Positions 1 through 64,000 of a stretch of DNA of 64,000 bases are shown here, piece by piece. The notes beneath the pieces are model-generated. The model saw only the letters and a program-made list of their open reading frames with translations, ran no database searches and had not been told where the DNA came from. The stretch is from Streptomyces canus (GTDB lineage Bacteria; Actinomycetota; Actinomycetes; Streptomycetales; Streptomycetaceae): contig NZ_CP107989.1 of the NCBI RefSeq assembly GCF_041435015.1, positions 1,364,001-1,428,000 on the forward strand, in the 5' to 3' direction. How positions within the stretch are numbered: position 1 is the stretch's first letter; each line of letters begins with the position of its first letter. Made by a program: the position numbers and the translations under genes.

Positions 1-1139
1 TTGCCGCCGAGCTTCAGGCCGATGCCGGGCAGCGGGACGCTGGTGACGAGGATGTCGAACCAGAGCCGGGCGCCCTGGCCGGCCAGGGGGCCGCCGAGGC
101 GGTGGCCGAGGGCCGGGACGTGGTCGGCGAGCAGGGCGACGGCGCCCGCGCCGCGGTTGGAGCCGGCGTCCTTGTTGCGGTCCATGGCCGTGCGGACCGT
201 GTCCAGGCGGCCCAGCGGGTCGGGGTCGCCGACCGGAAGCCGCATCAGGTACCCGGACAGCCGGTTGCCCTGCGGGTGCGCGGTGCGCGGACGGCGCTTG
301 GAGACGGGGATCAGGGCGCGGGGCGCCACGCCCGCACTGCCGTCCCCCCGCTCGTCCAGCCAGCGGCGCAGCGCGCCCGCGACGACGGCGATCAGGACGT
401 CGTTGACGGTGCCGCCCCGGGCCTTGCGGACGTGGTGCACGTCGTCGAGGTCGACGACGACTCCGGCGGTGCGGCGGGTGCCGCTCGGCTCGGAGACGAG
501 GGCGGCCGAGGAGCTCACGCCCACGCAGGACAGGGCGACGGATGCGCCGATGTCGAGGGCACGGCCCAGGTCGGAGACGGCGGACCGGACGCGCCCGGGC
601 AGTTTGCGCACGTCCGGGAGCAGGGGCTTCGCGGGTTCCGCGGGGCGCGGCTTGCGCACGGGCAGGTCCATCGGGTCCAGGACGGCGGCGGCGAGCGTCA
701 GGGCCCGCAGTCCGTCGGCCAGGGCGTGGTGGAACTTGAAGAGCACGGCGAAGGAGACTCCGTCCTCCCCCGGCAGCACGTGCGCCTCCCATGGCGGCCG
801 TTCGCGGTCGAGCGGCCGCTGCATGAGCCGGCCGGCCTCGGTGTGGAAGTCGGCGGTCGGGGCGTGCAGCAGGACGTGGCGCAGCGGGTCGAAGTCCGGG
901 TCGGGTACGCGGGCGGCTCCCCCGAAGGCGTACGGGAAGCCGAGCGGCCACACGTCCCGGATCCGCATCCTGAGGCCGGGCACGGCGGCGGCCCGGCCCG
1001 CGAGCAGGTCGGCCGCGTGCGCGCCGGCGGTGGGCGAGTGCGCCGCGAAGACGCCGAGCGCTCCCAGGTGCATCGGGTGCTCGGCGGATTCCATGTTCCA
1101 GAACGCCAGGTCGAGAGGGGCGAGCAGGTCAGAAGTCAA
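1..1139 (-). CDS. WS/DGAT family O-acyltransferase, 3' end cut by window
   Basis: Wax ester synthase/acyl-CoA:diacylglycerol acyltransferase, which makes storage lipids (triacylglycerol or wax esters) at the membrane. The reverse strand reads, from a TTG start, LTSDLLAPLDLAFWNMES, the usual N-terminus of the actinobacterial family, and carries the catalytic HHxxxDG motif as HHALADG at residues 137-143, where this family has it. About 379 codons are visible; family members are near 450, so the C-terminal part lies outside the window. The TTG start is chosen because the conserved N-terminus begins there and an AGGC stretch lies just upstream; no ATG fits. It stands alone here, with a terminator of the next gene upstream. 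Confidence 0.85.
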   Translation of the reverse strand, partial: MTSDLLAPLDLAFWNMESAEHPMHLGALGVFAAHSPTAGAHAADLLAGRAAAVPGLRMRIRDVWPLGFPYAFGGAARVPDPDFDPLRHVLLHAPTADFHTEAGRLMQRPLDRERPPWEAHVLPGEDGVSFAVLFKFHHALADGLRALTLAAAVLDPMDLPVRKPRPAEPAKPLLPDVRKLPGRVRSAVSDLGRALDIGASVALSCVGVSSSAALVSEPSGTRRTAGVVVDLDDVHHVRKARGGTVNDVLIAVVAGALRRWLDERGDGSAGVAPRALIPVSKRRPRTAHPQGNRLSGYLMRLPVGDPDPLGRLDTVRTAMDRNKDAGSNRGAGAVALLADHVPALGHRLGGPLAGQGARLWFDILVTSVPLPGIGLKLGG

Positions 1140-1240
1140 TGGCTTGCCTCGCGTCCGACAACGGGTGGGCCAGCAGTCAATCGCCCTCCGGCGATTACGG
1201 TCAAGTACGATCAAGCTACGCACAGTTAACAACAGATTAA

Positions 1241-1269
1241 GTCCCGCCCCCAGTCGAAAGGGGCGGGAC
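1241..1269 (-). terminator. Hairpin terminator of the GH2 gene
   Basis: Perfect 10-bp stem GTCCCGCCCC / GGGGCGGGAC with a 9-nt loop. Read on the minus strand it lies 17 nt past the stop of the glycosidase gene and is followed by TTAATCTGTT, a T-rich run as expected for an intrinsic terminator. Confidence 0.75.
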
Positions 1270-1286
1270 ACATGGTGCGAATGCAA

Positions 1287-3905
1287 TCATCCGTCGGTTG
1301 ACACACACCCTGCCGGAATCGCCCGGGGCGCGTCCCGGATCAGGGCACGGTGCGCGGCCCTGACCCGCTCGACGTCCGGTTTGAGGACCTTGCGGTCGTA
1401 GGTGAGCAGCCCGTTCAGCTCACCCTCGACGTCCGAGATCTGGGTGTAGACGGCCCCGTTGCCGCCTCGGCAGGCCAGGGCCCGCACCTCGTCGAGCTTG
1501 GCCAGATAGTCGTCGGTGTAGGTCGCCGGATCCACGTCGACGTACGACTGCTGGACGGACCAGGCGTGCCCGGGGACCGCGAGACCCAGACCGCCGTACT
1601 CACCGCTGACCAGGGCGCGTCTGCCGTCCGGGTGAGGCGGCAGGGCGGGACTGGGATACCCGTGCTCGTCCATGATGTCGCCGGCGTTGCCGTCGGCGCC
1701 GAGGTTGAGACCCGACTGGTTGTCGACCAGGCGGGTCGGGTCCCAGGCCTTGGCCTGTTCGGCGATCCGTCCGATGTCGTACTGCCCCCAGCCCTCGTTG
1801 AAGGTCACCCACATGACGACCGACGGACTGCTGATGTGATCGTCGATCATCTGCTTCATCTCGCGCTCGTACTCGGCGCGGGCGGCGGGACCCGGATTCA
1901 CCCCCGCGGTCATCGCGGGCATGTCCTGCCACACCATCAGGCCCAACCGGTCGGCCCAGTAGAACCAGCGGTCGGGCTCGACCTTGATGTGCTTGCGGAC
2001 AGCGTTGAAGCCGAGCTTCTTGTGCACCCTCAGGTCGTATGCCAGGGCTTCGTCGGTGGGCGCGGTGTGCAGGCCGTCGGGCCAGAAGCCCTGGTCGAGG
2101 GTGGCCATCATGAAGACGGGCTCGCCGTTGAGGACCGTGCGCGGGGTGCCGTTGACGTTCTCGACGGCTATGGAGCGCATCCCGAAGTAGCTGCCGACGC
2201 GGTCGGCGCCGACGGTCACCTTCAGGCCGTAGAGGAACGGATCATCCGGCGACCACAGGCGCGGGTTCTCGATGGTCAGGGTGAGCGGTCCGCCGGTGCG
2301 CCCGCGGGCCGTCGCGACCTTCCGCTTTCCGTCGTACGCCGTCGCCGTGATCGCTACGCCGTCCCGGACACCCTGTGCCTCCACCGTCAGCCGGTCGGCG
2401 GAGACGTCGGGGGTCAGCTTGAGGGAGCCGACGTGGTCAAGGGCGACCGGCTCCATCCAGACGGTCTGCCAGATCCCGGAGGACGGGGTGTACCAGATGC
2501 CGCTCGGGTCGAGACGCTGCTTGCCGAGGGGCGGGTTCTCGCCGTCGGTCGCGTCGGTGGGGTCGTACACGCCGACGATCAGTTCCTGGGTACGGCCGGG
2601 CTTCAGCGCGTCCGTGATGTCGGCGCCGAACTTGTCGTAGCCGCCGGTGTGTTCGGCGACCTTGGTCCCGTTGACGTACACCTCGGACCGCCAGTCGACC
2701 GCCCCGAAGTTGAGCTGGAGGCGCTTGCCGGAGCCGATGCGCCAGTCGGCCGGGACGGTGAAGGTGCGGCGGTACCACATGCGGTCCTCGTGCCGTTCCA
2801 GGCCGGAGAGTTGCGACTCCACGGGGTACGGGACGAGGATGCGCTCGGCCAGGTTCCTGCCCACCGGCGGCCGTTCACCCGCCTCGGCGGCGGCGAACTG
2901 CCAGCGGCCGTTGAGGCCCAGCCACGCCTCACGGGTCAACTGCGGCCGCGGGTACTCGGGGTGGGCGTTGTCCGGCCCCACCTCGTCGGCCCACTTCGTG
3001 CGCAGTTCGTACGTCGAGCGATTGGGCCCGCTGCTCCAGAACGCGCTGACAACGTTGCCGTCGGCACTGGTGAGCCCGGCTTCGCCGTCGTAGCGGAGGT
3101 CGGCCGTGCCGCGCGCGGTGCCGGTCCTGTTGCCCACGACGGGTTCGGCGAGGGTGACGAGCAGGACACGGGGGTCCGCCGGGTCCTGTTTCGCCGTACC
3201 CAAGGGCCACTTGGCGCCGCCGATCACCGCCTGGAGGTGGTCGGTGAGCGCGGCCGGCGGTGCGGCGAGGGGCTGGGCGAAGTCGAGCTTCAGGGTGCGG
3301 CCGGTGGCGAGGACGGTGGTCGCGACCGGTCCGTCGTAGTCGTAGCCCTCGGGCAGCCGGAACGCCGACTGCGGAACGGCCTGTTGGGTTCCGCCGGGCC
3401 GGACCCAGCGCAGGTGGAGGTTGGAGCCGCCGTAGTGCTCGAAGTACTCGACCTTGATGTCGTAGGACTCTCCGGCGGTCAACTCGACGGGCTGCGCGGT
3501 CTGTTCGCGGTCCCAGTCGTCGACCCAGTGGTCGATGAGGAGCTGTCCGCCGATCCAGAGACGGAAGCCGTTGTCGCCGATGACCGAGAAGGTGTGCGGT
3601 CCGGAGGCCGTCGGCACCAGCCTGCCGGTCCAGCGGACGCTGACGTCGTCCGAACGGCCGGTCGCGGCGGCCAGCCGGGGCTCCAGGTTGTCGAAGTCCA
3701 GGTTCGGGTCGAAGGTGGTCGCCTTGAGCTCGTGGAAGTCGAAGGCGCCGGGAGCGGACTGCGTGTAGTACTCGCCCTTGAGACCACGGGCCTCGACGGG
3801 ATCGTCGGCCAGGGCGGGATTCGCGGTCAGACCGGCGAGACCGAGGAGGGCGGCGAACAGTAACGCCAGCCGGGCTCTGAGACGGGTGAGGTGCCTGCTG
3901 TGCAC
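1287..3905 (-). CDS. Secreted PA14-domain glycoside hydrolase family 2 protein (beta-galactosidase/beta-glucuronidase-like)
   Basis: Exported retaining glycosidase, 872 aa. A signal peptide (Arg-rich start, hydrophobic core, cut after NPALA) is followed by a PA14 carbohydrate-binding domain (begins GLKGEYYTQSAPG), then the GH2 sandwich, Ig-like and TIM-barrel domains (QLTREAWLGLNGRWQF onward). The acid/base is Glu704 in FNEGW and the likely nucleophile Glu769 in SGEYGG. The GTG at 3905 is preferred over upstream ATG codons because GGAGG lies 5 nt before it and the signal peptide begins there; upstream ATGs would put non-signal residues in front. Substrate is not evident; GH2 with PA14 suggests plant or microbial polysaccharide side chains. 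Divergent from a cupin gene. Confidence 0.85.
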   Translation of the reverse strand: MHSRHLTRLRARLALLFAALLGLAGLTANPALADDPVEARGLKGEYYTQSAPGAFDFHELKATTFDPNLDFDNLEPRLAAATGRSDDVSVRWTGRLVPTASGPHTFSVIGDNGFRLWIGGQLLIDHWVDDWDREQTAQPVELTAGESYDIKVEYFEHYGGSNLHLRWVRPGGTQQAVPQSAFRLPEGYDYDGPVATTVLATGRTLKLDFAQPLAAPPAALTDHLQAVIGGAKWPLGTAKQDPADPRVLLVTLAEPVVGNRTGTARGTADLRYDGEAGLTSADGNVVSAFWSSGPNRSTYELRTKWADEVGPDNAHPEYPRPQLTREAWLGLNGRWQFAAAEAGERPPVGRNLAERILVPYPVESQLSGLERHEDRMWYRRTFTVPADWRIGSGKRLQLNFGAVDWRSEVYVNGTKVAEHTGGYDKFGADITDALKPGRTQELIVGVYDPTDATDGENPPLGKQRLDPSGIWYTPSSGIWQTVWMEPVALDHVGSLKLTPDVSADRLTVEAQGVRDGVAITATAYDGKRKVATARGRTGGPLTLTIENPRLWSPDDPFLYGLKVTVGADRVGSYFGMRSIAVENVNGTPRTVLNGEPVFMMATLDQGFWPDGLHTAPTDEALAYDLRVHKKLGFNAVRKHIKVEPDRWFYWADRLGLMVWQDMPAMTAGVNPGPAARAEYEREMKQMIDDHISSPSVVMWVTFNEGWGQYDIGRIAEQAKAWDPTRLVDNQSGLNLGADGNAGDIMDEHGYPSPALPPHPDGRRALVSGEYGGLGLAVPGHAWSVQQSYVDVDPATYTDDYLAKLDEVRALACRGGNGAVYTQISDVEGELNGLLTYDRKVLKPDVERVRAAHRALIRDAPRAIPAGCVSTDG

Positions 3906-3915
3906 GGAAGCCTCC

Positions 3916-3931
3916 ATAACAACGTTGTCAT
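3916..3931. promoter_or_regulatory. LacI-type operator palindrome before the GH2 gene
   Basis: ATAACAACGTTGTCAT is a 16-bp dyad with one mismatched pair around a central CG, the form typical of LacI-family operators. A second half-site, CATGACAAC, follows at about 3945-3953. It sits 11-26 nt upstream of the GTG start, overlapping the leader, where repressor binding would block transcription. No LacI gene is in the window, so the regulator is inferred to be elsewhere. Confidence 0.6.
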
Positions 3932-4060
3932 GGGCAGGAAGTGGCATGACAACACGGATTCCGGCTTCCGTCCAGGGACATGACAAGCCTGCCGCGCATG
4001 CCGTCGACGCGCAGTACGCGGAGAATTGACAGCAGGACCCTCCCCTGCCGGAAGAAGGCG

Positions 4061-4450
<390 letters not shown>

Positions 4451-4462
4451 CCCCACCGCCGC

Positions 4463-5683
4463 TCAGGACACCAGCTGTCCCTTCCCGAGCGCGATCACCC
4501 CGCCCTTGGACACGGTGTACAGCTCCGCGTCCCGCTCCGGGTTCACGCCGATCGTCGCGCCCGGCGGGACCTCGACGTTCTTGTCGAGGACGGCACCGCG
4601 GACCACGGCGCCCCGGCCGATCTTCACGTTGTCGTGCAGCACCGAGCCCTGGACCACGGCCCCCGGGTCGACCAGGACACCGGGCGAGAGCACGGACCGG
4701 GTGACCTGGCCCCGGATCAGGCAGCCCGCGCTGATGATGGACTCGCTGGCGATGCCGCCGGAGTTGAAGCGGGCCGGGGAGAGCTGGCCCGAATGGGTGT
4801 AGATGGGCCACTGCCGGTTGTAGAGGTTGAAGGCGGGGCGCTCGGCGATCAGGTCCATGTGGGCGTCGTAGTAGGCGTCCAGGGTTCCCACGTCACGCCA
4901 GTAGCCGCGGTCGCGGGTGGTCTCGCCGGGGACGTGGTTGGCGCTGAAGTCGTAGAGCTGCGCCTCGCCGCGCTCGGTGAGCTGGGGCAGGATCGAGCCG
5001 CCCATGTCGTGGACGGAGTGCTCGTCCTCGGAGTCCCGCTGGAGCGCCTCGATCAGGGCCTTGGTGGTGAAGATGTAGTTGCCCATCGAGGCGAACACGC
5101 TCTCCGGGTCGTCCGCCAGCCCCGGCGGGTCGGCCGGCTTCTCGAGGAAGCCTTCCACCGTGAGGCCGTCCGAGCCCGGGGAGATCACTCCGAACGAGGG
5201 GGACTCCGAGCGCGGGACCCGGATCCCGGCCACCGTGACGCCCGCGCCGGACTCGATGTGCTGCGCGAGCATCTGGCGCGGGTCCATGCGGTACACATGG
5301 TCGGCGCCGAAGACCGCCACGTACTCAGGACGTTCGTCGTACAGCAGGTTCAGCGACTGCAGGATCGCGTCCGCGCTGCCCAGGTACCAGCGCGGCCCGA
5401 GGCGCTGCTGGGCGGGCACCGGCGTGATGTAGTTGCCGAGCAGGCTCGACATCCGCCAGGTGGTCGTGATGTGCCGGTCGAGCGAGTGCGACTTGTACTG
5501 CGTGAGCACACAGATGCGCAGGATGTCGCCGTTGACGAGGTTGGACAGGACGAAGTCGACCAGGCGATACGTCCCTCCGAAGGTGACCGCCGGTTTGGCG
5601 CGGTCGGTGGTCAAGGGCATCAGGCGTTTGCCTTCTCCGCCCGCGAGTACGATGCCGAGCACCGAAGGTCCGCCACGACGCAT
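4463..5683 (-). CDS. glgC: Glucose-1-phosphate adenylyltransferase
   Basis: Makes ADP-glucose from glucose-1-phosphate and ATP for glycogen or GlgE-pathway glucan synthesis in the cytoplasm. 406 aa, normal for the family. The N-terminal nucleotidyltransferase signature is [15 protein letters not shown] followed by RAKPAV; the C-terminal half shows left-handed beta-helix repeats (hexapeptide pattern around [20 protein letters not shown]). The ATG at 5683 follows GAGGAG by 7 nt; a longer frame upstream is only an artefact. It lies 49 nt downstream of glgA in the same direction, probably one transcript. Confidence 0.95.
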
Positions 5684-5732
5684 GGCCGCTCTCCTCACCC
5701 TGGTTTGACCCATCACTGCCCTTGCGAGGGGC

Positions 5733-6899
5733 CTAGTACGCCTGTTTGAGGATCTCCTCGTACAGCCGGACCGTGCGCCGCGCGACGGCGTCCCAGCCGA
5801 ACTCGCCCACCGCGCGCTCACGTCCCGCCTCGCCCATCCGCCGCGCGGTCTCCGGATCGCCGATCACTGAGTCGAGTGCCCTGGCGAGGCCCGTCTCGAA
5901 CGCGTCGTCCACGGTGACGAGCAGGCCGGTCCTGCCGTCGTCCACTACCTCCGGGATACCGCCGACCCGCGAGGCCACCACGGGGGTTCCGCAGGCCATC
6001 GCCTCCAGGTTGACGATGCCGAGGGGTTCGTACACCGAGGGGCAGACGAAGACGGCCGCGTGGGTCAGGAGCTGGATCACCTCGGGGCGCGGCAGCATCT
6101 GCGGGATCCAGTGGACGCCCTCGCGGACCCGGCTCAGCTCCTCGAAGAGCTCGCGGAACTCCCGGTCGATCTCGGGAGTGTCCGGCGCGCCCGCGCACAG
6201 CACGACCTGCGCGGCCGGGTCGATGTCCCGGACCGCCCGCATCAGGTGCGGCACGCCCTTCTGGCGGGTGATACGGCCCACGAACAGCACGAACGGACGC
6301 TCACGGTCCAGTCCGATCCGGTCCAGTACGTCGGTGCCGTGGTCGGGCCGGTACAGAGCGGTGTCGATGCCGTTGTGCACGATGTGGACCTTGGCCGGAT
6401 CCAGCGCCGGGTAGCAGCCGAGGATGTCCTCGCGCATGGCTCCCGACACGGCGATCACCGCGTCGGCGGTCTCGATCGCGGTGCGCTCGGCCCAGCTGGA
6501 GAGGGCGTATCCGCCGCCGAGCTGCTCGGCCTTCCAGGGGCGCAGGGGCTCCAGGGAATGGGCGGTCATCACGTGCGGGATGCCGTGCAGCAGCTTGCCG
6601 AGGTGGCCGGCGAGATTGGCGTACCAGGTGTGCGAGTGGAGCAGCTCGCGGCCTTCGAGGCCCGCGGCCATGGAGAGGTCCACGGAGAAGGTGCGCAGCG
6701 CGTCGTTGGCGGTGTCGAGCCCGGACCAGGGCCGGTGCCGGATCACGCCCGCCGCTCTCTCCTTGACGGACACCTCGCCCCAGCAGTGCACGTCCAGGTC
6801 GACGAGGGACCTCAACTCCCGGGCGAGGAACTCGACATGCACACCGGCACCGCCGTACACGTCCGGCGGGTACTCCCGGGTCAGCAGGCCCACACGCAC
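5733..6899 (-). CDS. glgA: Actinobacterial glycogen synthase / maltose-1-phosphate synthase (GT4)
   Basis: 388-aa GT-B glycosyltransferase of family 4, the short actinobacterial GlgA (also called GlgM), which transfers glucose from ADP-glucose to glucose-1-phosphate or glucan. N-terminus [19 protein letters not shown] with the glycine-rich donor/acceptor loop; second Rossmann domain at [14 protein letters not shown]-terminal EX7E motif in the segment [20 protein letters not shown]. Upstream of glgC, so the pair supplies both donor synthesis and transfer. Which of the two reactions dominates cannot be decided from sequence. Confidence 0.93.
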
Positions 6900-6938
6900 C
6901 CGGAACCCCCTGTCTCAGCGGTTGGTTGGCTTTCATGG

Positions 6939-7721
6939 TCACCCAGATGCGCCGCGCGGGGAAGGGCGCGGGGCTCGTGTGAAGCAACAGTCACCACATA
7001 CGCCACCTTCCGGCACCCGGTAGTACAGACAGCAGCTGCGGCGGCGGAAGGCGGTGCCGGTGAGCGTGCCGGTTCCGGCGAGGAGGGGGTGGGCGAGGAG
7101 TTCCGCGGCCAGGTCACGGGCGCGCGCGGCGAGGTCCGGACGGTGGCCCAGCTGACGGGCGGCGCCCACGAGGGCCGAGGCGGCGTTGCCCCACATCAGT
7201 CCGGTGGCGAGCCGGTACTCGGCGTGCAGCGCCGCCGTGAGCGGTTCGAGGTGGCCGTGCAGGACGACGTCGGCGATGGTCCCGGCGTCGCCCGGCAGCG
7301 GCTCCACGGCATCCAGCCACAGGTCGTCGGGGGCACTCGCGTCGGGGTCCCAGTGCAGCCGGCGCGGCGCCAGGTCGGGGATCCGGCCGTACCGGGCCGC
7401 GCAGCCGAGGGCCACCGACCACAGCCGGGCCGCGAGGCCCTGCTGGGCGATGGAGGCCGCGATCCGGAGTTCGGGGGCACGCAGGGCCCCGGCGACCTTC
7501 CGGACACGAAAAGTCAGGGTATTTCCATAAACTTCCGGCGCCCCATGCTCGTAGACTTGTGCGAGGGTCGGCAGCGCCGGGCGCGCTGTCCCGGGAGTGC
7601 CGCCGATCGTCCGTAGTACGAAGAAGGCGCCGAGCGGTCGCAGCGCCACGAGATCAGGGTCCAGGTCCACGACCAGCAGTAGTACCAGGGCCCGTAGGGG
7701 TACCCACCAGGGGGCCTCCAC
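6939..7721 (-). CDS. FhuF-like (2Fe-2S)-binding protein
   Basis: Up to 260 aa. The C-terminus has the four-cysteine pattern of the FhuF ferric-siderophore reductase family: RRRSCCLYYRVPEGGVCGDC followed by another Cys, i.e. CC-x10-CxxC, which ligates a [2Fe-2S] cluster. The rest is helical with no other motif. Likely role: cytoplasmic reduction of ferric siderophores. Start is uncertain: the GTG at 7721 gives 260 aa, but the GTG 17 codons later (VDLDPDLVALRPLGAFF) would remove a Trp/Leu-rich stretch that may not be translated. No siderophore genes are adjacent. Confidence 0.75.
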   Translation of the reverse strand: MEAPWWVPLRALVLLLVVDLDPDLVALRPLGAFFVLRTIGGTPGTARPALPTLAQVYEHGAPEVYGNTLTFRVRKVAGALRAPELRIAASIAQQGLAARLWSVALGCAARYGRIPDLAPRRLHWDPDASAPDDLWLDAVEPLPGDAGTIADVVLHGHLEPLTAALHAEYRLATGLMWGNAASALVGAARQLGHRPDLAARARDLAAELLAHPLLAGTGTLTGTAFRRRSCCLYYRVPEGGVCGDCCFTRAPRPSPRGASG

Positions 7722-7898
7722 CCCGTGTCACCCGCCTTGGGGAGGACACGGACCCTTTTGTACTCCATCGGCAGTAGGACCCATTGCCTGCTCAGGTACG
7801 ACGACGGGAAGAACTTTTCCCGGCATCGTGTTGGTCATGGAAGACGACCGTTCGTCGCGCCGGGCAGCCAGCCCCCGCCTCACGCAGAGGAGCAGCTC

Positions 7899-10173
<2,275 letters not shown>

Positions 10174-10197
10174 CTACAACATGCGTCAGGAGGGGCA

Positions 10198-10227
10198 AAA
10201 GTAAGCGCGGCGAACAGGCCATGACAA
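10198..10227 (-). promoter_or_regulatory. Candidate vegetative promoter of the M23/Rpf gene
   Basis: On the minus strand TTGTCA (10227-10222) and TACTTT (10203-10198) are separated by 18 nt, a reasonable -35/-10 pair about 36 nt before the start codon. Inferred only from consensus. Confidence 0.4.
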
Positions 10228-10424
10228 GACGGCAATCAGCCGCGTAGGGGCGCGCGCCGGACCGGCGTCTCCCGCTGAACGCAACGAGGCGCCCGAACCG
10301 TATCCCTGGTGTGCGGACAGTCCTCCGACAGGCCAGGATGACCGGTGGACGATACTGACAAGCACGACCGGCAGCAGCGACACATGACCTACGCGATCCA
10401 CAGGATCTTTTGGGAGCAGGCGGT

Positions 10425-11864
10425 ATGAGCACAACAGCGCAGATCGGCGTCACGGGCCTCGCGGTCATGGGCCGCAACCTGGCCCGCAACTTCGCCCGCA
10501 ACGGCTATACGGTCGCCCTGCACAACCGGACCGCGTCGCGCACGCACGCCCTGGTCGAGGAGTTCGGTGGCGAGGGCGACTTCATCGCGGCCGAGACCGC
10601 CAAGGAGTTCGTGGCGGCGCTGGAGCGGCCGCGCCGGCTGGTCATCATGGTGAAGGCCGGTGAGCCGACCGACGCGGTGATCCAGGAGTTCGCGCCGCTG
10701 CTCGAGCCCGGCGACATGATCATCGACGGCGGTAACGCGCACTTCGCGGACACCCGGCGCCGGGAGCGCGAACTGCGCGAGCAGGGCATCCACTTCGTGG
10801 GCATGGGCGTCTCCGGCGGCGAGGAGGGCGCGCTGCACGGACCGAGCATCATGCCGGGCGGCCCGAAGGAGTCGTACGACTCTCTCGGCCCGATGCTGGA
10901 GAAGATCTCCGCGAAGGCGGCGGACGGGGCGCCCTGTGTGACGCACGTCGGTCCTGACGGCGCCGGGCACTTCGTGAAGATGGTCCACAACGGCATCGAG
11001 TACGCCGACATGCAACTCATCGGCGAGGCGTACCAGTTGCTGCGGGACGTGGCCGGGTACTCCCCCGCCCAGATCGCCGACATCTTCCGCACCTGGAACA
11101 CGGGCCGCCTGGACTCGTACCTGATCGAGATCACGGCCGAGGTGCTCTCGCACGTGGACGCGGCGACGGGCAAGCCGTTCGTGGACGTCGTGGTGGACCA
11201 GGCGGAGCAGAAGGGCACGGGCCGCTGGACCGTGCAGATCGCACTGGACCTGGGTGTCCCGGTGTCGGGCATCGCGGAGGCGGTCTTCGCGCGGTCGCTG
11301 TCGGGTCACGCGGAGCTGCGGGAGGCGTCCCGCGGTCTCGCCGGGCCCAAGGCGTCGCCCTTGTCGGAGGCGGAGGCCGGGGCCTTCGCGGACCGTGTCG
11401 AGCAGGCGCTGTACGCCTCGAAGATCGTGTCGTACACGCAGGGCTTCCACGAGATCGCGGCCGCCCGTGAGGAGTACGACTGGGACATCGACCTGGGTGC
11501 CGTCTCGGCGATCTGGCGCGGCGGCTGCATCATCCGCGCGGCCTTCCTCGACCGCATCCGGTCCGCCTACGACACCCGCGCGGACCTGCCCAGCCTGCTC
11601 TCCGACAACACCTTCGCCCAGGAGATCGCCGACGCCCAGGACGACTGGCGCGAGGTCATCGTCGCGGCGACCCGCCAGGGTGTCCCGACGCCCGGCTTCG
11701 CGGCGGCGCTGGCGTACTACGACGCACTGCGCGCCGAGCGGCTGCCCGCGGCGCTCACGCAGGGGCAGCGGGACTTCTTCGGGGCGCACACGTATCGACG
11801 CACCGACCGCGACGGTTCCTTCCACACGCTGTGGGGCGGGGACCGGTCCGAGGTGACGGGCTGA
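10425..11864 (+). CDS. gnd: 6-phosphogluconate dehydrogenase, NADP-dependent decarboxylating
   Basis: 479-aa enzyme of the oxidative pentose phosphate pathway: 6-phosphogluconate + NADP to ribulose-5-phosphate, CO2 and NADPH. Rossmann motif GVTGLAVMGRNLARN, substrate motif GVSGGEEGALHGPSIMPGG, and catalytic Lys in HFVKMVHNGIEY are all present, as is the long helical C-terminal dimer domain. The length fits the homodimeric GndA type, not the short NAD-type. The ATG at 10425 follows GGGAGCAGGCGGT. A strong terminator follows directly. Confidence 0.96.
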   Translation: MSTTAQIGVTGLAVMGRNLARNFARNGYTVALHNRTASRTHALVEEFGGEGDFIAAETAKEFVAALERPRRLVIMVKAGEPTDAVIQEFAPLLEPGDMIIDGGNAHFADTRRRERELREQGIHFVGMGVSGGEEGALHGPSIMPGGPKESYDSLGPMLEKISAKAADGAPCVTHVGPDGAGHFVKMVHNGIEYADMQLIGEAYQLLRDVAGYSPAQIADIFRTWNTGRLDSYLIEITAEVLSHVDAATGKPFVDVVVDQAEQKGTGRWTVQIALDLGVPVSGIAEAVFARSLSGHAELREASRGLAGPKASPLSEAEAGAFADRVEQALYASKIVSYTQGFHEIAAAREEYDWDIDLGAVSAIWRGGCIIRAAFLDRIRSAYDTRADLPSLLSDNTFAQEIADAQDDWREVIVAATRQGVPTPGFAAALAYYDALRAERLPAALTQGQRDFFGAHTYRRTDRDGSFHTLWGGDRSEVTG

Positions 11865-11877
11865 GCTTCGCCCTGAC

Positions 11878-11913
11878 GTGGAGGAGGGCCACCGTTCGGT
11901 GGCCCTCCTCCAC
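11878..11913. terminator. Strong bidirectional terminator after gnd
   Basis: Perfect 16-bp stem (11878-11893 with 11898-11913) and a 4-nt GTTC loop. It lies between gnd (plus) and the convergent proline-rich gene (minus) and can serve both. Confidence 0.85.
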
Positions 11914-11933
11914 TGTGTTCACGTTGATTGCCG

Positions 11934-12146
11934 TCAGCTGAGCGGTGGCCCCGGCTCCGGGTTCGGTACCGGTTCAGGGCCCGGCGGGACCGGGGACGGC
12001 GGCGGGTCGGGGACCGGGCCCGGTCCCGGAGTCGGGTCCGGGTCCGGGGGTGACGGGGGCTCCGGGGTGGGGCCCGGCGGCGTGGGGACCGGGCCGGGGC
12101 CCGGAGTGGGACCCGGTGGGACGGGGTCGGGATACGGGTTGGTCAT
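11934..12146 (-). CDS. Small proline/glycine-rich protein
   Basis: 70-aa protein made almost wholly of P-x-P-G-P repeats with scattered Asp, Glu, Thr and Val; begins MTNPYPDPVPPGPTPGPG. No signal peptide or helix. It is accepted as real because GGAGG lies 5 nt before the ATG and the frame fills the space between two hairpin-bounded genes; the antisense frames are equally open owing to the repeats, so this remains moderate. Likely disordered; function unknown. Confidence 0.5.
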   Translation of the reverse strand: MTNPYPDPVPPGPTPGPGPVPTPPGPTPEPPSPPDPDPTPGPGPVPDPPPSPVPPGPEPVPNPEPGPPLS

Positions 12147-12376
12147 GGGGTCCTCCAGCCAATCGGTCGACGTCGGCTCTGGACTACTCCCCCGCGTACC
12201 CGTGAGCCCTCCCGCCAGTCACCCACCCGCGTGACGGGCGTGGCCCGCGTGGGTGTGCTCGGGGTGGCTCCGGGTGCGGGGAGGGGGTCTCGACGTACGG
12301 CACGGCACGGCGCGATGCGGCCCGGCGCGGCGCGGTGCGCGAGGCCGGCGTGATCGCGGCTTTCGGACCCGCCCGC
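12147..12376. other. Intergenic, low-complexity GC stretch
   Basis: Around 12297-12345 it contains short CGGCACGGCGCG-type repeats. No gene-like frame, hairpin terminator or promoter stands out. Confidence 0.4.
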
Positions 12377-12727
12377 TCAGAAGCCCTCGGGGTGGGCCAC
12401 CAGCCACTCCCGCGCCGCGCGGAGCAGTTCCGGGTCGGCTGCCGGCGCCTCGTCGGGGTGGCGCTCGGCCCACTTGACGACGTACGGGCAGAGCGGGGCG
12501 ACGGTGATGCCCTCGCGAGCCGCGATGGTGTAGAGCTCGCGGGCCAGGGAGCCCGCGATGCCCTGTCCTTCGTGGGCCGGTTCCACGATGGTGTGGACCG
12601 GGACCAGGGCGCGCGCCGGTGATTCGAGGACGAAGTACTGGATGTGGCCGACGACCTCGCCTCCCCCGGAACCGAGGGCCTCGAGCCGGCCGGCCTGTCG
12701 GTCGTCGCGGATCTCTATGTCGCTCAT
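12377..12727 (-). CDS. Small GNAT-family (YjdJ/NATD1-type) N-acetyltransferase-like protein
   Basis: 116 aa. Core of a minimal GCN5-related fold: VVGHIQYFVLESPARALVPV, then TIVEPAHEGQGIAGSLARE, where GQGIAG is the acetyl-CoA pyrophosphate loop, and a tail with CPYVVKWAERHPD. This matches the short stand-alone family rather than a full-length GNAT. The substrate is unknown. The ATG at 12727 is preceded by GGAGC at 6 nt and is preferred over the GTG two codons upstream. Confidence 0.8.
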   Translation of the reverse strand: MSDIEIRDDRQAGRLEALGSGGGEVVGHIQYFVLESPARALVPVHTIVEPAHEGQGIAGSLARELYTIAAREGITVAPLCPYVVKWAERHPDEAPAADPELLRAAREWLVAHPEGF

Positions 12728-12761
12728 GGGCACGCTCCTGGTCCGAAGGTCGTCGAGCAGG

Positions 12762-13181
12762 TCAGGCCGACACCGCCTGTGGGCTGCGCTCCTGGTCCGA
12801 ACCCGGCACCGGCTCGGACGGGTCGGCCCCCAGCGCCACGATGCGGTTGTCGTGGTCCACGTGCACGACCTGGGGTACGAGCGCCCGCGCCTCGGCGTCG
12901 GTCACCTGAGCGTAGCTGATGATGATCACCAGATCTCCGGGGTGGACGAGATGGGCGGCGGCACCGTTGATGCCGATCACGCCCGAGCCGCGCTCCCCCT
13001 CGATGACGTACGTCTCGAGCCGGGCGCCGTTGGTGATGTCGACGATGTGGACGAGCTCACCGGGCAGCAGATCGGCGGCGTCGAGGAGATCCGCGTCGAT
13101 GGTCACCGATCCCACGTAGTGCAGGTCGGCCTGGGTGACGGTGGCTCGGTGGATCTTGGACTTGAACAGAGTACGCAGCAC
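12762..13181 (-). CDS. panD: Aspartate 1-decarboxylase precursor
   Basis: 139-aa pyruvoyl enzyme that makes beta-alanine for pantothenate/CoA synthesis. The self-cleavage site is Gly24-Ser25 in [10 protein letters not shown]; Lys9, Arg54 and Tyr58 of the active site are in place. The C-terminal ~20 residues are a variable tail. It lies 34 nt upstream of the small acetyltransferase in the same direction; some bacteria regulate PanD cleavage with a GNAT protein (PanZ/PanM), though this neighbour is of a different, shorter type. Confidence 0.95.
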
Positions 13182-13390
13182 TTTGGACTCCTAGAAGACG
13201 GCTCCCCGCCAGCTTCCTGCAGGTCAGGGGCGTCGTTCACTGTACATCGGCATGCCTTCGACTCGAAGACCAAGCCAAGATCTAACGCTTGGTCATCTAT
13301 GCAGGTCATAGGCATGATGGAGCCGCCCGGGTCAGCACATGGTCAGCTTGGGGCGCGGTTCGCTACGTGGCTCGACAGCTCGCCCGCGGC

Positions 13391-13680
13391 ATGGGGTCGT
13401 TCTTCAAGGAGCACGACTGCGGCAAACCGACCCGTTGCGCGCACCCATACACGATCCGTTTCAGGGACGCTCTGGGCAAGCGGCGCGAAGAGGCGGGCTT
13501 CGGCACGCAGGACGAGGCGATCCAACGTCCTACCCAAAGAGACACTGAAAAAGGCGCACGGCGCCCTCTGTGGCGGAAGCCCGCCGCGAGTTGGGGCAAA
13601 GGACGGTCGCGGAATGCGAAGCTCTGGCGGCTCCGACAGCGCCGGATGACCGAATACTCCACCGGAGAGAGATTTCCAGC
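13391..13680 (+). pseudogene. Frameshifted tyrosine-recombinase (integrase) N-terminal remnant
   Basis: One frame reads GSFFKEHDCGKPTRCAHPYT followed by IRFRDALGKRREEAGFGTQDEA, the arm-type DNA-binding N-terminus common in integrases of streptomycete integrative elements. The match then moves to another frame (AEARRELGQRTVAE, from about 13570) and back (RLRQRRMTEYSTGE, to about 13670). At least two frameshifts, and the core and catalytic domains are absent. It is a dead trace of an integrative element; no intact attachment site or partner genes were seen. Confidence 0.7.
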
Positions 13681-13744
13681 GGGTCCCGGTGCGGTTCCGA
13701 GGCAGGGCAGGATCGGGTGGCTGGTCTCCCGCAGGCTGTGGGCG

Positions 13745-14080
13745 GGGATGCGCGTGCCCTCGTCCGGAGCGTCCGGTCGAGGGCACGCTACTGCGCCTCC
13801 AAGGGGCGTCCTCATGCCGGCCAAGGCACTGGCCACCGATCTTGACCCGCACGGGACACGCGTCAACTGTGTCGCCCCCAGCATCGTCGACACCCCGATG
13901 TCCCGCACCGACCTCGGCCTCACCGAGAGCGGCTTCGACGGCCAGCCGTTCCCCGTACACCGGCCCGAGGAGATCGCGGCGGCCGTCTGCTACCTCGTCT
14001 CCGACCTGGCCCGGGGCGTCAACGGCACCACCCACGTACTCGACTTCGGCGCCCTGGCCCGCTCGGCGTTCCCCGCCTGA
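13745..14080 (+). pseudogene. Truncated, frameshifted short-chain dehydrogenase (SDR) C-terminal remnant
   Basis: The SDR active-site segment ARYCASKG (Tyr-x-x-x-Lys) is read in one frame at 13782-13805, and the continuation MPAKALATDLDPHGTRVNCV, then a PxxxxTPM segment and GVNGTTHVLDFG, in another, ending at a TGA at 14078. The N-terminal Rossmann half is missing and one base is gained or lost at the SKG junction. It abuts the integrase remnant. Confidence 0.75.
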
Positions 14081-14139
14081 CCGGGCGTTCACGGCCGCCG
14101 GCCACTTCCTCCCCCAAAGGAACAGGAGTACCGCTCACC

Positions 14140-14356
14140 ATGAGCACCACCCGCAAGCCCTCCCGGCGTGCCCTGGTCGCCGCTGTCGTCACCGCGGCCG
14201 TCGCCGTCGTGACCACCGCCCCAGCGGCGATCGCGGCACCCCGGACGCACTGCCCGAAGCCGACGACGGTGCATGAGAAGTCCGTCGCCGTCCAGGCCCT
14301 CAAGGGCGTGTTCGAGCGCGGCGACACCAAGGTCGTCGACCGTTACCGTACGGCCC
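14140..14356 (+). pseudogene. Fragment of a secreted SnoaL/NTF2-like protein
   Basis: A clean start (AAGGAACAGG upstream of the ATG), a signal peptide (RRALVAAVVTAAVAVVTTAP) and the opening of an NTF2/SnoaL-type domain (VAVQALKGVFERGDTKVVDR) are followed abruptly by sequence with no family resemblance after DRYR. The frame runs on to 14466 but the tail is not domain-like, so this is a 5' fragment joined to other DNA. Confidence 0.5.
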
Positions 14357-14660
14357 CGCTTCTGGTCCGAGCACCTGATCGACCCTGCTCAACTCGAACT
14401 CTTCCCTGGGCCGGAACGGTTCTGGAAAGCGATCCCAGATCCCGGACTACTGAAGATCAGCCGTGAGGCACAGAAGATCGTCGACGAACTCGACCAGCTC
14501 GCGCGGGCACAGTCGTGGACCGATGCGACCCGCGCGAAGCGTGGTCGAACATGCTGGTGCTGATCGGCGGGTGGCCGACGTACATGGCGGACTGCCGGCC
14601 GGCCAGCAGGTGGGGGTTGGTGGTTCCAGGCCGGCGGCGAAGGCGTGCGGTGATCCATTC
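14350..14660 (+). pseudogene. Unrecognised coding remnant, frameshifted
   Basis: A protein-like reading (RFWSEHLIDPAQLELFPGPE, then REAQKIVDELDQLARAQSWT) runs in one frame to about 14530 and then continues in another (AWSNMLVLIGGWPTYMAD). It has amphipathic character and protein-like composition but I do not recognise the family. It lies directly after the SnoaL-like fragment and before the marR stop. Confidence 0.35.
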
Positions 14661-14670
14661 GGCGGCTGCG

Positions 14671-15210
14671 TCACGCGCGATGACGCGCTTCGAAGTGCAC
14701 TGAGTGCGCTGTCAGCTTCTCGAGCAGGGCGATCAGCGTTGCCTGTTCCTCCCTGCTCAGCGAGCCCGCCCATTCCTGCTCGCGCGCGTTGTGCTCGCGG
14801 AAGGCCTCACTGATCGCTTCCCGGCCCTGCGCGGTCAGGGTCAGGTGAACGGCACGCTTGTCGTGCGGGGCGCGCTCCTTGGAGAGGAGGCCGTCCCGCT
14901 CCAGTGTGGCGACCAACGCGGAGACGGCGGCACGGCTCATCCCGGACAGCTCGGCAACCTTCTTGGCCTCGACCGTCCCGGTCAGCCAGACCGCGAAGAG
15001 CACCCGGAAGCCGGCCCAGGACCACCCGCGTGGCCGGTGGACAGTGGATTCCAGATCGTAGACCAGCATGTTCGCGGCGCGGTGGAGGGTGAGCACCAGG
15101 CGCATGGCGAGCGGGTCCAGGTCCGGAAGGTCCCGGGTGGTGTGCGAGATCGCGTGGTCGATGAACGACCAGAAGTGCAGTTGTTCGTTGTCCGGCTGGT
15201 CCTGGGGCAC
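14671..15210 (-). CDS. MarR-family transcriptional regulator, probable repressor of the hpa operon
   Basis: Winged-helix regulator of about 179 aa from a GTG at 15210; the frame is open further upstream (to a TTG at 15387) but those residues are Arg/Pro-rich and unlike MarR. The helix-turn-helix is AKKVAELSGMSRAAVSALVA and the wing RDGLLSKERAPHDKRAVHL. The long N-terminal helix (HFWSFIDHAISHTTRDLPDL) fits the dimer region. It is divergent from the 4-hydroxyphenylacetate operon, with a perfect inverted repeat between them, so it most likely represses that operon and itself until an aromatic ligand binds. Start is not certain. Confidence 0.85.
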   Translation of the reverse strand: MPQDQPDNEQLHFWSFIDHAISHTTRDLPDLDPLAMRLVLTLHRAANMLVYDLESTVHRPRGWSWAGFRVLFAVWLTGTVEAKKVAELSGMSRAAVSALVATLERDGLLSKERAPHDKRAVHLTLTAQGREAISEAFREHNAREQEWAGSLSREEQATLIALLEKLTAHSVHFEARHRA

Positions 15211-15412
15211 ATCCGGAGTGTAGGCCGTCGACCCCGCCAGCGGTCCGTCCGCTCCCGGCACCTCCTGCGTCGGCGTCCGCCTGCCACCTGCCGCCTGGTC
15301 CGCTGCTGCACAAGGATGTGTCGGCCGCCGCCTCCGCAATGTTGCCGGCGAGTAGCAGAAACCTTGCCGCGAGGGGTTCCCAAGCAACGTTCCCGAAGGT
15401 ACGGTCCCGAAT

Positions 15413-15430
15413 TAATCAAAGCATTGATTA
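15413..15430. promoter_or_regulatory. MarR-type operator TAATCAA-N4-TTGATTA
   Basis: Two perfect 7-bp arms separated by AGCA, in the divergent region between marR and hpaC. The size and AT-rich character fit MarR-family operators. The right arm TTGATT could also serve as a -35 with TACATC at 15447-15452 as a weak -10 (17-nt spacer), placing the operator over the hpa promoter. Promoter assignment is inference. Confidence 0.7.
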
Positions 15431-15536
15431 CAAGCTTTGGTCCCCTTACATCCCCATTCACCCCTCCTCGTGGCACCAGTCGGACTACGGGGCATCCCGC
15501 CCGATGCCCGACCGGGCCTTGCCAAGGGAGTCACCC

Positions 15537-16040
15537 ATGCCCGAAGCCCTCGCTCCCCCGAACCCCGGCACCCTGCGCGCCTGCATGTCCCGCTTCGCCA
15601 CCGGCGTCACCGTCGTGACGTACGAAGCAGACGACGGACCGCGCGGCGCCACCATGAACTCCTTCACCTCCGTCTCGGCCGAGCCCCCGCTGGTGCTGAT
15701 CAGCGTCGCCCGGCGCGCCCGCTGCCACGACCAACTGCTCGACCGGCCGTTCTGTGTGAACATCCTCGGTGCCGAACAAGAGGCCGTGGCCCGGCAGTTC
15801 GCCGGTGCCCAGGGCGCGGCCGAGCCCCGCTGGGTGGACGGCGCCCGCGTCCCGCGTCTCGCGCATCCCCTCGCCTGGGTCGAGTGCGAGCCCTGGCGCA
15901 CCCACGACGGCGGCGACCACACCCTCGTCCTCGGCCGCGTCACCGACCTCGGCCACCGCGACGGCGACGCGCTCACCTACGCCTGGAGCCGATTCGGTAC
16001 CGCGGCCGAGGCCACCGACGGCATCGAACACCTCATCTGA
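15537..16040 (+). CDS. hpaC: Flavin reductase component of 4-hydroxyphenylacetate 3-monooxygenase
   Basis: 167-aa NAD(P)H:flavin oxidoreductase of the HpaC/flavin-reductase-like family. It supplies reduced FAD to HpaB. Family features: LRACMSRFATGVTVVTYEA, then GATMNSFTSVSAEPPLVLIS (flavin-binding), PFCVNIL, and a C-terminal GRVTDLGH. GGGAG lies 7 nt before the ATG. First gene of the operon, 40 nt ahead of hpaB, so the two components are co-expressed. Confidence 0.9.
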   Translation: MPEALAPPNPGTLRACMSRFATGVTVVTYEADDGPRGATMNSFTSVSAEPPLVLISVARRARCHDQLLDRPFCVNILGAEQEAVARQFAGAQGAAEPRWVDGARVPRLAHPLAWVECEPWRTHDGGDHTLVLGRVTDLGHRDGDALTYAWSRFGTAAEATDGIEHLI

Positions 16041-16080
16041 CCTGCCCTCTCCCGGACACGCACATCTCAGGAGCACGAAC

Positions 16081-17547
16081 ATGGCCGCACGCACCGGCAA
16101 GGAATACCTCGAGCGACTCTCCGCCTCCCGCCCCACCGTCCACATCCAGGGCGAGACCGTCACCGGAGGGATCCAGGATCACCCCGCGTTCCGCAACGTG
16201 GTGCGCACCTACGCGGAGCTGTACGACCTCCAGCACACTGCCGAGCACAAGGACACCCTCACCTACACCTCCCCCACCTCCGGTGAGCCGGTCGGCACCT
16301 CCTTCCTCACCCCGAAGACCCCGGAGGACCTGACCAAGCGCCGCAAGGCGTTCAAGGTGTGGGCCGACCACAGCAACGGCATGCTGGGCCGCACCGGTGA
16401 CTACATGAACAGCTCGCTGATGGCCCTCGCCTCGGCCGCCGACTGGTTCGCCCAGGCCAACCCGGCCTTCGGCGAGAACGTCCTGCGCTACTACGAGAAG
16501 GTCCGCGAGGAAGACCTTCTGTGCACCCACACGCTGATCCCGCCGCAGGTCAACCGCTCCGTCGCGGGCACCCAGCAGGCGGGCGGCAAGCTCGCCGCGC
16601 GGATCGTGAAGGAGGACGACAACGGCATCGTGATCCGGGGCGCGCGCATGCTCGCCACCATCGCCCCCTTCGCCGACGAGATGCTCGTGTTCCCCTCGAC
16701 CGTGCTGCGCGGCACTCCCGAGGACAAGCCGTACTCCTACGCCTTCGCCATCCCCAACGACGCCCCCGGTCTGCGCTACGTCGCCCGCGAGCCCCTCGAC
16801 TACGACCGGCCGCGCCACGACCACCCTCTCGCCTCGCGCTTCGAGGAGTCGGACTGCGTGGTCGTCTTCGACGACGTGCACGTGCCCTACGAGCGGTGTT
16901 TCGCCATCGGCGACGCCGAACTGTGCAACGGCTTCTACTCGCAAACCTCGTCCGTGGTGCACATGACCCACCAGGTCGTCACTCGCACCACCGCCAAGAC
17001 CGAGTACATCCTCGGCCTGGTGACGCTGCTCACCGAGGCCATCGGCATCGAGCAGTTCCAGCACGTCCAGGAGGACATCGCCGAGATCATCACCACGTTG
17101 GAGATGCTCCGCGCCTTCCTGCGCGCCGCCGAGGCCGACGCCCAGGTCAACGAGTACGGCGTGCTCACCCCGGCCTTCGCCCCGCTCAACGCGGCCCGCA
17201 ACCTCTACCCCAAGCTCTACCAGCGCTTCCCGCAGATCCTGCGCAAGCTCGGCGCCTCCGGCCTGATGGCCACCCCGACCGAGCTCGACATCAACGGCCC
17301 GGCCGCCGAGGACATCGAGGCGTACCTGCAGTCCGCGACCCTGACCGGCTCCGAGCGCGTCAGGCTGTTCCGGCTCGTGTGGGACACCTGCATCTCCGCG
17401 TTCTCCGGCCGCCAGGCGCTGTACGAGTACTACTTCTTCGGCGACCCGGTCCGCATGGCCGGCGCGTACGTGAAGTCCTACGACCGCGAGCCGTACAAGG
17501 CCAAGGTGCAGGACTTCTTGAATCGGCACAGCCTGGAGCGTTCCTGA
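16081..17547 (+). CDS. hpaB: 4-hydroxyphenylacetate 3-monooxygenase, oxygenase component
   Basis: 488-aa FADH2-dependent group D monooxygenase that hydroxylates 4-hydroxyphenylacetate to 3,4-dihydroxyphenylacetate (homoprotocatechuate). HpaB-family landmarks: RTGKEYLERL start, WADHSNGMLGRTGDYMNSSL, HTLIPPQVNRS, and the C-terminal helical bundle with FSGRQALYEYYFFGDPVR. The family also includes 4-nitrophenol and chlorophenol hydroxylases, but the gene order with hpaE and hpaD supports hydroxyphenylacetate. Its stop overlaps the next start (TGATG). Confidence 0.93.
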   Translation: MAARTGKEYLERLSASRPTVHIQGETVTGGIQDHPAFRNVVRTYAELYDLQHTAEHKDTLTYTSPTSGEPVGTSFLTPKTPEDLTKRRKAFKVWADHSNGMLGRTGDYMNSSLMALASAADWFAQANPAFGENVLRYYEKVREEDLLCTHTLIPPQVNRSVAGTQQAGGKLAARIVKEDDNGIVIRGARMLATIAPFADEMLVFPSTVLRGTPEDKPYSYAFAIPNDAPGLRYVAREPLDYDRPRHDHPLASRFEESDCVVVFDDVHVPYERCFAIGDAELCNGFYSQTSSVVHMTHQVVTRTTAKTEYILGLVTLLTEAIGIEQFQHVQEDIAEIITTLEMLRAFLRAAEADAQVNEYGVLTPAFAPLNAARNLYPKLYQRFPQILRKLGASGLMATPTELDINGPAAEDIEAYLQSATLTGSERVRLFRLVWDTCISAFSGRQALYEYYFFGDPVRMAGAYVKSYDREPYKAKVQDFLNRHSLERS

Positions 17548-18980
17548 TGACGCACCCGCTGGGGAATCCCCCATCGAAGGTCATCGCCGTTCACCTCAAC
17601 TACCGCAGCCGAGCCAGGGAGCGGGGCCGCATCCCCGCCCAGCCGTCGTACTTCCTCAAGCCGCCGTCGTCACTGGCGGGCACCAAGGAAGCGATCGTCC
17701 GGCCGGCGGGCTGTGAACTCCTCGGGTTCGAGGGGGAGATCGCCCTCGTCATCGGCTCGCGTGCCCAGCGCGTGGCGCCGGAGGACGGCTGGTCGTACGT
17801 CCGCTGGGTGACGGCCGCCAACGACGCGGGCGTGTACGACCTGCGGTACGCCGACCGGGGCTCCAACCTCCGTTCCAAGGGCGCCGACGGGTTCACGCCC
17901 CTGGGGCCACGGCTGCTGGACGCCCGCGAGGTCGACCCGGCCGGGCTGAGGCTGAGTACCTGGGTCAACGGCGAGCTGGTGCAGGACGACACGACGGACA
18001 CGCTGCTGTTTCCCTTCGGGCAACTGGTCGCGGACCTGTCCCGGTTGGTCACCCTGGAGCCTGGGGACGTGATCCTCACCGGTACGCCGGCCGGCGCTTC
18101 GGTCGTCCGCCCCGGTGACCTCGTCGAGGTCGAGGTCTCGTGCGGGGAGCTGTCCACCGGGCGGCTGCGCAACCCGATCGCCGACGGCGACCCGCTCGCT
18201 CCCTACGGGGCCATGCCCAGGAGCGACGAAGCCGAGCGCGAGTCGGCATACGGCTCCGCCTACCTACGGGAGCCGCTGCTCGACCCGCGCCTGGCGGACG
18301 GACTGCGCTCGGTCGCCGTGGCCACGCTCAGCGCCCAGTTGCGCGCACGCGGCCTGCCGCACATGTCCGTCGACGGCGTACGACCGGTCGGCTCCGACGG
18401 CGGGACGATGGTGGGTGTCGCCCACACGTTGCGCTATCTGCCGCTGCGCGAAGACCTGTTCAAGCGGTACGGCACCGGCATGAACGCCCAGAAGCGGGCG
18501 ATCGAGGAGGTGCGGCCCGGCCATGTCCTGGTGATGGACGCCCGCCGCGACGCAACCGCGGGCACACTCGGCGACATCCTCGCGCTGAGGGCCCTCAAGC
18601 GCGGGGCGGCCGGCGTCGTCACCGACGGTGCCGTGCGCGACGCCGCCGCCATCGCGGACCTCGGCCTGCCGGTGTACGCGGCCGGGGCCCACCCCTCGGT
18701 CCTCGGCCGCCGGCACGTCCCGTGGGACACCGGCGTACCGATCGCCTGCGGCGGCGCCCTGGTCCAGCCCGGGGACCTGATCGTCGGGGACTCCGACGGC
18801 GTGATCGTCGTCCCGCCGGACCTCGTCGAGGAACTGATCGTCGACTGCCGGGAGCAGGAGCGCCAAGAGCGCTTCATCACCGAGCGGGTCGCGGCGGGCG
18901 AGAGCGTCGAAGGCCTGTATCCGCTGGGGCCGGCCTGGCGGGACGCCTACCAGAACTGGTGCAAGGGAGAGACACAATGA
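17547..18980 (+). CDS. Fusion of HpaG-like fumarylacetoacetate-hydrolase domain with RraA-like aldolase/decarboxylase domain
   Basis: 477 aa. Residues ~1-215 form an FAH/HpaG domain: Glu-rich metal site near GCELLGFEGEIALVIG, TAANDAGVYDLRYADRGSNL, DGFTPLGPRLLD and GDVILTGTPAG. Residues ~250-470 form an RraA/HMG-aldolase-type domain with GTLGDILALRALKRGAAGV and the Asp-Gly-x-x-Arg-Asp metal/substrate motif (TDGAVRD), then GDSDGVIVVPP. In E. coli HpaG two FAH halves decarboxylate OPET and isomerise HHDD; here the second half is replaced by an RraA fold, a family known for retro-aldol and oxaloacetate decarboxylation. It probably does two lower-pathway steps. Overlaps hpaB and the next gene by a few bases. 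Confidence 0.85.
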   Translation: MTHPLGNPPSKVIAVHLNYRSRARERGRIPAQPSYFLKPPSSLAGTKEAIVRPAGCELLGFEGEIALVIGSRAQRVAPEDGWSYVRWVTAANDAGVYDLRYADRGSNLRSKGADGFTPLGPRLLDAREVDPAGLRLSTWVNGELVQDDTTDTLLFPFGQLVADLSRLVTLEPGDVILTGTPAGASVVRPGDLVEVEVSCGELSTGRLRNPIADGDPLAPYGAMPRSDEAERESAYGSAYLREPLLDPRLADGLRSVAVATLSAQLRARGLPHMSVDGVRPVGSDGGTMVGVAHTLRYLPLREDLFKRYGTGMNAQKRAIEEVRPGHVLVMDARRDATAGTLGDILALRALKRGAAGVVTDGAVRDAAAIADLGLPVYAAGAHPSVLGRRHVPWDTGVPIACGGALVQPGDLIVGDSDGVIVVPPDLVEELIVDCREQERQERFITERVAAGESVEGLYPLGPAWRDAYQNWCKGETQ

Positions 18981-19909
18981 AGTTCCGCAGTGATCCGTCG
19001 GGAATCCGGGGGTCCATCACCCCGGTCGTCACACCGTTCACCGCGGCGGGCGCCGTCGACCACGACAGCCTGAGCGACCTGATCCGCTTCCAGATCGAGT
19101 CCGGCTCGCACGGCATCTCGCTGGGCGGTTCGACCGGCGAGCCGAGCGCCCAGAGCGTCGCCGAACGGATCGCGGCCATGCGAACGGCGGTGGCGGAGAT
19201 CGGCGACCGGGTGCCGTTCCTGCCCGGCACCGGTTCCCACAAGCTCGACGAGACCCTCGAACTCACCGCTGCCGCTCAGGAGTTGGGTGCGGACGCGGCT
19301 CTCGTGATCACGCCGTACTACGCGCGCCCGACGCAGGAGGCGCTCTACCAGTGGTACGCGACGGTGGCCCGGGAGTTTCCCGACCTGCCGATCGTCGCCT
19401 ACAACGTGCCCTCCCGCACCGCCGTGGACATCGACCCGGAGACGGTGAAGCGGCTGTTCACCGACTTCGACAACTTCGTCGGGGTCAAGGAGACGACGAA
19501 GGACTTCGAGCACTTCTCGCGTGTGCTGCACGCGTGCGGGCGTTCACTGCTGGTGTGGTCGGGCATCGAACTGCTGTGTCTGCCGCTGCTGGCGCTGGGC
19601 GGTGCCGGGTTCGTGTCGGCCGTGTCCAATCTGGCCCCGACCGCCGTGGCACGGATGTACGAGCTGTGGGAGGCGGGCGACTTCGACGCCGCGCGTGACC
19701 TGCACTACCGGCTGCACCCGCTGGTCGACCTGCTGTTCGTCGAGACCAACCCCGCCCCCGCCAAGTGGGTGCTCGCCCAACAGGGCCGTATCGCCTCGGA
19801 CTTCGTCCGCCCACCGCTGGTCTCCCCCACTGAGCAGGGCCTGTCCAAGATCCGCGCGCTGCTCGCGGAGGGCGGCGACCTCACCGCACAGATCGGAACC
19901 GAGAAGTGA
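18977..19909 (+). CDS. DapA-family class I aldolase/dehydratase in the hpa operon
   Basis: 310-aa TIM-barrel of the dihydrodipicolinate synthase/N-acetylneuraminate lyase superfamily. The Schiff-base lysine is Lys171 in VGVKETT, the general-base tyrosine Tyr142 in YNVPSR, and the substrate loop GGSTGEPS (50-57). Its place between the FAH-RraA gene and hpaE (ATGA overlaps on both sides) argues against lysine synthesis and for a pyruvate-releasing aldolase or hydratase step, perhaps cleaving 4-hydroxy-2-oxoheptanedioate to pyruvate and succinic semialdehyde where classical HpaI is absent. The specific reaction is inference. Confidence 0.85.
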   Translation: MKFRSDPSGIRGSITPVVTPFTAAGAVDHDSLSDLIRFQIESGSHGISLGGSTGEPSAQSVAERIAAMRTAVAEIGDRVPFLPGTGSHKLDETLELTAAAQELGADAALVITPYYARPTQEALYQWYATVAREFPDLPIVAYNVPSRTAVDIDPETVKRLFTDFDNFVGVKETTKDFEHFSRVLHACGRSLLVWSGIELLCLPLLALGGAGFVSAVSNLAPTAVARMYELWEAGDFDAARDLHYRLHPLVDLLFVETNPAPAKWVLAQQGRIASDFVRPPLVSPTEQGLSKIRALLAEGGDLTAQIGTEK

Positions 19910-21387
19910 CCCCTGAGAACCTGCCTTCCGTCATCCGGCACTGGATCGGCGGTGAGCTCGTCGACTCCGTCGACGGGCAGACGTTCGACGTCTCCGATCC
20001 GGTGTCCAACACCCCCTACACGCAGGCCGCGCGCGGTGCGGCGGGCGACATCGACCGCGCGGTGTCCGCGGCGGGCGCCGCGTTCCCCCAGTGGGCCGGT
20101 CTGTCCAACCGGGCCCGCGCGAACACCCTGTACCGCATCGCCGACGCTGTCGAGGCCTGCCACGACCAGCTCGCCGACTTCGAGTCCTACGACTCCGGAC
20201 TGCCGATCACCCAGGCGAAGGGGCAGGCCCGGCGCGCGGCAGAGAACTTCCGCTACTTCGCGGACGTCATCGTCGCGCTCGGCGAGGAGGCGTTCCGGCA
20301 GGGCGAGGAGCAGTTCTCCTACGTCGTACGCCGGCCGGTCGGGGTCGCCGGGCTGATCACGCCCTGGAACACCCCGTTCATGCTGGAGAGCTGGAAACTG
20401 GCTCCCGCCCTGGCCTCCGGCTGCACGCTGGTCCTCAAGCCGGCCGAGTGGACCCCGCTGTCCGCGTCGCTGTGGCCGGAGATCTTCGCCGAGGCCGGCG
20501 TCCCGGCGGGGGTGGTGAACATCGTGCACGGCATCGGTGAGGAGGCCGGCCAGGCACTCGTCGACCATCCGGACGTGCCGCTGATCTCCTTCACCGGGTC
20601 GACCGACACCGGCCGCCACATCATCCGTTCCTCCGCCCAGCACCTGAAGACCACTTCCATGGAGCTGGGCGGCAAGTCCCCGGCCATCGTGTTCGCCGAC
20701 GCCGACCTCGAAGCCGCCCTCGACTCGGTCGTGTTCGGGGTGTTCTCCCTCAACGGCGAGCGCTGCACCGCCGGTTCACGGGTCCTCGTCGAGCGCCCGT
20801 TGTACGAGGAGTTCACCCGTCGGCTGGCCGAACGGGCGGCGAACGTCCGCGTCGGGCTGCCCGCCGACCCCGCCACGGAGGTCGGCGCGCTGGTCCACCC
20901 CGAGCACTACGCACGGGTCCTGAGCTACGTCGAGACCGGCCGGAAGGAGGCCCGCCTCGTCGCGGGCGGCACCCGCCCCGACCATCTGCCGGACGGCAAC
21001 TACCTCCAGCCCACCGTCTTCGCCGACGTCGAGCGCGACGCCCGCATCTTCCAGGAGGAGATCTTCGGCCCCGTCGTCGCCGTCGCCCCGTTCGACGACG
21101 AGGCCGAGGCGATCGAGCTGGCCAACGCCACCCAGTTCGGTCTTGCCGCCTACATCTGGACGTCGGACCTCAAGCGCGGCCATCGCATCGCCCACGCCGT
21201 CGACTCCGGAATGATCTGGCTCAACTCCCACAACGTCCGCGACCTGCGCACCCCCTTCGGCGGGGTCAAGGCCTCCGGCGTCGGCCGCGAGGGCGGCGCG
21301 CACTCCATCGACTTCTACACCGAATCGAAGATCGTCCACGTCGCCCTCGGCGACGTCCACACTCCCCGTTTCGGAGCCATCTCATGA
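19906..21387 (+). CDS. hpaE: 5-carboxymethyl-2-hydroxymuconate semialdehyde dehydrogenase
   Basis: 493-aa NAD-dependent aldehyde dehydrogenase that oxidises the ring-fission semialdehyde (CHMS) to 5-carboxymethyl-2-hydroxymuconate. Active-site Glu253 in MELGGKSP and Cys287 in NGERCTAGSR, cofactor motif FTGSTDTGR. GERCTAGSR is the form usual for HpaE. The GTG at 19906 overlaps the stop of the lyase gene by 4 nt. Translationally coupled with hpaD downstream. Confidence 0.92.
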   Translation: MTPENLPSVIRHWIGGELVDSVDGQTFDVSDPVSNTPYTQAARGAAGDIDRAVSAAGAAFPQWAGLSNRARANTLYRIADAVEACHDQLADFESYDSGLPITQAKGQARRAAENFRYFADVIVALGEEAFRQGEEQFSYVVRRPVGVAGLITPWNTPFMLESWKLAPALASGCTLVLKPAEWTPLSASLWPEIFAEAGVPAGVVNIVHGIGEEAGQALVDHPDVPLISFTGSTDTGRHIIRSSAQHLKTTSMELGGKSPAIVFADADLEAALDSVVFGVFSLNGERCTAGSRVLVERPLYEEFTRRLAERAANVRVGLPADPATEVGALVHPEHYARVLSYVETGRKEARLVAGGTRPDHLPDGNYLQPTVFADVERDARIFQEEIFGPVVAVAPFDDEAEAIELANATQFGLAAYIWTSDLKRGHRIAHAVDSGMIWLNSHNVRDLRTPFGGVKASGVGREGGAHSIDFYTESKIVHVALGDVHTPRFGAIS

Positions 21388-22385
21388 GCACCCCGGCACC
21401 CGACGTCATCCGGTCCGCCTACGCCCAGCTCGCCGTCACCGACCTCGGCGCGGCCCGCTGGTTCTGGGTCGACATGCTCGGCTTCCACCTCCAGTACGAG
21501 GACGCCGAGTCGCTGTACCTGCGCGGCACCGACGAGCTCACCCATCACTCCCTGGTACTGCGCAAGGGTGAGATCGCGGCCCTGGACCACATCTCCTACC
21601 GGGTCCGCACGCCGGAGGACGTCGACAATGCGGAGAAGTTCTTCGCCGAACTCGGCCGCCCGGTCAAGCGGGTGAAGAAGGGCGAGGGCACCCACGGCAT
21701 CGGTGACGCCGTGCGCGTCATCGACCCGCTCGGCTTCCCCGTGGAGTTCTTCCACGACATCGACCGCGCCGAGCGCCTCATCCAACGCTACGACCTCCGC
21801 CGCGGCGCCGAGATCGCCCGCCTGGACCACTTCAACATCTGCACCCCCGACATCCCGGCCGCCTACGCCCACTACAAGTCCCTCGGCTTCGGCTGCTCGG
21901 AAACCATCGAGGGCGACGAGCACGAGCTGTACGCGGCCTGGATGTACCGCAAGCAGACCGTCCACGACGTCGCCTTCACCGGCGGCGCCGGCCCGCGCCT
22001 GCACCACCTCGGGGTGGCCACCCACGAATCCCACCAGGTCCTGCGCAGCGCCGACATCTTCGGCGCCCTGCGCAAGGAACACCACATCGAGCGCGGCCCC
22101 GGCCGGCACGGTGTCTCCAACGCGTTCTACCTCTACCTGCGCGACTGCGACGGACACCGGGTCGAGATCTACACCTCCGACTACTACACCGGCGACCCCG
22201 ACCACGAGACGTACCGCTGGAACGTCAAGGACGACCGACGCCGCGACTTCTGGGGCAACGCCGTGATCGAGTCCTGGTACAAGGAGGCCACCCCGGTCCT
22301 CGACCTGAACGGACGGCCGCAGCCCGTCTCCGACGCCCTGCTCGACGAGTCCGCCGTGCAGGTCGGCGCGGACGGACTCGGCTGA
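21384..22385 (+). CDS. hpaD: Homoprotocatechuate 2,3-dioxygenase (extradiol)
   Basis: 333-aa vicinal-oxygen-chelate enzyme that opens the ring of 3,4-dihydroxyphenylacetate next to the hydroxyls. The metal triad is His149 (LDHFN), His208 (LHHLG) and Glu261 (RVEIY), the same spacing as recalled for Brevibacterium fuscum HPCD. N- and C-terminal VOC modules are both intact. ATGA overlap with hpaE. Last structural gene of the coupled run, before a hairpin. Confidence 0.94.
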   Translation: MSTPAPDVIRSAYAQLAVTDLGAARWFWVDMLGFHLQYEDAESLYLRGTDELTHHSLVLRKGEIAALDHISYRVRTPEDVDNAEKFFAELGRPVKRVKKGEGTHGIGDAVRVIDPLGFPVEFFHDIDRAERLIQRYDLRRGAEIARLDHFNICTPDIPAAYAHYKSLGFGCSETIEGDEHELYAAWMYRKQTVHDVAFTGGAGPRLHHLGVATHESHQVLRSADIFGALRKEHHIERGPGRHGVSNAFYLYLRDCDGHRVEIYTSDYYTGDPDHETYRWNVKDDRRRDFWGNAVIESWYKEATPVLDLNGRPQPVSDALLDESAVQVGADGLG

Positions 22386-22391
22386 GTCACC

Positions 22392-22417
22392 CGGGAGCCC
22401 CGACCCGCGGGCTCCCG
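22392..22417 (+). terminator. Hairpin between hpaD and araC
   Basis: CGGGAGCCC / GGGCTCCCG, 9-bp perfect stem with an 8-nt loop, 7 nt after the hpaD stop. No T-run; it may attenuate rather than end transcription, since the araC start follows 20 nt later. Confidence 0.5.
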
Positions 22418-22436
22418 ATCCGCGAAGGAGACCACC

Positions 22437-23390
22437 ATGCCGTCGATGACGACGCCACGGGACGACACGTCCGCCGGGCGCTTCGAGTTCTGGCGGGAGA
22501 CCGTCCGCCGGAGCTTCGTACCGCTGGAGGCTCTGCCGGGCGATGCCTGCGACTTCCACGCGTCCCTGCACACCGCACACCTCGGCGCCGTACAGGTGTC
22601 CGTCGTGACCGCGCAGCCGCACGGTGTCATCCACACTCCCCGACACATCGCCGCCGACCAGCCCGACTTCGTCAAGGTGAGCCTCCAACTGGCGGGCCGG
22701 TGCCGACTGGCCCAGGCAGACCGGCAGGCCGAGCTCGGCCCCGGTGAGCTGGCTGTTTACGACACGCGCCAGCCGTACAGCCTCGACTTCGACCTGCCGT
22801 ACCGCATGCTCGTGCTGATGTTCCCCCGCGCCCTGCTACGGCTGACCGATCAGGAACTGGCGCTCCTGAACGCCACCGCCATTTCGTGCCGTGAAGGGCT
22901 TGGTCCGGTGGTCCAGCCCCTCCTGCGCGGCCTCGCCGGCCAGGTTCGGGAACTGGAGCACCTGGGCACACCCCAGGTCGCCGACAGCGCCGTCGACCTG
23001 GTCGGCGTCCTGCTCGCACAGCACAGCCGCGCGTCCCGCGCCCTGGAGGCCGACGGGCGGGAGGTGCTCAGACAGCGCATCTTCACGTTCATGGAACAGC
23101 GGCTGGCCGACCCCGAACTGGGCCCGGACCGAATCGCGGCCGCCCACCACATCTCCCGCCGCTACCTGTACAAACTCCTGGCCGAGCAGGGGCATACCGT
23201 CTCCGGCTGGATCCGGGAGCGGCGCCTTGCCCGGTGCCGACGCGACCTCACCGATCCCGCGCTCGCCCATCTGCCCGTCGGCGCCGTGGGCAGCCGGTGG
23301 GGCTTTCCCGACCCGGCCCAGTTCAGCCACACCTTCAAGGCGGCATACGGGGTGAGCCCTCGGCAGGCGCGTACCACCGCGTACGTGTAG
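22437..23390 (+). CDS. AraC-family regulator, copy 1 of a paralogous pair
   Basis: 317 aa. N-terminal AraC-binding-like domain (FRFEFW-type opening RFEFWRETVRRSFVPLEALP; DFVKVSLQLAGRCRLAQ; YDTRQPYS) and C-terminal double helix-turn-helix (AAHHISRRYLYKLLAEQG and GFPDPAQFSHTFKAAYGVSP). AAGGAG precedes the ATG by 7 nt. It is closely related along its whole length to the regulator at 31820. Probably an activator of the hpa or transport genes on sensing an aromatic acid. The same orientation and short gap suggest co-transcription with hpaD at least in part. Confidence 0.9.
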   Translation: MPSMTTPRDDTSAGRFEFWRETVRRSFVPLEALPGDACDFHASLHTAHLGAVQVSVVTAQPHGVIHTPRHIAADQPDFVKVSLQLAGRCRLAQADRQAELGPGELAVYDTRQPYSLDFDLPYRMLVLMFPRALLRLTDQELALLNATAISCREGLGPVVQPLLRGLAGQVRELEHLGTPQVADSAVDLVGVLLAQHSRASRALEADGREVLRQRIFTFMEQRLADPELGPDRIAAAHHISRRYLYKLLAEQGHTVSGWIRERRLARCRRDLTDPALAHLPVGAVGSRWGFPDPAQFSHTFKAAYGVSPRQARTTAYV

Positions 23391-23656
23391 TCGGCCGGGC
23401 GTGGCAGCCATGCCCGGCTTCACAAGAACCCGTGCACACCACGGCAAGCTTGTCGGCTCCGCCGGGCGCACCCTTCCGACAGGAATTCCGCCCGTGGCCG
23501 TGCGTCTTTCGTCCAGTCGCCGGTCGGCGGTCTTCCGGCACGAGCGCCCCGGCGCACGAAGACAGCGCCGCAGGCCGCTCCGGCCCTCGACTCCCCCACG
23601 AGTCCGGCCGCCCGTGCCATTCAGGGACACCACTCAAGCCCGCAAGCGAGGCAATG

Positions 23657-25003
23657 ATGCTCGACCCGACTCCCCTGCCCGGCTCCGACCGTGGCGCGGA
23701 CCGCGCGGCGCGCCGCTACGAGAACAAACTGCTCCTCATCCTGTTCCTCACCTTCGGCTTCGTCTTCTTCGACCGGCAAGCACTGCTCTTCCTCATCCCG
23801 TTCATCAACAAGGACTTCCACCTGTCCAACACCGCACTGGGCACACTCTCCGGCGTGCTGGCCCTGGCCTGGGCGCTGTCGGGGATGTTCTCGGGCCGAC
23901 TGGTGGACCGGCTCGGCAGACGCAAGCCCGTCATCATCGCCGCCGTGCTGCTGTTCTCCGCCTTCTCGGCGGTGGGCGGTCTGGTCGCGGGGTTCGCGGC
24001 GCTGCTGGTCGCGCGTGCCCTGATGGGAACGGCCGAGGGCGCCGTGCTGCCGTCGGCGCAGTCCCTGATGGTCGAGGCGTCCCAGGAGCACAGGCGCGGG
24101 CTGAACATGGGACTGCTGCAGGGCTCCTCGGCCGGCCTGCTCGGCGGCATCCTGTGCCCGCTGGTGGTCGTGTGGGTGGCGGAGCACTACCACTGGCGCA
24201 CCGCGTTCCTCGTGACCGTCGTCCCGGGCATGCTGCTCGCCCTCTGGATCTGGCGGTCCGTGAAGGAGGTGCCGCCGGGCGGTGTCGTGGCGGCCGCGGA
24301 GACCGCGCCGGTCGGCGCGGCCTGCGCTCCGGCCGACCGGAAACCGGGGATCCGTGAGATCCTCGGGCACCGCAACATCGTCCTGTGCGTGCTGATCTCC
24401 TGCGCCTACATGACCTGGTTCTTCGTCATCGTCACCTTCACCCCGGTGTACCTCACCACGGTGAAGGGCTTCTCGCCGGGCACGATGAGCACGGTCATGA
24501 CCTGCTTCGGGGTCGCCTGGGTCATATGGGGCTTCCTCACTCCGGCCGTCTCGGACCGTTTCGGGCGGAAGGCCACCCTGATCGCGTTCACCGCCGTCGC
24601 CGCGGTCTGTCCGCTGGCCGTGATGTACGTGGGCAGCCCGCTGCTGCTCGGCGTACTCGTTCTCCTCACGTACACCGGTCTGGGCTGCTTCACCCTGTTC
24701 ATGGCGACGATCCCTGCCGAGACCGTGCCTCGGGGCGCGCTCGCCACCGCGCTGGGACTGGTCATGGGCATCGGTGAGCTCGCCGGCGGCTTCCTCGCTC
24801 CAGTGATCGCCGGGTGGGCGTCGGACACCTGGGGACTGCAGGCCGCCATGTACATCTCCGCGGCGGGCGCCGTGGTCGTCGTACTGCTGTCCCTCGGCCT
24901 GCGCGAGACGGCCCCGGCGGTCCTGCGCCGCCGGTCCGCCTCGGCCCCGTCCGGCCTGAGCGCGTCGCCCGACCGGGCTCCGGCCGACTCCGGGGCCGCC
25001 TGA
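23657..25003 (+). CDS. MFS permease, probable aromatic-acid importer
   Basis: 448-aa twelve-helix major facilitator. The helix 2-3 loop motif is GRLVDRLGRRKP and its C-half counterpart SDRFGRKATL; an acidic first helix region FVFFDRQALLFLIPF resembles the anion:cation symporter/aromatic acid branch (AAHS/ACS). The second of two adjacent ATG codons is chosen because GAGG lies 5 nt before it. Context suggests uptake of 4-hydroxyphenylacetate or a related phenol. The C-terminal tail is hydrophilic. Confidence 0.8.
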   Translation: MLDPTPLPGSDRGADRAARRYENKLLLILFLTFGFVFFDRQALLFLIPFINKDFHLSNTALGTLSGVLALAWALSGMFSGRLVDRLGRRKPVIIAAVLLFSAFSAVGGLVAGFAALLVARALMGTAEGAVLPSAQSLMVEASQEHRRGLNMGLLQGSSAGLLGGILCPLVVVWVAEHYHWRTAFLVTVVPGMLLALWIWRSVKEVPPGGVVAAAETAPVGAACAPADRKPGIREILGHRNIVLCVLISCAYMTWFFVIVTFTPVYLTTVKGFSPGTMSTVMTCFGVAWVIWGFLTPAVSDRFGRKATLIAFTAVAAVCPLAVMYVGSPLLLGVLVLLTYTGLGCFTLFMATIPAETVPRGALATALGLVMGIGELAGGFLAPVIAGWASDTWGLQAAMYISAAGAVVVVLLSLGLRETAPAVLRRRSASAPSGLSASPDRAPADSGAA

Positions 25004-25039
25004 GCACCACGTGATCGTCGCCTGAGCACCACGCGATCG
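24999..25039 (+). repeat. 22-nt tandem direct repeat over the MFS stop codon
   Basis: CCTGAGCACCACGTGATCG (24999-25017) is repeated as CCTGAGCACCACGCGATCG (25021-25039) with one change; the first copy contains the MFS stop. Probably a local duplication by replication slippage. Confidence 0.7.
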
Positions 25040-25266
25040 GCCCTGTCTCCACCTCTGATGCGAGGCGGGAGCCGGGGCCGATTTCCTGGCAGGGGCGAAG
25101 GTCCCGGGTTACCAACGGAATTCACTGACCTGCGGAAACGTAACCCACGTCGGGTGGACTTCCGCCTGGCACGACGCCTGCCGGGCCACCGACTGCCGTC
25201 GCCGCACACACGCCGTAAGCTCAATGGGGGATGCCGTGCAGCCGTGTCAGTGCGGAGAACCCTTCC

Positions 25267-26349
25267 ATGACCGACCAGTACACCCTCGCATTCGATTCCG
25301 GTGCCGATCCCTCCACCGCCCGGGTCGGCGGCAAGTGCGCCGGTCTGCTGACGATGACCCGCTGCGGGGTACCGGTGCCGCCCGGGTTCGCGGTGACCAC
25401 TGATGCCTTCGACGCCGTACTCGACGGCGGCGGTCCTCGTGCGGAGATCGGCTCCGTCCTCGCCGGGCTCGACCCCTCCGACACGGCCGACACCGAAAGG
25501 CGTGCCGCCGAGGTCCGCGGGCTGATCACAGGCCGGCCCGTACCGCCCCCGGTCGCTACGGCCGTCACCGCGGCCTACCGAGTCCTCGGGGCGGCCGGGG
25601 ACGTCCCCGTGTCCGTGCGGTCGAGCGCCGAGATGGAGGACCTGCCGGCCATCAGCTTCGCCGGGCAGTACGACACGTACCTGGGGGTCCGCGGGGCCGA
25701 CGCCGTCGTCGACGCCGTACGCCGCTGCTGGGCGAGCCTGTGGACGGCACGGGCGATCACCTACCGTGCCGCACGCGGGGTGCCCGAGCTGGGGCTGAGC
25801 ATGGCGGTCGGCGTGCAGGCAATGGTCGACGCCCGCACCGCCGGTGTGGCCCTGACCGTGAACCCGGCCGACGGCGACCCGTCGAAGATCGTCATCGACG
25901 CCGCCTGGGGACTCGGCGACCCGGTGGTGTCCGGCGGGACGACCCCCGACAACTACGTCGTGGACAAGGTGCTGCTCGTTCCCGTGAAGACGACCCTGTC
26001 GCCGATCCACCACGAGCTGGTCCTCGCTCCGGACGGGCACGGCCTCGTCCGACGTGCGGTCGAGGACGCCCGACGGAGGCAGGCGTGCCTGGCGCCCGCC
26101 GAAATCACCGCGGTCGCCGAGCTGGCCAAGAGAGTCGAGCGCCACTACGGCTGCCCGCAGGACATCGAGTGGGCCATCGCCTGTGACGCGGCCCTGCTCC
26201 CGGACGGCGGCCCCCGAGTGCTGCTGCTCCAGGCGCGGTCCGAGACGTTCTGGAGTCGCAGACCACGCGCGAGAGCCGCGGTGGTGCCCGGGGCGGGCGT
26301 CTCCAGCATCGCCGACACCATGCTCGGACTCGGGACCCTCCCGACCTGA
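25267..26349 (+). CDS. PEP synthase N-terminal-like ATP-binding protein (PpsB/CreH-like subunit)
   Basis: 360 aa, about 39 kDa: only the ATP-grasp part of PEP synthase/PPDK. Motifs: VGGKCAGLLTMTRCGVPVPP, VSVRSSAEMEDLPAISFAGQ, AWGLGDPVVSGGTTPDNYVV and the end signature LLLQARSETFW. The mobile phosphohistidine and PEP barrel domains are not in this chain; a phosphohistidine domain is in the next gene. In phenylphosphate synthase of Thauera/Azoarcus a 40-kDa ATP-binding subunit works with a 70-kDa phosphohistidine subunit in just this way. Likely role: transfers the beta-phosphate of ATP to the partner's histidine for phosphorylation of a phenol. Substrate is inference. Confidence 0.8.
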   Translation: MTDQYTLAFDSGADPSTARVGGKCAGLLTMTRCGVPVPPGFAVTTDAFDAVLDGGGPRAEIGSVLAGLDPSDTADTERRAAEVRGLITGRPVPPPVATAVTAAYRVLGAAGDVPVSVRSSAEMEDLPAISFAGQYDTYLGVRGADAVVDAVRRCWASLWTARAITYRAARGVPELGLSMAVGVQAMVDARTAGVALTVNPADGDPSKIVIDAAWGLGDPVVSGGTTPDNYVVDKVLLVPVKTTLSPIHHELVLAPDGHGLVRRAVEDARRRQACLAPAEITAVAELAKRVERHYGCPQDIEWAIACDAALLPDGGPRVLLLQARSETFWSRRPRARAAVVPGAGVSSIADTMLGLGTLPT

Positions 26350-26399
26350 GCGACTCGACCCCAGGCCCAGCCATCATCGGCCCGACGAAGGGATCTCGC

Positions 26400-28241
26400 A
26401 TGGCGACCCAGCAGCGCACGTCGTCCGGACAGCACACGAGCTTCCCCAGCCCCTACGAGCAGCCGGCGCCCGAGGGAGCCGAGGACTGGCGGAGCCTGTA
26501 CCCCTACAACGTGCTCTTCCAGCCCGAGCGGCGTGCCATGGAGGAGGCGAAGTTCTGGTTCTGCGACAGCCAGCACTGGCCCACGGTGCTCAAACCGTTC
26601 GAGACGATCGGCCCCGAACTGTCGACGAAGTGCCTGGGCCAGTTCAACACCCGGTACTTCCTCGTACCGCCCGCCAACGGCCTGGAATGCCGCATCCACC
26701 AGGGCTACGTCTACCACAGCCCGGTCACGGTCGATCCGGACGAGGCGGCGGCGAGGGTGCCGGAGTTCCTCCGGCGCGCCGGGTACTACTTCAAGCACTG
26801 GGACGCGCTGCTGGTCAACTGGAAACGCAAGGTTCTCGCCACGATCCGGGAGCTGGAGGCTCTCCGGTTCGGCGAACTGCCCGACGCCCAGCCGTACGAG
26901 GAGATCGAGCGCGGCACCGGGCTGGACGCGACCGACACCCTGCTCGGCGGGTACGACAGGCTCCTGGCGCTGTGCCATCGGGCCTGGCAGTACCACTTCG
27001 AGTTCCTCAACCTCGGCTACGCGGCCTACCTGGACCTCTTCCAGGCGTGCAGACAGTGGTTCCCCGGTATCCCCGACCAGGCCGTCGCGACCATGGTCCA
27101 AGGCGTGGACATGGAACTGTTCCGCCCGGACGACGAGCTGAAGCGACTGGCGAAACTCGCCGTCGAACTCGGCCTGGACCACCTGCTGACCGCCCCCGGA
27201 CCGGCCCCCGGCCAGGACACCCTCGACACCGTCGCGTCGGCGCCGAGGGGCGAGGACTGGCTGGTTGCCTGGGAGACGGCCCGCGACCCGTGGTTCAACT
27301 TCACCTCCGGCAACGGCTTCTATGCCGACGACCGGTACTGGCGGGACGATCCCGCGCTCCCCCTGGGCTACATCCATGACTACGTCCTGCGGCTGCGCCG
27401 GGGCGAGTACATCGATCGGCGCGTGGCCGAACTCGTCGCCGAACGAGACCGGATCACGGGCGAGTACGCCGCCCTGCTCGACCCCGCACAGCGCGCGGAC
27501 TTCGAAGCCAAACTGCGGCTCGCCCGACAGGTCTACCCGTATGTGGAGAACCACAACTTCTACATCGAGCACTGGACCATGGGCGTCTTCTGGCGCAAGA
27601 CCCGCCAACTGTCCGCACTCCTGCACCGGGCGGGCTTCTGGCCCGGCGAGAACGACATGCTGTACCTCACGCGCGACGAGGCCCGCGTCGCATTGTTCGA
27701 CTTCGCGTCCGGCTGGGCGCGGGGCTCCGCGCCCCTTGGCCCCGACCACTGGCCGCCCGAGGTGGAACGGCGGCGGCGAATCGTGCGTGCCCTCGCGTCC
27801 CGGCGCCCGGAACCGGCGCTGAACCGGCCGCCGGCGGCCGTCACGGAACCGTTCAGCATCATGCTGTGGGGCATCACCAGCGAACGCGTCCGGTCCTGGC
27901 TGACGGACCTGGACACCACCGGTGACCTGATCGGCCTGGCCGCCTCACCCGGACGCGCGGAAGGCCCGGCCCGGATCGTCCGCGGCCCCGCCGAGCTGGA
28001 TCTCGTACAGGACGGAGAGATCCTCGTCGCGCCGGTCACCGCGCCCAGCTGGGCCCCGGTGTTCGGGCGGATACGAGCCACCGTGACCGACATAGGCGGG
28101 GTGATGTCGCACGCCGCCATCGTCTGCCGCGAGTACTCCCTGCCCGCTGTGACGGGGACCGGGTCGGCGTCCACCCGTATCAGGACGGGGCAGCGGATCC
28201 GGGTCGACGGCACGGCCGGCACCGTCACCGTCCTCGACTGA
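26400..28241 (+). CDS. PEP-utilising mobile (phosphohistidine) domain protein (PpsA/CreI-like subunit)
   Basis: 613 aa, about 70 kDa. The C-terminal ~90 residues are a PEP-utilising mobile domain: GRAEGPARIVRGPAELD, then GGVMSHAAIVCREYSLPAV with the phosphoacceptor His571. The first ~500 residues are helical and Trp/Tyr-rich (YPYNVLFQPERRAMEEAKFW; PWFNFTSGNGFY; YVENHNFYIEHWTMGVFWRK), unlike the PEP/pyruvate barrel, so this part probably binds the aromatic acceptor, as proposed for phenylphosphate synthase subunit 1. AAGGGA precedes the ATG. It lies 50 nt after the ATP-binding gene and 27 nt before the HD hydrolase. Confidence 0.8.
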   Translation: MATQQRTSSGQHTSFPSPYEQPAPEGAEDWRSLYPYNVLFQPERRAMEEAKFWFCDSQHWPTVLKPFETIGPELSTKCLGQFNTRYFLVPPANGLECRIHQGYVYHSPVTVDPDEAAARVPEFLRRAGYYFKHWDALLVNWKRKVLATIRELEALRFGELPDAQPYEEIERGTGLDATDTLLGGYDRLLALCHRAWQYHFEFLNLGYAAYLDLFQACRQWFPGIPDQAVATMVQGVDMELFRPDDELKRLAKLAVELGLDHLLTAPGPAPGQDTLDTVASAPRGEDWLVAWETARDPWFNFTSGNGFYADDRYWRDDPALPLGYIHDYVLRLRRGEYIDRRVAELVAERDRITGEYAALLDPAQRADFEAKLRLARQVYPYVENHNFYIEHWTMGVFWRKTRQLSALLHRAGFWPGENDMLYLTRDEARVALFDFASGWARGSAPLGPDHWPPEVERRRRIVRALASRRPEPALNRPPAAVTEPFSIMLWGITSERVRSWLTDLDTTGDLIGLAASPGRAEGPARIVRGPAELDLVQDGEILVAPVTAPSWAPVFGRIRATVTDIGGVMSHAAIVCREYSLPAVTGTGSASTRIRTGQRIRVDGTAGTVTVLD

Positions 28242-28268
28242 GTCTGCCCGCACCAAAAGGAGACCGGC

Positions 28269-28976
28269 ATGCCCCCCACACCGCTTCCTGTCCTCCCGCT
28301 CGTCCCGTCGCTCGTCCCCCCGGCGGACAAGGTGCCCGCGCTGGTGCGCCTGACCGGGGTCGAACAGGAGATCTGGGACCGAGCCCTGCCGTATCTCGAC
28401 GTGCGGGACAACGACGCGCACTCACTCCACGCCTACGGCCTCGCGGGCGCGCTGCTGACCGCGATGCCGCAGGCCCGCGCCGAAGTGGTGCTCCCCGCGA
28501 TCCTGCTGCACGACACCGGCTGGAAGACCGTCGACCCGGCACGCATCCTGCCCGCCATCGCCCCCGGCTCCCACGACCCCGAGACCGTCCGCCGACACGA
28601 GACCGAGGGCTCCGTCATCGCCCACCGCATCCTCACCGACCTCGGATACCCGCAGGACGTCACCGCGCGGATCACGGAGATCGTCGACGGCCACGACACC
28701 CGGCGGCACGCCCTCAACGCCGACGACGCAGTGGTCAAGGACGCTGACAAGCTGTGGCGGCTCACCCCGCACGGGCTGCGGACCGTCGGCTCCTGGTTCC
28801 GCCTCGACGCCGAGCAGACGCTGCGACTGGTCCTGTCCGTCACCTACGACCGGCTGCTCACCGAAACGGGCCGCGCGATCGGCCGAGCGCTGGCCGCCTG
28901 CGCGGGGTTCGACCACGGCCCGCGGCCGGGGTTCACGGCCCGGACCCCACCGGCTGGCGGTGACCATACAGGTTGA
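28269..28976 (+). CDS. HD-domain metal-dependent phosphohydrolase
   Basis: 235 aa. HD-superfamily ligands: His54 (SLHAYGLAG), His81-Asp82 (LLHDTGW) and Asp158/Asp160 (VKDADKLWR). AAAAGGAG is positioned before the ATG. HD enzymes remove phosphate from nucleotides or small phosphomonoesters. Placed directly after the phenol-phosphotransferase-like pair, it could remove a temporary phosphate group, comparable to the phosphohydrolase CreD recalled from the Corynebacterium p-cresol pathway (I am not certain CreD is of this fold). A nucleotide substrate is the alternative. Confidence 0.75.
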   Translation: MPPTPLPVLPLVPSLVPPADKVPALVRLTGVEQEIWDRALPYLDVRDNDAHSLHAYGLAGALLTAMPQARAEVVLPAILLHDTGWKTVDPARILPAIAPGSHDPETVRRHETEGSVIAHRILTDLGYPQDVTARITEIVDGHDTRRHALNADDAVVKDADKLWRLTPHGLRTVGSWFRLDAEQTLRLVLSVTYDRLLTETGRAIGRALAACAGFDHGPRPGFTARTPPAGGDHTG

Positions 28977-29007
28977 TTATGGGCATCGCGGGCACCACGC
29001 TGGACGC

Positions 29008-31419
29008 ATGGACACATCGCGCGCCCTCGGGCTGGTCGTGACCGACCATGACGGCCTGATCACGGGGTGGAGCCGGGGGGCGGAACAGCTGCTGGGCCAC
29101 ACGGCCGCGGAGGCCGCGGGGCAGCCGGTCGCGGAGCTGCTGGGGCTGGAGGACGCCGCGGGCCCCGAGGAACGCCACATGGCGCTCCCCGTGCGGGACA
29201 GGGACGGGAGCCTGCTGACGCTGCCGGTCTCCAGCTACCCACTGGCCGATGGCATGGCCGGGTGCGAAACGAGGCCCGGTTCAATCCTGGTCGTCGGCCC
29301 ACCGCCGACAGGGGACGCGCTACAGGAGCGGGAGGCGCTGTCCACGTGGACCCTCGAAGCCTCGCCGTTGGCACTCACGGTCTATGACACCGACCTGCGC
29401 TGTGTGTGGCAGAGCGACCGGATGCGCCGCCTGAGCGGACTCTCCGACGAGGAACGGCGCGGGCGCCGCCTCACCGATGTTCTGCCCGCCCCGGACGCGG
29501 CGAGGTGGGAGGAGCGGGTACGGCGGGCTCTGCTGACGGGCGAGGAGCAGACCGACGAGATCAGGGGCAGCAACCCGGCGGCGTCCCCCACCCGGGTCTT
29601 CGGTGTCTCCGCGACGCCACTGCGGGACGAACGGGGCCAGACGCTCGGTGTCTGCACCACCGTGACGGACGTCACCCGCGCCAGCCGCGACCGAGAGCGC
29701 CTGGCCCTGCTGAACGACGCGAGCGTCCGCGTCGGCAGCACCCTGGACGTGACCCAGACCGGCCGGGAGCTGACCGAGGTGGTGGTGCCCCGGTTCGCCG
29801 ACTTCGCCCGCGTCGACCTGCTGGAAGTCCTGCTCAGGGGAGACGAGCCCGCTCCCGGGCCGATCGCCGGGGCCGTCCGGCTGCGCCGGATCGCGGAGCT
29901 GAACCTGTTCGAGGGCGTTCTGGAGGCGCAGACCACCGCCGGCGACTCCGACGTCTATCTCGTCAACTCACCCGCGGCACTGTGCCTGGCCAGCGGACGC
30001 TCGGCGATGTACCGGACCGAGGACCCGGTGATCCGCGCCTGGGCGGCCCTGAGCCCGGCCCGGCAGGCGAAGATCGCCCGGTTCGGGACGCACTCGTGGA
30101 TGCTACTGCCCGTCAGGGCCCGCGGAACGACGCTCGGCGTGGTCATGCTCACCCGAACCCGCGAGACTCCAGAGCCCTTCGAGCCCGGCGACCTCCCCCT
30201 GGCCGAGGATCTGGTGGCCCGGGCGGCGGTGTGCCTGGACAACGCGCGGCGGTTCACCCGGGAGCGGACGGCGGCACTCGCGCTTCAGCGAAGTCTGCTT
30301 CCGCGCCGGCTGCCGCACCAGTCGGCGGTGCAGGTGGCCTCGCGCTATCTGCCCGCGTCACCGAGCATCGGGGTGGGGGGCGACTGGTACGACGTGATCC
30401 GTCTGTCGGGTGAGCGGGTGGCCCTGGTGGTCGGGGACGTGGTGGGACACGGGATCCACGCGGCGGCGGCGATGGGGCGGCTTCGAACCGCCGTACGTAC
30501 CCTCGCGGACGTGGATCCGACCCCGGACGAATTGCTGACCCGACTGGACGACCTGGTGATCCAGCTCTCCGCGGAGTCGGACGGTGACCGGGACGACGAT
30601 CTGGCGACGAACATCGGTGCGACGTGTCTGTACGCGGTGTACGACCCGGTGTCGCGGCGGTGTTCGCTGGCCCGGGCCGGTCACCCGGCGCCTGTTCTGG
30701 TGGCACCTGACGGGGCGGCCGGCTTCCTGGAGGTCCCGGCCGGACCGCCGCTCGGCCTGGGAGGTGTGCCGTTCGAGTCGGTAGAGGTGACGCTGTCGCC
30801 GGGAAGTCTGCTGGCGCTGTACACCGACGGCCTGGTCGAGGCCCGACAGCGCGACCTGGACGCGGGCCTGGAGGTGCTGCGAACAGCGCTGACCGTGCCC
30901 GCCGACTCGCTGGAGGACGTGTGCGAACACGTGGTGAGGACGGCGCTGCCGAACAGCCCCGTCGATGACGCGGCGTTGTTGCTGGTGCGGACCAGGGCGC
31001 TGGACGGGCGGCGGGTCGCGGCGTGGGATATCGCGGCAGACGCGGCGGCTGTGTCGCGGGTGCGTTCGGAGAGCGTGCGCAGGATGGTGTCCTGGGGTCT
31101 GCAGGAGGCCGCGTTCGTGACCGAACTGGTGGTCAGCGAGCTGGTGACGAACGCCATCCGGTACGGCGCGCCCCCGATCCAGCTGCGGCTGATCCATGAC
31201 CACGTGCTGACCTGCGAGGTCTCGGACGCGAGCACTACCGCGCCGCACATGCGGCGAGCTCGGGTGTTCGACGAGGGGGGACGAGGCCTGCTGCTCGTCG
31301 CCCAGCTGACGCAGCGATGGGGGACCCGGCAGACCTCGACGGGCAAGACCATCTGGTGCGAGCAGGCCCTGCCGACCGAGGTGGGTGCCGTCGGGCCGGA
31401 GTCGGCCGAGGCGGCCTGA
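29008..31419 (+). CDS. PAS-PAS-GAF-SpoIIE phosphatase with C-terminal anti-sigma-type kinase domain
   Basis: 803-aa cytoplasmic signalling protein. PAS domain (ALGLVVTDHDGLITGWSRGA), second PAS (ASPLALTVYDTDLRCVWQSD), GAF (GSTLDVTQTGRELTEVV through VCLDNARRFTRER), SpoIIE PP2C-type phosphatase (GVGGDWYDVI; VVGDVVGHGI; LLALYTDGLVEAR; SPVDDAALLL), then HATPase_c (FVTELVVSELVTNAIRYG; DEGGRGLLLV). It resembles streptomycete regulators that dephosphorylate STAS antagonists and phosphorylate them through the kinase end. Start at ATG 29008 is inferred from where the PAS begins; a GTG at 28960 would overlap the HD gene. Signal sensed is unknown; GAF/PAS could bind an aromatic. Confidence 0.88.
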   Translation: MDTSRALGLVVTDHDGLITGWSRGAEQLLGHTAAEAAGQPVAELLGLEDAAGPEERHMALPVRDRDGSLLTLPVSSYPLADGMAGCETRPGSILVVGPPPTGDALQEREALSTWTLEASPLALTVYDTDLRCVWQSDRMRRLSGLSDEERRGRRLTDVLPAPDAARWEERVRRALLTGEEQTDEIRGSNPAASPTRVFGVSATPLRDERGQTLGVCTTVTDVTRASRDRERLALLNDASVRVGSTLDVTQTGRELTEVVVPRFADFARVDLLEVLLRGDEPAPGPIAGAVRLRRIAELNLFEGVLEAQTTAGDSDVYLVNSPAALCLASGRSAMYRTEDPVIRAWAALSPARQAKIARFGTHSWMLLPVRARGTTLGVVMLTRTRETPEPFEPGDLPLAEDLVARAAVCLDNARRFTRERTAALALQRSLLPRRLPHQSAVQVASRYLPASPSIGVGGDWYDVIRLSGERVALVVGDVVGHGIHAAAAMGRLRTAVRTLADVDPTPDELLTRLDDLVIQLSAESDGDRDDDLATNIGATCLYAVYDPVSRRCSLARAGHPAPVLVAPDGAAGFLEVPAGPPLGLGGVPFESVEVTLSPGSLLALYTDGLVEARQRDLDAGLEVLRTALTVPADSLEDVCEHVVRTALPNSPVDDAALLLVRTRALDGRRVAAWDIAADAAAVSRVRSESVRRMVSWGLQEAAFVTELVVSELVTNAIRYGAPPIQLRLIHDHVLTCEVSDASTTAPHMRRARVFDEGGRGLLLVAQLTQRWGTRQTSTGKTIWCEQALPTEVGAVGPESAEAA

Positions 31420-31819
31420 CCCGGTCCACAGCCGACCCGGGAACGACCGGCGAAACCGGCCGCGTTCCCAGCAGGTGACTCCACCGCCCTCCCGGGCGCA
31501 ACCGTTCAAGGACAGAACCACATGCTCACTCGGTGAGATCGCCGAGACCACCCGGAAAGGCGTGCACGGTTCACCTGCTGTCGGAAGCTCCGTCCGCGCC
31601 GTCCACGGCCACGCCACCCTGTACACCCGGCCCTCCGCCATCACCGAGAAGCGCGCCGGGTTCTCGCGCTCGCCACGGAGTCATTTCGTCGGTTCGACGA
31701 CCTCTGGGAGCGGCCGGGCCAAGGGCGGAGGCTGTCCCTGCACCGGGGGACGCGACGGCTGTATGCCAAGACACCTGTTTTGTCGTACTGTGCGCCAATC
31801 CGACGGAAGGAGGACTCCC
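31420..31819. other. Intergenic region upstream of the second araC
   Basis: 400 bp without a convincing gene. It carries the AAGGAGG ribosome-binding site of the next gene at 31807-31813. No terminator-like long stem and no clear promoter consensus were recognised, although a promoter for the araC-GMC-aldehyde dehydrogenase run should lie here. Confidence 0.5.
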
Positions 31820-32776
31820 GTGCCCACCATGACCACGCCGCCCGACGGGACTCCTGCAGAACGCTTCGACTTCTGGCGGACGCTCATCGGAAACAGCTTC
31901 GTCCCCCTGGAGGCGGTGCCCCGCGAGACGCCGGACTTCCGAGGGCGTCTGCGCAGCGCCCGGCTCGGCCCGGTGCAGGTCTCGGTCGTCGAAGCGAATG
32001 CCCACGGTGTGGCTCATACGCGTCGGCACATCGACCCCGATCTGCCGGACTTCGTGAAGGTGAGCCTGCAGTTGTCGGGGCAGTGTGTGCTGGCGCAGAA
32101 TGACCGGCAGGTGCTCCTGCAGCCGGGCGGACTGGCGCTTTACGACACCCGCTTTCCCTACACACTCGAGTTCCAGGACACCTATCGTCAGCTCGTCCTC
32201 ATGCTGCCCAGAGCCCTGCTCAGGCTCCCCGAGCAAGGGCTCGAGCGAGTCACGGCGGTCCCTGTGCCCTGCCAGACAGGTATCGGGCCGGTCGTTCTGC
32301 CCTTCCTGGGAGGGCTGGCGCAGCAGGTGGAGGAGCTGGAGTGCGTGGCGGCGCCACGGTTCGCGGACACCGTCGTCGACCTGCTCCAGACTCTCCTGGC
32401 ACCGTACGGCGAGGTCCCGCGGGATGTCCGCGAGGAAGGCCGGGACGCACTCACCCGGCGGATCCTGATGTACATGGAGCAGCGGCTGCCCGATCCGCAC
32501 CTCGGTCCCGACGAGATCGCCGCCGCCCACCACATCTCCCGCCGATACCTCTACAAGCTCCTGGCCGAGCAGGGACACACCGTCTCCGGCTGGATCCGGG
32601 AGCGGCGCCTTGCCCAGTGCCGCCGCGATCTCGCCGACCCCGCGCTGGCCCATCTGGCGGTCGCCGCCATCGGTGGCCGCTGGGGCTACCCCGACCCCGC
32701 GTATTTCAGTCACGCCTTCAAGTGCGCGTACGGCGTGAGCCCGCGTGAGGCGCGCATGACGCCCCAGCGCCCGTAG
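31820..32776 (+). CDS. AraC-family regulator, copy 2 of a paralogous pair
   Basis: 318 aa. Same architecture as the regulator at 22437: RFDFWRTLIGNSFVPLEAVP opening, DFVKVSLQLSGQCVLAQ, YDTRFPYT and a nearly identical helix-turn-helix (AAHHISRRYLYKLLAEQG; RWGYPDPAYFSHAFKCAYG). The GTG at 31820, with AAGGAGG 6 nt before it, gives MPTMTTPPDG, matching MPSMTTPRDD of copy 1, which supports both starts. It likely controls the following GMC oxidoreductase and aldehyde dehydrogenase. The near-identical recognition helices suggest shared or overlapping operators. Confidence 0.9.
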   Translation: MPTMTTPPDGTPAERFDFWRTLIGNSFVPLEAVPRETPDFRGRLRSARLGPVQVSVVEANAHGVAHTRRHIDPDLPDFVKVSLQLSGQCVLAQNDRQVLLQPGGLALYDTRFPYTLEFQDTYRQLVLMLPRALLRLPEQGLERVTAVPVPCQTGIGPVVLPFLGGLAQQVEELECVAAPRFADTVVDLLQTLLAPYGEVPRDVREEGRDALTRRILMYMEQRLPDPHLGPDEIAAAHHISRRYLYKLLAEQGHTVSGWIRERRLAQCRRDLADPALAHLAVAAIGGRWGYPDPAYFSHAFKCAYGVSPREARMTPQRP

Positions 32777-32922
32777 CCGACCGTCGGCGTCAGCACCGTC
32801 TTCGCCGTGCACGCCGCCTGTAGCGGCGAGAAGGAGCCGGCCAGCCCTTTGTGCCCGCCGCCGCAAGGCATCGTGCACAGGACCACAAGCCTGCACCCGG
32901 CTGATGGAGCGACGCTCACCGC

Positions 32923-34473
32923 ATGCGAGCCGCACACACCGAATACGACCACATCGTGGTCGGCGCCGGGTCCGCGGGCTGCGCCGTCGCGCGCAGGCTC
33001 ATCGACGCCGGCCGAAGCGTTCTGCTGATCGAGACGGGCGGCCGGGACGACAACCCGGCCATCCACGACCCGGGCCGCCTGTGGGAGCTCTGGAACTCCC
33101 CCCAGGATCACGCCTTCACCACCGAGCCTCAACGGCACGCGAACGGGGCCCAGGTGTTCTGGCCGCGGGGCAAGGTCCTCGGCGGATCCAGCGCCCTCAA
33201 CGGCATGATCTACGTCCGGGGCCACCGCTCCGACTACGACGACTGGGCGATGCGGTACGGCGCGACCGGCTGGTCGTACGACGAGGTGCTGCCCTACTTC
33301 AAACGCTCGGAGGACTTCGAGGACGGCCCCTCCGCCTACCACGGCGCAGGCGGCCCCCTGCCCGTCACCCGCAACCATTCGCCCAACCCCGTCACCAGTG
33401 CGTTCATGGCGGCCTGCGAGCAGTACGGAATCCCCTACAACGACGACTGCAACGCCGAAGAGATCCTCGGCGTGAACCTCATCCACCGCACCATCCGCGA
33501 CGGCAGACGGGTCAGCGCCTGGACAGCCTTCGTACAGCCGGTCCTCGACAACCCCCTCCTCACGGTACGGACCGGAGCGCTGGTCACCCGCGTCCTCGTC
33601 GCAGGCGGCCGCGCCGTCGGCGTCGAGGTGTTCCACGAGGGCCACACGGACACCGTCCGCTGCTCGGGTGATGTGGTCCTGTCCGCCGGCACCATCGGCT
33701 CGGCGCAGCTGTTGCTGCTCAGCGGCATCGGCCCCGCCGACGAGCTGCGCGCCCTCGGCATCGGTGTGACCGCCGACCTGCCCGGGGTGGGCGGGAATCT
33801 GCACGACCACACCCTGACGCCGGTGGTGTGGGAGTCCGCCAGGGCTGTGCCCGAGGGCACAGCGAACAAGCTGGAGGCCCACTACTTCGCCAAGACCGAC
33901 CCATCCTTGCCCGCACCCGACCTGCAGCCCCTCATGTCCCACGTACCGCTGCCCGTGTCGGGGCAGACGGTGCCGGAGGAGGGCCACGGCTACTCCGTGC
34001 TGGCCGGCACGATCCGACCGCTCAGCAGGGGCCGACTCTGGCTGCGCTCCGCCGACCCCACGCAGGCACCGGCGCTCGACCCGAACCATTTCGCCGAGCC
34101 GGGCGATCTCACCGCCATGGTGGAAGCGGTCAAGCAAGTCCGCGAGATAGGGGCGCAGCGCGCACTCGGCGACTGGCGGTCGAAGGAGATCGCGCCGGGT
34201 CCGGGCATCCACACGGACGCCGAGATCGCCGCATACATCAAGCGCAACCTGCTCAGCTACCACCACCAGGTCGGCACCTGCCGCATGGGCACAGGCTCCG
34301 CAGCGGTCGTCGACCCCCGCCTGGCCGTCCACGGCCTTACGGGACTGCGGGTCGCCGACGCCTCCGTCATGCCGGCCGTCACCTCCGGCAACACTCACGC
34401 GCCCGCGGTCATGATCGGCGAGCGGTGTGCCGGCTTCGTCCTCGATCCACAGGAATTCGACGCACAGCGATGA
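32923..34473 (+). CDS. GMC-family FAD-dependent alcohol oxidoreductase
   Basis: 516 aa. N-terminal FAD-binding IVVGAGSAGCAVARRL, GMC signature 1 PRGKVLGGSSALNGMIYVRG, signature 2 VLSAGTIGSAQLLLLSGIGP, and C-terminal catalytic SYHHQVGTCRMG and SGNTHAPAVMIGE. Members oxidise choline, aliphatic or aryl alcohols to aldehydes. With the aldehyde dehydrogenase directly behind (ATGA overlap if its first ATG is used) it would take an alcohol to an acid; tyrosol or 4-hydroxyphenylethanol to 4-hydroxyphenylacetate would feed the hpa operon. Choline-to-betaine is the main alternative. No strong ribosome-binding site was seen before the ATG. Confidence 0.87.
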   Translation: MRAAHTEYDHIVVGAGSAGCAVARRLIDAGRSVLLIETGGRDDNPAIHDPGRLWELWNSPQDHAFTTEPQRHANGAQVFWPRGKVLGGSSALNGMIYVRGHRSDYDDWAMRYGATGWSYDEVLPYFKRSEDFEDGPSAYHGAGGPLPVTRNHSPNPVTSAFMAACEQYGIPYNDDCNAEEILGVNLIHRTIRDGRRVSAWTAFVQPVLDNPLLTVRTGALVTRVLVAGGRAVGVEVFHEGHTDTVRCSGDVVLSAGTIGSAQLLLLSGIGPADELRALGIGVTADLPGVGGNLHDHTLTPVVWESARAVPEGTANKLEAHYFAKTDPSLPAPDLQPLMSHVPLPVSGQTVPEEGHGYSVLAGTIRPLSRGRLWLRSADPTQAPALDPNHFAEPGDLTAMVEAVKQVREIGAQRALGDWRSKEIAPGPGIHTDAEIAAYIKRNLLSYHHQVGTCRMGTGSAAVVDPRLAVHGLTGLRVADASVMPAVTSGNTHAPAVMIGERCAGFVLDPQEFDAQR

Positions 34474-34508
34474 GGAGCACAGCAATGGGGAGTACAGCAA
34501 TGGGGCAG
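34470..34508 (+). repeat. 15-nt tandem repeat giving three in-frame start codons
   Basis: ATGAGGAGCACAGCA, ATGGGGAGTACAGCA and ATGGGGCAG follow each other in frame at 34470, 34485 and 34500. Each of the last two ATGs has its own purine-rich GAGGAG or GGGGAG 7 nt upstream, supplied by the previous copy. Confidence 0.75.
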
Positions 34509-35936
34509 ACCCTCTTCATCGGCGGCACCTGGCTGTCGGCCGCCTCCGGCGCCGAGTTCGACACCGTCGACCCGGCGACCGGCCAGCCGCACGCCCGCTG
34601 CGCCGAGGCCGGGCCACTTGACGTGGACGACGCCGTCACCGCCGCCCGCGCGGCGCTCGAAAGCCCCGCCTGGGCAGGACTCGCGCCCGCCGAACGCGCC
34701 CGCGTCCTGTGGCGCGTGGGCGACCTGATCGACGAACACGCCGAGGAACTGGCCGAGTTGGAGACCCGCGATCAGGGCCAGCCGCTCGGGATCTCACGGA
34801 TGGTGAGCGTCAGGAGCGCGGCGGAGCACTTCCGTTACTACGCCGGATGGGTCACCAAGCTCTACGGTGAGACGGCGCCCGTGTCCTTCCCGAACGTGCT
34901 GCAGTACACGAAGCGGGAGCCGGTCGGCGTCTGTGCCCTCATCACGCCTTGGAACTTCCCGCTCATGATCGCGAGTTGGAAGATCGCACCCGCCCTGGCG
35001 TGCGGCAACACGGTCATCGTGAAGCCCGCCGAACAGACACCCATGACGACGGTCCGGCTGGTGGAGCTGTGCCAGGAGGCGGGCTTGCCGGACGGTGTGG
35101 TGAACCTGCTGACCGGCGGCCCGGAGGCCGGCCGCGCCCTGGTCGAGCACCCGGGCGTCGACAAGGTGTCCTTCACCGGCTCCACGGAGACCGGCCGCGC
35201 GATCGTGCGGGCCTCGGCCGGCAATCTGAAGCGGGTCTCATTGGAGCTGGGCGGCAAGGCGCCGAGCATCGTGCTGCCCGACGCCGATCTCGACGCGGCC
35301 GTCGCCGGCTGCCTGCAGGGTGCGCTCCTCAACAGCGGCCAGGTGTGCGCCGCATACACCCGCTTCCTCGTCCACCGCTCCCTCGCCGACGAGTTCGCCG
35401 AACGCTGCGCCAAGGCCGTCAGCGAGATGAGAATCGGACCGGGCAGCGCGCCGGAGACGGAACTCGGCCCGCTGGTCACCGCCGACCACCTCGCCCATGT
35501 CGACGCACTGGTCCGCAGCGGCGTCGAGGAGGGGGCGACCCTGCTCACCGGCGGATCTCGCGCCGAAGACCTCCCCGGTTACTTCTACCGACCCACCGTC
35601 TTCACCGGCGTGAGCGACGACATGCGCATCGCCCGCGAGGAGATCTTCGGCCCCGTGCTCTGCGTCCTTCCCTACGACGACGAGGACGAGGCCGTCGCCC
35701 GCGCCAACGACACCGAATACGGCCTCGCAGCCGCAGTCTGGACCCGTGACGTGGCCGCCGCCCACCGCCTCGCCGGGAACATCCGCGCCGGAACGGTCTT
35801 CATCAACATGCCCAACCCCGTGGACGCCTCGGCCCCCTGGGGCGGCTTCGGCGCCAGTGGCTGGGGCCGCGAGATGGGGAGCGGCGCGCTCGACCTGTAT
35901 ACCGAGGTCAAGAGCGTTTGGACGTCTCTGGCATAA
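34485..35936 (+). CDS. NAD(P)-dependent aldehyde dehydrogenase
   Basis: 483 aa from ATG 34485 (starts at 34470 or 34500 are also possible). Cofactor motif FTGSTETGR, general base Glu254 in LELGGKAPS, nucleophile Cys288 in NSGQVCAAYTR, and the C-terminal GGFGASGWGREMG. The NSGQVC form is typical of betaine/phenylacetaldehyde/indoleacetaldehyde-type dehydrogenases rather than HpaE. Follows the GMC oxidoreductase with almost no gap, so the two likely act in sequence on one alcohol. A perfect palindrome follows the gene. Confidence 0.9.
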   Translation: MGSTAMGQTLFIGGTWLSAASGAEFDTVDPATGQPHARCAEAGPLDVDDAVTAARAALESPAWAGLAPAERARVLWRVGDLIDEHAEELAELETRDQGQPLGISRMVSVRSAAEHFRYYAGWVTKLYGETAPVSFPNVLQYTKREPVGVCALITPWNFPLMIASWKIAPALACGNTVIVKPAEQTPMTTVRLVELCQEAGLPDGVVNLLTGGPEAGRALVEHPGVDKVSFTGSTETGRAIVRASAGNLKRVSLELGGKAPSIVLPDADLDAAVAGCLQGALLNSGQVCAAYTRFLVHRSLADEFAERCAKAVSEMRIGPGSAPETELGPLVTADHLAHVDALVRSGVEEGATLLTGGSRAEDLPGYFYRPTVFTGVSDDMRIAREEIFGPVLCVLPYDDEDEAVARANDTEYGLAAAVWTRDVAAAHRLAGNIRAGTVFINMPNPVDASAPWGGFGASGWGREMGSGALDLYTEVKSVWTSLA

Positions 35937-35967
35937 CTCCCACGCCCGAGAGCTGGTACACGGGCAT

Positions 35968-35985
35968 GCAAGCTCGCGAGCTTGC
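35968..35985 (+). terminator. Palindromic hairpin after the aldehyde dehydrogenase
   Basis: GCAAGCTCGCGAGCTTGC is a perfect 18-bp palindrome 31 nt past the stop codon; it can fold as a 7-bp stem with a CGCG loop. Terminator or protein site; the position favours a terminator. Confidence 0.5.
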
Positions 35986-36174
35986 CGTGGGCTTCGGCCT
36001 CGCAGCAGCGGAACACATCGTGCAGCAAAGCCGGCCGCTTCGGCTGGCAGAAGCCCTGAGGCGCCGCGCTCTGCACCGGATCAGGCGACTTCGGAATCAA
36101 TCTGCGCGCGATGCGGACTGATGTCCCGTCGCTCTCTCTGGGTGCGATGTCCGCGCCCTTCACGGCGAAGTAGT

Positions 36175-36200
36175 ACGCGACCTCCTCGCGGAGGTCGCGT
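36175..36200. terminator. Hairpin at the end of the tetR side
   Basis: ACGCGACCTCC / GGAGGTCGCGT, an 11-bp perfect stem with a TCGC loop, about 95 nt past the tetR stop on the minus strand. No T-run is obvious. Confidence 0.5.
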
Positions 36201-36295
36201 TCCCGCCAAGACCACCGATACCGCCGGTGCTGCCGACGACGAGGGACCGCCGGTCCCGGACATGCCAAGCCTGCGCAGGGCGCGGCACCCGCACT

Positions 36296-36964
36296 TCAGC
36301 CCAAGCGCAGCACATCGGCGATCGAGGGTGTGGACGCCTGGGACGCGGTGAGAAGGGCGCCATGGACGGCTGAGGACGCCGCCCGTCTGACATACCGGTC
36401 CCTGTCCGAAGGCCAGGCATCGCGCTCTTGGTGGATCAGAAGAGAAACCGCCCCGTGCACGCCGGCACACAGCACTCTGGCGGTTTCGGTCTTGCTCTCC
36501 ACAGGGACCCCGGCATCACGACAGGCCGCGACCTTGTCCCGGAAATAGCGGAAGCACGCGTCCTCGTTCTGGCGGCTGGCTTCGGTGGCCTCACCGGCCA
36601 TCACCAATCGGTACGGGGATGGATGACGCAGTCCGAACGCGATGTAGGCGGCACACGTTTCATGGAGCGCCGTCACGGGGTCCGCGATGTCCCGGGACAC
36701 TGCTTCCAACTCGATGAACAGGGAGCTCCACACACGCAGGCACGCCGCATGGACGAGTTCCCGCTTCGAGGCGAAGTGGAGGTAGACGGCCGGCGGGCTG
36801 ACCCCCGCGCGCGTCGCCACTGCCCGGATCGTCAGCGCGTCGGCGCCACCGTCTTCGAGGAGGTGGTCGGCGATGTCGAGAAGCTGGTTCCGGAGCAGGC
36901 CGCCGTGCCCCTTGGCGGCGCGAACTCGAGCGGCGCGATGTTCTGACGGTGCGTCACCGGGCAT
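36296..36964 (-). CDS. TetR-family transcriptional regulator
   Basis: 222 aa. The N-terminal helix-turn-helix is ALTIRAVATRAGVSPPAVYL followed by HFASKRELVHA; the rest is the helical ligand-binding domain (TetR C-terminal class with IAFGLRHPSPYRLVM). The ATG at 36964 overlaps the stop of the thioesterase gene (TGATG) with GAAGG upstream, so the two are coupled. It most likely represses its own operon through the long dyad upstream of the thioesterase gene. Ligand unknown, plausibly an acyl-CoA or aromatic thioester given the partner. Confidence 0.88.
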   Translation of the reverse strand: MPGDAPSEHRAARVRAAKGHGGLLRNQLLDIADHLLEDGGADALTIRAVATRAGVSPPAVYLHFASKRELVHAACLRVWSSLFIELEAVSRDIADPVTALHETCAAYIAFGLRHPSPYRLVMAGEATEASRQNEDACFRYFRDKVAACRDAGVPVESKTETARVLCAGVHGAVSLLIHQERDAWPSDRDRYVRRAASSAVHGALLTASQASTPSIADVLRLG

Positions 36965-37368
36965 CAGGGCGCCTTCGGTTTGACGCTCGTGACCACTTGG
37001 GTCACCCGTGCGCACAGTTCGCCTTCGTCATCATGGATGTTGACCTCGACGACACTGTTGCGCCCCACCCGCAAGGGACGAGCCGTCGCGACGACGCTCG
37101 TGCGTGCCGGCCGGAGAAAGTGCGTGCTCGACTCGACAGTGGCCGGCGCGGCGCCGGCTGGACCGTTGAGGGCGGCGCACACGGCGGCACACACATCGGC
37201 GAGCCCCATCAACGCCCCTCCATGGAGGCCACCACCCACGGTGGAGAGGGAGAGGTCGTGCACCAGCCTGGCTCGCACGCCGACTTCCGAGATCTCCTCG
37301 AACACGACTCCGAGCGTCTTGGCGTACGGCGCCAGCGCGTAGACATCTTCGGCTTCAAGTGTGGGCAC
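36964..37368 (-). CDS. PaaI-like hotdog-fold thioesterase
   Basis: 134 aa. The hotdog core shows VHDLSLSTVGGGLHGGALMG (conserved HGG with small residues, catalytic Asn/Asp loop varied) and STHFLRPARTSVVATARPLR, as in PaaI/YdiI acyl-CoA thioesterases. Probable role: hydrolysis of aromatic or short acyl-CoA esters. GTG start at 37368 with GGGAG upstream. First gene of a two-gene operon with tetR. Confidence 0.8.
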   Translation of the reverse strand: MPTLEAEDVYALAPYAKTLGVVFEEISEVGVRARLVHDLSLSTVGGGLHGGALMGLADVCAAVCAALNGPAGAAPATVESSTHFLRPARTSVVATARPLRVGRNSVVEVNIHDDEGELCARVTQVVTSVKPKAP

Positions 37369-37381
37369 AGGCTGCTCCCGT

Positions 37382-37418
37382 CTGAGTTAACGGCGATAAC
37401 TTATCGACGTCAACTCAG
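37382..37418. promoter_or_regulatory. Long TetR-type operator dyad
   Basis: A 37-bp inverted repeat centred on C37400; 16 of 18 positions pair. The perfect core is CGATAACTTATCG, and the outer arms are CTGAGTT and AACTCAG. It ends 13 nt before the thioesterase start, overlapping the probable promoter. The length fits two TetR dimers or an extended site. Confidence 0.7.
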
Positions 37419-37419
37419 G

Positions 37420-38303
37420 TCGTCAATCTCAGAGCCGGCCCCGCCAGGAAGAGCCCGCCGTTCCCCGGACCGGCGCCGGGAAGTCGAGCACCGCGCCGGA
37501 GTACGCGGTCGGGTTCTTCACCCCGTGGCGGCCGTGGTGACGAACAGGCGATTGCGTCGGGGGGCAGGCACACCGACGTGGGATGCGGGGCGGTGACGGT
37601 CAGGGTGTGGAGGAGGTGGCCGTCGGGGTGGTAGCGGCGGACCGCCCCGGCGCCCCACAGGGCGACCCACAGACATCCCTCCGCGTCGACGGTCATACCG
37701 TCGGGGCTGCCTTCGTCGTCACGCAGGTGGGCGAAGGTTTCCGGGCTGCCCAGGAGATCGCCCGAGCGGGTCGATCCGGCAGCGCAGGATGGTTCCGGCG
37801 GCCGTGTCGGCGAGGTACATGGTGGTGCCGTCCGCGGTGAACGCCGGGCCATTGGCGATGGTCAGGCCGTCGAGGACGCGTGCCACCGTGCCGTCGGGGT
37901 CCGTGCGGTACAGCGAACCCGCCCCGGGGGTGCCGTCGTAGGCCATGCTGCCGGCCCAGAAGCGACCCGCGGGGTCGGCGACGCCGTCGTTCATGCGGCT
38001 GGGGAACGGGGTGCGGTCCTCGGGTCGGTCCAGCCAGTCCAGGGCGCCGTCGGGGGTGAGCAGCGCGATGCCGGTGCCCGCGGTGGCGATCCAGGTGTCC
38101 GGTCGGCCGTGCACCGGCGCGACGGCCCCCAACGGTACGTCGAGACCGGCGAGTCGAGTCGGCTCGGTGTCGTCGCGCAGTTCGAGGAGCCGACCGCTGA
38201 GGATGTCGACGTACACCTAGCGACCGTCGAACCAGCGGCTGCCCTCGGCGAGTTCGTACCCCCCATCGACGACGACCTTCGCGGGCGCTGCCGTTGATGT
38301 CAC
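37420..38303 (-). pseudogene. SMP-30/gluconolactonase-family pseudogene
   Basis: Starts at GTG 38303 (KVVVDGGYELAEGSRWFDGR), hits an in-frame TAG at 38219-38217 exactly where the family has a residue before VYVDILSGRLLE, and then continues in the same frame with family motifs (TWIATAGTGIALL; SRMNDGVADPAGRFWAG with the metal Asn/Asp; IANGPAF). After RCRIDPLG near 37755 one extra G shifts the frame (DLLGSPETFAHL; SPDGMTVDAEGCLWVALWG), and more shifts follow near 37545. A sugar-acid lactonase of this module, now dead. The TAG could be a single TGG-to-TAG change. Confidence 0.85.
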
Positions 38304-38317
38304 GTTCGGTCTCCTGT

Positions 38318-39283
38318 TCAGCGAATCGTCGTGCCGTCGGGCTGGTCGAACAGCCCGAGTTCGTCCCGCGTCGGAAGGCCCTCCCAGTCACCCCGGGTGG
38401 CGACGGCGAAGGCCGCGGTGGTGACGGCTCGGTGCAGCCGCGCCGGGATGTCCGCACCGTCGAGAAGTCCGGACAGGTATCCGGCCACGAAGGCGTCGCC
38501 CGCGCCGACCAGGTCGATCGCGTCGACCTGTCGAGCGGCGCGGTCCATCGCCCCGTCGGACGTGAAGGTGGTCGCGCCGTGTGCGCCACGCTTGACGACC
38601 ACCTCGTTGACGCCTGCGGCCAGGAGGCTGTGCAAGGCCTGGGATTCGTCTGCGCAGGGCCGTTCCAGCACCAGTGCCAGCTCGTCCTCGGAGGCTATGA
38701 GCAGGTCGGTGTGAGCCAGGATCGGGCGGAGGGCGGCGCGGGCCCGATCGGCGGTCCACAGCTTGGAGCGGTAGTTGACGTCGAGGCAGACGGTGATGCC
38801 GGCCTCGCGGGCGGATGCGGCGGCGGCCAGGACGGCCTCGGCAGCCGACGGGCTGAGCGCGGGGGTGATGCCGGTCAGATGCAGGATGCGGGATCCGGGA
38901 ACCAGTGCGGGCAGGACGTCGGCCGGTGAGACGGCCGAACCGGCGGAACCGGCGCGGTAGTAGCTGACGCGCGTGAGCGTGCCGAGGCGGGGTTCGGTGA
39001 GCAGCAGTCCGGTGGCCCGGTCGGTGTCGTCGGTGACCGCGTGGCTGATGTCGACGCCCTCGGCGCGCAGGGTGCGCAGGACCAGCGCGCCGAGTTCGTC
39101 CGCGCCGACCCGGCCCGCCCAGCGCACCCGGTGTCCGAGCCGGGCGAGGCCGATGGCGACGTTGGACTCGGCTCCCGCGACGGACAGGCCGAGGCTGCCG
39201 CCGAGCCGCAGCGCGCCCCGGGCCCGGAGCGCCGCCATGGTCTCGCCGAAGGTGACGACCTCCGGTGCGTCCGGGGTCGTCAT
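38318..39283 (-). CDS. PfkB-family 2-keto-3-deoxy-sugar-acid kinase
   Basis: 321 aa ribokinase-fold kinase. N-terminal glycine motif GGSLGLSVAGAESNVAIGLARLG, substrate residues near YYRAGSAGSAVSP, and the C-terminal PfkB signature DLVGAGDAFVAGYLSG with catalytic Asp. This resembles 2-keto-3-deoxygluconate/galactonate kinases (KdgK). It would phosphorylate KDG or KDGal at C6 for the aldolase encoded just upstream (ATGA overlap). Which epimer cannot be decided; the neighbouring galactonate-dehydratase fragment points to galactonate. It remains open and apparently intact. Confidence 0.87.
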   Translation of the reverse strand: MTTPDAPEVVTFGETMAALRARGALRLGGSLGLSVAGAESNVAIGLARLGHRVRWAGRVGADELGALVLRTLRAEGVDISHAVTDDTDRATGLLLTEPRLGTLTRVSYYRAGSAGSAVSPADVLPALVPGSRILHLTGITPALSPSAAEAVLAAAASAREAGITVCLDVNYRSKLWTADRARAALRPILAHTDLLIASEDELALVLERPCADESQALHSLLAAGVNEVVVKRGAHGATTFTSDGAMDRAARQVDAIDLVGAGDAFVAGYLSGLLDGADIPARLHRAVTTAAFAVATRGDWEGLPTRDELGLFDQPDGTTIR

Positions 39284-39900
39284 GGCGTCTCCCCCGCGGC
39301 CACCGCGCGGAACTCGGCTGCCCGGGCGCGGAGTCCGGCGAGGTCGCCGCCGTCGGCCGCGTCCCCCACGAGGGGTGAGCCGACGCCCACGGCGAGGGCA
39401 CCCCGGTCCAGGTAGTCGCGTGCGGCCTGCGCGTCCACTCCGCCGACGGGAACGAAGGGCACCTCGGGGAAGGGATCCCGCAGAGCGCGCAGATAGCCGG
39501 GCCCGCCGAGCGAGCCGGGGAAGAGTTTGATGGCGTCGGCGCCCCGTGCGAGGGCCTGTTCGATCTCGCTCGGGGTCAGGGCCCCCATCAGCACGGGTAC
39601 GCCGTACGACGCCAGTCCCTCGACCAGTGCCGGGGTGACGAGGTAGGACGCACCGGCGTCGACGGCGCGTGCGGCGTCCTCGGCCGTGCGCACGGTTCCG
39701 GCGCCGAGGAGCGCGTCGGGGCCGAGTTCGGCGCGGGCCTGCCTGATGACGGCCAGGGCGTCGGCCGTGGTCAGGGAGACCTCGACGGCCGGGATGCCCG
39801 CCTCGGTGAGGGTGCGTACGGTCCGCAGGGCCGCGACGGGATCCTTGCCCCGTACGATCGCCAACAGGCGGTGGGCTCGGAGGGATTCCACCAGGTTCAT
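39280..39900 (-). CDS. 2-dehydro-3-deoxy-6-phospho(gal/glu)conate aldolase
   Basis: 206-aa class I KDPG/KDPGal aldolase. Schiff-base Lys125 in AIKLFPGS and catalytic Glu40 in PAVEVSLTT; GAGTVRT and PVGGVDA phosphate-binding loops are present. Cleaves the phosphorylated keto-deoxy acid to pyruvate and glyceraldehyde-3-phosphate. AAGGAG precedes the ATG by about 11 nt. Lies between the dead dehydratase and the kinase; the operon order is dehydratase, aldolase, kinase, lactonase. Confidence 0.9.
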   Translation of the reverse strand: MNLVESLRAHRLLAIVRGKDPVAALRTVRTLTEAGIPAVEVSLTTADALAVIRQARAELGPDALLGAGTVRTAEDAARAVDAGASYLVTPALVEGLASYGVPVLMGALTPSEIEQALARGADAIKLFPGSLGGPGYLRALRDPFPEVPFVPVGGVDAQAARDYLDRGALAVGVGSPLVGDAADGGDLAGLRARAAEFRAVAAGETP

Positions 39901-39946
39901 GGGAGCGGGCTCTCCTTGGGTTCGGGGTGCGGGGGCCTGAGGGTGC

Positions 39947-40275
39947 TCACCACTCGGTGAACGCACCGTCTGCTCCCCGCCACACGGGGTTGCGCCAGCG
40001 GTGTCCGGTCTCGGCGGCCCGGCGTACCGCGTTTTCGTCGATGTCGACGCCGAGGCCGGGGCGGGAGCCGGCGACGGCGTATCCCTCCTGGAAGCGGAAG
40101 GGTTCGGGGTCCATCACGTACTCCAGCAGGTCGCACCGCTGGTTGTAGTGGATGCCCATGCTCTGTTCCTGGATGAGGAAGTTCGGCACGGAGAAGGCGA
40201 TCTGGAGGCTTGCGGCCAGGGCGATCGGGCCGAGGGGGCAGTGGGGGGCCAGGGCGACGTCGTACGCGGCCCCGC
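39947..40275 (-). pseudogene. C-terminal fragment of a galactonate dehydratase (enolase superfamily)
   Basis: From about 40270 the reading is YDVALAPHCPLGPIALAASL, FLIQEQSMGIHYN, LEYVMDPEPFRF and ETGHRWRNPVWR, the last quarter of DgoD-type D-galactonate dehydratases. The barrel with the metal ligands and catalytic bases is absent; the upstream frame (to 40399) has no family resemblance. The gene is therefore truncated and inactive. Its loss leaves the downstream aldolase and kinase without their usual first step in this operon. Confidence 0.85.
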
Positions 40276-40454
40276 ACCACCCCATGTGGCACACCGACCG
40301 GGTCTGGATGCGGCGGGTCAACTCCCGTGTCACCGCGGCCTGAACGCCCCTGCGGCCGGTCGTGGACCGTTTCGGGGAGGGTCCGAGGACGCTGGTCACC
40401 GTGCGTGGTGGCCTCCGCTCGTGACATGCGTGGCGGGTGGCTGTACGGAAGGGA

Positions 40455-41384
40455 TCAGTGCTGACCGATGTAGCTGCGAACGACCGTTCCGTCGGGGCCG
40501 GTGTGGATGCGTACGAGGTCGGCGAGGGAGTGCACGAGCAGCAGGCCCCGGCCGCCGAGCCTGTCCGGTGCGGGCGGGCGGCGGCCGGCGAGCGGATCGT
40601 TCAGGGCCCCGTGGTCGCGCACCTCGCACACCACTCGGCCCTCGTCGGCCCACACCCACAGGATGCCGGAACCCCCGCCGTGCACAACGCTGTTGGTGGT
40701 CAGCTCGGCCACGATCAGGGCCACGTCCTCCAGGCGGCCACCGGAAAGACCGAACCGCGCGGCCCGTTCGACGGCGAAGAGCCGGGCGCTCGGCAACCGG
40801 TCGGCGTCGAAGACGAGTTCCTCGGCCGCCGCCGGCTGCTCCAGGGGCTGGTTGTAGCGTGCGACCACCTGCTCGGGAGCGTAGGCGGTGCTGGGCCGTT
40901 CCCTGCCGCCGGAGATGATCAGGGGATGGGTCGCGTACGCGTCGGTGAGCACCTGTTCGTCGAGGTGGTCGGCGTCGTACGGGCACAGGATGGTGACGTC
41001 CCGGCCTTGGAACGCCGGGTTGATCAGTGCCTCGTGCTGGACGCACGCCGGGTACTCCACGGTGCTGCGGCCGGCCCAGATCGGCTCACCGATGATCCGC
41101 ACCCGCGTCCGGCGATGGGTGTCCGCGAAGGCGCGCAGCACCCTGGGGATGATCCGCCCCGGGTTGCGCCCCGCCTCGGTCATGTCGAGGAACTTCACGT
41201 GCGCGACGTCCTCGCCCAGAGCCTCCTTGAGCATGGCGAGGTTCGGCCCCGGGACGGCCACCGCCACCGGCTCCCCGGCCTTCAGGCCCTCGCGGACGAA
41301 AGGCACCGTGCCGTGCAGATACTCCTCCTCGCCTCGGTAGAACAAGGCGGGGTGAACGAACGGTTCGACGCTGGGAGCCGTCAT
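40455..41384 (-). CDS. MEDS-domain sensor with anti-sigma-type HATPase
   Basis: 309 aa. N-terminal MEDS (DcmR-like sensory) domain: HPALFYRGEEEYLHGTVPFV, and ADTHRRTRVRIIGEPIWAGR; C-terminal GHKL kinase: VALIVAELTTNSVVHGGGSG, GRVVCEVRDHG and GGRGLLLVHSLAD. MEDS-HATPase proteins are widespread in streptomycetes as anti-sigma-factor-like switches. The ATG overlaps the stop of the STAS gene by 4 nt, so kinase and antagonist are co-produced. No sigma-B-like factor is adjacent. Confidence 0.88.
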   Translation of the reverse strand: MTAPSVEPFVHPALFYRGEEEYLHGTVPFVREGLKAGEPVAVAVPGPNLAMLKEALGEDVAHVKFLDMTEAGRNPGRIIPRVLRAFADTHRRTRVRIIGEPIWAGRSTVEYPACVQHEALINPAFQGRDVTILCPYDADHLDEQVLTDAYATHPLIISGGRERPSTAYAPEQVVARYNQPLEQPAAAEELVFDADRLPSARLFAVERAARFGLSGGRLEDVALIVAELTTNSVVHGGGSGILWVWADEGRVVCEVRDHGALNDPLAGRRPPAPDRLGGRGLLLVHSLADLVRIHTGPDGTVVRSYIGQH

Positions 41385-41743
41385 CGCCCCATCACCTCGA
41401 CAGTAAGCAGGTCCGGCCAGAACATGTCCAGAACGCGCCGCAGGGTGGCGGGCGGCTCCTCGAGCACGATGCGTCGCCCCTGCGAAAGGCCTTGGGCGGT
41501 CATCGCCAGGGCGGAGACACCGGCGACGTCGACGAAGGTGACCGCTGAAAGCTCCAAGTGGCACGTCTCTTCGTCGCTCCGGGCAAGGTGGTCCAGCGTC
41601 CGCTCCCAGGCCGGGCGGGTGAGCAGACTGATCTCGCCTGCCGCTTGCCAGCCGGGCCGGTCCGTCAGCGGGAGCATGCGTAGAGCGCCCCCGGGCGGGC
41701 CCGACGATGCCGTCGGCGCGTCCGCCTTCCCTGAACTGTCCAC
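41381..41743 (-). CDS. STAS-domain anti-sigma-factor-antagonist-like protein
   Basis: 120 aa. STAS core: GWQAAGEISLLTRPAWERTL, CHLELSAVTFVDVAGVSALA. The position normally holding the phosphorylated Ser of SpoIIAA (DSSG) is Ala74 here (DVAG), so standard phosphorylation-based switching is not possible; a scaffold or ligand-responsive role is more likely. GTG start at 41743 with AGGAG upstream. Coupled to the MEDS-kinase gene and 95 nt downstream of a SpoIIE phosphatase gene. Confidence 0.85.
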   Translation of the reverse strand: MDSSGKADAPTASSGPPGGALRMLPLTDRPGWQAAGEISLLTRPAWERTLDHLARSDEETCHLELSAVTFVDVAGVSALAMTAQGLSQGRRIVLEEPPATLRRVLDMFWPDLLTVEVMGR

Positions 41744-41838
41744 GCAGTCACTCCTGGTTGCCTGCCGTCTTGCTCCCCAGTATCTCCTTCCGGTGGAGAG
41801 TAGGCGACGACAGCGTGCAGGACGGCGGCGGAGTAGCC

Positions 41839-43050
41839 CTACGAGCCGTCGGGTCTCTCCGGTCTCTCCCCGGAGCCGGTCTCGACCGGTCGGCGGCGAT
41901 CGCCGTGCCAGTCCAGGATCAGGACCGTGGCGTCGTCCCTGAGGCTGCCGTGGCAGGCATCGAGGACCGCGCCGGTCAGGGCCCTGACGGCTTCTCGCGG
42001 GTGCAGCGCGCGTGTCTCGTGAATGACCGAGGCCAGGTCGGCGGCCGCGGCACCGCGCTCCTGCATGCCGTCGGTGAGAAGGATCAGACGGTCTCCGGGA
42101 CGCAGTTGCACTTCCTGGACGCGGTAGGAGGCGGGTGCCGCCACACCGAACGGCAGGTTGACGGCGAGCTTGACCTCTTCGACGGTGCCGTCACGCAGCC
42201 GCAGCGGCCAGGGGTGGCCGGCGTTGACCAGTTCGCACAGGCCGGTTTCGAGGTCGACGCACAGCAACTGTCCGGTGGCCAGCCCGCGGCTGTGGCTCAG
42301 CAGGGCCTGGTGGGCGTGATGAGCCTGCTTGAGGGCGTCGCAGCCGCTGCGGCGAGCCCGCCGCAGCGCGCCGACCAGCAAGGTGGCCAGCAGTGCGGAG
42401 TTCGTGTCGTGGCCCATGGCGTCCGTGATGGACAGGTGCAGGGTGTCGCGGTCGAGGGTGTAGTCGTAGGTGTCGCCGCCGATGTCGTCTGCCGGGACCA
42501 GCCCGGCGGCGAGGGTGAACTGGGCCGCCTCGCAGCAGGGGGCCGACGGAAGCAGCTGGTGCTGGATCTCCGCGGCCAGGCTGGTCTCGGTGGTGCGCCG
42601 GCCCAGGTGGTAGAGGTCGGTGAAGCGCCCGTCCGTGACGATGATGTAGGCCAGCGTGTGTGCCGCGTCGCGGACCTGCCGCAGCACGGTGTCGTCCACG
42701 GACTGCAGCGTCACCTCCAGGACGCCGATGCAGTCGCCGCGGTTGGTGACGGGCGTGATGACGCGCTGTCCGTCCTGGCCGTCCGGCTCCACATGCTGGC
42801 GCTGGCTGCGCAGCACGCTGTCGTAGACACTGCCCTGAAGGTCGATCGGCTCGATTTGGTCCGCGACCTCGTCGTCGATCGCGGCGAGCCGTACCAGCCG
42901 CTGACCGATGAGGTCGACGAACAGGAAGGACACCCGCTGCGCACCGAACCGCTTCTGCAGGTCGCGGGCCACCACATCGACGGACTCACCGGGCGGGGCC
43001 GCTTCCGCAGCGGCCAGCAACTCGCCCAGTTCCAGATCTCCACCCTCCAC
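41839..43050 (-). CDS. SpoIIE/PP2C-family phosphatase with GAF-like N-terminus
   Basis: 403 aa. A GAF-like sensor (residues ~1-150, RFGAQRVSFLFVDLIGQRLV) precedes a PP2C domain: LAAEIQHQLLPS, DDIGGDTYDYTLD, SITDAMGHDT, NAGHPWPLRL, GDRLILLTDGMQERG and SLRDDATVLIL. Asp residues for the metal pair are kept. The GTG at 43050 follows GGGAGG at 5 nt and is preferred over a longer frame from 43116. First gene of a three-gene signalling run with STAS and MEDS-kinase. Confidence 0.88.
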   Translation of the reverse strand: MEGGDLELGELLAAAEAAPPGESVDVVARDLQKRFGAQRVSFLFVDLIGQRLVRLAAIDDEVADQIEPIDLQGSVYDSVLRSQRQHVEPDGQDGQRVITPVTNRGDCIGVLEVTLQSVDDTVLRQVRDAAHTLAYIIVTDGRFTDLYHLGRRTTETSLAAEIQHQLLPSAPCCEAAQFTLAAGLVPADDIGGDTYDYTLDRDTLHLSITDAMGHDTNSALLATLLVGALRRARRSGCDALKQAHHAHQALLSHSRGLATGQLLCVDLETGLCELVNAGHPWPLRLRDGTVEEVKLAVNLPFGVAAPASYRVQEVQLRPGDRLILLTDGMQERGAAAADLASVIHETRALHPREAVRALTGAVLDACHGSLRDDATVLILDWHGDRRRPVETGSGERPERPDGS

Positions 43051-43386
43051 AGCAACCTCCCATCGGCTGTCGCAACTTCTTCCCCGCATCTCCGCAACGT
43101 CACCCGACGTGGCCAAGCCGCCTGGTCAGAGACAGGCCCCCGGCGCCGGGTGCCGGGACCGCGGTGGAGGCGGCCGATGGCTGGAAGTACGCCGACACGG
43201 GGCCCGTCCTGATGGCGGCTGCCGCTCCCCGGGTGTAGCGTCATGACCTAGCAGTCGTGGTTCCGAAGTCCCGTTCGCCCGTGATCGCCATCACGGGCGT
43301 TCTTGCGTTTCAGCGCCTCTCCGGACCAGGGCGATCACCTCCGGGCACGCAGGGTGCGGGCCCGGTTTCCCTCGAAGGAGACTGTC

Positions 43387-43590
43387 GTGGCCAAGGGCAC
43401 TGTCAAGTGGTTCAACAGCGAGAAGGGCTTCGGCTTCATCGAGCAGGAGGGTGGCGGCCCTGACGTCTTCGCCCACTACTCCAACATCGCCGCCCAGGGA
43501 TTCCGCGAGCTGCAGGAAGGCCAGAAGGTCGAGTTCGACGTGACCCAGGGCCAGAAGGGCCCGCAGGCGGAGAACATCCGCCCCGCCTGA
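43387..43590 (+). CDS. CspA-family cold-shock protein
   Basis: 67-aa single cold-shock domain, an RNA/ssDNA chaperone. RNP motifs KGFGFI and DVFAHY are intact within [18 protein letters not shown] start with GAAGGAG 7-8 nt upstream. Followed by a terminator. Monocistronic. Confidence 0.96.
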
Positions 43591-43604
43591 TCGCGCTGTG
43601 CGGC

Positions 43605-43640
43605 AAGGCCCGGCGACCCCACTTGGGTTCGCCGGGCCTT
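43605..43640 (+). terminator. Terminator of the cold-shock gene
   Basis: AAGGCCCGGCGA / TCGCCGGGCCTT, 12-bp perfect stem with a 12-nt loop that can pair further, followed by GTTG. It lies 15 nt past the csp stop. Confidence 0.8.
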
Positions 43641-43659
43641 GTTGCCTGCCGTGGCGCGG

Positions 43660-43935
43660 CAACGGGTCGATGACGTCGCGGTGCGGGCCCTGCTCCCCCG
43701 CGAGCTGATCCTGTACGAGTCCATCGAGGTTGGCCTCGCGCGGGGCACCCGTCGGCTGGGCCACCTCTGGGAGACGACCGTGGAACACGAACCCTGGCCG
43801 CTGATCACCGCGGCCGTCGACGTGCTGGAGCAGACGCGTACCGCCGCGGTGGTCCCGCCCGCCCCGCTCGACGAGCCCGTCGTGCACTTCTCCTCCGCAG
43901 GCGAGCTCGGGCCCTCCCGGCGCCTTTTCTCGTGA
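43660..43935 (+). pseudogene. C-terminal remnant of a DUF2071-like protein
   Basis: The readable part (LWETTVEHEPWPLITAAVDV, then PPAPLDEPVVHFSSAGEL) resembles the C-terminus of DUF2071 proteins, which usually exceed 220 aa; no N-terminal portion or ribosome-binding site was found, so it looks like a truncated copy. It overlaps the next gene's start by 4 nt, the coupling an intact gene would show, so a shortened functional protein cannot be excluded. Confidence 0.45.
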
Positions 43936-44570
43936 GTGGGCCGCCCGGCGGGGCCCTGCGTGGCGGACGGCTGCGTTTCGACGGCTGGATCGCCGGCCTG
44001 GGCACGGCGTCCGGGACCCGCATCGTGCTGGGGCACTGGCCGCGGTCGCCGTTCGGGCCGTTCAGCGACGTGATGGTGGAGCGGCCCGACGGAGAACGGC
44101 TGCTGCTCGCCCCCACCCGGCAGACGGCGGAATTCGTCGGCGGCACCTACGCGTTCGACACCGTACGCGTCGTCCCGGTCCGGGTGCGCGTCGCGGACGG
44201 GACCTGGAGGGTCGCCGCGGGGCCGCTCGACCTGTGTTTCGTGACGGGCCGCAGACGACTCCTCGGGCTGCTGCTGTGCGCGGTGCCCGGCGTGCTCGCC
44301 GGACGGCCGGGCTGGTGCACGCTCACGTCCCTTCCGGCCCGCGTGCTGCTGCCCGGCGTACGCACCCGTGGCAGTGCGCGAGCGGGCCGCCGGGAGTGGT
44401 ACGGCGCCCGGGACCTGCGGCCGATCCACGCGGTGTCGGCGGTCTTCGACGGAGACGACCTCGGTGCGATGGCACCCGTCGTTCCGCCGGTGCGCTTCGG
44501 ATTCGGATCCGTGCCGAGGAGGCCCGCTCTGACCCGGGTCACGACCACGGTGGCTCTGGAGCCGGACTGA
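43932..44570 (+). CDS. Hypothetical protein with lipocalin-like beta pattern
   Basis: 212 aa, not recognised as a named family. GTG start overlapping the upstream stop. Composition is beta-rich with RLRFDGWIAGLGTASGTRIV, PFGPFSDVMVERPDGERLLL, FVGGTYAFDTVRVVPVRVRV and a Gly/Leu-rich hydrophobic patch near residues 120-130, then HAVSAVFDGDDLGAMAPVVP. No signal peptide or clear catalytic motif. Linked to the DUF2071-like fragment. Confidence 0.6.
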   Translation: MSGPPGGALRGGRLRFDGWIAGLGTASGTRIVLGHWPRSPFGPFSDVMVERPDGERLLLAPTRQTAEFVGGTYAFDTVRVVPVRVRVADGTWRVAAGPLDLCFVTGRRRLLGLLLCAVPGVLAGRPGWCTLTSLPARVLLPGVRTRGSARAGRREWYGARDLRPIHAVSAVFDGDDLGAMAPVVPPVRFGFGSVPRRPALTRVTTTVALEPD

Positions 44571-44825
44571 GGACTCACGGCCAGGGGTACCCGGCAGGCC
44601 CGTCCCCGGAGAGGCAAACCGCCCGGGGACACCGCACGGGTGCGGAGAGGCACGCGTGGACGTGATGAAACACGCCCGCGCCGAGGAGCGGTACGAGTTC
44701 AACCACATCCGCCGCCACGCGGACAAGGCCCGTCCGGCCTCCATGGCCACCGCTCCGAAGGCGGCCGAGGCCGTGGCCCCTGCCCACCCCGCCCCGGGAC
44801 CGAGTCGGCGGCCAAGAACATCGTC
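44571..44825. other. Intergenic/degenerate region before the phosphatase fragment
   Basis: A short reading (MDVMKHARAEERYEFNHIRR, from 44656) has a start but no family resemblance and runs out of protein-like composition. No other gene is supported. Confidence 0.35.
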
Positions 44826-45077
44826 ATGGAGCCGGGCGACCGGCTGCTGCTGCACACCGACGGGATCGTCGACGCCCGCGATGCCGAGGGACGGCGGTTC
44901 GGCCGTGAGCGTGCCGACTTCGTCGTCCGCCACCACTCCGGCCGCCAGACCCTGCACGAGACCCTGCGTCGGCTGATGCACGCCGTCCTCGACCACCACT
45001 GCGGCCGCCTGGACGACGACGCCGCCGTCCTGCCGGCCGAATGGCGCGCCGGCCACCAGCACCGGCTCGTCCCCTGA
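44826..45077 (+). pseudogene. C-terminal fragment of a SpoIIE/PP2C phosphatase
   Basis: MEPGDRLLLHTDGIVDARDA and RLDDDAAVLPAEW are the last two PP2C motifs of a SpoIIE-type phosphatase. The GAF/PAS and the first half of the phosphatase domain, with half the metal ligands, are missing, so about 84 residues remain and activity is not expected. It converges on the ABC exporter gene. Confidence 0.75.
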
Positions 45078-45099
45078 CTCCCTGAGAACGCCTGACGGG

Positions 45100-46992
45100 C
45101 TACGCCACGACGGTCTCGGTCACCCCGTCGTCGTGCGACGCGAACTGGGTCCGGTACAGCTCCGCGTACCGGCCGTCGAGCACGAGCAGTTCCTCGTGCG
45201 TCCCCCGTTCCACGATCCGCCCGTCCTCGACCACCAGGATCTGGTCGGCCGCGCGGACCGTGGACAGCCGGTGGGCGATCACGATCGCCGTCCTGCCCTC
45301 CAGCGCCTCGGCGAGCGCCTCCTGGACGGCGGCCTCCGAGGTGTTGTCCAGGTGGGCGGTGGCCTCGTCGAGGATGACCACCCGCTGGCGGGCCAGCAGG
45401 AGACGGGCGATGGTCATGCGCTGACGCTCGCCGCCGGAGAGCCGGTAGCCGCGCTCGCCGACCACGGTGTCGAGACCGTCCGGCAGGGACCGTACGAGAT
45501 CGTCCAGGCGGGAGCGGCGCAGGGCGTCCCACAGCTCGGCCTCGGCCGCCTCCGGGCGGGCCAGCAGCAGGTTCGCGCGGACCGTGTCGTGGAAGAGATG
45601 GCCGTCCTGGGTGACCATGCCGAGGGTGGCCCGCAGGGACCCGGCGGTCACGTCGCGGACGTCGACGCCGCCGATGCGTACGGCGCCCTCGTCCACGTCG
45701 TACAGCCGCGGCAGCAGTTGCGCGACGGTCGACTTCCCGGCGCCGGAGGAGCCGACGAGGGCGACGGTCTGGCCGGGTTCGGCGCGGAACGAGACGCCGT
45801 GCAGGACCTCGGCGCCGCCGCGGGTGTCGAGGGAGGCGACCTCCTCCAGGGAGGCCAGGGAGACCTTGTCGGCGGAGGGATAGCCGAAGCGGACGTCCGA
45901 GAACTCGACGGCGACCGGACCCTCGGGGACCGCTCGGGCGTCCGGCTTGTCCTCGATCAGCGGCTTCAGATCGAGTACCTCGAAGACCCGCTCGAAGCTG
46001 ACCAAGGCGCTCATGACCTCGACGCGGGCACCGGCGAGGGCGGTGAGCGGGGCGTACATGCGGGTCAGGAGCAGCGCGAGGGATACCACGGCACCCGGTT
46101 CCAGGGTGCCGCGCAGGGCGAACCAGCCGCCGAGGCCGTAGACCAGGGCGAGAGCCAGCGCGGAGACCAGGGTCAGGGCGGTGATGAACACCGACTGGGC
46201 GGTGGCGGTCCGGACACCGATGTCGGCCACGCGACGAGCCCGGGCCGCGAACTCCTCGGACTCCTGCTCGGGGCGGCCGAAGAGCTTGACCAGGGTGGCG
46301 CCGGGCGCGGAGAACCGCTCGGTCATCCGCGTGCCCATGGCCGCGTTCAGCGCGGCCGCCTCCCGCTGCATCCGGGCCATCCGGCTGCCCATGCGGCGGG
46401 CCGGGATCACGAACACCGGGAGCAGCGCGAGCGCGAGCAGGGTGATCTGCCAGGACAGGGTGAGCATCACCACAAGGGTCAGCAGCAGGGTGACCAGGTT
46501 GCTGACCACGCCCGACAGGGTGTTGCTGAAGGCGCGCTGCGCGCCGATGACGTCATTGTTGAGACGGGAGACCAGCGCTCCCGTACGAGTGCGTGTGAAG
46601 AACGCGACCGGCATGCGCTGCACATGATCGAACACAGCCGTCCGCAGATCGAGGATGAGTCCCTCCCCGAGCGCGGCCGACAGCCGTCTGCCGAGGACGC
46701 CGAGGGCGGCCTCCGCGACCGCGATGAGGGCGATGAGCAGGGCCAGGCGTACGACCTTGCCCTCGTCGTCGCCCGACACGATCGCGTCGACGATGTGTCC
46801 GGCCAGCACGGGCGTGGCGACGGCGAGCAGCGCGGTCGCCACCCCGAGTACGACGAAACGGACTATACGGGTACGGTGCGGGCGGGCGAACGAGCCGATC
46901 CGGCGCAGTGTCGCGCGGGCGAACGGGCGGCGCTCCTGCTCGGCGGTCATGACACTGTGCAGCTGTGTCCAGGCTGTGGTCTCCATGCTCAT
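45100..46992 (-). CDS. ABC exporter, fused permease-ATPase
   Basis: 630-aa half-transporter (works as a dimer). Six transmembrane helices in residues ~30-330, then an ATPase domain: Walker A GSSGAGKST, Q-loop MVTQDGHLF, signature LSGGERQRMTIARLLL, Walker B VVILDEATA, switch His IVIAHRLST. This is the MsbA/LmrA-type multidrug or lipid exporter. Start at ATG 46992 is preferred (METTAW at 46986 is next); no strong ribosome-binding site was seen. Divergent from the membrane protein at 47065. Confidence 0.9.
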   Translation of the reverse strand: MSMETTAWTQLHSVMTAEQERRPFARATLRRIGSFARPHRTRIVRFVVLGVATALLAVATPVLAGHIVDAIVSGDDEGKVVRLALLIALIAVAEAALGVLGRRLSAALGEGLILDLRTAVFDHVQRMPVAFFTRTRTGALVSRLNNDVIGAQRAFSNTLSGVVSNLVTLLLTLVVMLTLSWQITLLALALLPVFVIPARRMGSRMARMQREAAALNAAMGTRMTERFSAPGATLVKLFGRPEQESEEFAARARRVADIGVRTATAQSVFITALTLVSALALALVYGLGGWFALRGTLEPGAVVSLALLLTRMYAPLTALAGARVEVMSALVSFERVFEVLDLKPLIEDKPDARAVPEGPVAVEFSDVRFGYPSADKVSLASLEEVASLDTRGGAEVLHGVSFRAEPGQTVALVGSSGAGKSTVAQLLPRLYDVDEGAVRIGGVDVRDVTAGSLRATLGMVTQDGHLFHDTVRANLLLARPEAAEAELWDALRRSRLDDLVRSLPDGLDTVVGERGYRLSGGERQRMTIARLLLARQRVVILDEATAHLDNTSEAAVQEALAEALEGRTAIVIAHRLSTVRAADQILVVEDGRIVERGTHEELLVLDGRYAELYRTQFASHDDGVTETVVA

Positions 46993-47064
46993 GGGAGAGA
47001 ACTTAGAACCTCGAGCGTTATTGAGGTCAACGTCCGCACAACAACCGCCCGACCGAAGGACTCG

Positions 47065-48111
47065 ATGACCGTACGTAAGACCCTGGCCCCGCTTCCGCAA
47101 CCCGCCGTTGGCGCGGCGAGGCAAACCTCTCCCGATGTGACAGCGGTAGAACTCCCCCAGGGACGCCCTCTCCAGCGCCTCCCCGTCCGCCGTATCCGCC
47201 AGATCCTGTGTCTGCTCCCGCTCCTGCTGGTCACCGTCGTGGCGGTGCGGCACCGGTCCGTGCTCGCCGAGGGCTTCGGCCATCTGCGGCACGCCGAGTG
47301 GCCGTGGCTCCTCGCCGCGGCCGGTGCCACCTGTCTGACCTGGGTGGCCGCGTCCTTCACCCGGCAGGGCGCGGTGGTGGAGCGGCTGCCCCGGCGGCGG
47401 CTGCTGGCGACGCAGTTCGCGGCGGGCGCGGCGAACCACCTGTTGCCGACGGGTCTCGGCGCGGGGGCGGTCAATCTGCGCTTCATGACCGTGTGCGGTG
47501 TCTCGCTCGCCCGCTCCTCGGCCGCGCTCGCCCTGTATCTGCTGGCGGAGTCGATCGGCCGGCTCACCCTGCTGGCCGTACTGTTCGTCGCCTTCCCGGA
47601 CGCGTTGCGCCTGGACGGGCTGCTGCCCGACACCGCGGTCGGTCCGCTGCTGCTGGGCCTGGGCGCGGTGCTCGTGGTGGCTGTGGGTGTGCTCACGGGT
47701 GTCCGCCGGGTGCGGACGGCCGTGGCTGCCTTCCTGCGGACCGCGCTGGGCGAGGCCCGCTCGGTGCACACCCGCCCGTCCCGGGCGCTCGCGCTGTGGG
47801 GCGGTTCGCTCGCTTTCCCTGCGTTGCAGGCGGCAGGGCTGGCCGCGGTGGGGCAGGCGCTGGGGTTGTCGGTGCCGCCCTTGCACATGGCGGTGGCGTA
47901 TCTCGCGGCGACCTGCGCGGTGGCGCTGGTGCCCACACCGGGCGGGGTCGGCTCGGTGGAGGCGGCTCTGGTGGTGGCGCTGGTGGCGGCCGGCGGCCCG
48001 GTGGCCGTGGCCACGGCGGTGGTGCTCGCCTACCGGATCATCACGGTCTGGGTGCCCCTGGTGCCGGGGGCCCTGACGCTGGGTGCGCTGGTGCGGCTGA
48101 AGGTGATCTGA
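47065..48111 (+). CDS. UPF0104 / lysylphosphatidylglycerol-synthase-transmembrane-like protein
   Basis: 348 aa, about eight hydrophobic helices. Family landmarks: AANHLLPTGLGAGAVNLRFM and the C-terminal PTPGGVGSVEAALVVALVAA, the conserved PxPGGxG(x)VE loop of the flippase domain of MprF-like proteins. GAAGGACTCG precedes the ATG. Role: probably lipid or precursor translocation across the membrane. The divergent ABC exporter may act on related substrates; this is inference. Confidence 0.85.
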   Translation: MTVRKTLAPLPQPAVGAARQTSPDVTAVELPQGRPLQRLPVRRIRQILCLLPLLLVTVVAVRHRSVLAEGFGHLRHAEWPWLLAAAGATCLTWVAASFTRQGAVVERLPRRRLLATQFAAGAANHLLPTGLGAGAVNLRFMTVCGVSLARSSAALALYLLAESIGRLTLLAVLFVAFPDALRLDGLLPDTAVGPLLLGLGAVLVVAVGVLTGVRRVRTAVAAFLRTALGEARSVHTRPSRALALWGGSLAFPALQAAGLAAVGQALGLSVPPLHMAVAYLAATCAVALVPTPGGVGSVEAALVVALVAAGGPVAVATAVVLAYRIITVWVPLVPGALTLGALVRLKVI

Positions 48112-48796
48112 CCCGGGCGTCGCGCACCAGGCCGTCCTCGGGTCGACCTGGTGGGTCCAGCGGGCGGTCAGGGTGATGGTCCGGTGGGGGCCGCCCTGCG
48201 CAGGCGGGCGCGGTGCAGGGTGCGGCCGTCCTGGGTGAGGTACGGGACGGGGCGGGTCAGCGGGGTCGCCGTGCGCAGGACGTACGGCAGGCGGTCGGCC
48301 GGGGGACGCGGTTCGAGGCATTCGGCTCCGGCGCGGGTCTCCAGGGCGGCACCGCCACATACGCGCCCTCCCGGGCCGCGGTCGCCGCGCTCCCCGCGCG
48401 GTGCGGCACACTGCCGACGGCGAACGCGCCGGGCCGTGAGGTGTGCTGCGAACCGTCGACCTCCGGGCCCCGCGTGCTGGTGTCCAAAGCCAGGTCGTCC
48501 CGCTCTGCTGCGGCTGCGCGCGGGGAGCCGTTTTCGGCCGGGTCCGTGGAACCTGGGCGGTGGAGCAAGCCCATCGGGTGGACGGCCCGGCGGTCGTACG
48601 GAACGCCCACGACCGCCGCGAACTCCGACCGGGAGCAGGTCGAACTCGCCGAGGGCATCGTCTGAAACCGGGCCGTCCGGCATGAGGTCAGGTACGAACT
48701 CCCGTGCCGGATACGGCAGGATGAGCGGTCGCGTCGGCCACGGAACCTTCACACGGCCGACGCGATCGCACCCCGCACTTTCGAACAGGTGGCAAC
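48112..48796. other. 685-bp region with a possible flavoprotein remnant
   Basis: No intact gene is supported. On the minus strand (about 48658-48257) one frame includes EVDGSQHTSRPGAFAVGSVP, which faintly recalls the C-terminal FAD-binding loop of pyridine-nucleotide-disulfide oxidoreductases (GRTSVPGVFAAGD); glycines and the Asp differ and the surroundings do not align. It may be a decayed oxidoreductase. The stretch also holds the promoter of the MscS gene. Confidence 0.3.
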
Positions 48797-49909
48797 GTGA
48801 CGGCATTTCAACGGGATCTCACCATGGACGACATGGTCGGCGCCGGCATCGCCGTGGTGGCGGGCCTGGTGGCGGCTTTCCTGCTGCGCATGCTGCTCAA
48901 GTGGCTGGGCAAGCACGCGGACCGCACCAAGTGGGGCGGCGACGACGTCCTCGTGGCCGCGCTGCGGACGGTGGTGCCCTCGGCGGCGGTCGCGGGCGGC
49001 ATCGCCGTAGCCGCGGCGGCGCTGCCGCTGACCAAGGCGGTCCAGCACACCGTCAACCAGGTGCTGACCGTGCTGCTGATCTTCGTCGTCACGGTGGCGG
49101 CGGCCCGGCTGGTCGCAGGGCTCGTGCGGACGGTCACCACGTCCCGCTCCGGGGTCGCCGGTTCGGCCACGATCTTCGTCAACATCACGCGGGTGCTGGT
49201 CCTGGCGATCGGATTCCTGGTCGTCCTGCAGACCCTCGGCATCTCCATAGCGCCGATGCTCACCGCCCTCGGCGTCGGCGGTCTCGCGGTCGCGCTCGCC
49301 CTTCAGGACACCCTCGCCAACCTCTTCGCGGGCATCCACATCCTCGCCTCCAAGACCGTCCAGCCCGGCGACTACATCCGGCTGGCCAGCGGCGAGGAGG
49401 GCTACGTCGAGGACATCAACTGGCGCCAGACGACGGTCCGCGCGCTCTCCAACAACCTGATCGTCGTGCCCAACGGCGAGCTCGCCAAGACGAACATGAC
49501 CAACTTCATGCGTCCCGAGCAGCAGTTGACGATCCTGGTGCAGGTCGGGGTGGCCTACGACAGCGATCTCGACCACGTCGAGCGGGTCACCTGCGAGGTC
49601 GTCACCCAGGTCATGACGGAGATCGAGGGCGCGGTCCCGGAGCACGAACCGCTGGTGCGCTTCCACACGTTCGGCGACTCCCGCATCGGCTTCACGGTCA
49701 TCCTGGGCGTCGGCGAGTTCAGCGACCAGTTCCGCATCAAGCACGAGTTCATCAAGCAGCTGCACAAGCGCTACCGCGAGGAGGGCATCCGGATTCCCGC
49801 GCCCGCGCGGACCGTTGCCCTCCAGCAGGGGTCGGTGTCGATTCCGCAGCAGCGCGGGGCCCAGATCATGATCGAGCCGGGCGAGGTGTCCTCCACCCGG
49901 CTCGACTGA
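48797..49909 (+). CDS. MscS-family mechanosensitive channel
   Basis: 370 aa. Hydrophobic helices from ~15-35, 60-85, 90-115 and 135-155, then the pore-lining helix and beta domain: GGLAVALALQDTLANLFAG and VQPGDYIRLASGEEGYVEDI NWR continuing to VPNGELAKTNMTNF, the MscS core signature. The C-terminal part (VGVAYDSDLDHVERV) forms the cytoplasmic cage. GTG start at 48797; ATG at 48824 is an alternative. Releases ions on hypo-osmotic shock. Converges on the M1 peptidase gene, 5 nt apart. Confidence 0.93.
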   Translation: MTAFQRDLTMDDMVGAGIAVVAGLVAAFLLRMLLKWLGKHADRTKWGGDDVLVAALRTVVPSAAVAGGIAVAAAALPLTKAVQHTVNQVLTVLLIFVVTVAAARLVAGLVRTVTTSRSGVAGSATIFVNITRVLVLAIGFLVVLQTLGISIAPMLTALGVGGLAVALALQDTLANLFAGIHILASKTVQPGDYIRLASGEEGYVEDINWRQTTVRALSNNLIVVPNGELAKTNMTNFMRPEQQLTILVQVGVAYDSDLDHVERVTCEVVTQVMTEIEGAVPEHEPLVRFHTFGDSRIGFTVILGVGEFSDQFRIKHEFIKQLHKRYREEGIRIPAPARTVALQQGSVSIPQQRGAQIMIEPGEVSSTRLD

Positions 49910-49914
49910 GTCCG

Positions 49915-51450
49915 CTAGAGGGTCGCCGAGTTGTCGTGCCAGTGGCCGTCCGTCCGGTTCTGCGGCTGCCGCAGCGCGGAGCCGGCCGGCGTCACCGTCC
50001 AGTCCGGGTGGCCGGGCATCCTCGGGGTCTTGGTGCCGTAGAGCCAGTCCCGCAGGAAGCCGGACTGGTCGGTGCCGGAGACCTCCGAGGCGACGGCGAT
50101 GTAGTCGCCGGTCGACGCCGAGGCGTTGCGGAAGCGCTCCAGGAAGGTGGACTCGATCGCGCTGAAGACGCTCTCGCCGACCTGCTGGCGCAGTGCGTAC
50201 AGGACGAGGACGCCGCCCAGGTAGCGCTGGCTGTCGAAGAGGTTCGCCTCGTTCGGGGCGGCGACCGGGCCCGAGGACCTGCGCCACTGGTCGCCGCGCG
50301 CGTAGGTGTCCTTCATGCGGGCTTCCATCGTGGTCAGACCGAGGGAGTCGGCCCAGCCGCGCTCGTAGCGGTAGAGCAGCCCGTAGAAGTCGGCGTGGCC
50401 CTCGTTGAGCCACAGGTCGGACCAGGTGGCCGGGCTCACGCTGTTGCCGAAGTAGGAGTGGACCAGCTCGTGCATCATGTGCGAGCCGATGCTCTTCTCC
50501 GCCTGGAGCAGGAAGTTCGGCTTGTACAGGGTGAGGGTCTGGGTCTCCAGACCCGTGAAGTCGAAGGCGTTCGAGGCGTCGTTGTTGCACGGCAGCAGGC
50601 CGTACGTCTCGAACGGGAAGGCCCCGAGCCGCTGTTCGATCCAGCTCACCAGGTTCGGGGTGAGGGCGAGCGCGGGCTCCAAAGCGGTGGCCCGGGCGGT
50701 CGGGACGACGTCCCTGAGCGGGAGTCCGTGCGGCCCCTGCCGATCCTTGATCACGTAGTCGCCGACCGTGATCTGCACGATCTCGGTGGCGATCGGCTCC
50801 CGGGACCGGTAGCAGTACGCGGTCCGGCCGTCGCCGAGGTCCTCGGTGCTCACCAGGTGGCCGCTCGCGACGCCCTTGAGTCCGGCAGGGACGGTGATGC
50901 GGATGGTGAAGTCCGCCTTGTCCGAGGGGTGGTCGTTGCACGGGAAGACGGTGTGCGCCGTATTGGGCTGGGGGCAGATCGCGAAGCCGTCCGGGGTGGG
51001 CACCCAGGCGGTGTGGGCGAGGGCGGCCCGCGGGTCCGCCGTGTACGTCACGGTCACGGTCGCCGTGGTGTGCGCGGCCAGGGGGACGGCCGGGGTGATC
51101 CGCAGCTTCTCGCCGGCCTGCTCCCGGGCGGCCGGGACGCCGTCGAGCAGCACCTCGTGCACGTCGAGGCCCAGCGCGTCCAGGGAGAGGCGGCTCAGCT
51201 CCTGGGTGGGGGTGAGCGTCAGGGTCGCCGTCGCGTCGACGAGCCGGGTCGTGGCGTCGTACGCGAGGTCGAGGTGATAGGCAAGGACGCGGTAGCCGTC
51301 ATTGCCTAGGCCCGGGAAGACGGGATCCCCGAGGGTCTCCGGGCCAGGGGTGCCGGTCTCCGGGTCCGCGTGCGCCGGGGAGGCCACGGACAGGGCCGCC
51401 ACGGTGCCGAGCAGAGCTGCCGGGGCCGTCACTCTGGTGCGATATCTCAT
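49915..51450 (-). CDS. Secreted M1-family metallopeptidase
   Basis: 511 aa. Signal peptide (TRVTAPAALLGTVAALSVAS, cut near PAHA), N-terminal beta saddle (LSRLSLDALGLDVHEVLLDG), then the gluzincin core: zinc site His327-Glu328-x-x-His331 with Glu350 exactly 18 residues on (WLNEGHADF). The usual GxMEN exopeptidase motif is changed to GLETQ, keeping the Glu. ATG 51450 has GGGAAAG upstream. Likely an extracellular aminopeptidase or oligopeptidase. Divergent from icd. Confidence 0.9.
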   Translation of the reverse strand: MRYRTRVTAPAALLGTVAALSVASPAHADPETGTPGPETLGDPVFPGLGNDGYRVLAYHLDLAYDATTRLVDATATLTLTPTQELSRLSLDALGLDVHEVLLDGVPAAREQAGEKLRITPAVPLAAHTTATVTVTYTADPRAALAHTAWVPTPDGFAICPQPNTAHTVFPCNDHPSDKADFTIRITVPAGLKGVASGHLVSTEDLGDGRTAYCYRSREPIATEIVQITVGDYVIKDRQGPHGLPLRDVVPTARATALEPALALTPNLVSWIEQRLGAFPFETYGLLPCNNDASNAFDFTGLETQTLTLYKPNFLLQAEKSIGSHMMHELVHSYFGNSVSPATWSDLWLNEGHADFYGLLYRYERGWADSLGLTTMEARMKDTYARGDQWRRSSGPVAAPNEANLFDSQRYLGGVLVLYALRQQVGESVFSAIESTFLERFRNASASTGDYIAVASEVSGTDQSGFLRDWLYGTKTPRMPGHPDWTVTPAGSALRQPQNRTDGHWHDNSATL

Positions 51451-51574
51451 GGTCTGCTTTCCCTCGGGCGGCCGGGTGGTCGGGTCCGGCCGTCGGATGA
51501 GTGCGATCACCCTGCATGACCACAAGATCGGATGCTTCGGTTGCCCCGGGGATGTGCAGGATCTTCGGAAGTAG

Positions 51575-53875
<2,301 letters not shown>

Positions 53876-53891
53876 CCCGGGCTCGCTCCGT

Positions 53892-53932
53892 GACCCCGCC
53901 CCGACCGGCAACTGTCCGGCCGGGGCGGGGTC
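53892..53932 (+). terminator. Terminator of icd
   Basis: 17-bp stem (53892-53908 with 53916-53932, one mismatch) and a 7-nt loop CAACTGT, starting 17 nt after the icd stop; also lies at the 3' end of the convergent DUF5713 gene. Confidence 0.85.
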
Positions 53933-53974
53933 GTCTCCGCCGTGGGGAGGCCGCGAGTCCGCGGCGAGGATCTC

Positions 53975-54304
53975 TCACCAGTCCCGGGTCGCGATGAGCT
54001 CCTCGACGTCGGCGTCCGCGAAGCCGTAGGCGTCGGCCACGAACCAGAAGTTCTCGGCTATCTCCTCGCGGGCCACGGTCTCGATGTCGAAGTCGTCGTC
54101 CTGCAGGTCGTTGAACTCCTCGGTGGCCGCCTGGGTCAGCACGTACAGCGCGGCCAGGTCGGCGGGCCGGTCCGCCTCGATCCGCTCGCACAGCCGCAGC
54201 AGGATCTCCTTGCCCCGGTCCACCGCGCGGTCGGGGTAGTAGCCGTCGCGGTAGAGCGCCTCGAGGAACGAGTGGGCCGTCACCTGCTGGTTGCTGATGT
54301 TCAT
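53975..54304 (-). CDS. DUF5713-family small protein
   Basis: 109-aa acidic helical protein with the DUF5713 pattern: HSFLEALYRDGYYPDRAVDR at the N-terminus, DLQDDDFDIETVAREEIAEN and a Phe-rich FWFVADAYGFADADVEELI. No known function. Start at ATG 54304 chosen by alignment memory; a GTG six codons upstream is possible. Divergent from the amidohydrolase gene with 47 nt between starts. Confidence 0.75.
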   Translation of the reverse strand: MNISNQQVTAHSFLEALYRDGYYPDRAVDRGKEILLRLCERIEADRPADLAALYVLTQAATEEFNDLQDDDFDIETVAREEIAENFWFVADAYGFADADVEELIATRDW

Positions 54305-54351
54305 GCTGAGATGGTGCACCACGCCACTGACAACGCCCCGGGAGCAGCCGT

Positions 54352-55149
54352 ATGCCCTCGTTCGACCTGTTTCCCGGTGCCGAGCGGTCGCCGGTGATCC
54401 TCCATGTGCCGCACTCGGGGCGGGAGATACCGGCCGAGGTGCGGGCCGGGATCGTGCTGGACGACGTCGCGCTGGAGCGGGAGCTCGATCACATCGTCGA
54501 CGCGCACACGGCTCGGCTCGCCGAGGAGACGGCCCGTCAGGCCCGCCTGACGCCGTGGCGGTTCGTGAACCGGCTCTCGCGGCTGGTCGTCGATCCCGAG
54601 CGGTTTCCGGACGAGCGGGAGGAGATGCTCGCCGTGGGGATGGGGGCCGTGTACACGCGGACCACGCACGGGGAGGAGCTGCGGCCCGCGGACACCGACC
54701 CCGAGCCGCTCCTCGCGCGCTACTTCCGGCCGTACGCCCGGGCGATGACCGACGCCGTGGCCCAGCGGCTGGCCGTCACCGGCCGGGCGGTCGTCATCGA
54801 CGTGCACTCCTATCCCAGCGCGCCGCTGCCCTACGAGCTGCACGGCCAGGGGCCACGGCCGCCGGTCTGCCTCGGCACCGACTCCTTCCACACCCCGCCC
54901 GAACTGCTCACCGCGGCCCGCGAGGCGTTCGGGGACGTCGGGCTGGACAGCCCGTTCGCTGGGACGTACGTGCCGCTGGAGTTCTACGGCCGCGAACCCC
55001 GCGTGAGTGCCCTGATGGTGGAGATTCGGCGGGACACGTACATGACGGAACCGGGCGGACCCCCGGGGCCGGGGATCCACCGGCTCGCGCAGGCACTCGC
55101 CGCTCTCGTGGACGCTCTGGAGTCTCCTGACGCGCGGTTCAGACGGTGA
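54352..55149 (+). CDS. N-formylglutamate amidohydrolase-family protein
   Basis: 265 aa. Family landmarks VILHVPHSGREIPAEVRAG, ELDHIVDAHTARLAEETARQ, RFVNRLSRLVVDPERFPDER and VIDVHSYPSAPLPYE, with metal His/Asp/Glu in HVPHSG and DVHSY. Releases formate from N-formylglutamate in histidine breakdown (HutG type), but no hut genes are next to it, so another N-acyl amino acid substrate is possible. GGAGCAGCCGT precedes the ATG. Its end overlaps the convergent gene by 11 nt. Confidence 0.85.
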   Translation: MPSFDLFPGAERSPVILHVPHSGREIPAEVRAGIVLDDVALERELDHIVDAHTARLAEETARQARLTPWRFVNRLSRLVVDPERFPDEREEMLAVGMGAVYTRTTHGEELRPADTDPEPLLARYFRPYARAMTDAVAQRLAVTGRAVVIDVHSYPSAPLPYELHGQGPRPPVCLGTDSFHTPPELLTAAREAFGDVGLDSPFAGTYVPLEFYGREPRVSALMVEIRRDTYMTEPGGPPGPGIHRLAQALAALVDALESPDARFRR

Positions 55150-55642
55150 GCCAGTCGGTGACGATCACTCCTTCGCCGGTGCGCAGCCGCAGGGCGAAGG
55201 GACCGGCGGGCGACACCTCGTAGAGGAAGCGCCCCATGTCGTCGGTGGCGAGCGGCGAGCCGGCCTGGGGACCGCTGAGCACCTCGATCCGGGCCGACTG
55301 GGGTGGCAGCACCTGCCCCATGAGGCCCTGCGGGGTGAGTTCGACGTCGACCGTCACCTCGCCCGCGTGGAAGGTCAGCATCCGCGGCGCCCCCGTCGCT
55401 CCCCTCACCGGAAGGGCGTCCACCACCGAGTCGAAGGCGAGTTCGGCGATCCTGCTGTCCAGGTCGTGCAGCGCGAACGCCTCGACGGCGATCTGCCGCA
55501 GGGCGGGCGGTACGGGGTCCAGGATGGCCGTCGCCTGCCGGAGTTCCTCTTCCAGCAGTTCGAGGGCGAACTCCTCGTCCGGCGACGCCTCTTCGTCGAA
55601 GACCGCGTCCTGATCGTTCTGCTCGTCGTTCATGTCGCTCAT
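55139..55642 (-). CDS. Small protein with C-terminal beta-domain, coupled to sigma factor
   Basis: 167 aa, not recognised as a named family. Residues ~1-75 are acidic and helical (DEEASPDEEFALELLEEELR; LDSRIAELAFDSVVDALPVR), followed by a beta-strand-rich domain of about 85 residues (MLTFHAGEVTVDVELTP; SARIEVLSGPQAG; YEVSPAGPFALRLRTGEG) like a carboxypeptidase-regulatory or Ig-type fold. No transmembrane segment. The ATG overlaps the sigma-factor stop (ATGA), so it may act as an anti-sigma or co-sensor; this is inference from position. Confidence 0.75.
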   Translation of the reverse strand: MSDMNDEQNDQDAVFDEEASPDEEFALELLEEELRQATAILDPVPPALRQIAVEAFALHDLDSRIAELAFDSVVDALPVRGATGAPRMLTFHAGEVTVDVELTPQGLMGQVLPPQSARIEVLSGPQAGSPLATDDMGRFLYEVSPAGPFALRLRTGEGVIVTDWLTV

Positions 55643-56214
55643 ACCGCCCCCCGGGCTTCGAGCCGCGCCCGCAACCGCCTCAGGCAGCGCTGGCGCAGTG
55701 GTCCGATGCTGCCCACCGCGATACCCAGGGCGGCGGACACCTCCTGGTAGCCGGGCTTCGGCGAGGCCATCAGGATGCGCAGCAACTGACGACAGCGCTC
55801 GCCGAGTTCCTCGAACTCCTGCCACAGGTACCGGACGCGCTCGCTCTGGGCGGCGGCCTCCTCGGAGTCGATGAACGACTGCTCGGGTGTACGGTCCTCG
55901 CTGATCCGGTCCAGGAGCTGCGGATCGTCCGTGACGGTCAGCCGCCTTAAGCTCTTGAGCACCTTCAGGCTCTCGTGGCGCGCGGTGCTCGCCAGCCAGG
56001 ACTTGGCCTTGTCGGGTTCGCGGATCCGCCCGAGGTGCTGGGCGAAGCGGAACCACACGGTCTGGTACACCTCGTGCGCGTCGGCGTCGGAGAGCCGGTG
56101 CGCGCGCACGACGGACCACACCAGTGGGCTCAGCCCTTCCACGAGCGCTTTCCAGGCCGCCGCGTCACCGTCGACGGCGGACTGGACCAGCGCACCGACA
56201 TCTGCTCGGTCCAC
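55639..56214 (-). CDS. RNA polymerase sigma factor, sigma-70 (ECF-like)
   Basis: 191 aa. Region 2: ALVEGLSPLVWSVVRAHRLS, then DADAHEVYQTVWFRFAQHLG and DKAKSWLASTARHESLK; region 4: FEELGERCRQLLRILMASPK, GYQEVSAALGIAVGSIGPLR, QRCLRRLRARLE. GTG start at 56214 with GAGGGG upstream. It is linked to a cytosolic S8 peptidase upstream and a 167-aa beta protein downstream, the order seen around CHAT-protease modules in actinobacteria as far as I recall. It probably directs expression of the local module. Confidence 0.87.
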   Translation of the reverse strand: MDRADVGALVQSAVDGDAAAWKALVEGLSPLVWSVVRAHRLSDADAHEVYQTVWFRFAQHLGRIREPDKAKSWLASTARHESLKVLKSLRRLTVTDDPQLLDRISEDRTPEQSFIDSEEAAAQSERVRYLWQEFEELGERCRQLLRILMASPKPGYQEVSAALGIAVGSIGPLRQRCLRRLRARLEARGAV

Positions 56215-56273
56215 GGCCCCACCCCTCGTGTACGGCCAGTCATCGTACGCCGTGGAAGGGGCCACTCCGGCCC

Positions 56274-57701
56274 TCATGCGCCGACAGGGCGCTGCACGAC
56301 CGGCACCGGGCGCCAGCCGGCCGGCCTCAGCGCCGGTACGTGCGCCCCGCGCACTTCGGCGAACTGCGTGTTCGTGGCCAGCAGCTGCTGCCGGGCGGCG
56401 CGCGGGTCGGTCTCCTTGTTCGCGGTCATGTGGGCAGCGACCAGGCCGGCCACGACCGGGGTCGCGAAGGAGGTGCCGCTCCAGTGCGCGTACCCCTCGA
56501 ACATCACCTGGTCCGGCTTGGCCGTGGTGCCGTCCTCGCTCAACACGCCGACGTGGGAAGGGGACTGGCAGGTGCACACGTAGGTGAACCCGAACCTGCA
56601 GGCCTCGTACGTGGAGTGCTGGTAGAGGTACGGCACGGGAGCCTCGAAGCCGGTGAGGGCGCTGGTGAGCCGCTCGCCGGGGGCGTAGACCTTCACCCAG
56701 GAGCCATGGTTGCTGAAGCAGGCGCCGAACTCGCCGTCGCCGCGCAGCGCGCCGACCGACAGGACGACGTCCTGGTACTCGGGCAGATCGGCGTAGGCGG
56801 CGGGCCAGAAGGGGCTGGCGCTGGCGTTGTTGCCGGCCGCGGCCACCAACAGGGTGCCGTGGGCGCGCAGTTCCTGCATGAAGGAGTCCATGCCGAGCAG
56901 TCCGTCGCTGCGGCCGTTGGAGGTGCCCGCGGAGAGGCTGATGAGGTCGGGCCAGCCGTCGGCGACGGCCTCGAAGAGTTTCTCGCCGAGCTCGGACTCC
57001 AGGATGGCGCCCGCGTCGTTGAGGGTGCTGCGGACGGTGATGTCGGTGTTGGGCGCGACGGCCGCGAGGACACCGGCGATGAACGTGCCGTGGCCGACGT
57101 ACTGGAGGAGGTTGCCGGACCCGTCGGTCTCGGTGCCGTGCAGGTCGCCGTCGACGTGGGCCAGCAGCGGGACGAGGCCGTGGTCGTGGGTGAGACCGTT
57201 GTCGACGACGAGGACGCCCACGGCGGTGTCGGGGTCGTGACCGGCTTCCGCGGGGGCCGGGTTGGTGCCCTGGCTGAGCGCGGCGGGCACGGGCTCGTCG
57301 CCGGGGCAGGAGTTGACCGCGATCGACACCACGTGGTTGCGGCTGATCAGCCGGTGTCCTGCGCGTCCCTCGCGTTCGCTCATGGCGCGCAGGGCGTGGG
57401 TGACGGCACGGTCGCCGCGCCGGTCGCCGTGGCCCGGGTCGCCGACCTTGATCCGGGTGATGCCCGAGCGGTTGGTCTCGGGGCTGTCCCGGCGCACGTA
57501 GTCGCCGGTCAGACCGGTCGCTGCAGTGAAGTGGCTGCGGACGGTCTCCTCGACGAGTGCCGCGTCGCGTCCGTCGCGGGCGAGCACGACCCCCTTCTCG
57601 TAGATGAACTCCGAGGCGTCGTCGGGTCCCAGTGCCAGCGGGACGTCGGGCATGGAGCGCTGGATCTGGTCGAACTGCTCGTGGAATCGCTGAGGTGCCA
57701 T
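56274..57701 (-). CDS. Cytosolic S8 (subtilisin-family) serine peptidase
   Basis: 475 aa. Catalytic triad Asp167 (LVVDNGLTHD), His204 (YVGHGTFIAG), Ser411 (SGTSFATPVVAG) and oxyanion Asn near 291 (VAAAGNNAS). A ~130-residue N-terminal extension with no signal peptide precedes it (APQRFHEQFDQIQRSMPDVP), so it is probably not exported by Sec; a Cys-rich loop (YVCTCQS) precedes the Ser. GGAGG lies 7 nt before the ATG. It stands between a sigma factor and a divergent TPR-CHAT protease, which suggests a regulated intracellular protease. Confidence 0.9.
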   Translation of the reverse strand: MAPQRFHEQFDQIQRSMPDVPLALGPDDASEFIYEKGVVLARDGRDAALVEETVRSHFTAATGLTGDYVRRDSPETNRSGITRIKVGDPGHGDRRGDRAVTHALRAMSEREGRAGHRLISRNHVVSIAVNSCPGDEPVPAALSQGTNPAPAEAGHDPDTAVGVLVVDNGLTHDHGLVPLLAHVDGDLHGTETDGSGNLLQYVGHGTFIAGVLAAVAPNTDITVRSTLNDAGAILESELGEKLFEAVADGWPDLISLSAGTSNGRSDGLLGMDSFMQELRAHGTLLVAAAGNNASASPFWPAAYADLPEYQDVVLSVGALRGDGEFGACFSNHGSWVKVYAPGERLTSALTGFEAPVPYLYQHSTYEACRFGFTYVCTCQSPSHVGVLSEDGTTAKPDQVMFEGYAHWSGTSFATPVVAGLVAAHMTANKETDPRAARQQLLATNTQFAEVRGAHVPALRPAGWRPVPVVQRPVGA

Positions 57702-57810
57702 GGCGTTTCCTCCCACTGAGGCGGCGGTCGTCAGTCAGAGCCGCGGGGACGGTGATTGATACAGCGCCAAACCGGTGTGGCCTGCCACCTGGGCCACTAC
57801 CATCCATGGA

Positions 57811-60417
57811 GTGACAGCGGGAAGCGACTCGGTTCTCGAACTGCTGCCGATGGTGTTCGCCGCGCCCAACCAGGCGCTGGCGAGGGCAGAGGAAGTACTC
57901 GGCTCGGATCCCTCACCGCTGCACGCCTCCGTCGCCCACCAGGTGATCGGCATCTGGCAGCGGGACTGGGGCGACATGCGGATCGCCCTGGACCATCTGC
58001 GCCGGGCCCGCGATCTCGCGGCGCGGGCGGAGTCGGCCGACCGGGAGGCGGACGTGCTGGCCGCGCTCGGTGTGGCGCTGGTCCACGCCGGGCGGACCCG
58101 GGAGGGTCTCGCGGCGCTGGAGCGGGGGGTCGAGGTCGGCAGCGGCCACACCCGCGCGCGTGTTCTGTTCCGGCGCGCCTACGCGTCCTGGGTCCTCGGG
58201 CATCACCGGGCGGCGCTGGAGGACGTACGGCGGGCGGTTCCGGTGCTGCGGCAGGCCGACGACGTGATCTGGACGGCGCGGGCGCTGACCCTGCGGGCCA
58301 CCGTGCATCTGGCGCTCGGGGCGGTGGAGCGGGCGGACGCCGACTTCACGGCGGCGGAGGCGCTGTGGGACACCACGGGCCAGGAGCACGACAAGGCCGA
58401 CGCGGTGGAGAGCCGAGGGCTGGCCGCGTACCGGTCGGGGAACATCCCCGCCGCGCTGCGGCTGCTCGACGAGGCGCAGGAGCGGTACGCCAAGCTCGGC
58501 ACGCCGATGTTCATGCTCAACATCAGGCGCTGCGAGGTCCTGATGGCGGCGGGGCTCGCCCCGGAGGCGCTCGCGGAGGCGGACGCGGCGATCGGGGTGC
58601 TGGACGGGATCGGCGGGCAGTCCACCCGCAAGGCGGAGCTGCTGCTCGCCGCGGCGCGGGCGGCCCGGCTCGCGGGGGACGCCCACACCGCGATCGCGCG
58701 CGCCGACTTGGCCGTACGACTGTTCGCGGGGCAGCGGCGCACCTGGTGGGAGACCCATGCGCGGCTGGTGCTGATCGAGGCGCGGGTCGCCGCGGGGCGC
58801 GGCTCGGGCCGGCTGGTCGCGGACGCGGTCGCGGTCGCCGACCGGCTGGCCTCCTTCGGCGCGCCGGCCGCCCCGGAGGCCTCGCTGCTCGCGGGCCGGA
58901 TCGCGCTCGGTCTGGGGTGGCGGGAGGACGCCCAGCGGCATCTGGAGGTGGCGGCCCGCAGCCGGCACAGCGGGCCGCCGCTGGCGCGGATGACGGGGTG
59001 GGCGGCGCAGGCGCTGTGGGCGCGGGCCGTGGGCTCCGACCGGCGGGTGCTCGAGGCCTGTCGCCGGGGTCTGGACGTGCTCGACGACCACCGTACGACG
59101 CTCGGCGCCTCGGAACTGCGGGCGCGGGCCACCGCTCAGGGCGCCGAGCTGGCCGGCCTCGCCGCGCGGGCCTCGCTCGCCTCGGGCGGGCCGCGGCGGC
59201 TGCTGGTGTGGAGCGAGCGCTGGCGTGCCACGGTGTTGTCCGCGCCGCCGACCCGCCCGCCCGCCGATCCTGAACTGCTCAGTGGTTTGACCGCGTTCCG
59301 GGAGATCGCGGCCCGGGCGGAGGCGGCCCGGATGGAGGGCCGGCCGGTGCCGACGCTGGAGCGTGAACAGCGGCGCCTGGAACGGGAGATCCGCTCCCGG
59401 ACCCTCCACATGCGGGGAGACGCACCCGGTGACGGCTACCGGTTCGACCCGCGCAGGCTGCTGGAACGGCTCGGTGACGACGTACGGCTGGTCGAACTGG
59501 CCGTGCTCGACGGGCGTGTTCAGGTGCTGCTGTGCGCGCAGGGGCGGGTGCGGCGGTTCGAGGGCGGGTTGCTGGCCGACGCGGAGCGCGAGGCGGAGCA
59601 TGTCCAGGCGGGGCTGAGGCGACTGGCCCATCCGGGGGCGGAGGCGCGGCTTCCGGTGGTGGAGGCGGCCGGACGGCGGCTGGAGGAGCTGCTGCTCGGG
59701 CCGGCCGCGGCACAGCTCGGCTCCGGACCGGTCGTGGTGGTGCCGCCGGGGCGGCTGCACCGGGTGCCGTGGGCGCTGCTGCCCTCGCTGCGGGAACGGG
59801 TGTTCAGTGTGTCGCCGTCGGCGAGCAGCTGGCTGCGGGCGAGGGAGACCGTGCCGCCGCCGGGCGGGCGTCAGGTGCTCGTGCGCGGGCCGGGCCTCGC
59901 GAGCGGGGGCGCCGAGGTGCCCGAACTGGCCGGGCGCCACGGGTCCGCGACCGTCCTGGAGTACGACGACGCGCGCGTGCCGCGGGTGTTGGCGGAACTG
60001 GACGGGGCGGCGCTGGCGCACATCGCCGCGCACGGCACGTTCCGTGCGGACAGCCCGTTGTTCTCGGCGTTGCGGATGGCCGACGGGCCGCTCATCGTCC
60101 ACGACTTCGAGCGCCTGGACCGCAGCCCGTACCGGATCATCCTGTCGTGCTGCGACACCGCCCGGTTCGCCTCGGTGGGTGCGGACGAACTGCTCGGTCT
60201 GGTCACCGCGCTGCTGCCGCTGGGCACGGCGGGAGTGGTGGCGTGCAGCGCGCCGGTCAACGACGAGGCGGTCGTGCCGTTGATGCTCACGCTGCACAAG
60301 GGGCTCAGTGCGGGGGCGTCGATGGCGGAGGCGTTGCGCGACGCGCGGGCCTCGCTGCCGGGGGACTCGGTGCATCAGGCGACGGGGTGGGCGTTCTCGG
60401 CGTTCGGGGCGGCGTGA
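57811..60417 (+). CDS. TPR-CHAT domain caspase-like protein
   Basis: 868 aa. Tetratricopeptide-like helical repeats fill residues ~10-430 (RAYASWVLGHHRAALEDVRR; GNIPAALRLLDEAQERYAKL); a linker follows; the C-terminal CHAT domain holds the caspase-type dyad His741 (HIAAHGTFRADSPLFSAL) and Cys781 (ILSCCDTARF; Cys780 is adjacent). CHAT proteins are cysteine proteases acting in programmed responses. GTG start at 57811; no ribosome-binding site, but TACCAT ends 8 nt before, so a leaderless transcript is likely. Divergent from the S8 peptidase gene (109 nt apart). Confidence 0.92.
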   Translation: MTAGSDSVLELLPMVFAAPNQALARAEEVLGSDPSPLHASVAHQVIGIWQRDWGDMRIALDHLRRARDLAARAESADREADVLAALGVALVHAGRTREGLAALERGVEVGSGHTRARVLFRRAYASWVLGHHRAALEDVRRAVPVLRQADDVIWTARALTLRATVHLALGAVERADADFTAAEALWDTTGQEHDKADAVESRGLAAYRSGNIPAALRLLDEAQERYAKLGTPMFMLNIRRCEVLMAAGLAPEALAEADAAIGVLDGIGGQSTRKAELLLAAARAARLAGDAHTAIARADLAVRLFAGQRRTWWETHARLVLIEARVAAGRGSGRLVADAVAVADRLASFGAPAAPEASLLAGRIALGLGWREDAQRHLEVAARSRHSGPPLARMTGWAAQALWARAVGSDRRVLEACRRGLDVLDDHRTTLGASELRARATAQGAELAGLAARASLASGGPRRLLVWSERWRATVLSAPPTRPPADPELLSGLTAFREIAARAEAARMEGRPVPTLEREQRRLEREIRSRTLHMRGDAPGDGYRFDPRRLLERLGDDVRLVELAVLDGRVQVLLCAQGRVRRFEGGLLADAEREAEHVQAGLRRLAHPGAEARLPVVEAAGRRLEELLLGPAAAQLGSGPVVVVPPGRLHRVPWALLPSLRERVFSVSPSASSWLRARETVPPPGGRQVLVRGPGLASGGAEVPELAGRHGSATVLEYDDARVPRVLAELDGAALAHIAAHGTFRADSPLFSALRMADGPLIVHDFERLDRSPYRIILSCCDTARFASVGADELLGLVTALLPLGTAGVVACSAPVNDEAVVPLMLTLHKGLSAGASMAEALRDARASLPGDSVHQATGWAFSAFGAA

Positions 60418-60440
60418 TGCCCCGGGGGTGCGTGAAGTGT

Positions 60441-60486
60441 GGGGCGGCCTGACCCCTCCCCCGAATACTGGGGGTCAGACCGCCCC
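60441..60486. terminator. Bidirectional terminator between CHAT and LuxR genes
   Basis: GGGGCGGCCTGACCCC pairs with GGGGTCAGACCGCCCC over 15 pairs with one mismatch and a 14-nt loop, lying between the convergent 3' ends. Confidence 0.75.
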
Positions 60487-60500
60487 GGTCCGGGTACGGC

Positions 60501-62525
60501 TCAGGCCGGCTGTGCCTCCGGCAGCTCGACCAGGCACGGCAGCGCGTCGCGGTCGCTCGCACCGAGGCGGGCGTACGCGCTGTAGAGGTGGTTGCCGACG
60601 GTGCGGATCGACAGGGTGAGCTTCTCCGCGATCTGGCGGTTGCTCAGGCCGGCGGCCGCGAGGGTGACGATCTGCCGCTGCCGGGCGGTGAGTTCGCCGA
60701 GGACCAGCCCGGACAGGGCCGGGGTGCGGGCGCCCTGGCAGCGCCGGGCCAGGGCGACGGCTCGGGTGCGTGAGGTGCGGGCGGCACCGGGGTCGCGGTG
60801 CGACCGTACGGCCTGGGCGTACGCCTCGGCGGCGAAGAGCAGGAAGCCGCGCTCCTCCAGCGCTTGCGCCGCCCGGTCGAGGGCGGGACCGTCGTCGTGG
60901 GCGAGCGCGTCGGCGTGTTCGGCGAAGACGCCGGTCAGCCGGCCGACGGCCCGCTCGGGCGCGCCGAGCCGGACGGCGTCGTACGGATCCTCGCCGACCG
61001 TGCCGAGCGCCGCGTCGAGATCACCGCGGGCGGCGGCCCACCAGGTGACCGCCGAACCGCCCGCGACCTCCCGCGAGTCGGCTGCGCCGCTCGACCCGGT
61101 GGGGGGCGCGGTGAGTGGGGGGGTACTGGAGTCGACGACGGCCGCGCGAGGTTGGAGGGGGCCGGCGAATCGACTGTCACTGGACCCGCCTCGGGACTCG
61201 ACGGAGTCCGGTGCCGTGGACCCGGCCGGGACGACGGCGGCCCTGTCGTCGGACCCGGTCGAGGGCTCAGAGGATCGGTCGACGTCCGGGCCGGCCGGAG
61301 GTGCCGCGAGCTCCGGGTGTCCCGACTGTGCCGCGGCCAGGGCGAGTTCGAGACGGCAGGCCGGATCATCGGCAGCGGCTCGCAGTCCCTCCCTCGCCCA
61401 GGCCGCGGCCTCCCGCAGTTCCCCCCGCAGGCGTGCGAACCGTGCCCGTACCGCGGCGTGCCGGGCCGGTACGCCGGCGCCTTCGTCCAGGAGCCACTCC
61501 CCCACCGGCGCGAAGACGGCGCGTACGTCCCTCTCGCCGATCGCCCGGGCCAGGGCGGCCGTCTCGGTCTCCAGGGCCGCCGCGCAGTCGGCCGGGGTGG
61601 GGGCCAGGCGCAGAGCCTTCAGGCGTCCGGCGGCGGCTCGCAGCACCGGGGCGTGGAGCGGGTGGGCGAGGCGGGCGGTGCCCTGCTCGTCGACGTGGAC
61701 CAGACCGTCGGCCTCCAGACGCTCCAGGGCGTCCAGGTCGAGCGTGCCGGCGTCCACGGGGAGCGGCTCGCCGAAGGCCAGACGGTCCAGGGTCTCGCGC
61801 TCGCCGGGACCCGTGCGGTCGAGGAGGTGCGCGGTACGCTCGCGCACGGTCGCGGTGATCGGCACCGGGCCGCGCCACTCCGATTCGGTCGAGTCCGGGA
61901 CCCGGGCCATCCGGTCCTCCTCGCGCACCGCGTCCACCACCTCGCGCAGCAGTCGCAGATCGCCCCGGCACATGCGGTACAGCCGGCTGACGGTGAGGGC
62001 TTCGAGGCCGCCGACGCCGGAAGCGAGCAACTGCGCGGTCTCCTCGCGGGGCAACGGCTCCAGGGCGAGGCGCGGCAGGAGTTCTCCGGTCCACAGACGG
62101 GAGATCGCGCCCGGTGCACGGGCCCCGTCCGTGGCGACGACCAGCAGACGGGTGCGGCCGTGCACGGCGAGCTGGTGGACCAGGGCCGCCGAGGCGTCGT
62201 CCAGCAGATGGGCGTCGTCGACGAGCAACAGTCGTACGCCCGACAGGAGTTGGACCGCGCGGTGCAGGGACGCGGTCTCCGGGACAAGGTGCGCGAAGGC
62301 GGCGAACGGGAGCCCACGGGTCTCGGGCGTGCCCGCCACCCTGGCACAGTCGGTGCCGCGCACGGCCTCCGTGACGAGCCGGGTCTTGCCCCGGCCCGCG
62401 GGACCGGTGACCACGATGCCGTGCCGTCCCCCGGCGACAGACCTGCGGACCAGCTCGAGTTCGTCCTCCCGCCCGGTGAACGGCCAGGGCAGCTCCAGGG
62501 TCTTCGGGTCCCGTTCGAATGTCAT
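60501..62525 (-). CDS. LuxR-family ATP-binding (LAL/STAND-like) regulator
   Basis: 674 aa. N-terminal AAA/STAND ATPase: Walker A GPAGRGKTR (41-49), Walker B LLLVDDAHLL, then sensor helices; a helical middle; a Ser/Thr/Pro-rich low-complexity insertion at residues ~420-500 (AGPDVDRSSEPSTGSD); and a C-terminal LuxR helix-turn-helix (LTARQRQIVTLAAAGLSNRQ, IAEKLTLSIRTVGNHLYSAY). Shorter than typical 900-aa LAL proteins. It is divergent from the metzincin gene with an inverted repeat between, so it may control that gene. ATG 62525; a GTG one codon upstream is also possible. Confidence 0.9.
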   Translation of the reverse strand: MTFERDPKTLELPWPFTGREDELELVRRSVAGGRHGIVVTGPAGRGKTRLVTEAVRGTDCARVAGTPETRGLPFAAFAHLVPETASLHRAVQLLSGVRLLLVDDAHLLDDASAALVHQLAVHGRTRLLVVATDGARAPGAISRLWTGELLPRLALEPLPREETAQLLASGVGGLEALTVSRLYRMCRGDLRLLREVVDAVREEDRMARVPDSTESEWRGPVPITATVRERTAHLLDRTGPGERETLDRLAFGEPLPVDAGTLDLDALERLEADGLVHVDEQGTARLAHPLHAPVLRAAAGRLKALRLAPTPADCAAALETETAALARAIGERDVRAVFAPVGEWLLDEGAGVPARHAAVRARFARLRGELREAAAWAREGLRAAADDPACRLELALAAAQSGHPELAAPPAGPDVDRSSEPSTGSDDRAAVVPAGSTAPDSVESRGGSSDSRFAGPLQPRAAVVDSSTPPLTAPPTGSSGAADSREVAGGSAVTWWAAARGDLDAALGTVGEDPYDAVRLGAPERAVGRLTGVFAEHADALAHDDGPALDRAAQALEERGFLLFAAEAYAQAVRSHRDPGAARTSRTRAVALARRCQGARTPALSGLVLGELTARQRQIVTLAAAGLSNRQIAEKLTLSIRTVGNHLYSAYARLGASDRDALPCLVELPEAQPA

Positions 62526-62543
62526 CACGGAAGCAAGAGCACC

Positions 62544-62578
62544 GCTACTCAGTCCTGATACAGGGGGACTTGAGTAGC
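62544..62578. promoter_or_regulatory. Inverted repeat in the luxR-metzincin divergent promoter
   Basis: GCTACTCA (62544-62551) and TGAGTAGC (62571-62578) are perfect 8-bp arms separated by 19 nt. A further ACTCAG copy occurs at about 62583-62588. Candidate binding site for the adjacent LuxR-type regulator. Confidence 0.55.
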
Positions 62579-62623
62579 CCCCGACTCAGGCGCCCCGAGA
62601 CGCCTCACGGCACGCTGAACCCC

Positions 62624-63709
62624 ATGACCGCACGCTACTGCTCACTCGCGCAGCAGTCGGCTCCGGCGTTCGCCCCGGGGCTGGCCGCCGAGCGGCTGAG
62701 TGCGCTCATCGGCGGCGGCCGGATGTGGGTCAACAGCACGGTCCTGCACTACTGCTTCTTCGACGGCGACACCGACGGGTCGGTCATTCCGGTTCCGGGG
62801 ACGGGGCAGTCCCGTCCGGTGTCGTGGGTCGGAGCCAAGGAGCAGCGGGACGTGGTGCGCGAGTGCTTCCAGGAGTGGCGGGGCCTCGGGATCGGCGTCA
62901 CGATCACCGAGGTCGGCGACCGCTCGGAGGCCGAACTGCGCATCGGGTTCCAGCTCGGCGACGGCTCCTGGTCGACGGTGGGCAGGGACGCGCTCCAGGT
63001 CGGTCTGAACGAGCGCACCATGAACTTCGGCTGGGACCTGACCGCGCCCGGGGGACGCGGGACGGCCCTGCACGAGATCGGGCACGCGCTCGGCATGCTG
63101 CACGAACACCAGAGTCCGTTCGCCGGGATCCACTGGGACGACGAGGCCGTCTACGCCGATCTGGCGGGCCCGCCGAACTTCTGGAGCCGGGACCGGACGT
63201 TCTACAACATCCTGCGCAAGCTCGACCCGGACGAGGTGAACGGCACCGTCTGGGACCCACAGTCGATCATGGAGTACGCCTTCGAGGCGGGACTGATCCT
63301 GGAGCCGGAGCAGTTCCGCGCGGGCCTCGACCCGCCCGGCACCCTGTCGGCCGCCGACAAGGAGTACGTCCTGCGCTGGTACCCGCCGACCGAGCCGACC
63401 CGGCCGCCGGCGCTGGTGCCCTTCCGGTCCGCGCCGCTCGGGCTCGGACCGGGTGAGCAGGCCGACTTCACCGTGGAACCGCCGGAGACCCGCGAGTACA
63501 CCGTGGGGACCTTCGGCGACAGCGACACCGTGGTCGTGGTCTTCGAGGAGCGGGACGGGGAACCCCGCTATCTCATCGGCCGGGACGACGGAGGCACTCC
63601 GCACAACGCCACGATCAGGGCCCGTCTCGTGAAGGGCCGCCGCTACTTCGTCCGTGTGCGCCTGTACTCCGCGTGGGGTTCGGGGGAAACCGCGGTCATG
63701 TGCTGGTGA
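62624..63709 (+). CDS. Metzincin (M12/astacin-like) zinc metallopeptidase without signal peptide
   Basis: 361 aa. Zinc motif HExxHxxGxxH at His150-Glu151-His154-His160 (HEIGHALGMLHEH) and Met-turn SIMEY about 55 residues later, as in astacin/M12A. An N-terminal region (RLSALIGGGRMWVNSTVLHY) precedes the catalytic domain and a C-terminal beta domain (ADFTVEPPETREYTVGTF) follows, like the pre-peptidase PPC type. No signal peptide is visible after ATG 62624, so it may be cytosolic or use a non-Sec route. Starts earlier in frame look non-coding. Confidence 0.88.
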   Translation: MTARYCSLAQQSAPAFAPGLAAERLSALIGGGRMWVNSTVLHYCFFDGDTDGSVIPVPGTGQSRPVSWVGAKEQRDVVRECFQEWRGLGIGVTITEVGDRSEAELRIGFQLGDGSWSTVGRDALQVGLNERTMNFGWDLTAPGGRGTALHEIGHALGMLHEHQSPFAGIHWDDEAVYADLAGPPNFWSRDRTFYNILRKLDPDEVNGTVWDPQSIMEYAFEAGLILEPEQFRAGLDPPGTLSAADKEYVLRWYPPTEPTRPPALVPFRSAPLGLGPGEQADFTVEPPETREYTVGTFGDSDTVVVVFEERDGEPRYLIGRDDGGTPHNATIRARLVKGRRYFVRVRLYSAWGSGETAVMCW

Positions 63710-63763
63710 CAGCACAGACGGGCCGCACGGGCGAGGCTGGACCGCTGTCCGGCGCCGGGGGAA

Positions 63764-63809
63764 TGGCCGGCGCACGTCACCTTCGGGGGAGGGAGACGTG
63801 CGCCGGCCA
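63764..63809 (+). terminator. Large hairpin after the metzincin gene
   Basis: TGGCCGGCGCACGTC (63764-63778) and GACGTGCGCCGGCCA (63795-63809), perfect 15-bp arms with a 16-nt loop, lying 55 nt past the stop. No T-run; could be a terminator or regulatory hairpin of the next gene. Confidence 0.65.
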
Positions 63810-63844
63810 CACGGCGTCCGCGTTCCGGGTGCAAGGGTGGGGCC

Positions 63845-64000
63845 ATGCTGATCGTCATCGGCGGCCTGCCTGCCACCGGCAAGACCACCCTCGCGCGGCT
63901 CCTGGCCTCCAGGACGGGCGCGGTCCATCTGCGGGTCGACACCATCGAGCAGGCGGTCGTCCGCTCCGGACTGACCCGGCATCCGGTGGGGCCGGTGGGC
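63845..64000 (+). CDS. P-loop kinase-like protein, 5' part only
   Basis: The first 52 codons read MLIVIGGLPATGKTTLARLL, with Walker A GLPATGKTT, then SRTGAVHLRVDTIEQAVVRS. This is the opening of the AAA_33/zeta-toxin-like small kinase family, which includes chloramphenicol phosphotransferase-like and gluconate-kinase-like proteins. The rest lies outside the window, so the substrate cannot be judged. Confidence 0.8.
   Translation, partial: MLIVIGGLPATGKTTLARLLASRTGAVHLRVDTIEQAVVRSGLTRHPVGPVG

What the first reader, a model, noticed from the sequence alone, without database searches (positions are those of the whole stretch)
25267..28976. Phenylphosphate-synthase-like phosphotransferase pair plus HD phosphohydrolase inside an aerobic 4-hydroxyphenylacetate island
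Seen: a 360-aa ATP-binding protein (PEP-synthase N-terminal type), a 613-aa protein with a C-terminal phosphohistidine domain (His571) and no PEP barrel, and an HD hydrolase, consecutive and co-directional, right after hpaBCDE and its permease. Known: anaerobic phenylphosphate synthase is split in the same 40 + 70 kDa way; in Corynebacterium p-cresol catabolism a CreH/CreI pair phosphorylates the phenol, and CreD removes the phosphate after oxidation (recalled). Inference: a phenol hydroxyl is phosphorylated and later freed by the HD enzyme, as protection or as a trap after uptake. No P450 or UbiD-type carboxylase is in the window, so the oxidation step between would differ from both models.
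Basis: partly seen in the sequence, partly recalled or inferred. Interest (0 to 1): 0.82.

Follow-up and report, generated by a model that had tools for sequence, protein, structure and literature searches.

The report
Stand-alone phenol kinase gene cassette
A Streptomyces genome carries a compact four-gene cassette that most likely attaches phosphate to a small phenol, takes it off again, and is wired to a sensor-type regulator; it grew out of a cresol-degrading gene set but has lost the degrading enzymes, so the phosphate may serve signalling or protection rather than feeding.

Summary
The three genes are real, intact and as described (25267-26349, 26400-28241, 28269-28976). The first pair is a two-component phenolic dikinase of the CreHI/HpeHI/PpsAB kind, nearest to cre-type proteins (H subunit 60-63%), not a rifampin phosphotransferase. 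The link to 4-hydroxyphenylacetate catabolism is not supported. The real unit is a 6.27-kb, four-gene cassette (25164-31434): kinase I, kinase H, HD hydrolase, and a PAS-GAF-SpoIIE-HATPase regulator. It recurs at other sites in Streptomyces (10 of 11 distinct loci fetched for this kinase clade have all four genes), with no hpa gene in the stretches held. In two cassette-free hpa islands the permease lies next to the GMC oxidoreductase, so the cassette looks inserted here. The kinase clade nests inside the cre (4-cresol) kinases, but the cre P450, ferredoxin, reductase and dehydrogenase genes are gone from the locus, and no CreJ orthologue was found in 7 of 7 genomes of the clade. The HD protein is not the CreD orthologue: it belongs to a second HD clade that many cre clusters also carry. 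Best reading: phenol phosphorylation/dephosphorylation uncoupled from oxidation and tied to a SpoIIE-type regulator. Kinase chemistry is well supported by homology; substrate, HD activity and regulatory output are inferred. New variant of a known kind.

The parts
25164..31434 (+). whole cassette, about 6.27 kb, four co-directional genes plus about 100 bp upstream
   Evidence: 89-92% DNA identity to four other Streptomyces loci whose homology stops at nearly the same ends; 6 of 6 pairwise comparisons among those four give the same block of 6.2-6.4 kb
25267..26349 (+). KinI: 360-aa ATP-grasp subunit (CreI/HpeI/PpsB type)
   Evidence: PF01326 7e-95; best PDB match 9GOJ = HpeI; K23, R118, E301, Q322, R324 conserved
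26400..28241 (+). KinH: 613-aa substrate plus swivel subunit, phosphohistidine His571 (CreH/HpeH/PpsA type)
   Evidence: NF006150 929 bits over a 650 cut-off; AlphaFold pLDDT 91; RPH-like over most of its length
28269..28976 (+). HD-domain hydrolase, second HD clade of cre clusters (not CreD)
   Evidence: PF01966; H51, H81, D82, H110, H142, D143, D160 invariant in 40 of 40; tree; model pLDDT 91.6
29008..31419 (+). PAS-GAF-SpoIIE phosphatase-HATPase regulator (longest ORF starts 28960)
   Evidence: Pfam PAS_4, GAF, SpoIIE, HATPase_c_2; relatives at 65-88% after HD in the 10 full cassettes
31810..32776 (+). AraC2 (FeaR-like), second AraC copy between the cassette and GMC; not part of the cassette
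   Evidence: NF007243 151 bits, below its cut-off of 199; 72-73% DNA identity to the AraC of L140, L141, L142
23648..25003 (+). left flank: MFS permease of the hpa island
   Evidence: 79% DNA identity to L140 and L142, where it lies next to GMC
32842..35936 (+). right flank: GMC oxidoreductase and aldehyde dehydrogenase of the hpa island
   Evidence: 79-80% DNA identity to L140, L141, L142

Best explanation
A self-contained cassette for reversible phosphorylation of a small phenol. KinI binds ATP; His571 of KinH takes the beta-phosphate and passes it to a phenol hydroxyl (mechanism published for HpeHI and PpsAB, inferred here). The HD metallohydrolase most likely removes that phosphate again (inferred). 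The PAS-GAF-SpoIIE-HATPase protein, encoded just behind them, probably senses the phenol, its phosphate or the attendant stress and acts on an anti-sigma/anti-anti-sigma pathway (inferred from domains). The kinase descends from 4-cresol (cre) kinases but the cassette has shed the oxidising enzymes, and it is not part of the 4-hydroxyphenylacetate pathway into which it was inserted.
For: Family and catalytic residues. Cassette borders. Named loci: SpoIIE at >=60% identity in 7 of 7 cassette loci against 0 of 73 others; CreJ 0 of 7 against 71 of 73, CreG 0 of 7 against 73 of 73, CreF 0 of 7 against 65 of 73, CreE 0 of 7 against 61 of 73. CreJ orthologue absent in 7 of 7 genomes of the clade (six with the full cassette, one with kinase genes only; best match by E-value 32-38% per genome, one partial match 40%), present in 3 of 3 cre Streptomyces at 89-100%. 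HD relatives (both clades counted) occur in 9 of 392 Streptomyces genomes, all 9 among the 13 of 392 with KinH. Kinase clade SH-aLRT 100, nested in cre. dN/dS 0.18-0.51 in 17 pairwise comparisons, no stops.
Against: No substrate is shown. KinI has changes at positions that over 90% of cre relatives and all six outgroup rows keep (R205P, D254A), and KinH differs from cre at 9 positions conserved in each group, including F74L, Y82F and Y193H, so substrate or activity may have shifted. The own genome has 23 other SpoIIE-type matches, best by score 54%, up to 60% over part of the length, not far below the 65% of the most distant cassette copies, so the link between regulator and phenol rests on conserved position alone. 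One clade member (L025) has the kinase genes without HD or SpoIIE. L044 has an aldehyde dehydrogenase gene (40% to the window's) upstream. The nesting in cre rests on a quick tree with SH-aLRT 88 at the key branch and an unresolved order behind it.
Confidence: 0.55

Rival explanations
1. Detoxification or trapping of exogenous phenols: KinHI phosphorylates cresol-like phenols that diffuse in, the HD enzyme merely limits phosphate loss, and the SpoIIE protein is only a stress switch for expression.
For: HpeHI has sub-micromolar KM values and its authors propose trapping after diffusion (PMC12167813); kinase nests among 4-cresol-type kinases; no oxidase in the cassette.
Against: A co-encoded hydrolase would undo a trap; the conserved block holds no exporter or further enzyme.
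Confidence: 0.22
2. One reading: a phenol hydroxyl in the 4-hydroxyphenylacetate/tyrosol pathway is phosphorylated, processed and freed by the HD enzyme.
For: Adjacency and shared strand in this genome; four cassette genomes (G000, G108, G177, G248) are among the 18 of 295 with hpaD.
Against: In the other three, hpaD is 1.48 Mb away (G108) or on other contigs (G177, G248); no hpa gene in the stretches held for 7 of 7 named relatives; two cassette-free hpa islands have the flanking genes side by side.
Confidence: 0.1
3. Shortened cre pathway: the aryl phosphate is oxidised by a non-orthologous P450 or other oxidase encoded elsewhere, then dephosphorylated by HD.
For: The own genome has 29 matches to CreJ at E <= 0.001; cre is the surrounding context in the kinase tree.
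Against: No CreJ orthologue in 7 of 7 genomes of the clade; CreG, CreF, CreE not found in 7 of 7 named cassette loci; the HD clade is not CreD.
Confidence: 0.1
4. Decaying remnant of a cre cluster without function.
For: Lost partners; L025 lacks HD and SpoIIE.
Against: Catalytic-type residues kept, no stops, dN/dS well below 1 for all four genes, same four genes in 10 of 11 loci.
Confidence: 0.05

Closest known systems
CreHI, 4-methylbenzyl phosphate synthase of Corynebacterium glutamicum (cre pathway)
   Same: Split kinase; KinH 60-63% identical to cre-type proteins on Rhodococcus plasmids, in a Corynebacterium MAG and in two Streptomyces; KinH clade nested among cre kinases; an HD hydrolase nearby
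   Different: No CreJEFG at the locus; HD is of the other HD clade; no IclR gene as in actinobacterial cre loci, a PAS/SpoIIE gene instead. CreH of C. glutamicum itself was not available for comparison
HpeHI of Rhodococcus rhodochrous GD02
   Same: Same two components, motif T/SxxGGxxxH, Met in place of the regulatory Thr, RPH-like substrate domain
   Different: KinH only 43-44% identical to hpe-type relatives (L038, L031); no hpe biotin carboxylase at the 7 named cassette loci
PpsAB, phenylphosphate synthase (Thauera, Azoarcus)
   Same: Split dikinase, 45-46% identity to an Azoarcus plasmid pair beside ppc genes
   Different: No phenylphosphate carboxylase genes at the 7 named cassette loci; aerobic host (recalled for Streptomyces)
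Rifampin phosphotransferase (RPH)
   Different: RPH is one chain (PMC12167813); sequence match of KinH to RPH limited to residues 510-613
PAS/GAF-SpoIIE-HATPase regulators of Streptomyces (OsaC-like; name recalled)
   Same: Domain order
   Different: This copy sits beside a phenol kinase in 10 of 11 loci; best paralogue by score in the genome 54%

Membership tests
Two-component phenolic dikinases (CreHI, HpeHI, PpsAB) | Separate ATP-grasp (about 40 kDa) and substrate/swivel (about 70 kDa) subunits | tested here: met
   360 + 613 aa, separate adjacent ORFs
Two-component phenolic dikinases (CreHI, HpeHI, PpsAB) | Catalytic His in T/SxxGGxxxH, with Met two residues before it | tested here: met
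   TDIGGVMSH, H571, M569 (motif from PMC12167813)
Two-component phenolic dikinases (CreHI, HpeHI, PpsAB) | H subunit resembles RPH swivel plus rifampin-binding domains | tested here: met
Two-component phenolic dikinases (CreHI, HpeHI, PpsAB) | ATP-dependent phosphorylation of a phenol with AMP as product | not testable with these tools
   needs purified proteins
Cre 4-cresol pathway | P450 CreJ with CreE/CreF and dehydrogenase CreG | tested here: not met
   0 of 7 named cassette loci; no CreJ orthologue in 7 of 7 genomes of the clade, window's included
Cre 4-cresol pathway | CreD-type HD phosphohydrolase | tested here: not met
   window HD falls in the other HD clade; CreD identified by gene order creC-D-E
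Hpe hydroxyphenylethanone pathway | Biotin carboxylase subunits next to the kinase | tested here: not met
   0 of 7 named cassette loci; none by Pfam among the window ORFs scanned
Anaerobic phenylphosphate synthase system | Phenylphosphate carboxylase genes next to the kinase | tested here: not met
   ppcA/B 0 of 7 named cassette loci; no UbiD among the window ORFs scanned
Rifampin phosphotransferase | Single chain with sequence similarity over the substrate domain | tested here: not met
   split chain; phmmer match only residues 510-613
4-hydroxyphenylacetate (hpa) catabolic operon | Conserved linkage to hpa genes | tested here: not met
   0 of 7 named relatives in the stretches held; flanking genes side by side in two cassette-free islands

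The most novel reading that the evidence does not exclude
The cassette is a phenol-phosphate signalling switch: KinHI writes and the HD enzyme erases phosphate on a small phenol, and the PAS/GAF-SpoIIE-HATPase protein reads the phenol or its phosphate and drives a sigma-factor partner switch. A catabolic kinase would thereby have been turned into a small-molecule sensor.
Probability: 0.22. Interest if true: 0.85.

Novelty: new variant of a known kind. Interest (0 to 1): 0.56.

Why it matters
The characterised phenol dikinases named in the 2025 HpeHI paper (Cre, Hpe, Pps) all start a catabolic route; that paper says it is unclear why phenols are phosphorylated and expects homologues in other processes (PMC12167813). 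This cassette is a concrete candidate for such another process: a kinase nested among catabolic ones, kept with a hydrolase and a regulator but without the oxidising enzymes. It also points to a second HD hydrolase in many cre clusters whose role is unknown to me.
Full report
What is there. The window is part of a 10.68-Mb genome, Streptomyces by its closest named relatives. The three ORFs of the finding are confirmed. Before them lie hpaB, an hpcE-RraA fusion, hpaI, hpaE, hpaD, a FeaR-like AraC and an MFS permease; after them a PAS-GAF-SpoIIE-HATPase gene, a second FeaR-like AraC, a GMC oxidoreductase and an aldehyde dehydrogenase.

Kinase identity. KinI's best solved relative is 9GOJ (5e-80, 273 bits), above PEP synthases (226, 194, 167 bits) and RPH (161 bits); PMC12167813 states that 9GOJ is HpeI. 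KinH scores 929 bits in NF006150 (cut-off 650) and aligns over about 600 residues at 60-63% with cre-type proteins, 46% with an Azoarcus PpsA-type and 43-44% with hpe-type proteins. Its swivel motif TDIGGVMSH fits the published T/SxxGGxxxH with Met in place of the regulatory Thr. An AlphaFold model (pLDDT 91) matches RPH over most of its length, as published for HpeH. Polar residues K23, R118, E301, Q322 and R324 of KinI are kept (their equivalence to RPH catalytic residues is recalled).

Context in relatives. With reference genes from a Rhodococcus cluster whose order agrees with cre genes cg0637-cg0645 of C. glutamicum, 73 of 80 loci look like cre clusters (CreG 73 of 73, CreJ 71 of 73, CreF 65 of 73, CreE 61 of 73; the two without CreJ have under 1 kb before KinH) and 7 of 80, all Streptomyces with KinH at 68-93%, have KinI-KinH-HD-SpoIIE and none of CreJ, G, F, E. 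One of the 7 (L044) has an aldehyde dehydrogenase gene upstream (40%); another (L041) is only a 9.6-kb contig. In the genus search 13 of 392 genomes have KinH at E <= 1e-60: 7 of the cassette clade (one being L025), 3 with cre clusters, 3 with hpe-type genes. In a class-wide draw 21 of 394 have it at E <= 1e-140; in the stretches held for the 20 besides the window none has the cassette: 12 have extradiol-type genes beside the kinase, 2 cre, 2 hpe-type, 4 none of my reference genes beyond the kinase and IclR.

Borders. Window 25164-31434 is 89-92% identical in DNA to four other strains, and similarity ends at nearly the same points in all (left 25164, 25168, 25197, 25165; right 31434, 31424, 31409, 31440); a fifth (L041) matches in pieces at 79-83%. 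The four agree among themselves in 6 of 6 pairs. By called ORFs, no other gene was shared between the window (12-42 kb) and L022-L025 or L027 apart from SpoIIE paralogues in L023; L026 shares an aspartate decarboxylase (96%). Of nine hpa loci fetched elsewhere, two (L140, L142) run HpaD-AraC-MFS-GMC-ALDH without a break, one (L141, G108, which has the cassette 1.48 Mb away) HpaD-AraC-GMC-ALDH, one (L147) HpaD-AraC-ALDH, and five show hpa genes without this tail. So the cassette, with an extra AraC copy, appears to have entered an hpa island in this genome.

HD protein. HD relatives (both clades) occur in 9 of 392 Streptomyces genomes at E <= 1e-15, all among the 13 KinH genomes: a tight tie to phenol kinases. 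In a tree of 77 of the 140 HD matches found, two clades appear; of 91 loci with any HD match (duplicates and cassettes included) 49 have two. CreD, by its place between CreE and CreC, is in one clade; the window protein is in the other (SH-aLRT 98-100, quick tree). Metal-ligand-type residues are invariant in 40 of 40. I know of no experimental work on this second clade; I did not search the literature for it by name.

Evolution. The KinH tree (62 of the 99 matches found) puts the cassette clade as one group (100) inside the actinobacterial cre kinases (88 for leaving out the alphaproteobacterial ones; order behind that branch unresolved), with pps and hpe outside. It is a quick tree; long branches are flagged. 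Genes are under purifying selection by a simple count (dN/dS 0.18-0.51 in 17 comparisons). Clade-specific changes exist: 9 in KinH, 3 in KinI, among them KinI R205P and D254A at positions kept by over 90% of cre relatives and all six outgroup rows, which speaks for altered substrate or rate.

Mechanism. Shown for relatives in print: HpeHI and PpsAB are ATP:phenol dikinases using a phosphohistidine (PMC12167813, parts 1-4 of 6 and passages read; PMC9618137, parts 1-2 of 6 read). Inferred here: phenol as substrate (about 0.85), the HD enzyme as aryl phosphatase (about 0.6), regulatory coupling to SpoIIE (about 0.4). The lack of any oxidising enzyme in the cassette, and of a CreJ orthologue in 7 of 7 genomes of the clade, leaves a write-and-erase pair, which makes more sense for sensing or protection than for feeding.

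Noticed in passing
L154-L157, L159-L165, L167 (L155:7792-16107 examined): In 12 of the 20 other genomes of the class-wide draw, a KinHI pair at about 50% sits beside two extradiol-dioxygenase-like genes; in L155 also a Rieske oxygenase and a histidine-phosphatase domain. This may be an undescribed aryl-phosphate pathway using a Rieske oxygenase.
   Followed up: partly
cre clusters, e.g. L036:5053-5664 and 13181-13852: Many cre clusters have two different HD hydrolases, CreD and a second one of the window's type; the role of the second is unknown to me. Proteins of about 390 aa such as P0181 (Anaerolineae), P0185 and P0190 carry two such HD domains in tandem.
   Followed up: partly
L169 (G417): A cre-like set (P450, SDR, Fdx, FdR, ALDH) whose nearby kinase pair is of about 47% identity and sits next to hpe-type carboxylase genes.
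   Followed up: no
P0037: A 987-aa protein of Streptomyces sp. NPDC001292 with both PF01326 and PF00391, apparently a natural fusion of the two kinase subunits.
   Followed up: no
window 12762-13181 and L026:3662-4081: An aspartate decarboxylase gene, 96% identical, lies near the cassette in both genomes at different distances.
   Followed up: no
window 17544-18980: Fusion of an HpcE-type isomerase/decarboxylase with an RraA-like domain in the hpa cluster (PRK12764 family).
   Followed up: no
window 56274-63709: Subtilase, TPR-CHAT protein, LuxR-type regulator and an astacin-like gene in a row.
   Followed up: no
own genome C1:9829565-9830554: A second hpaD copy (89%) in the same genome.
   Followed up: no
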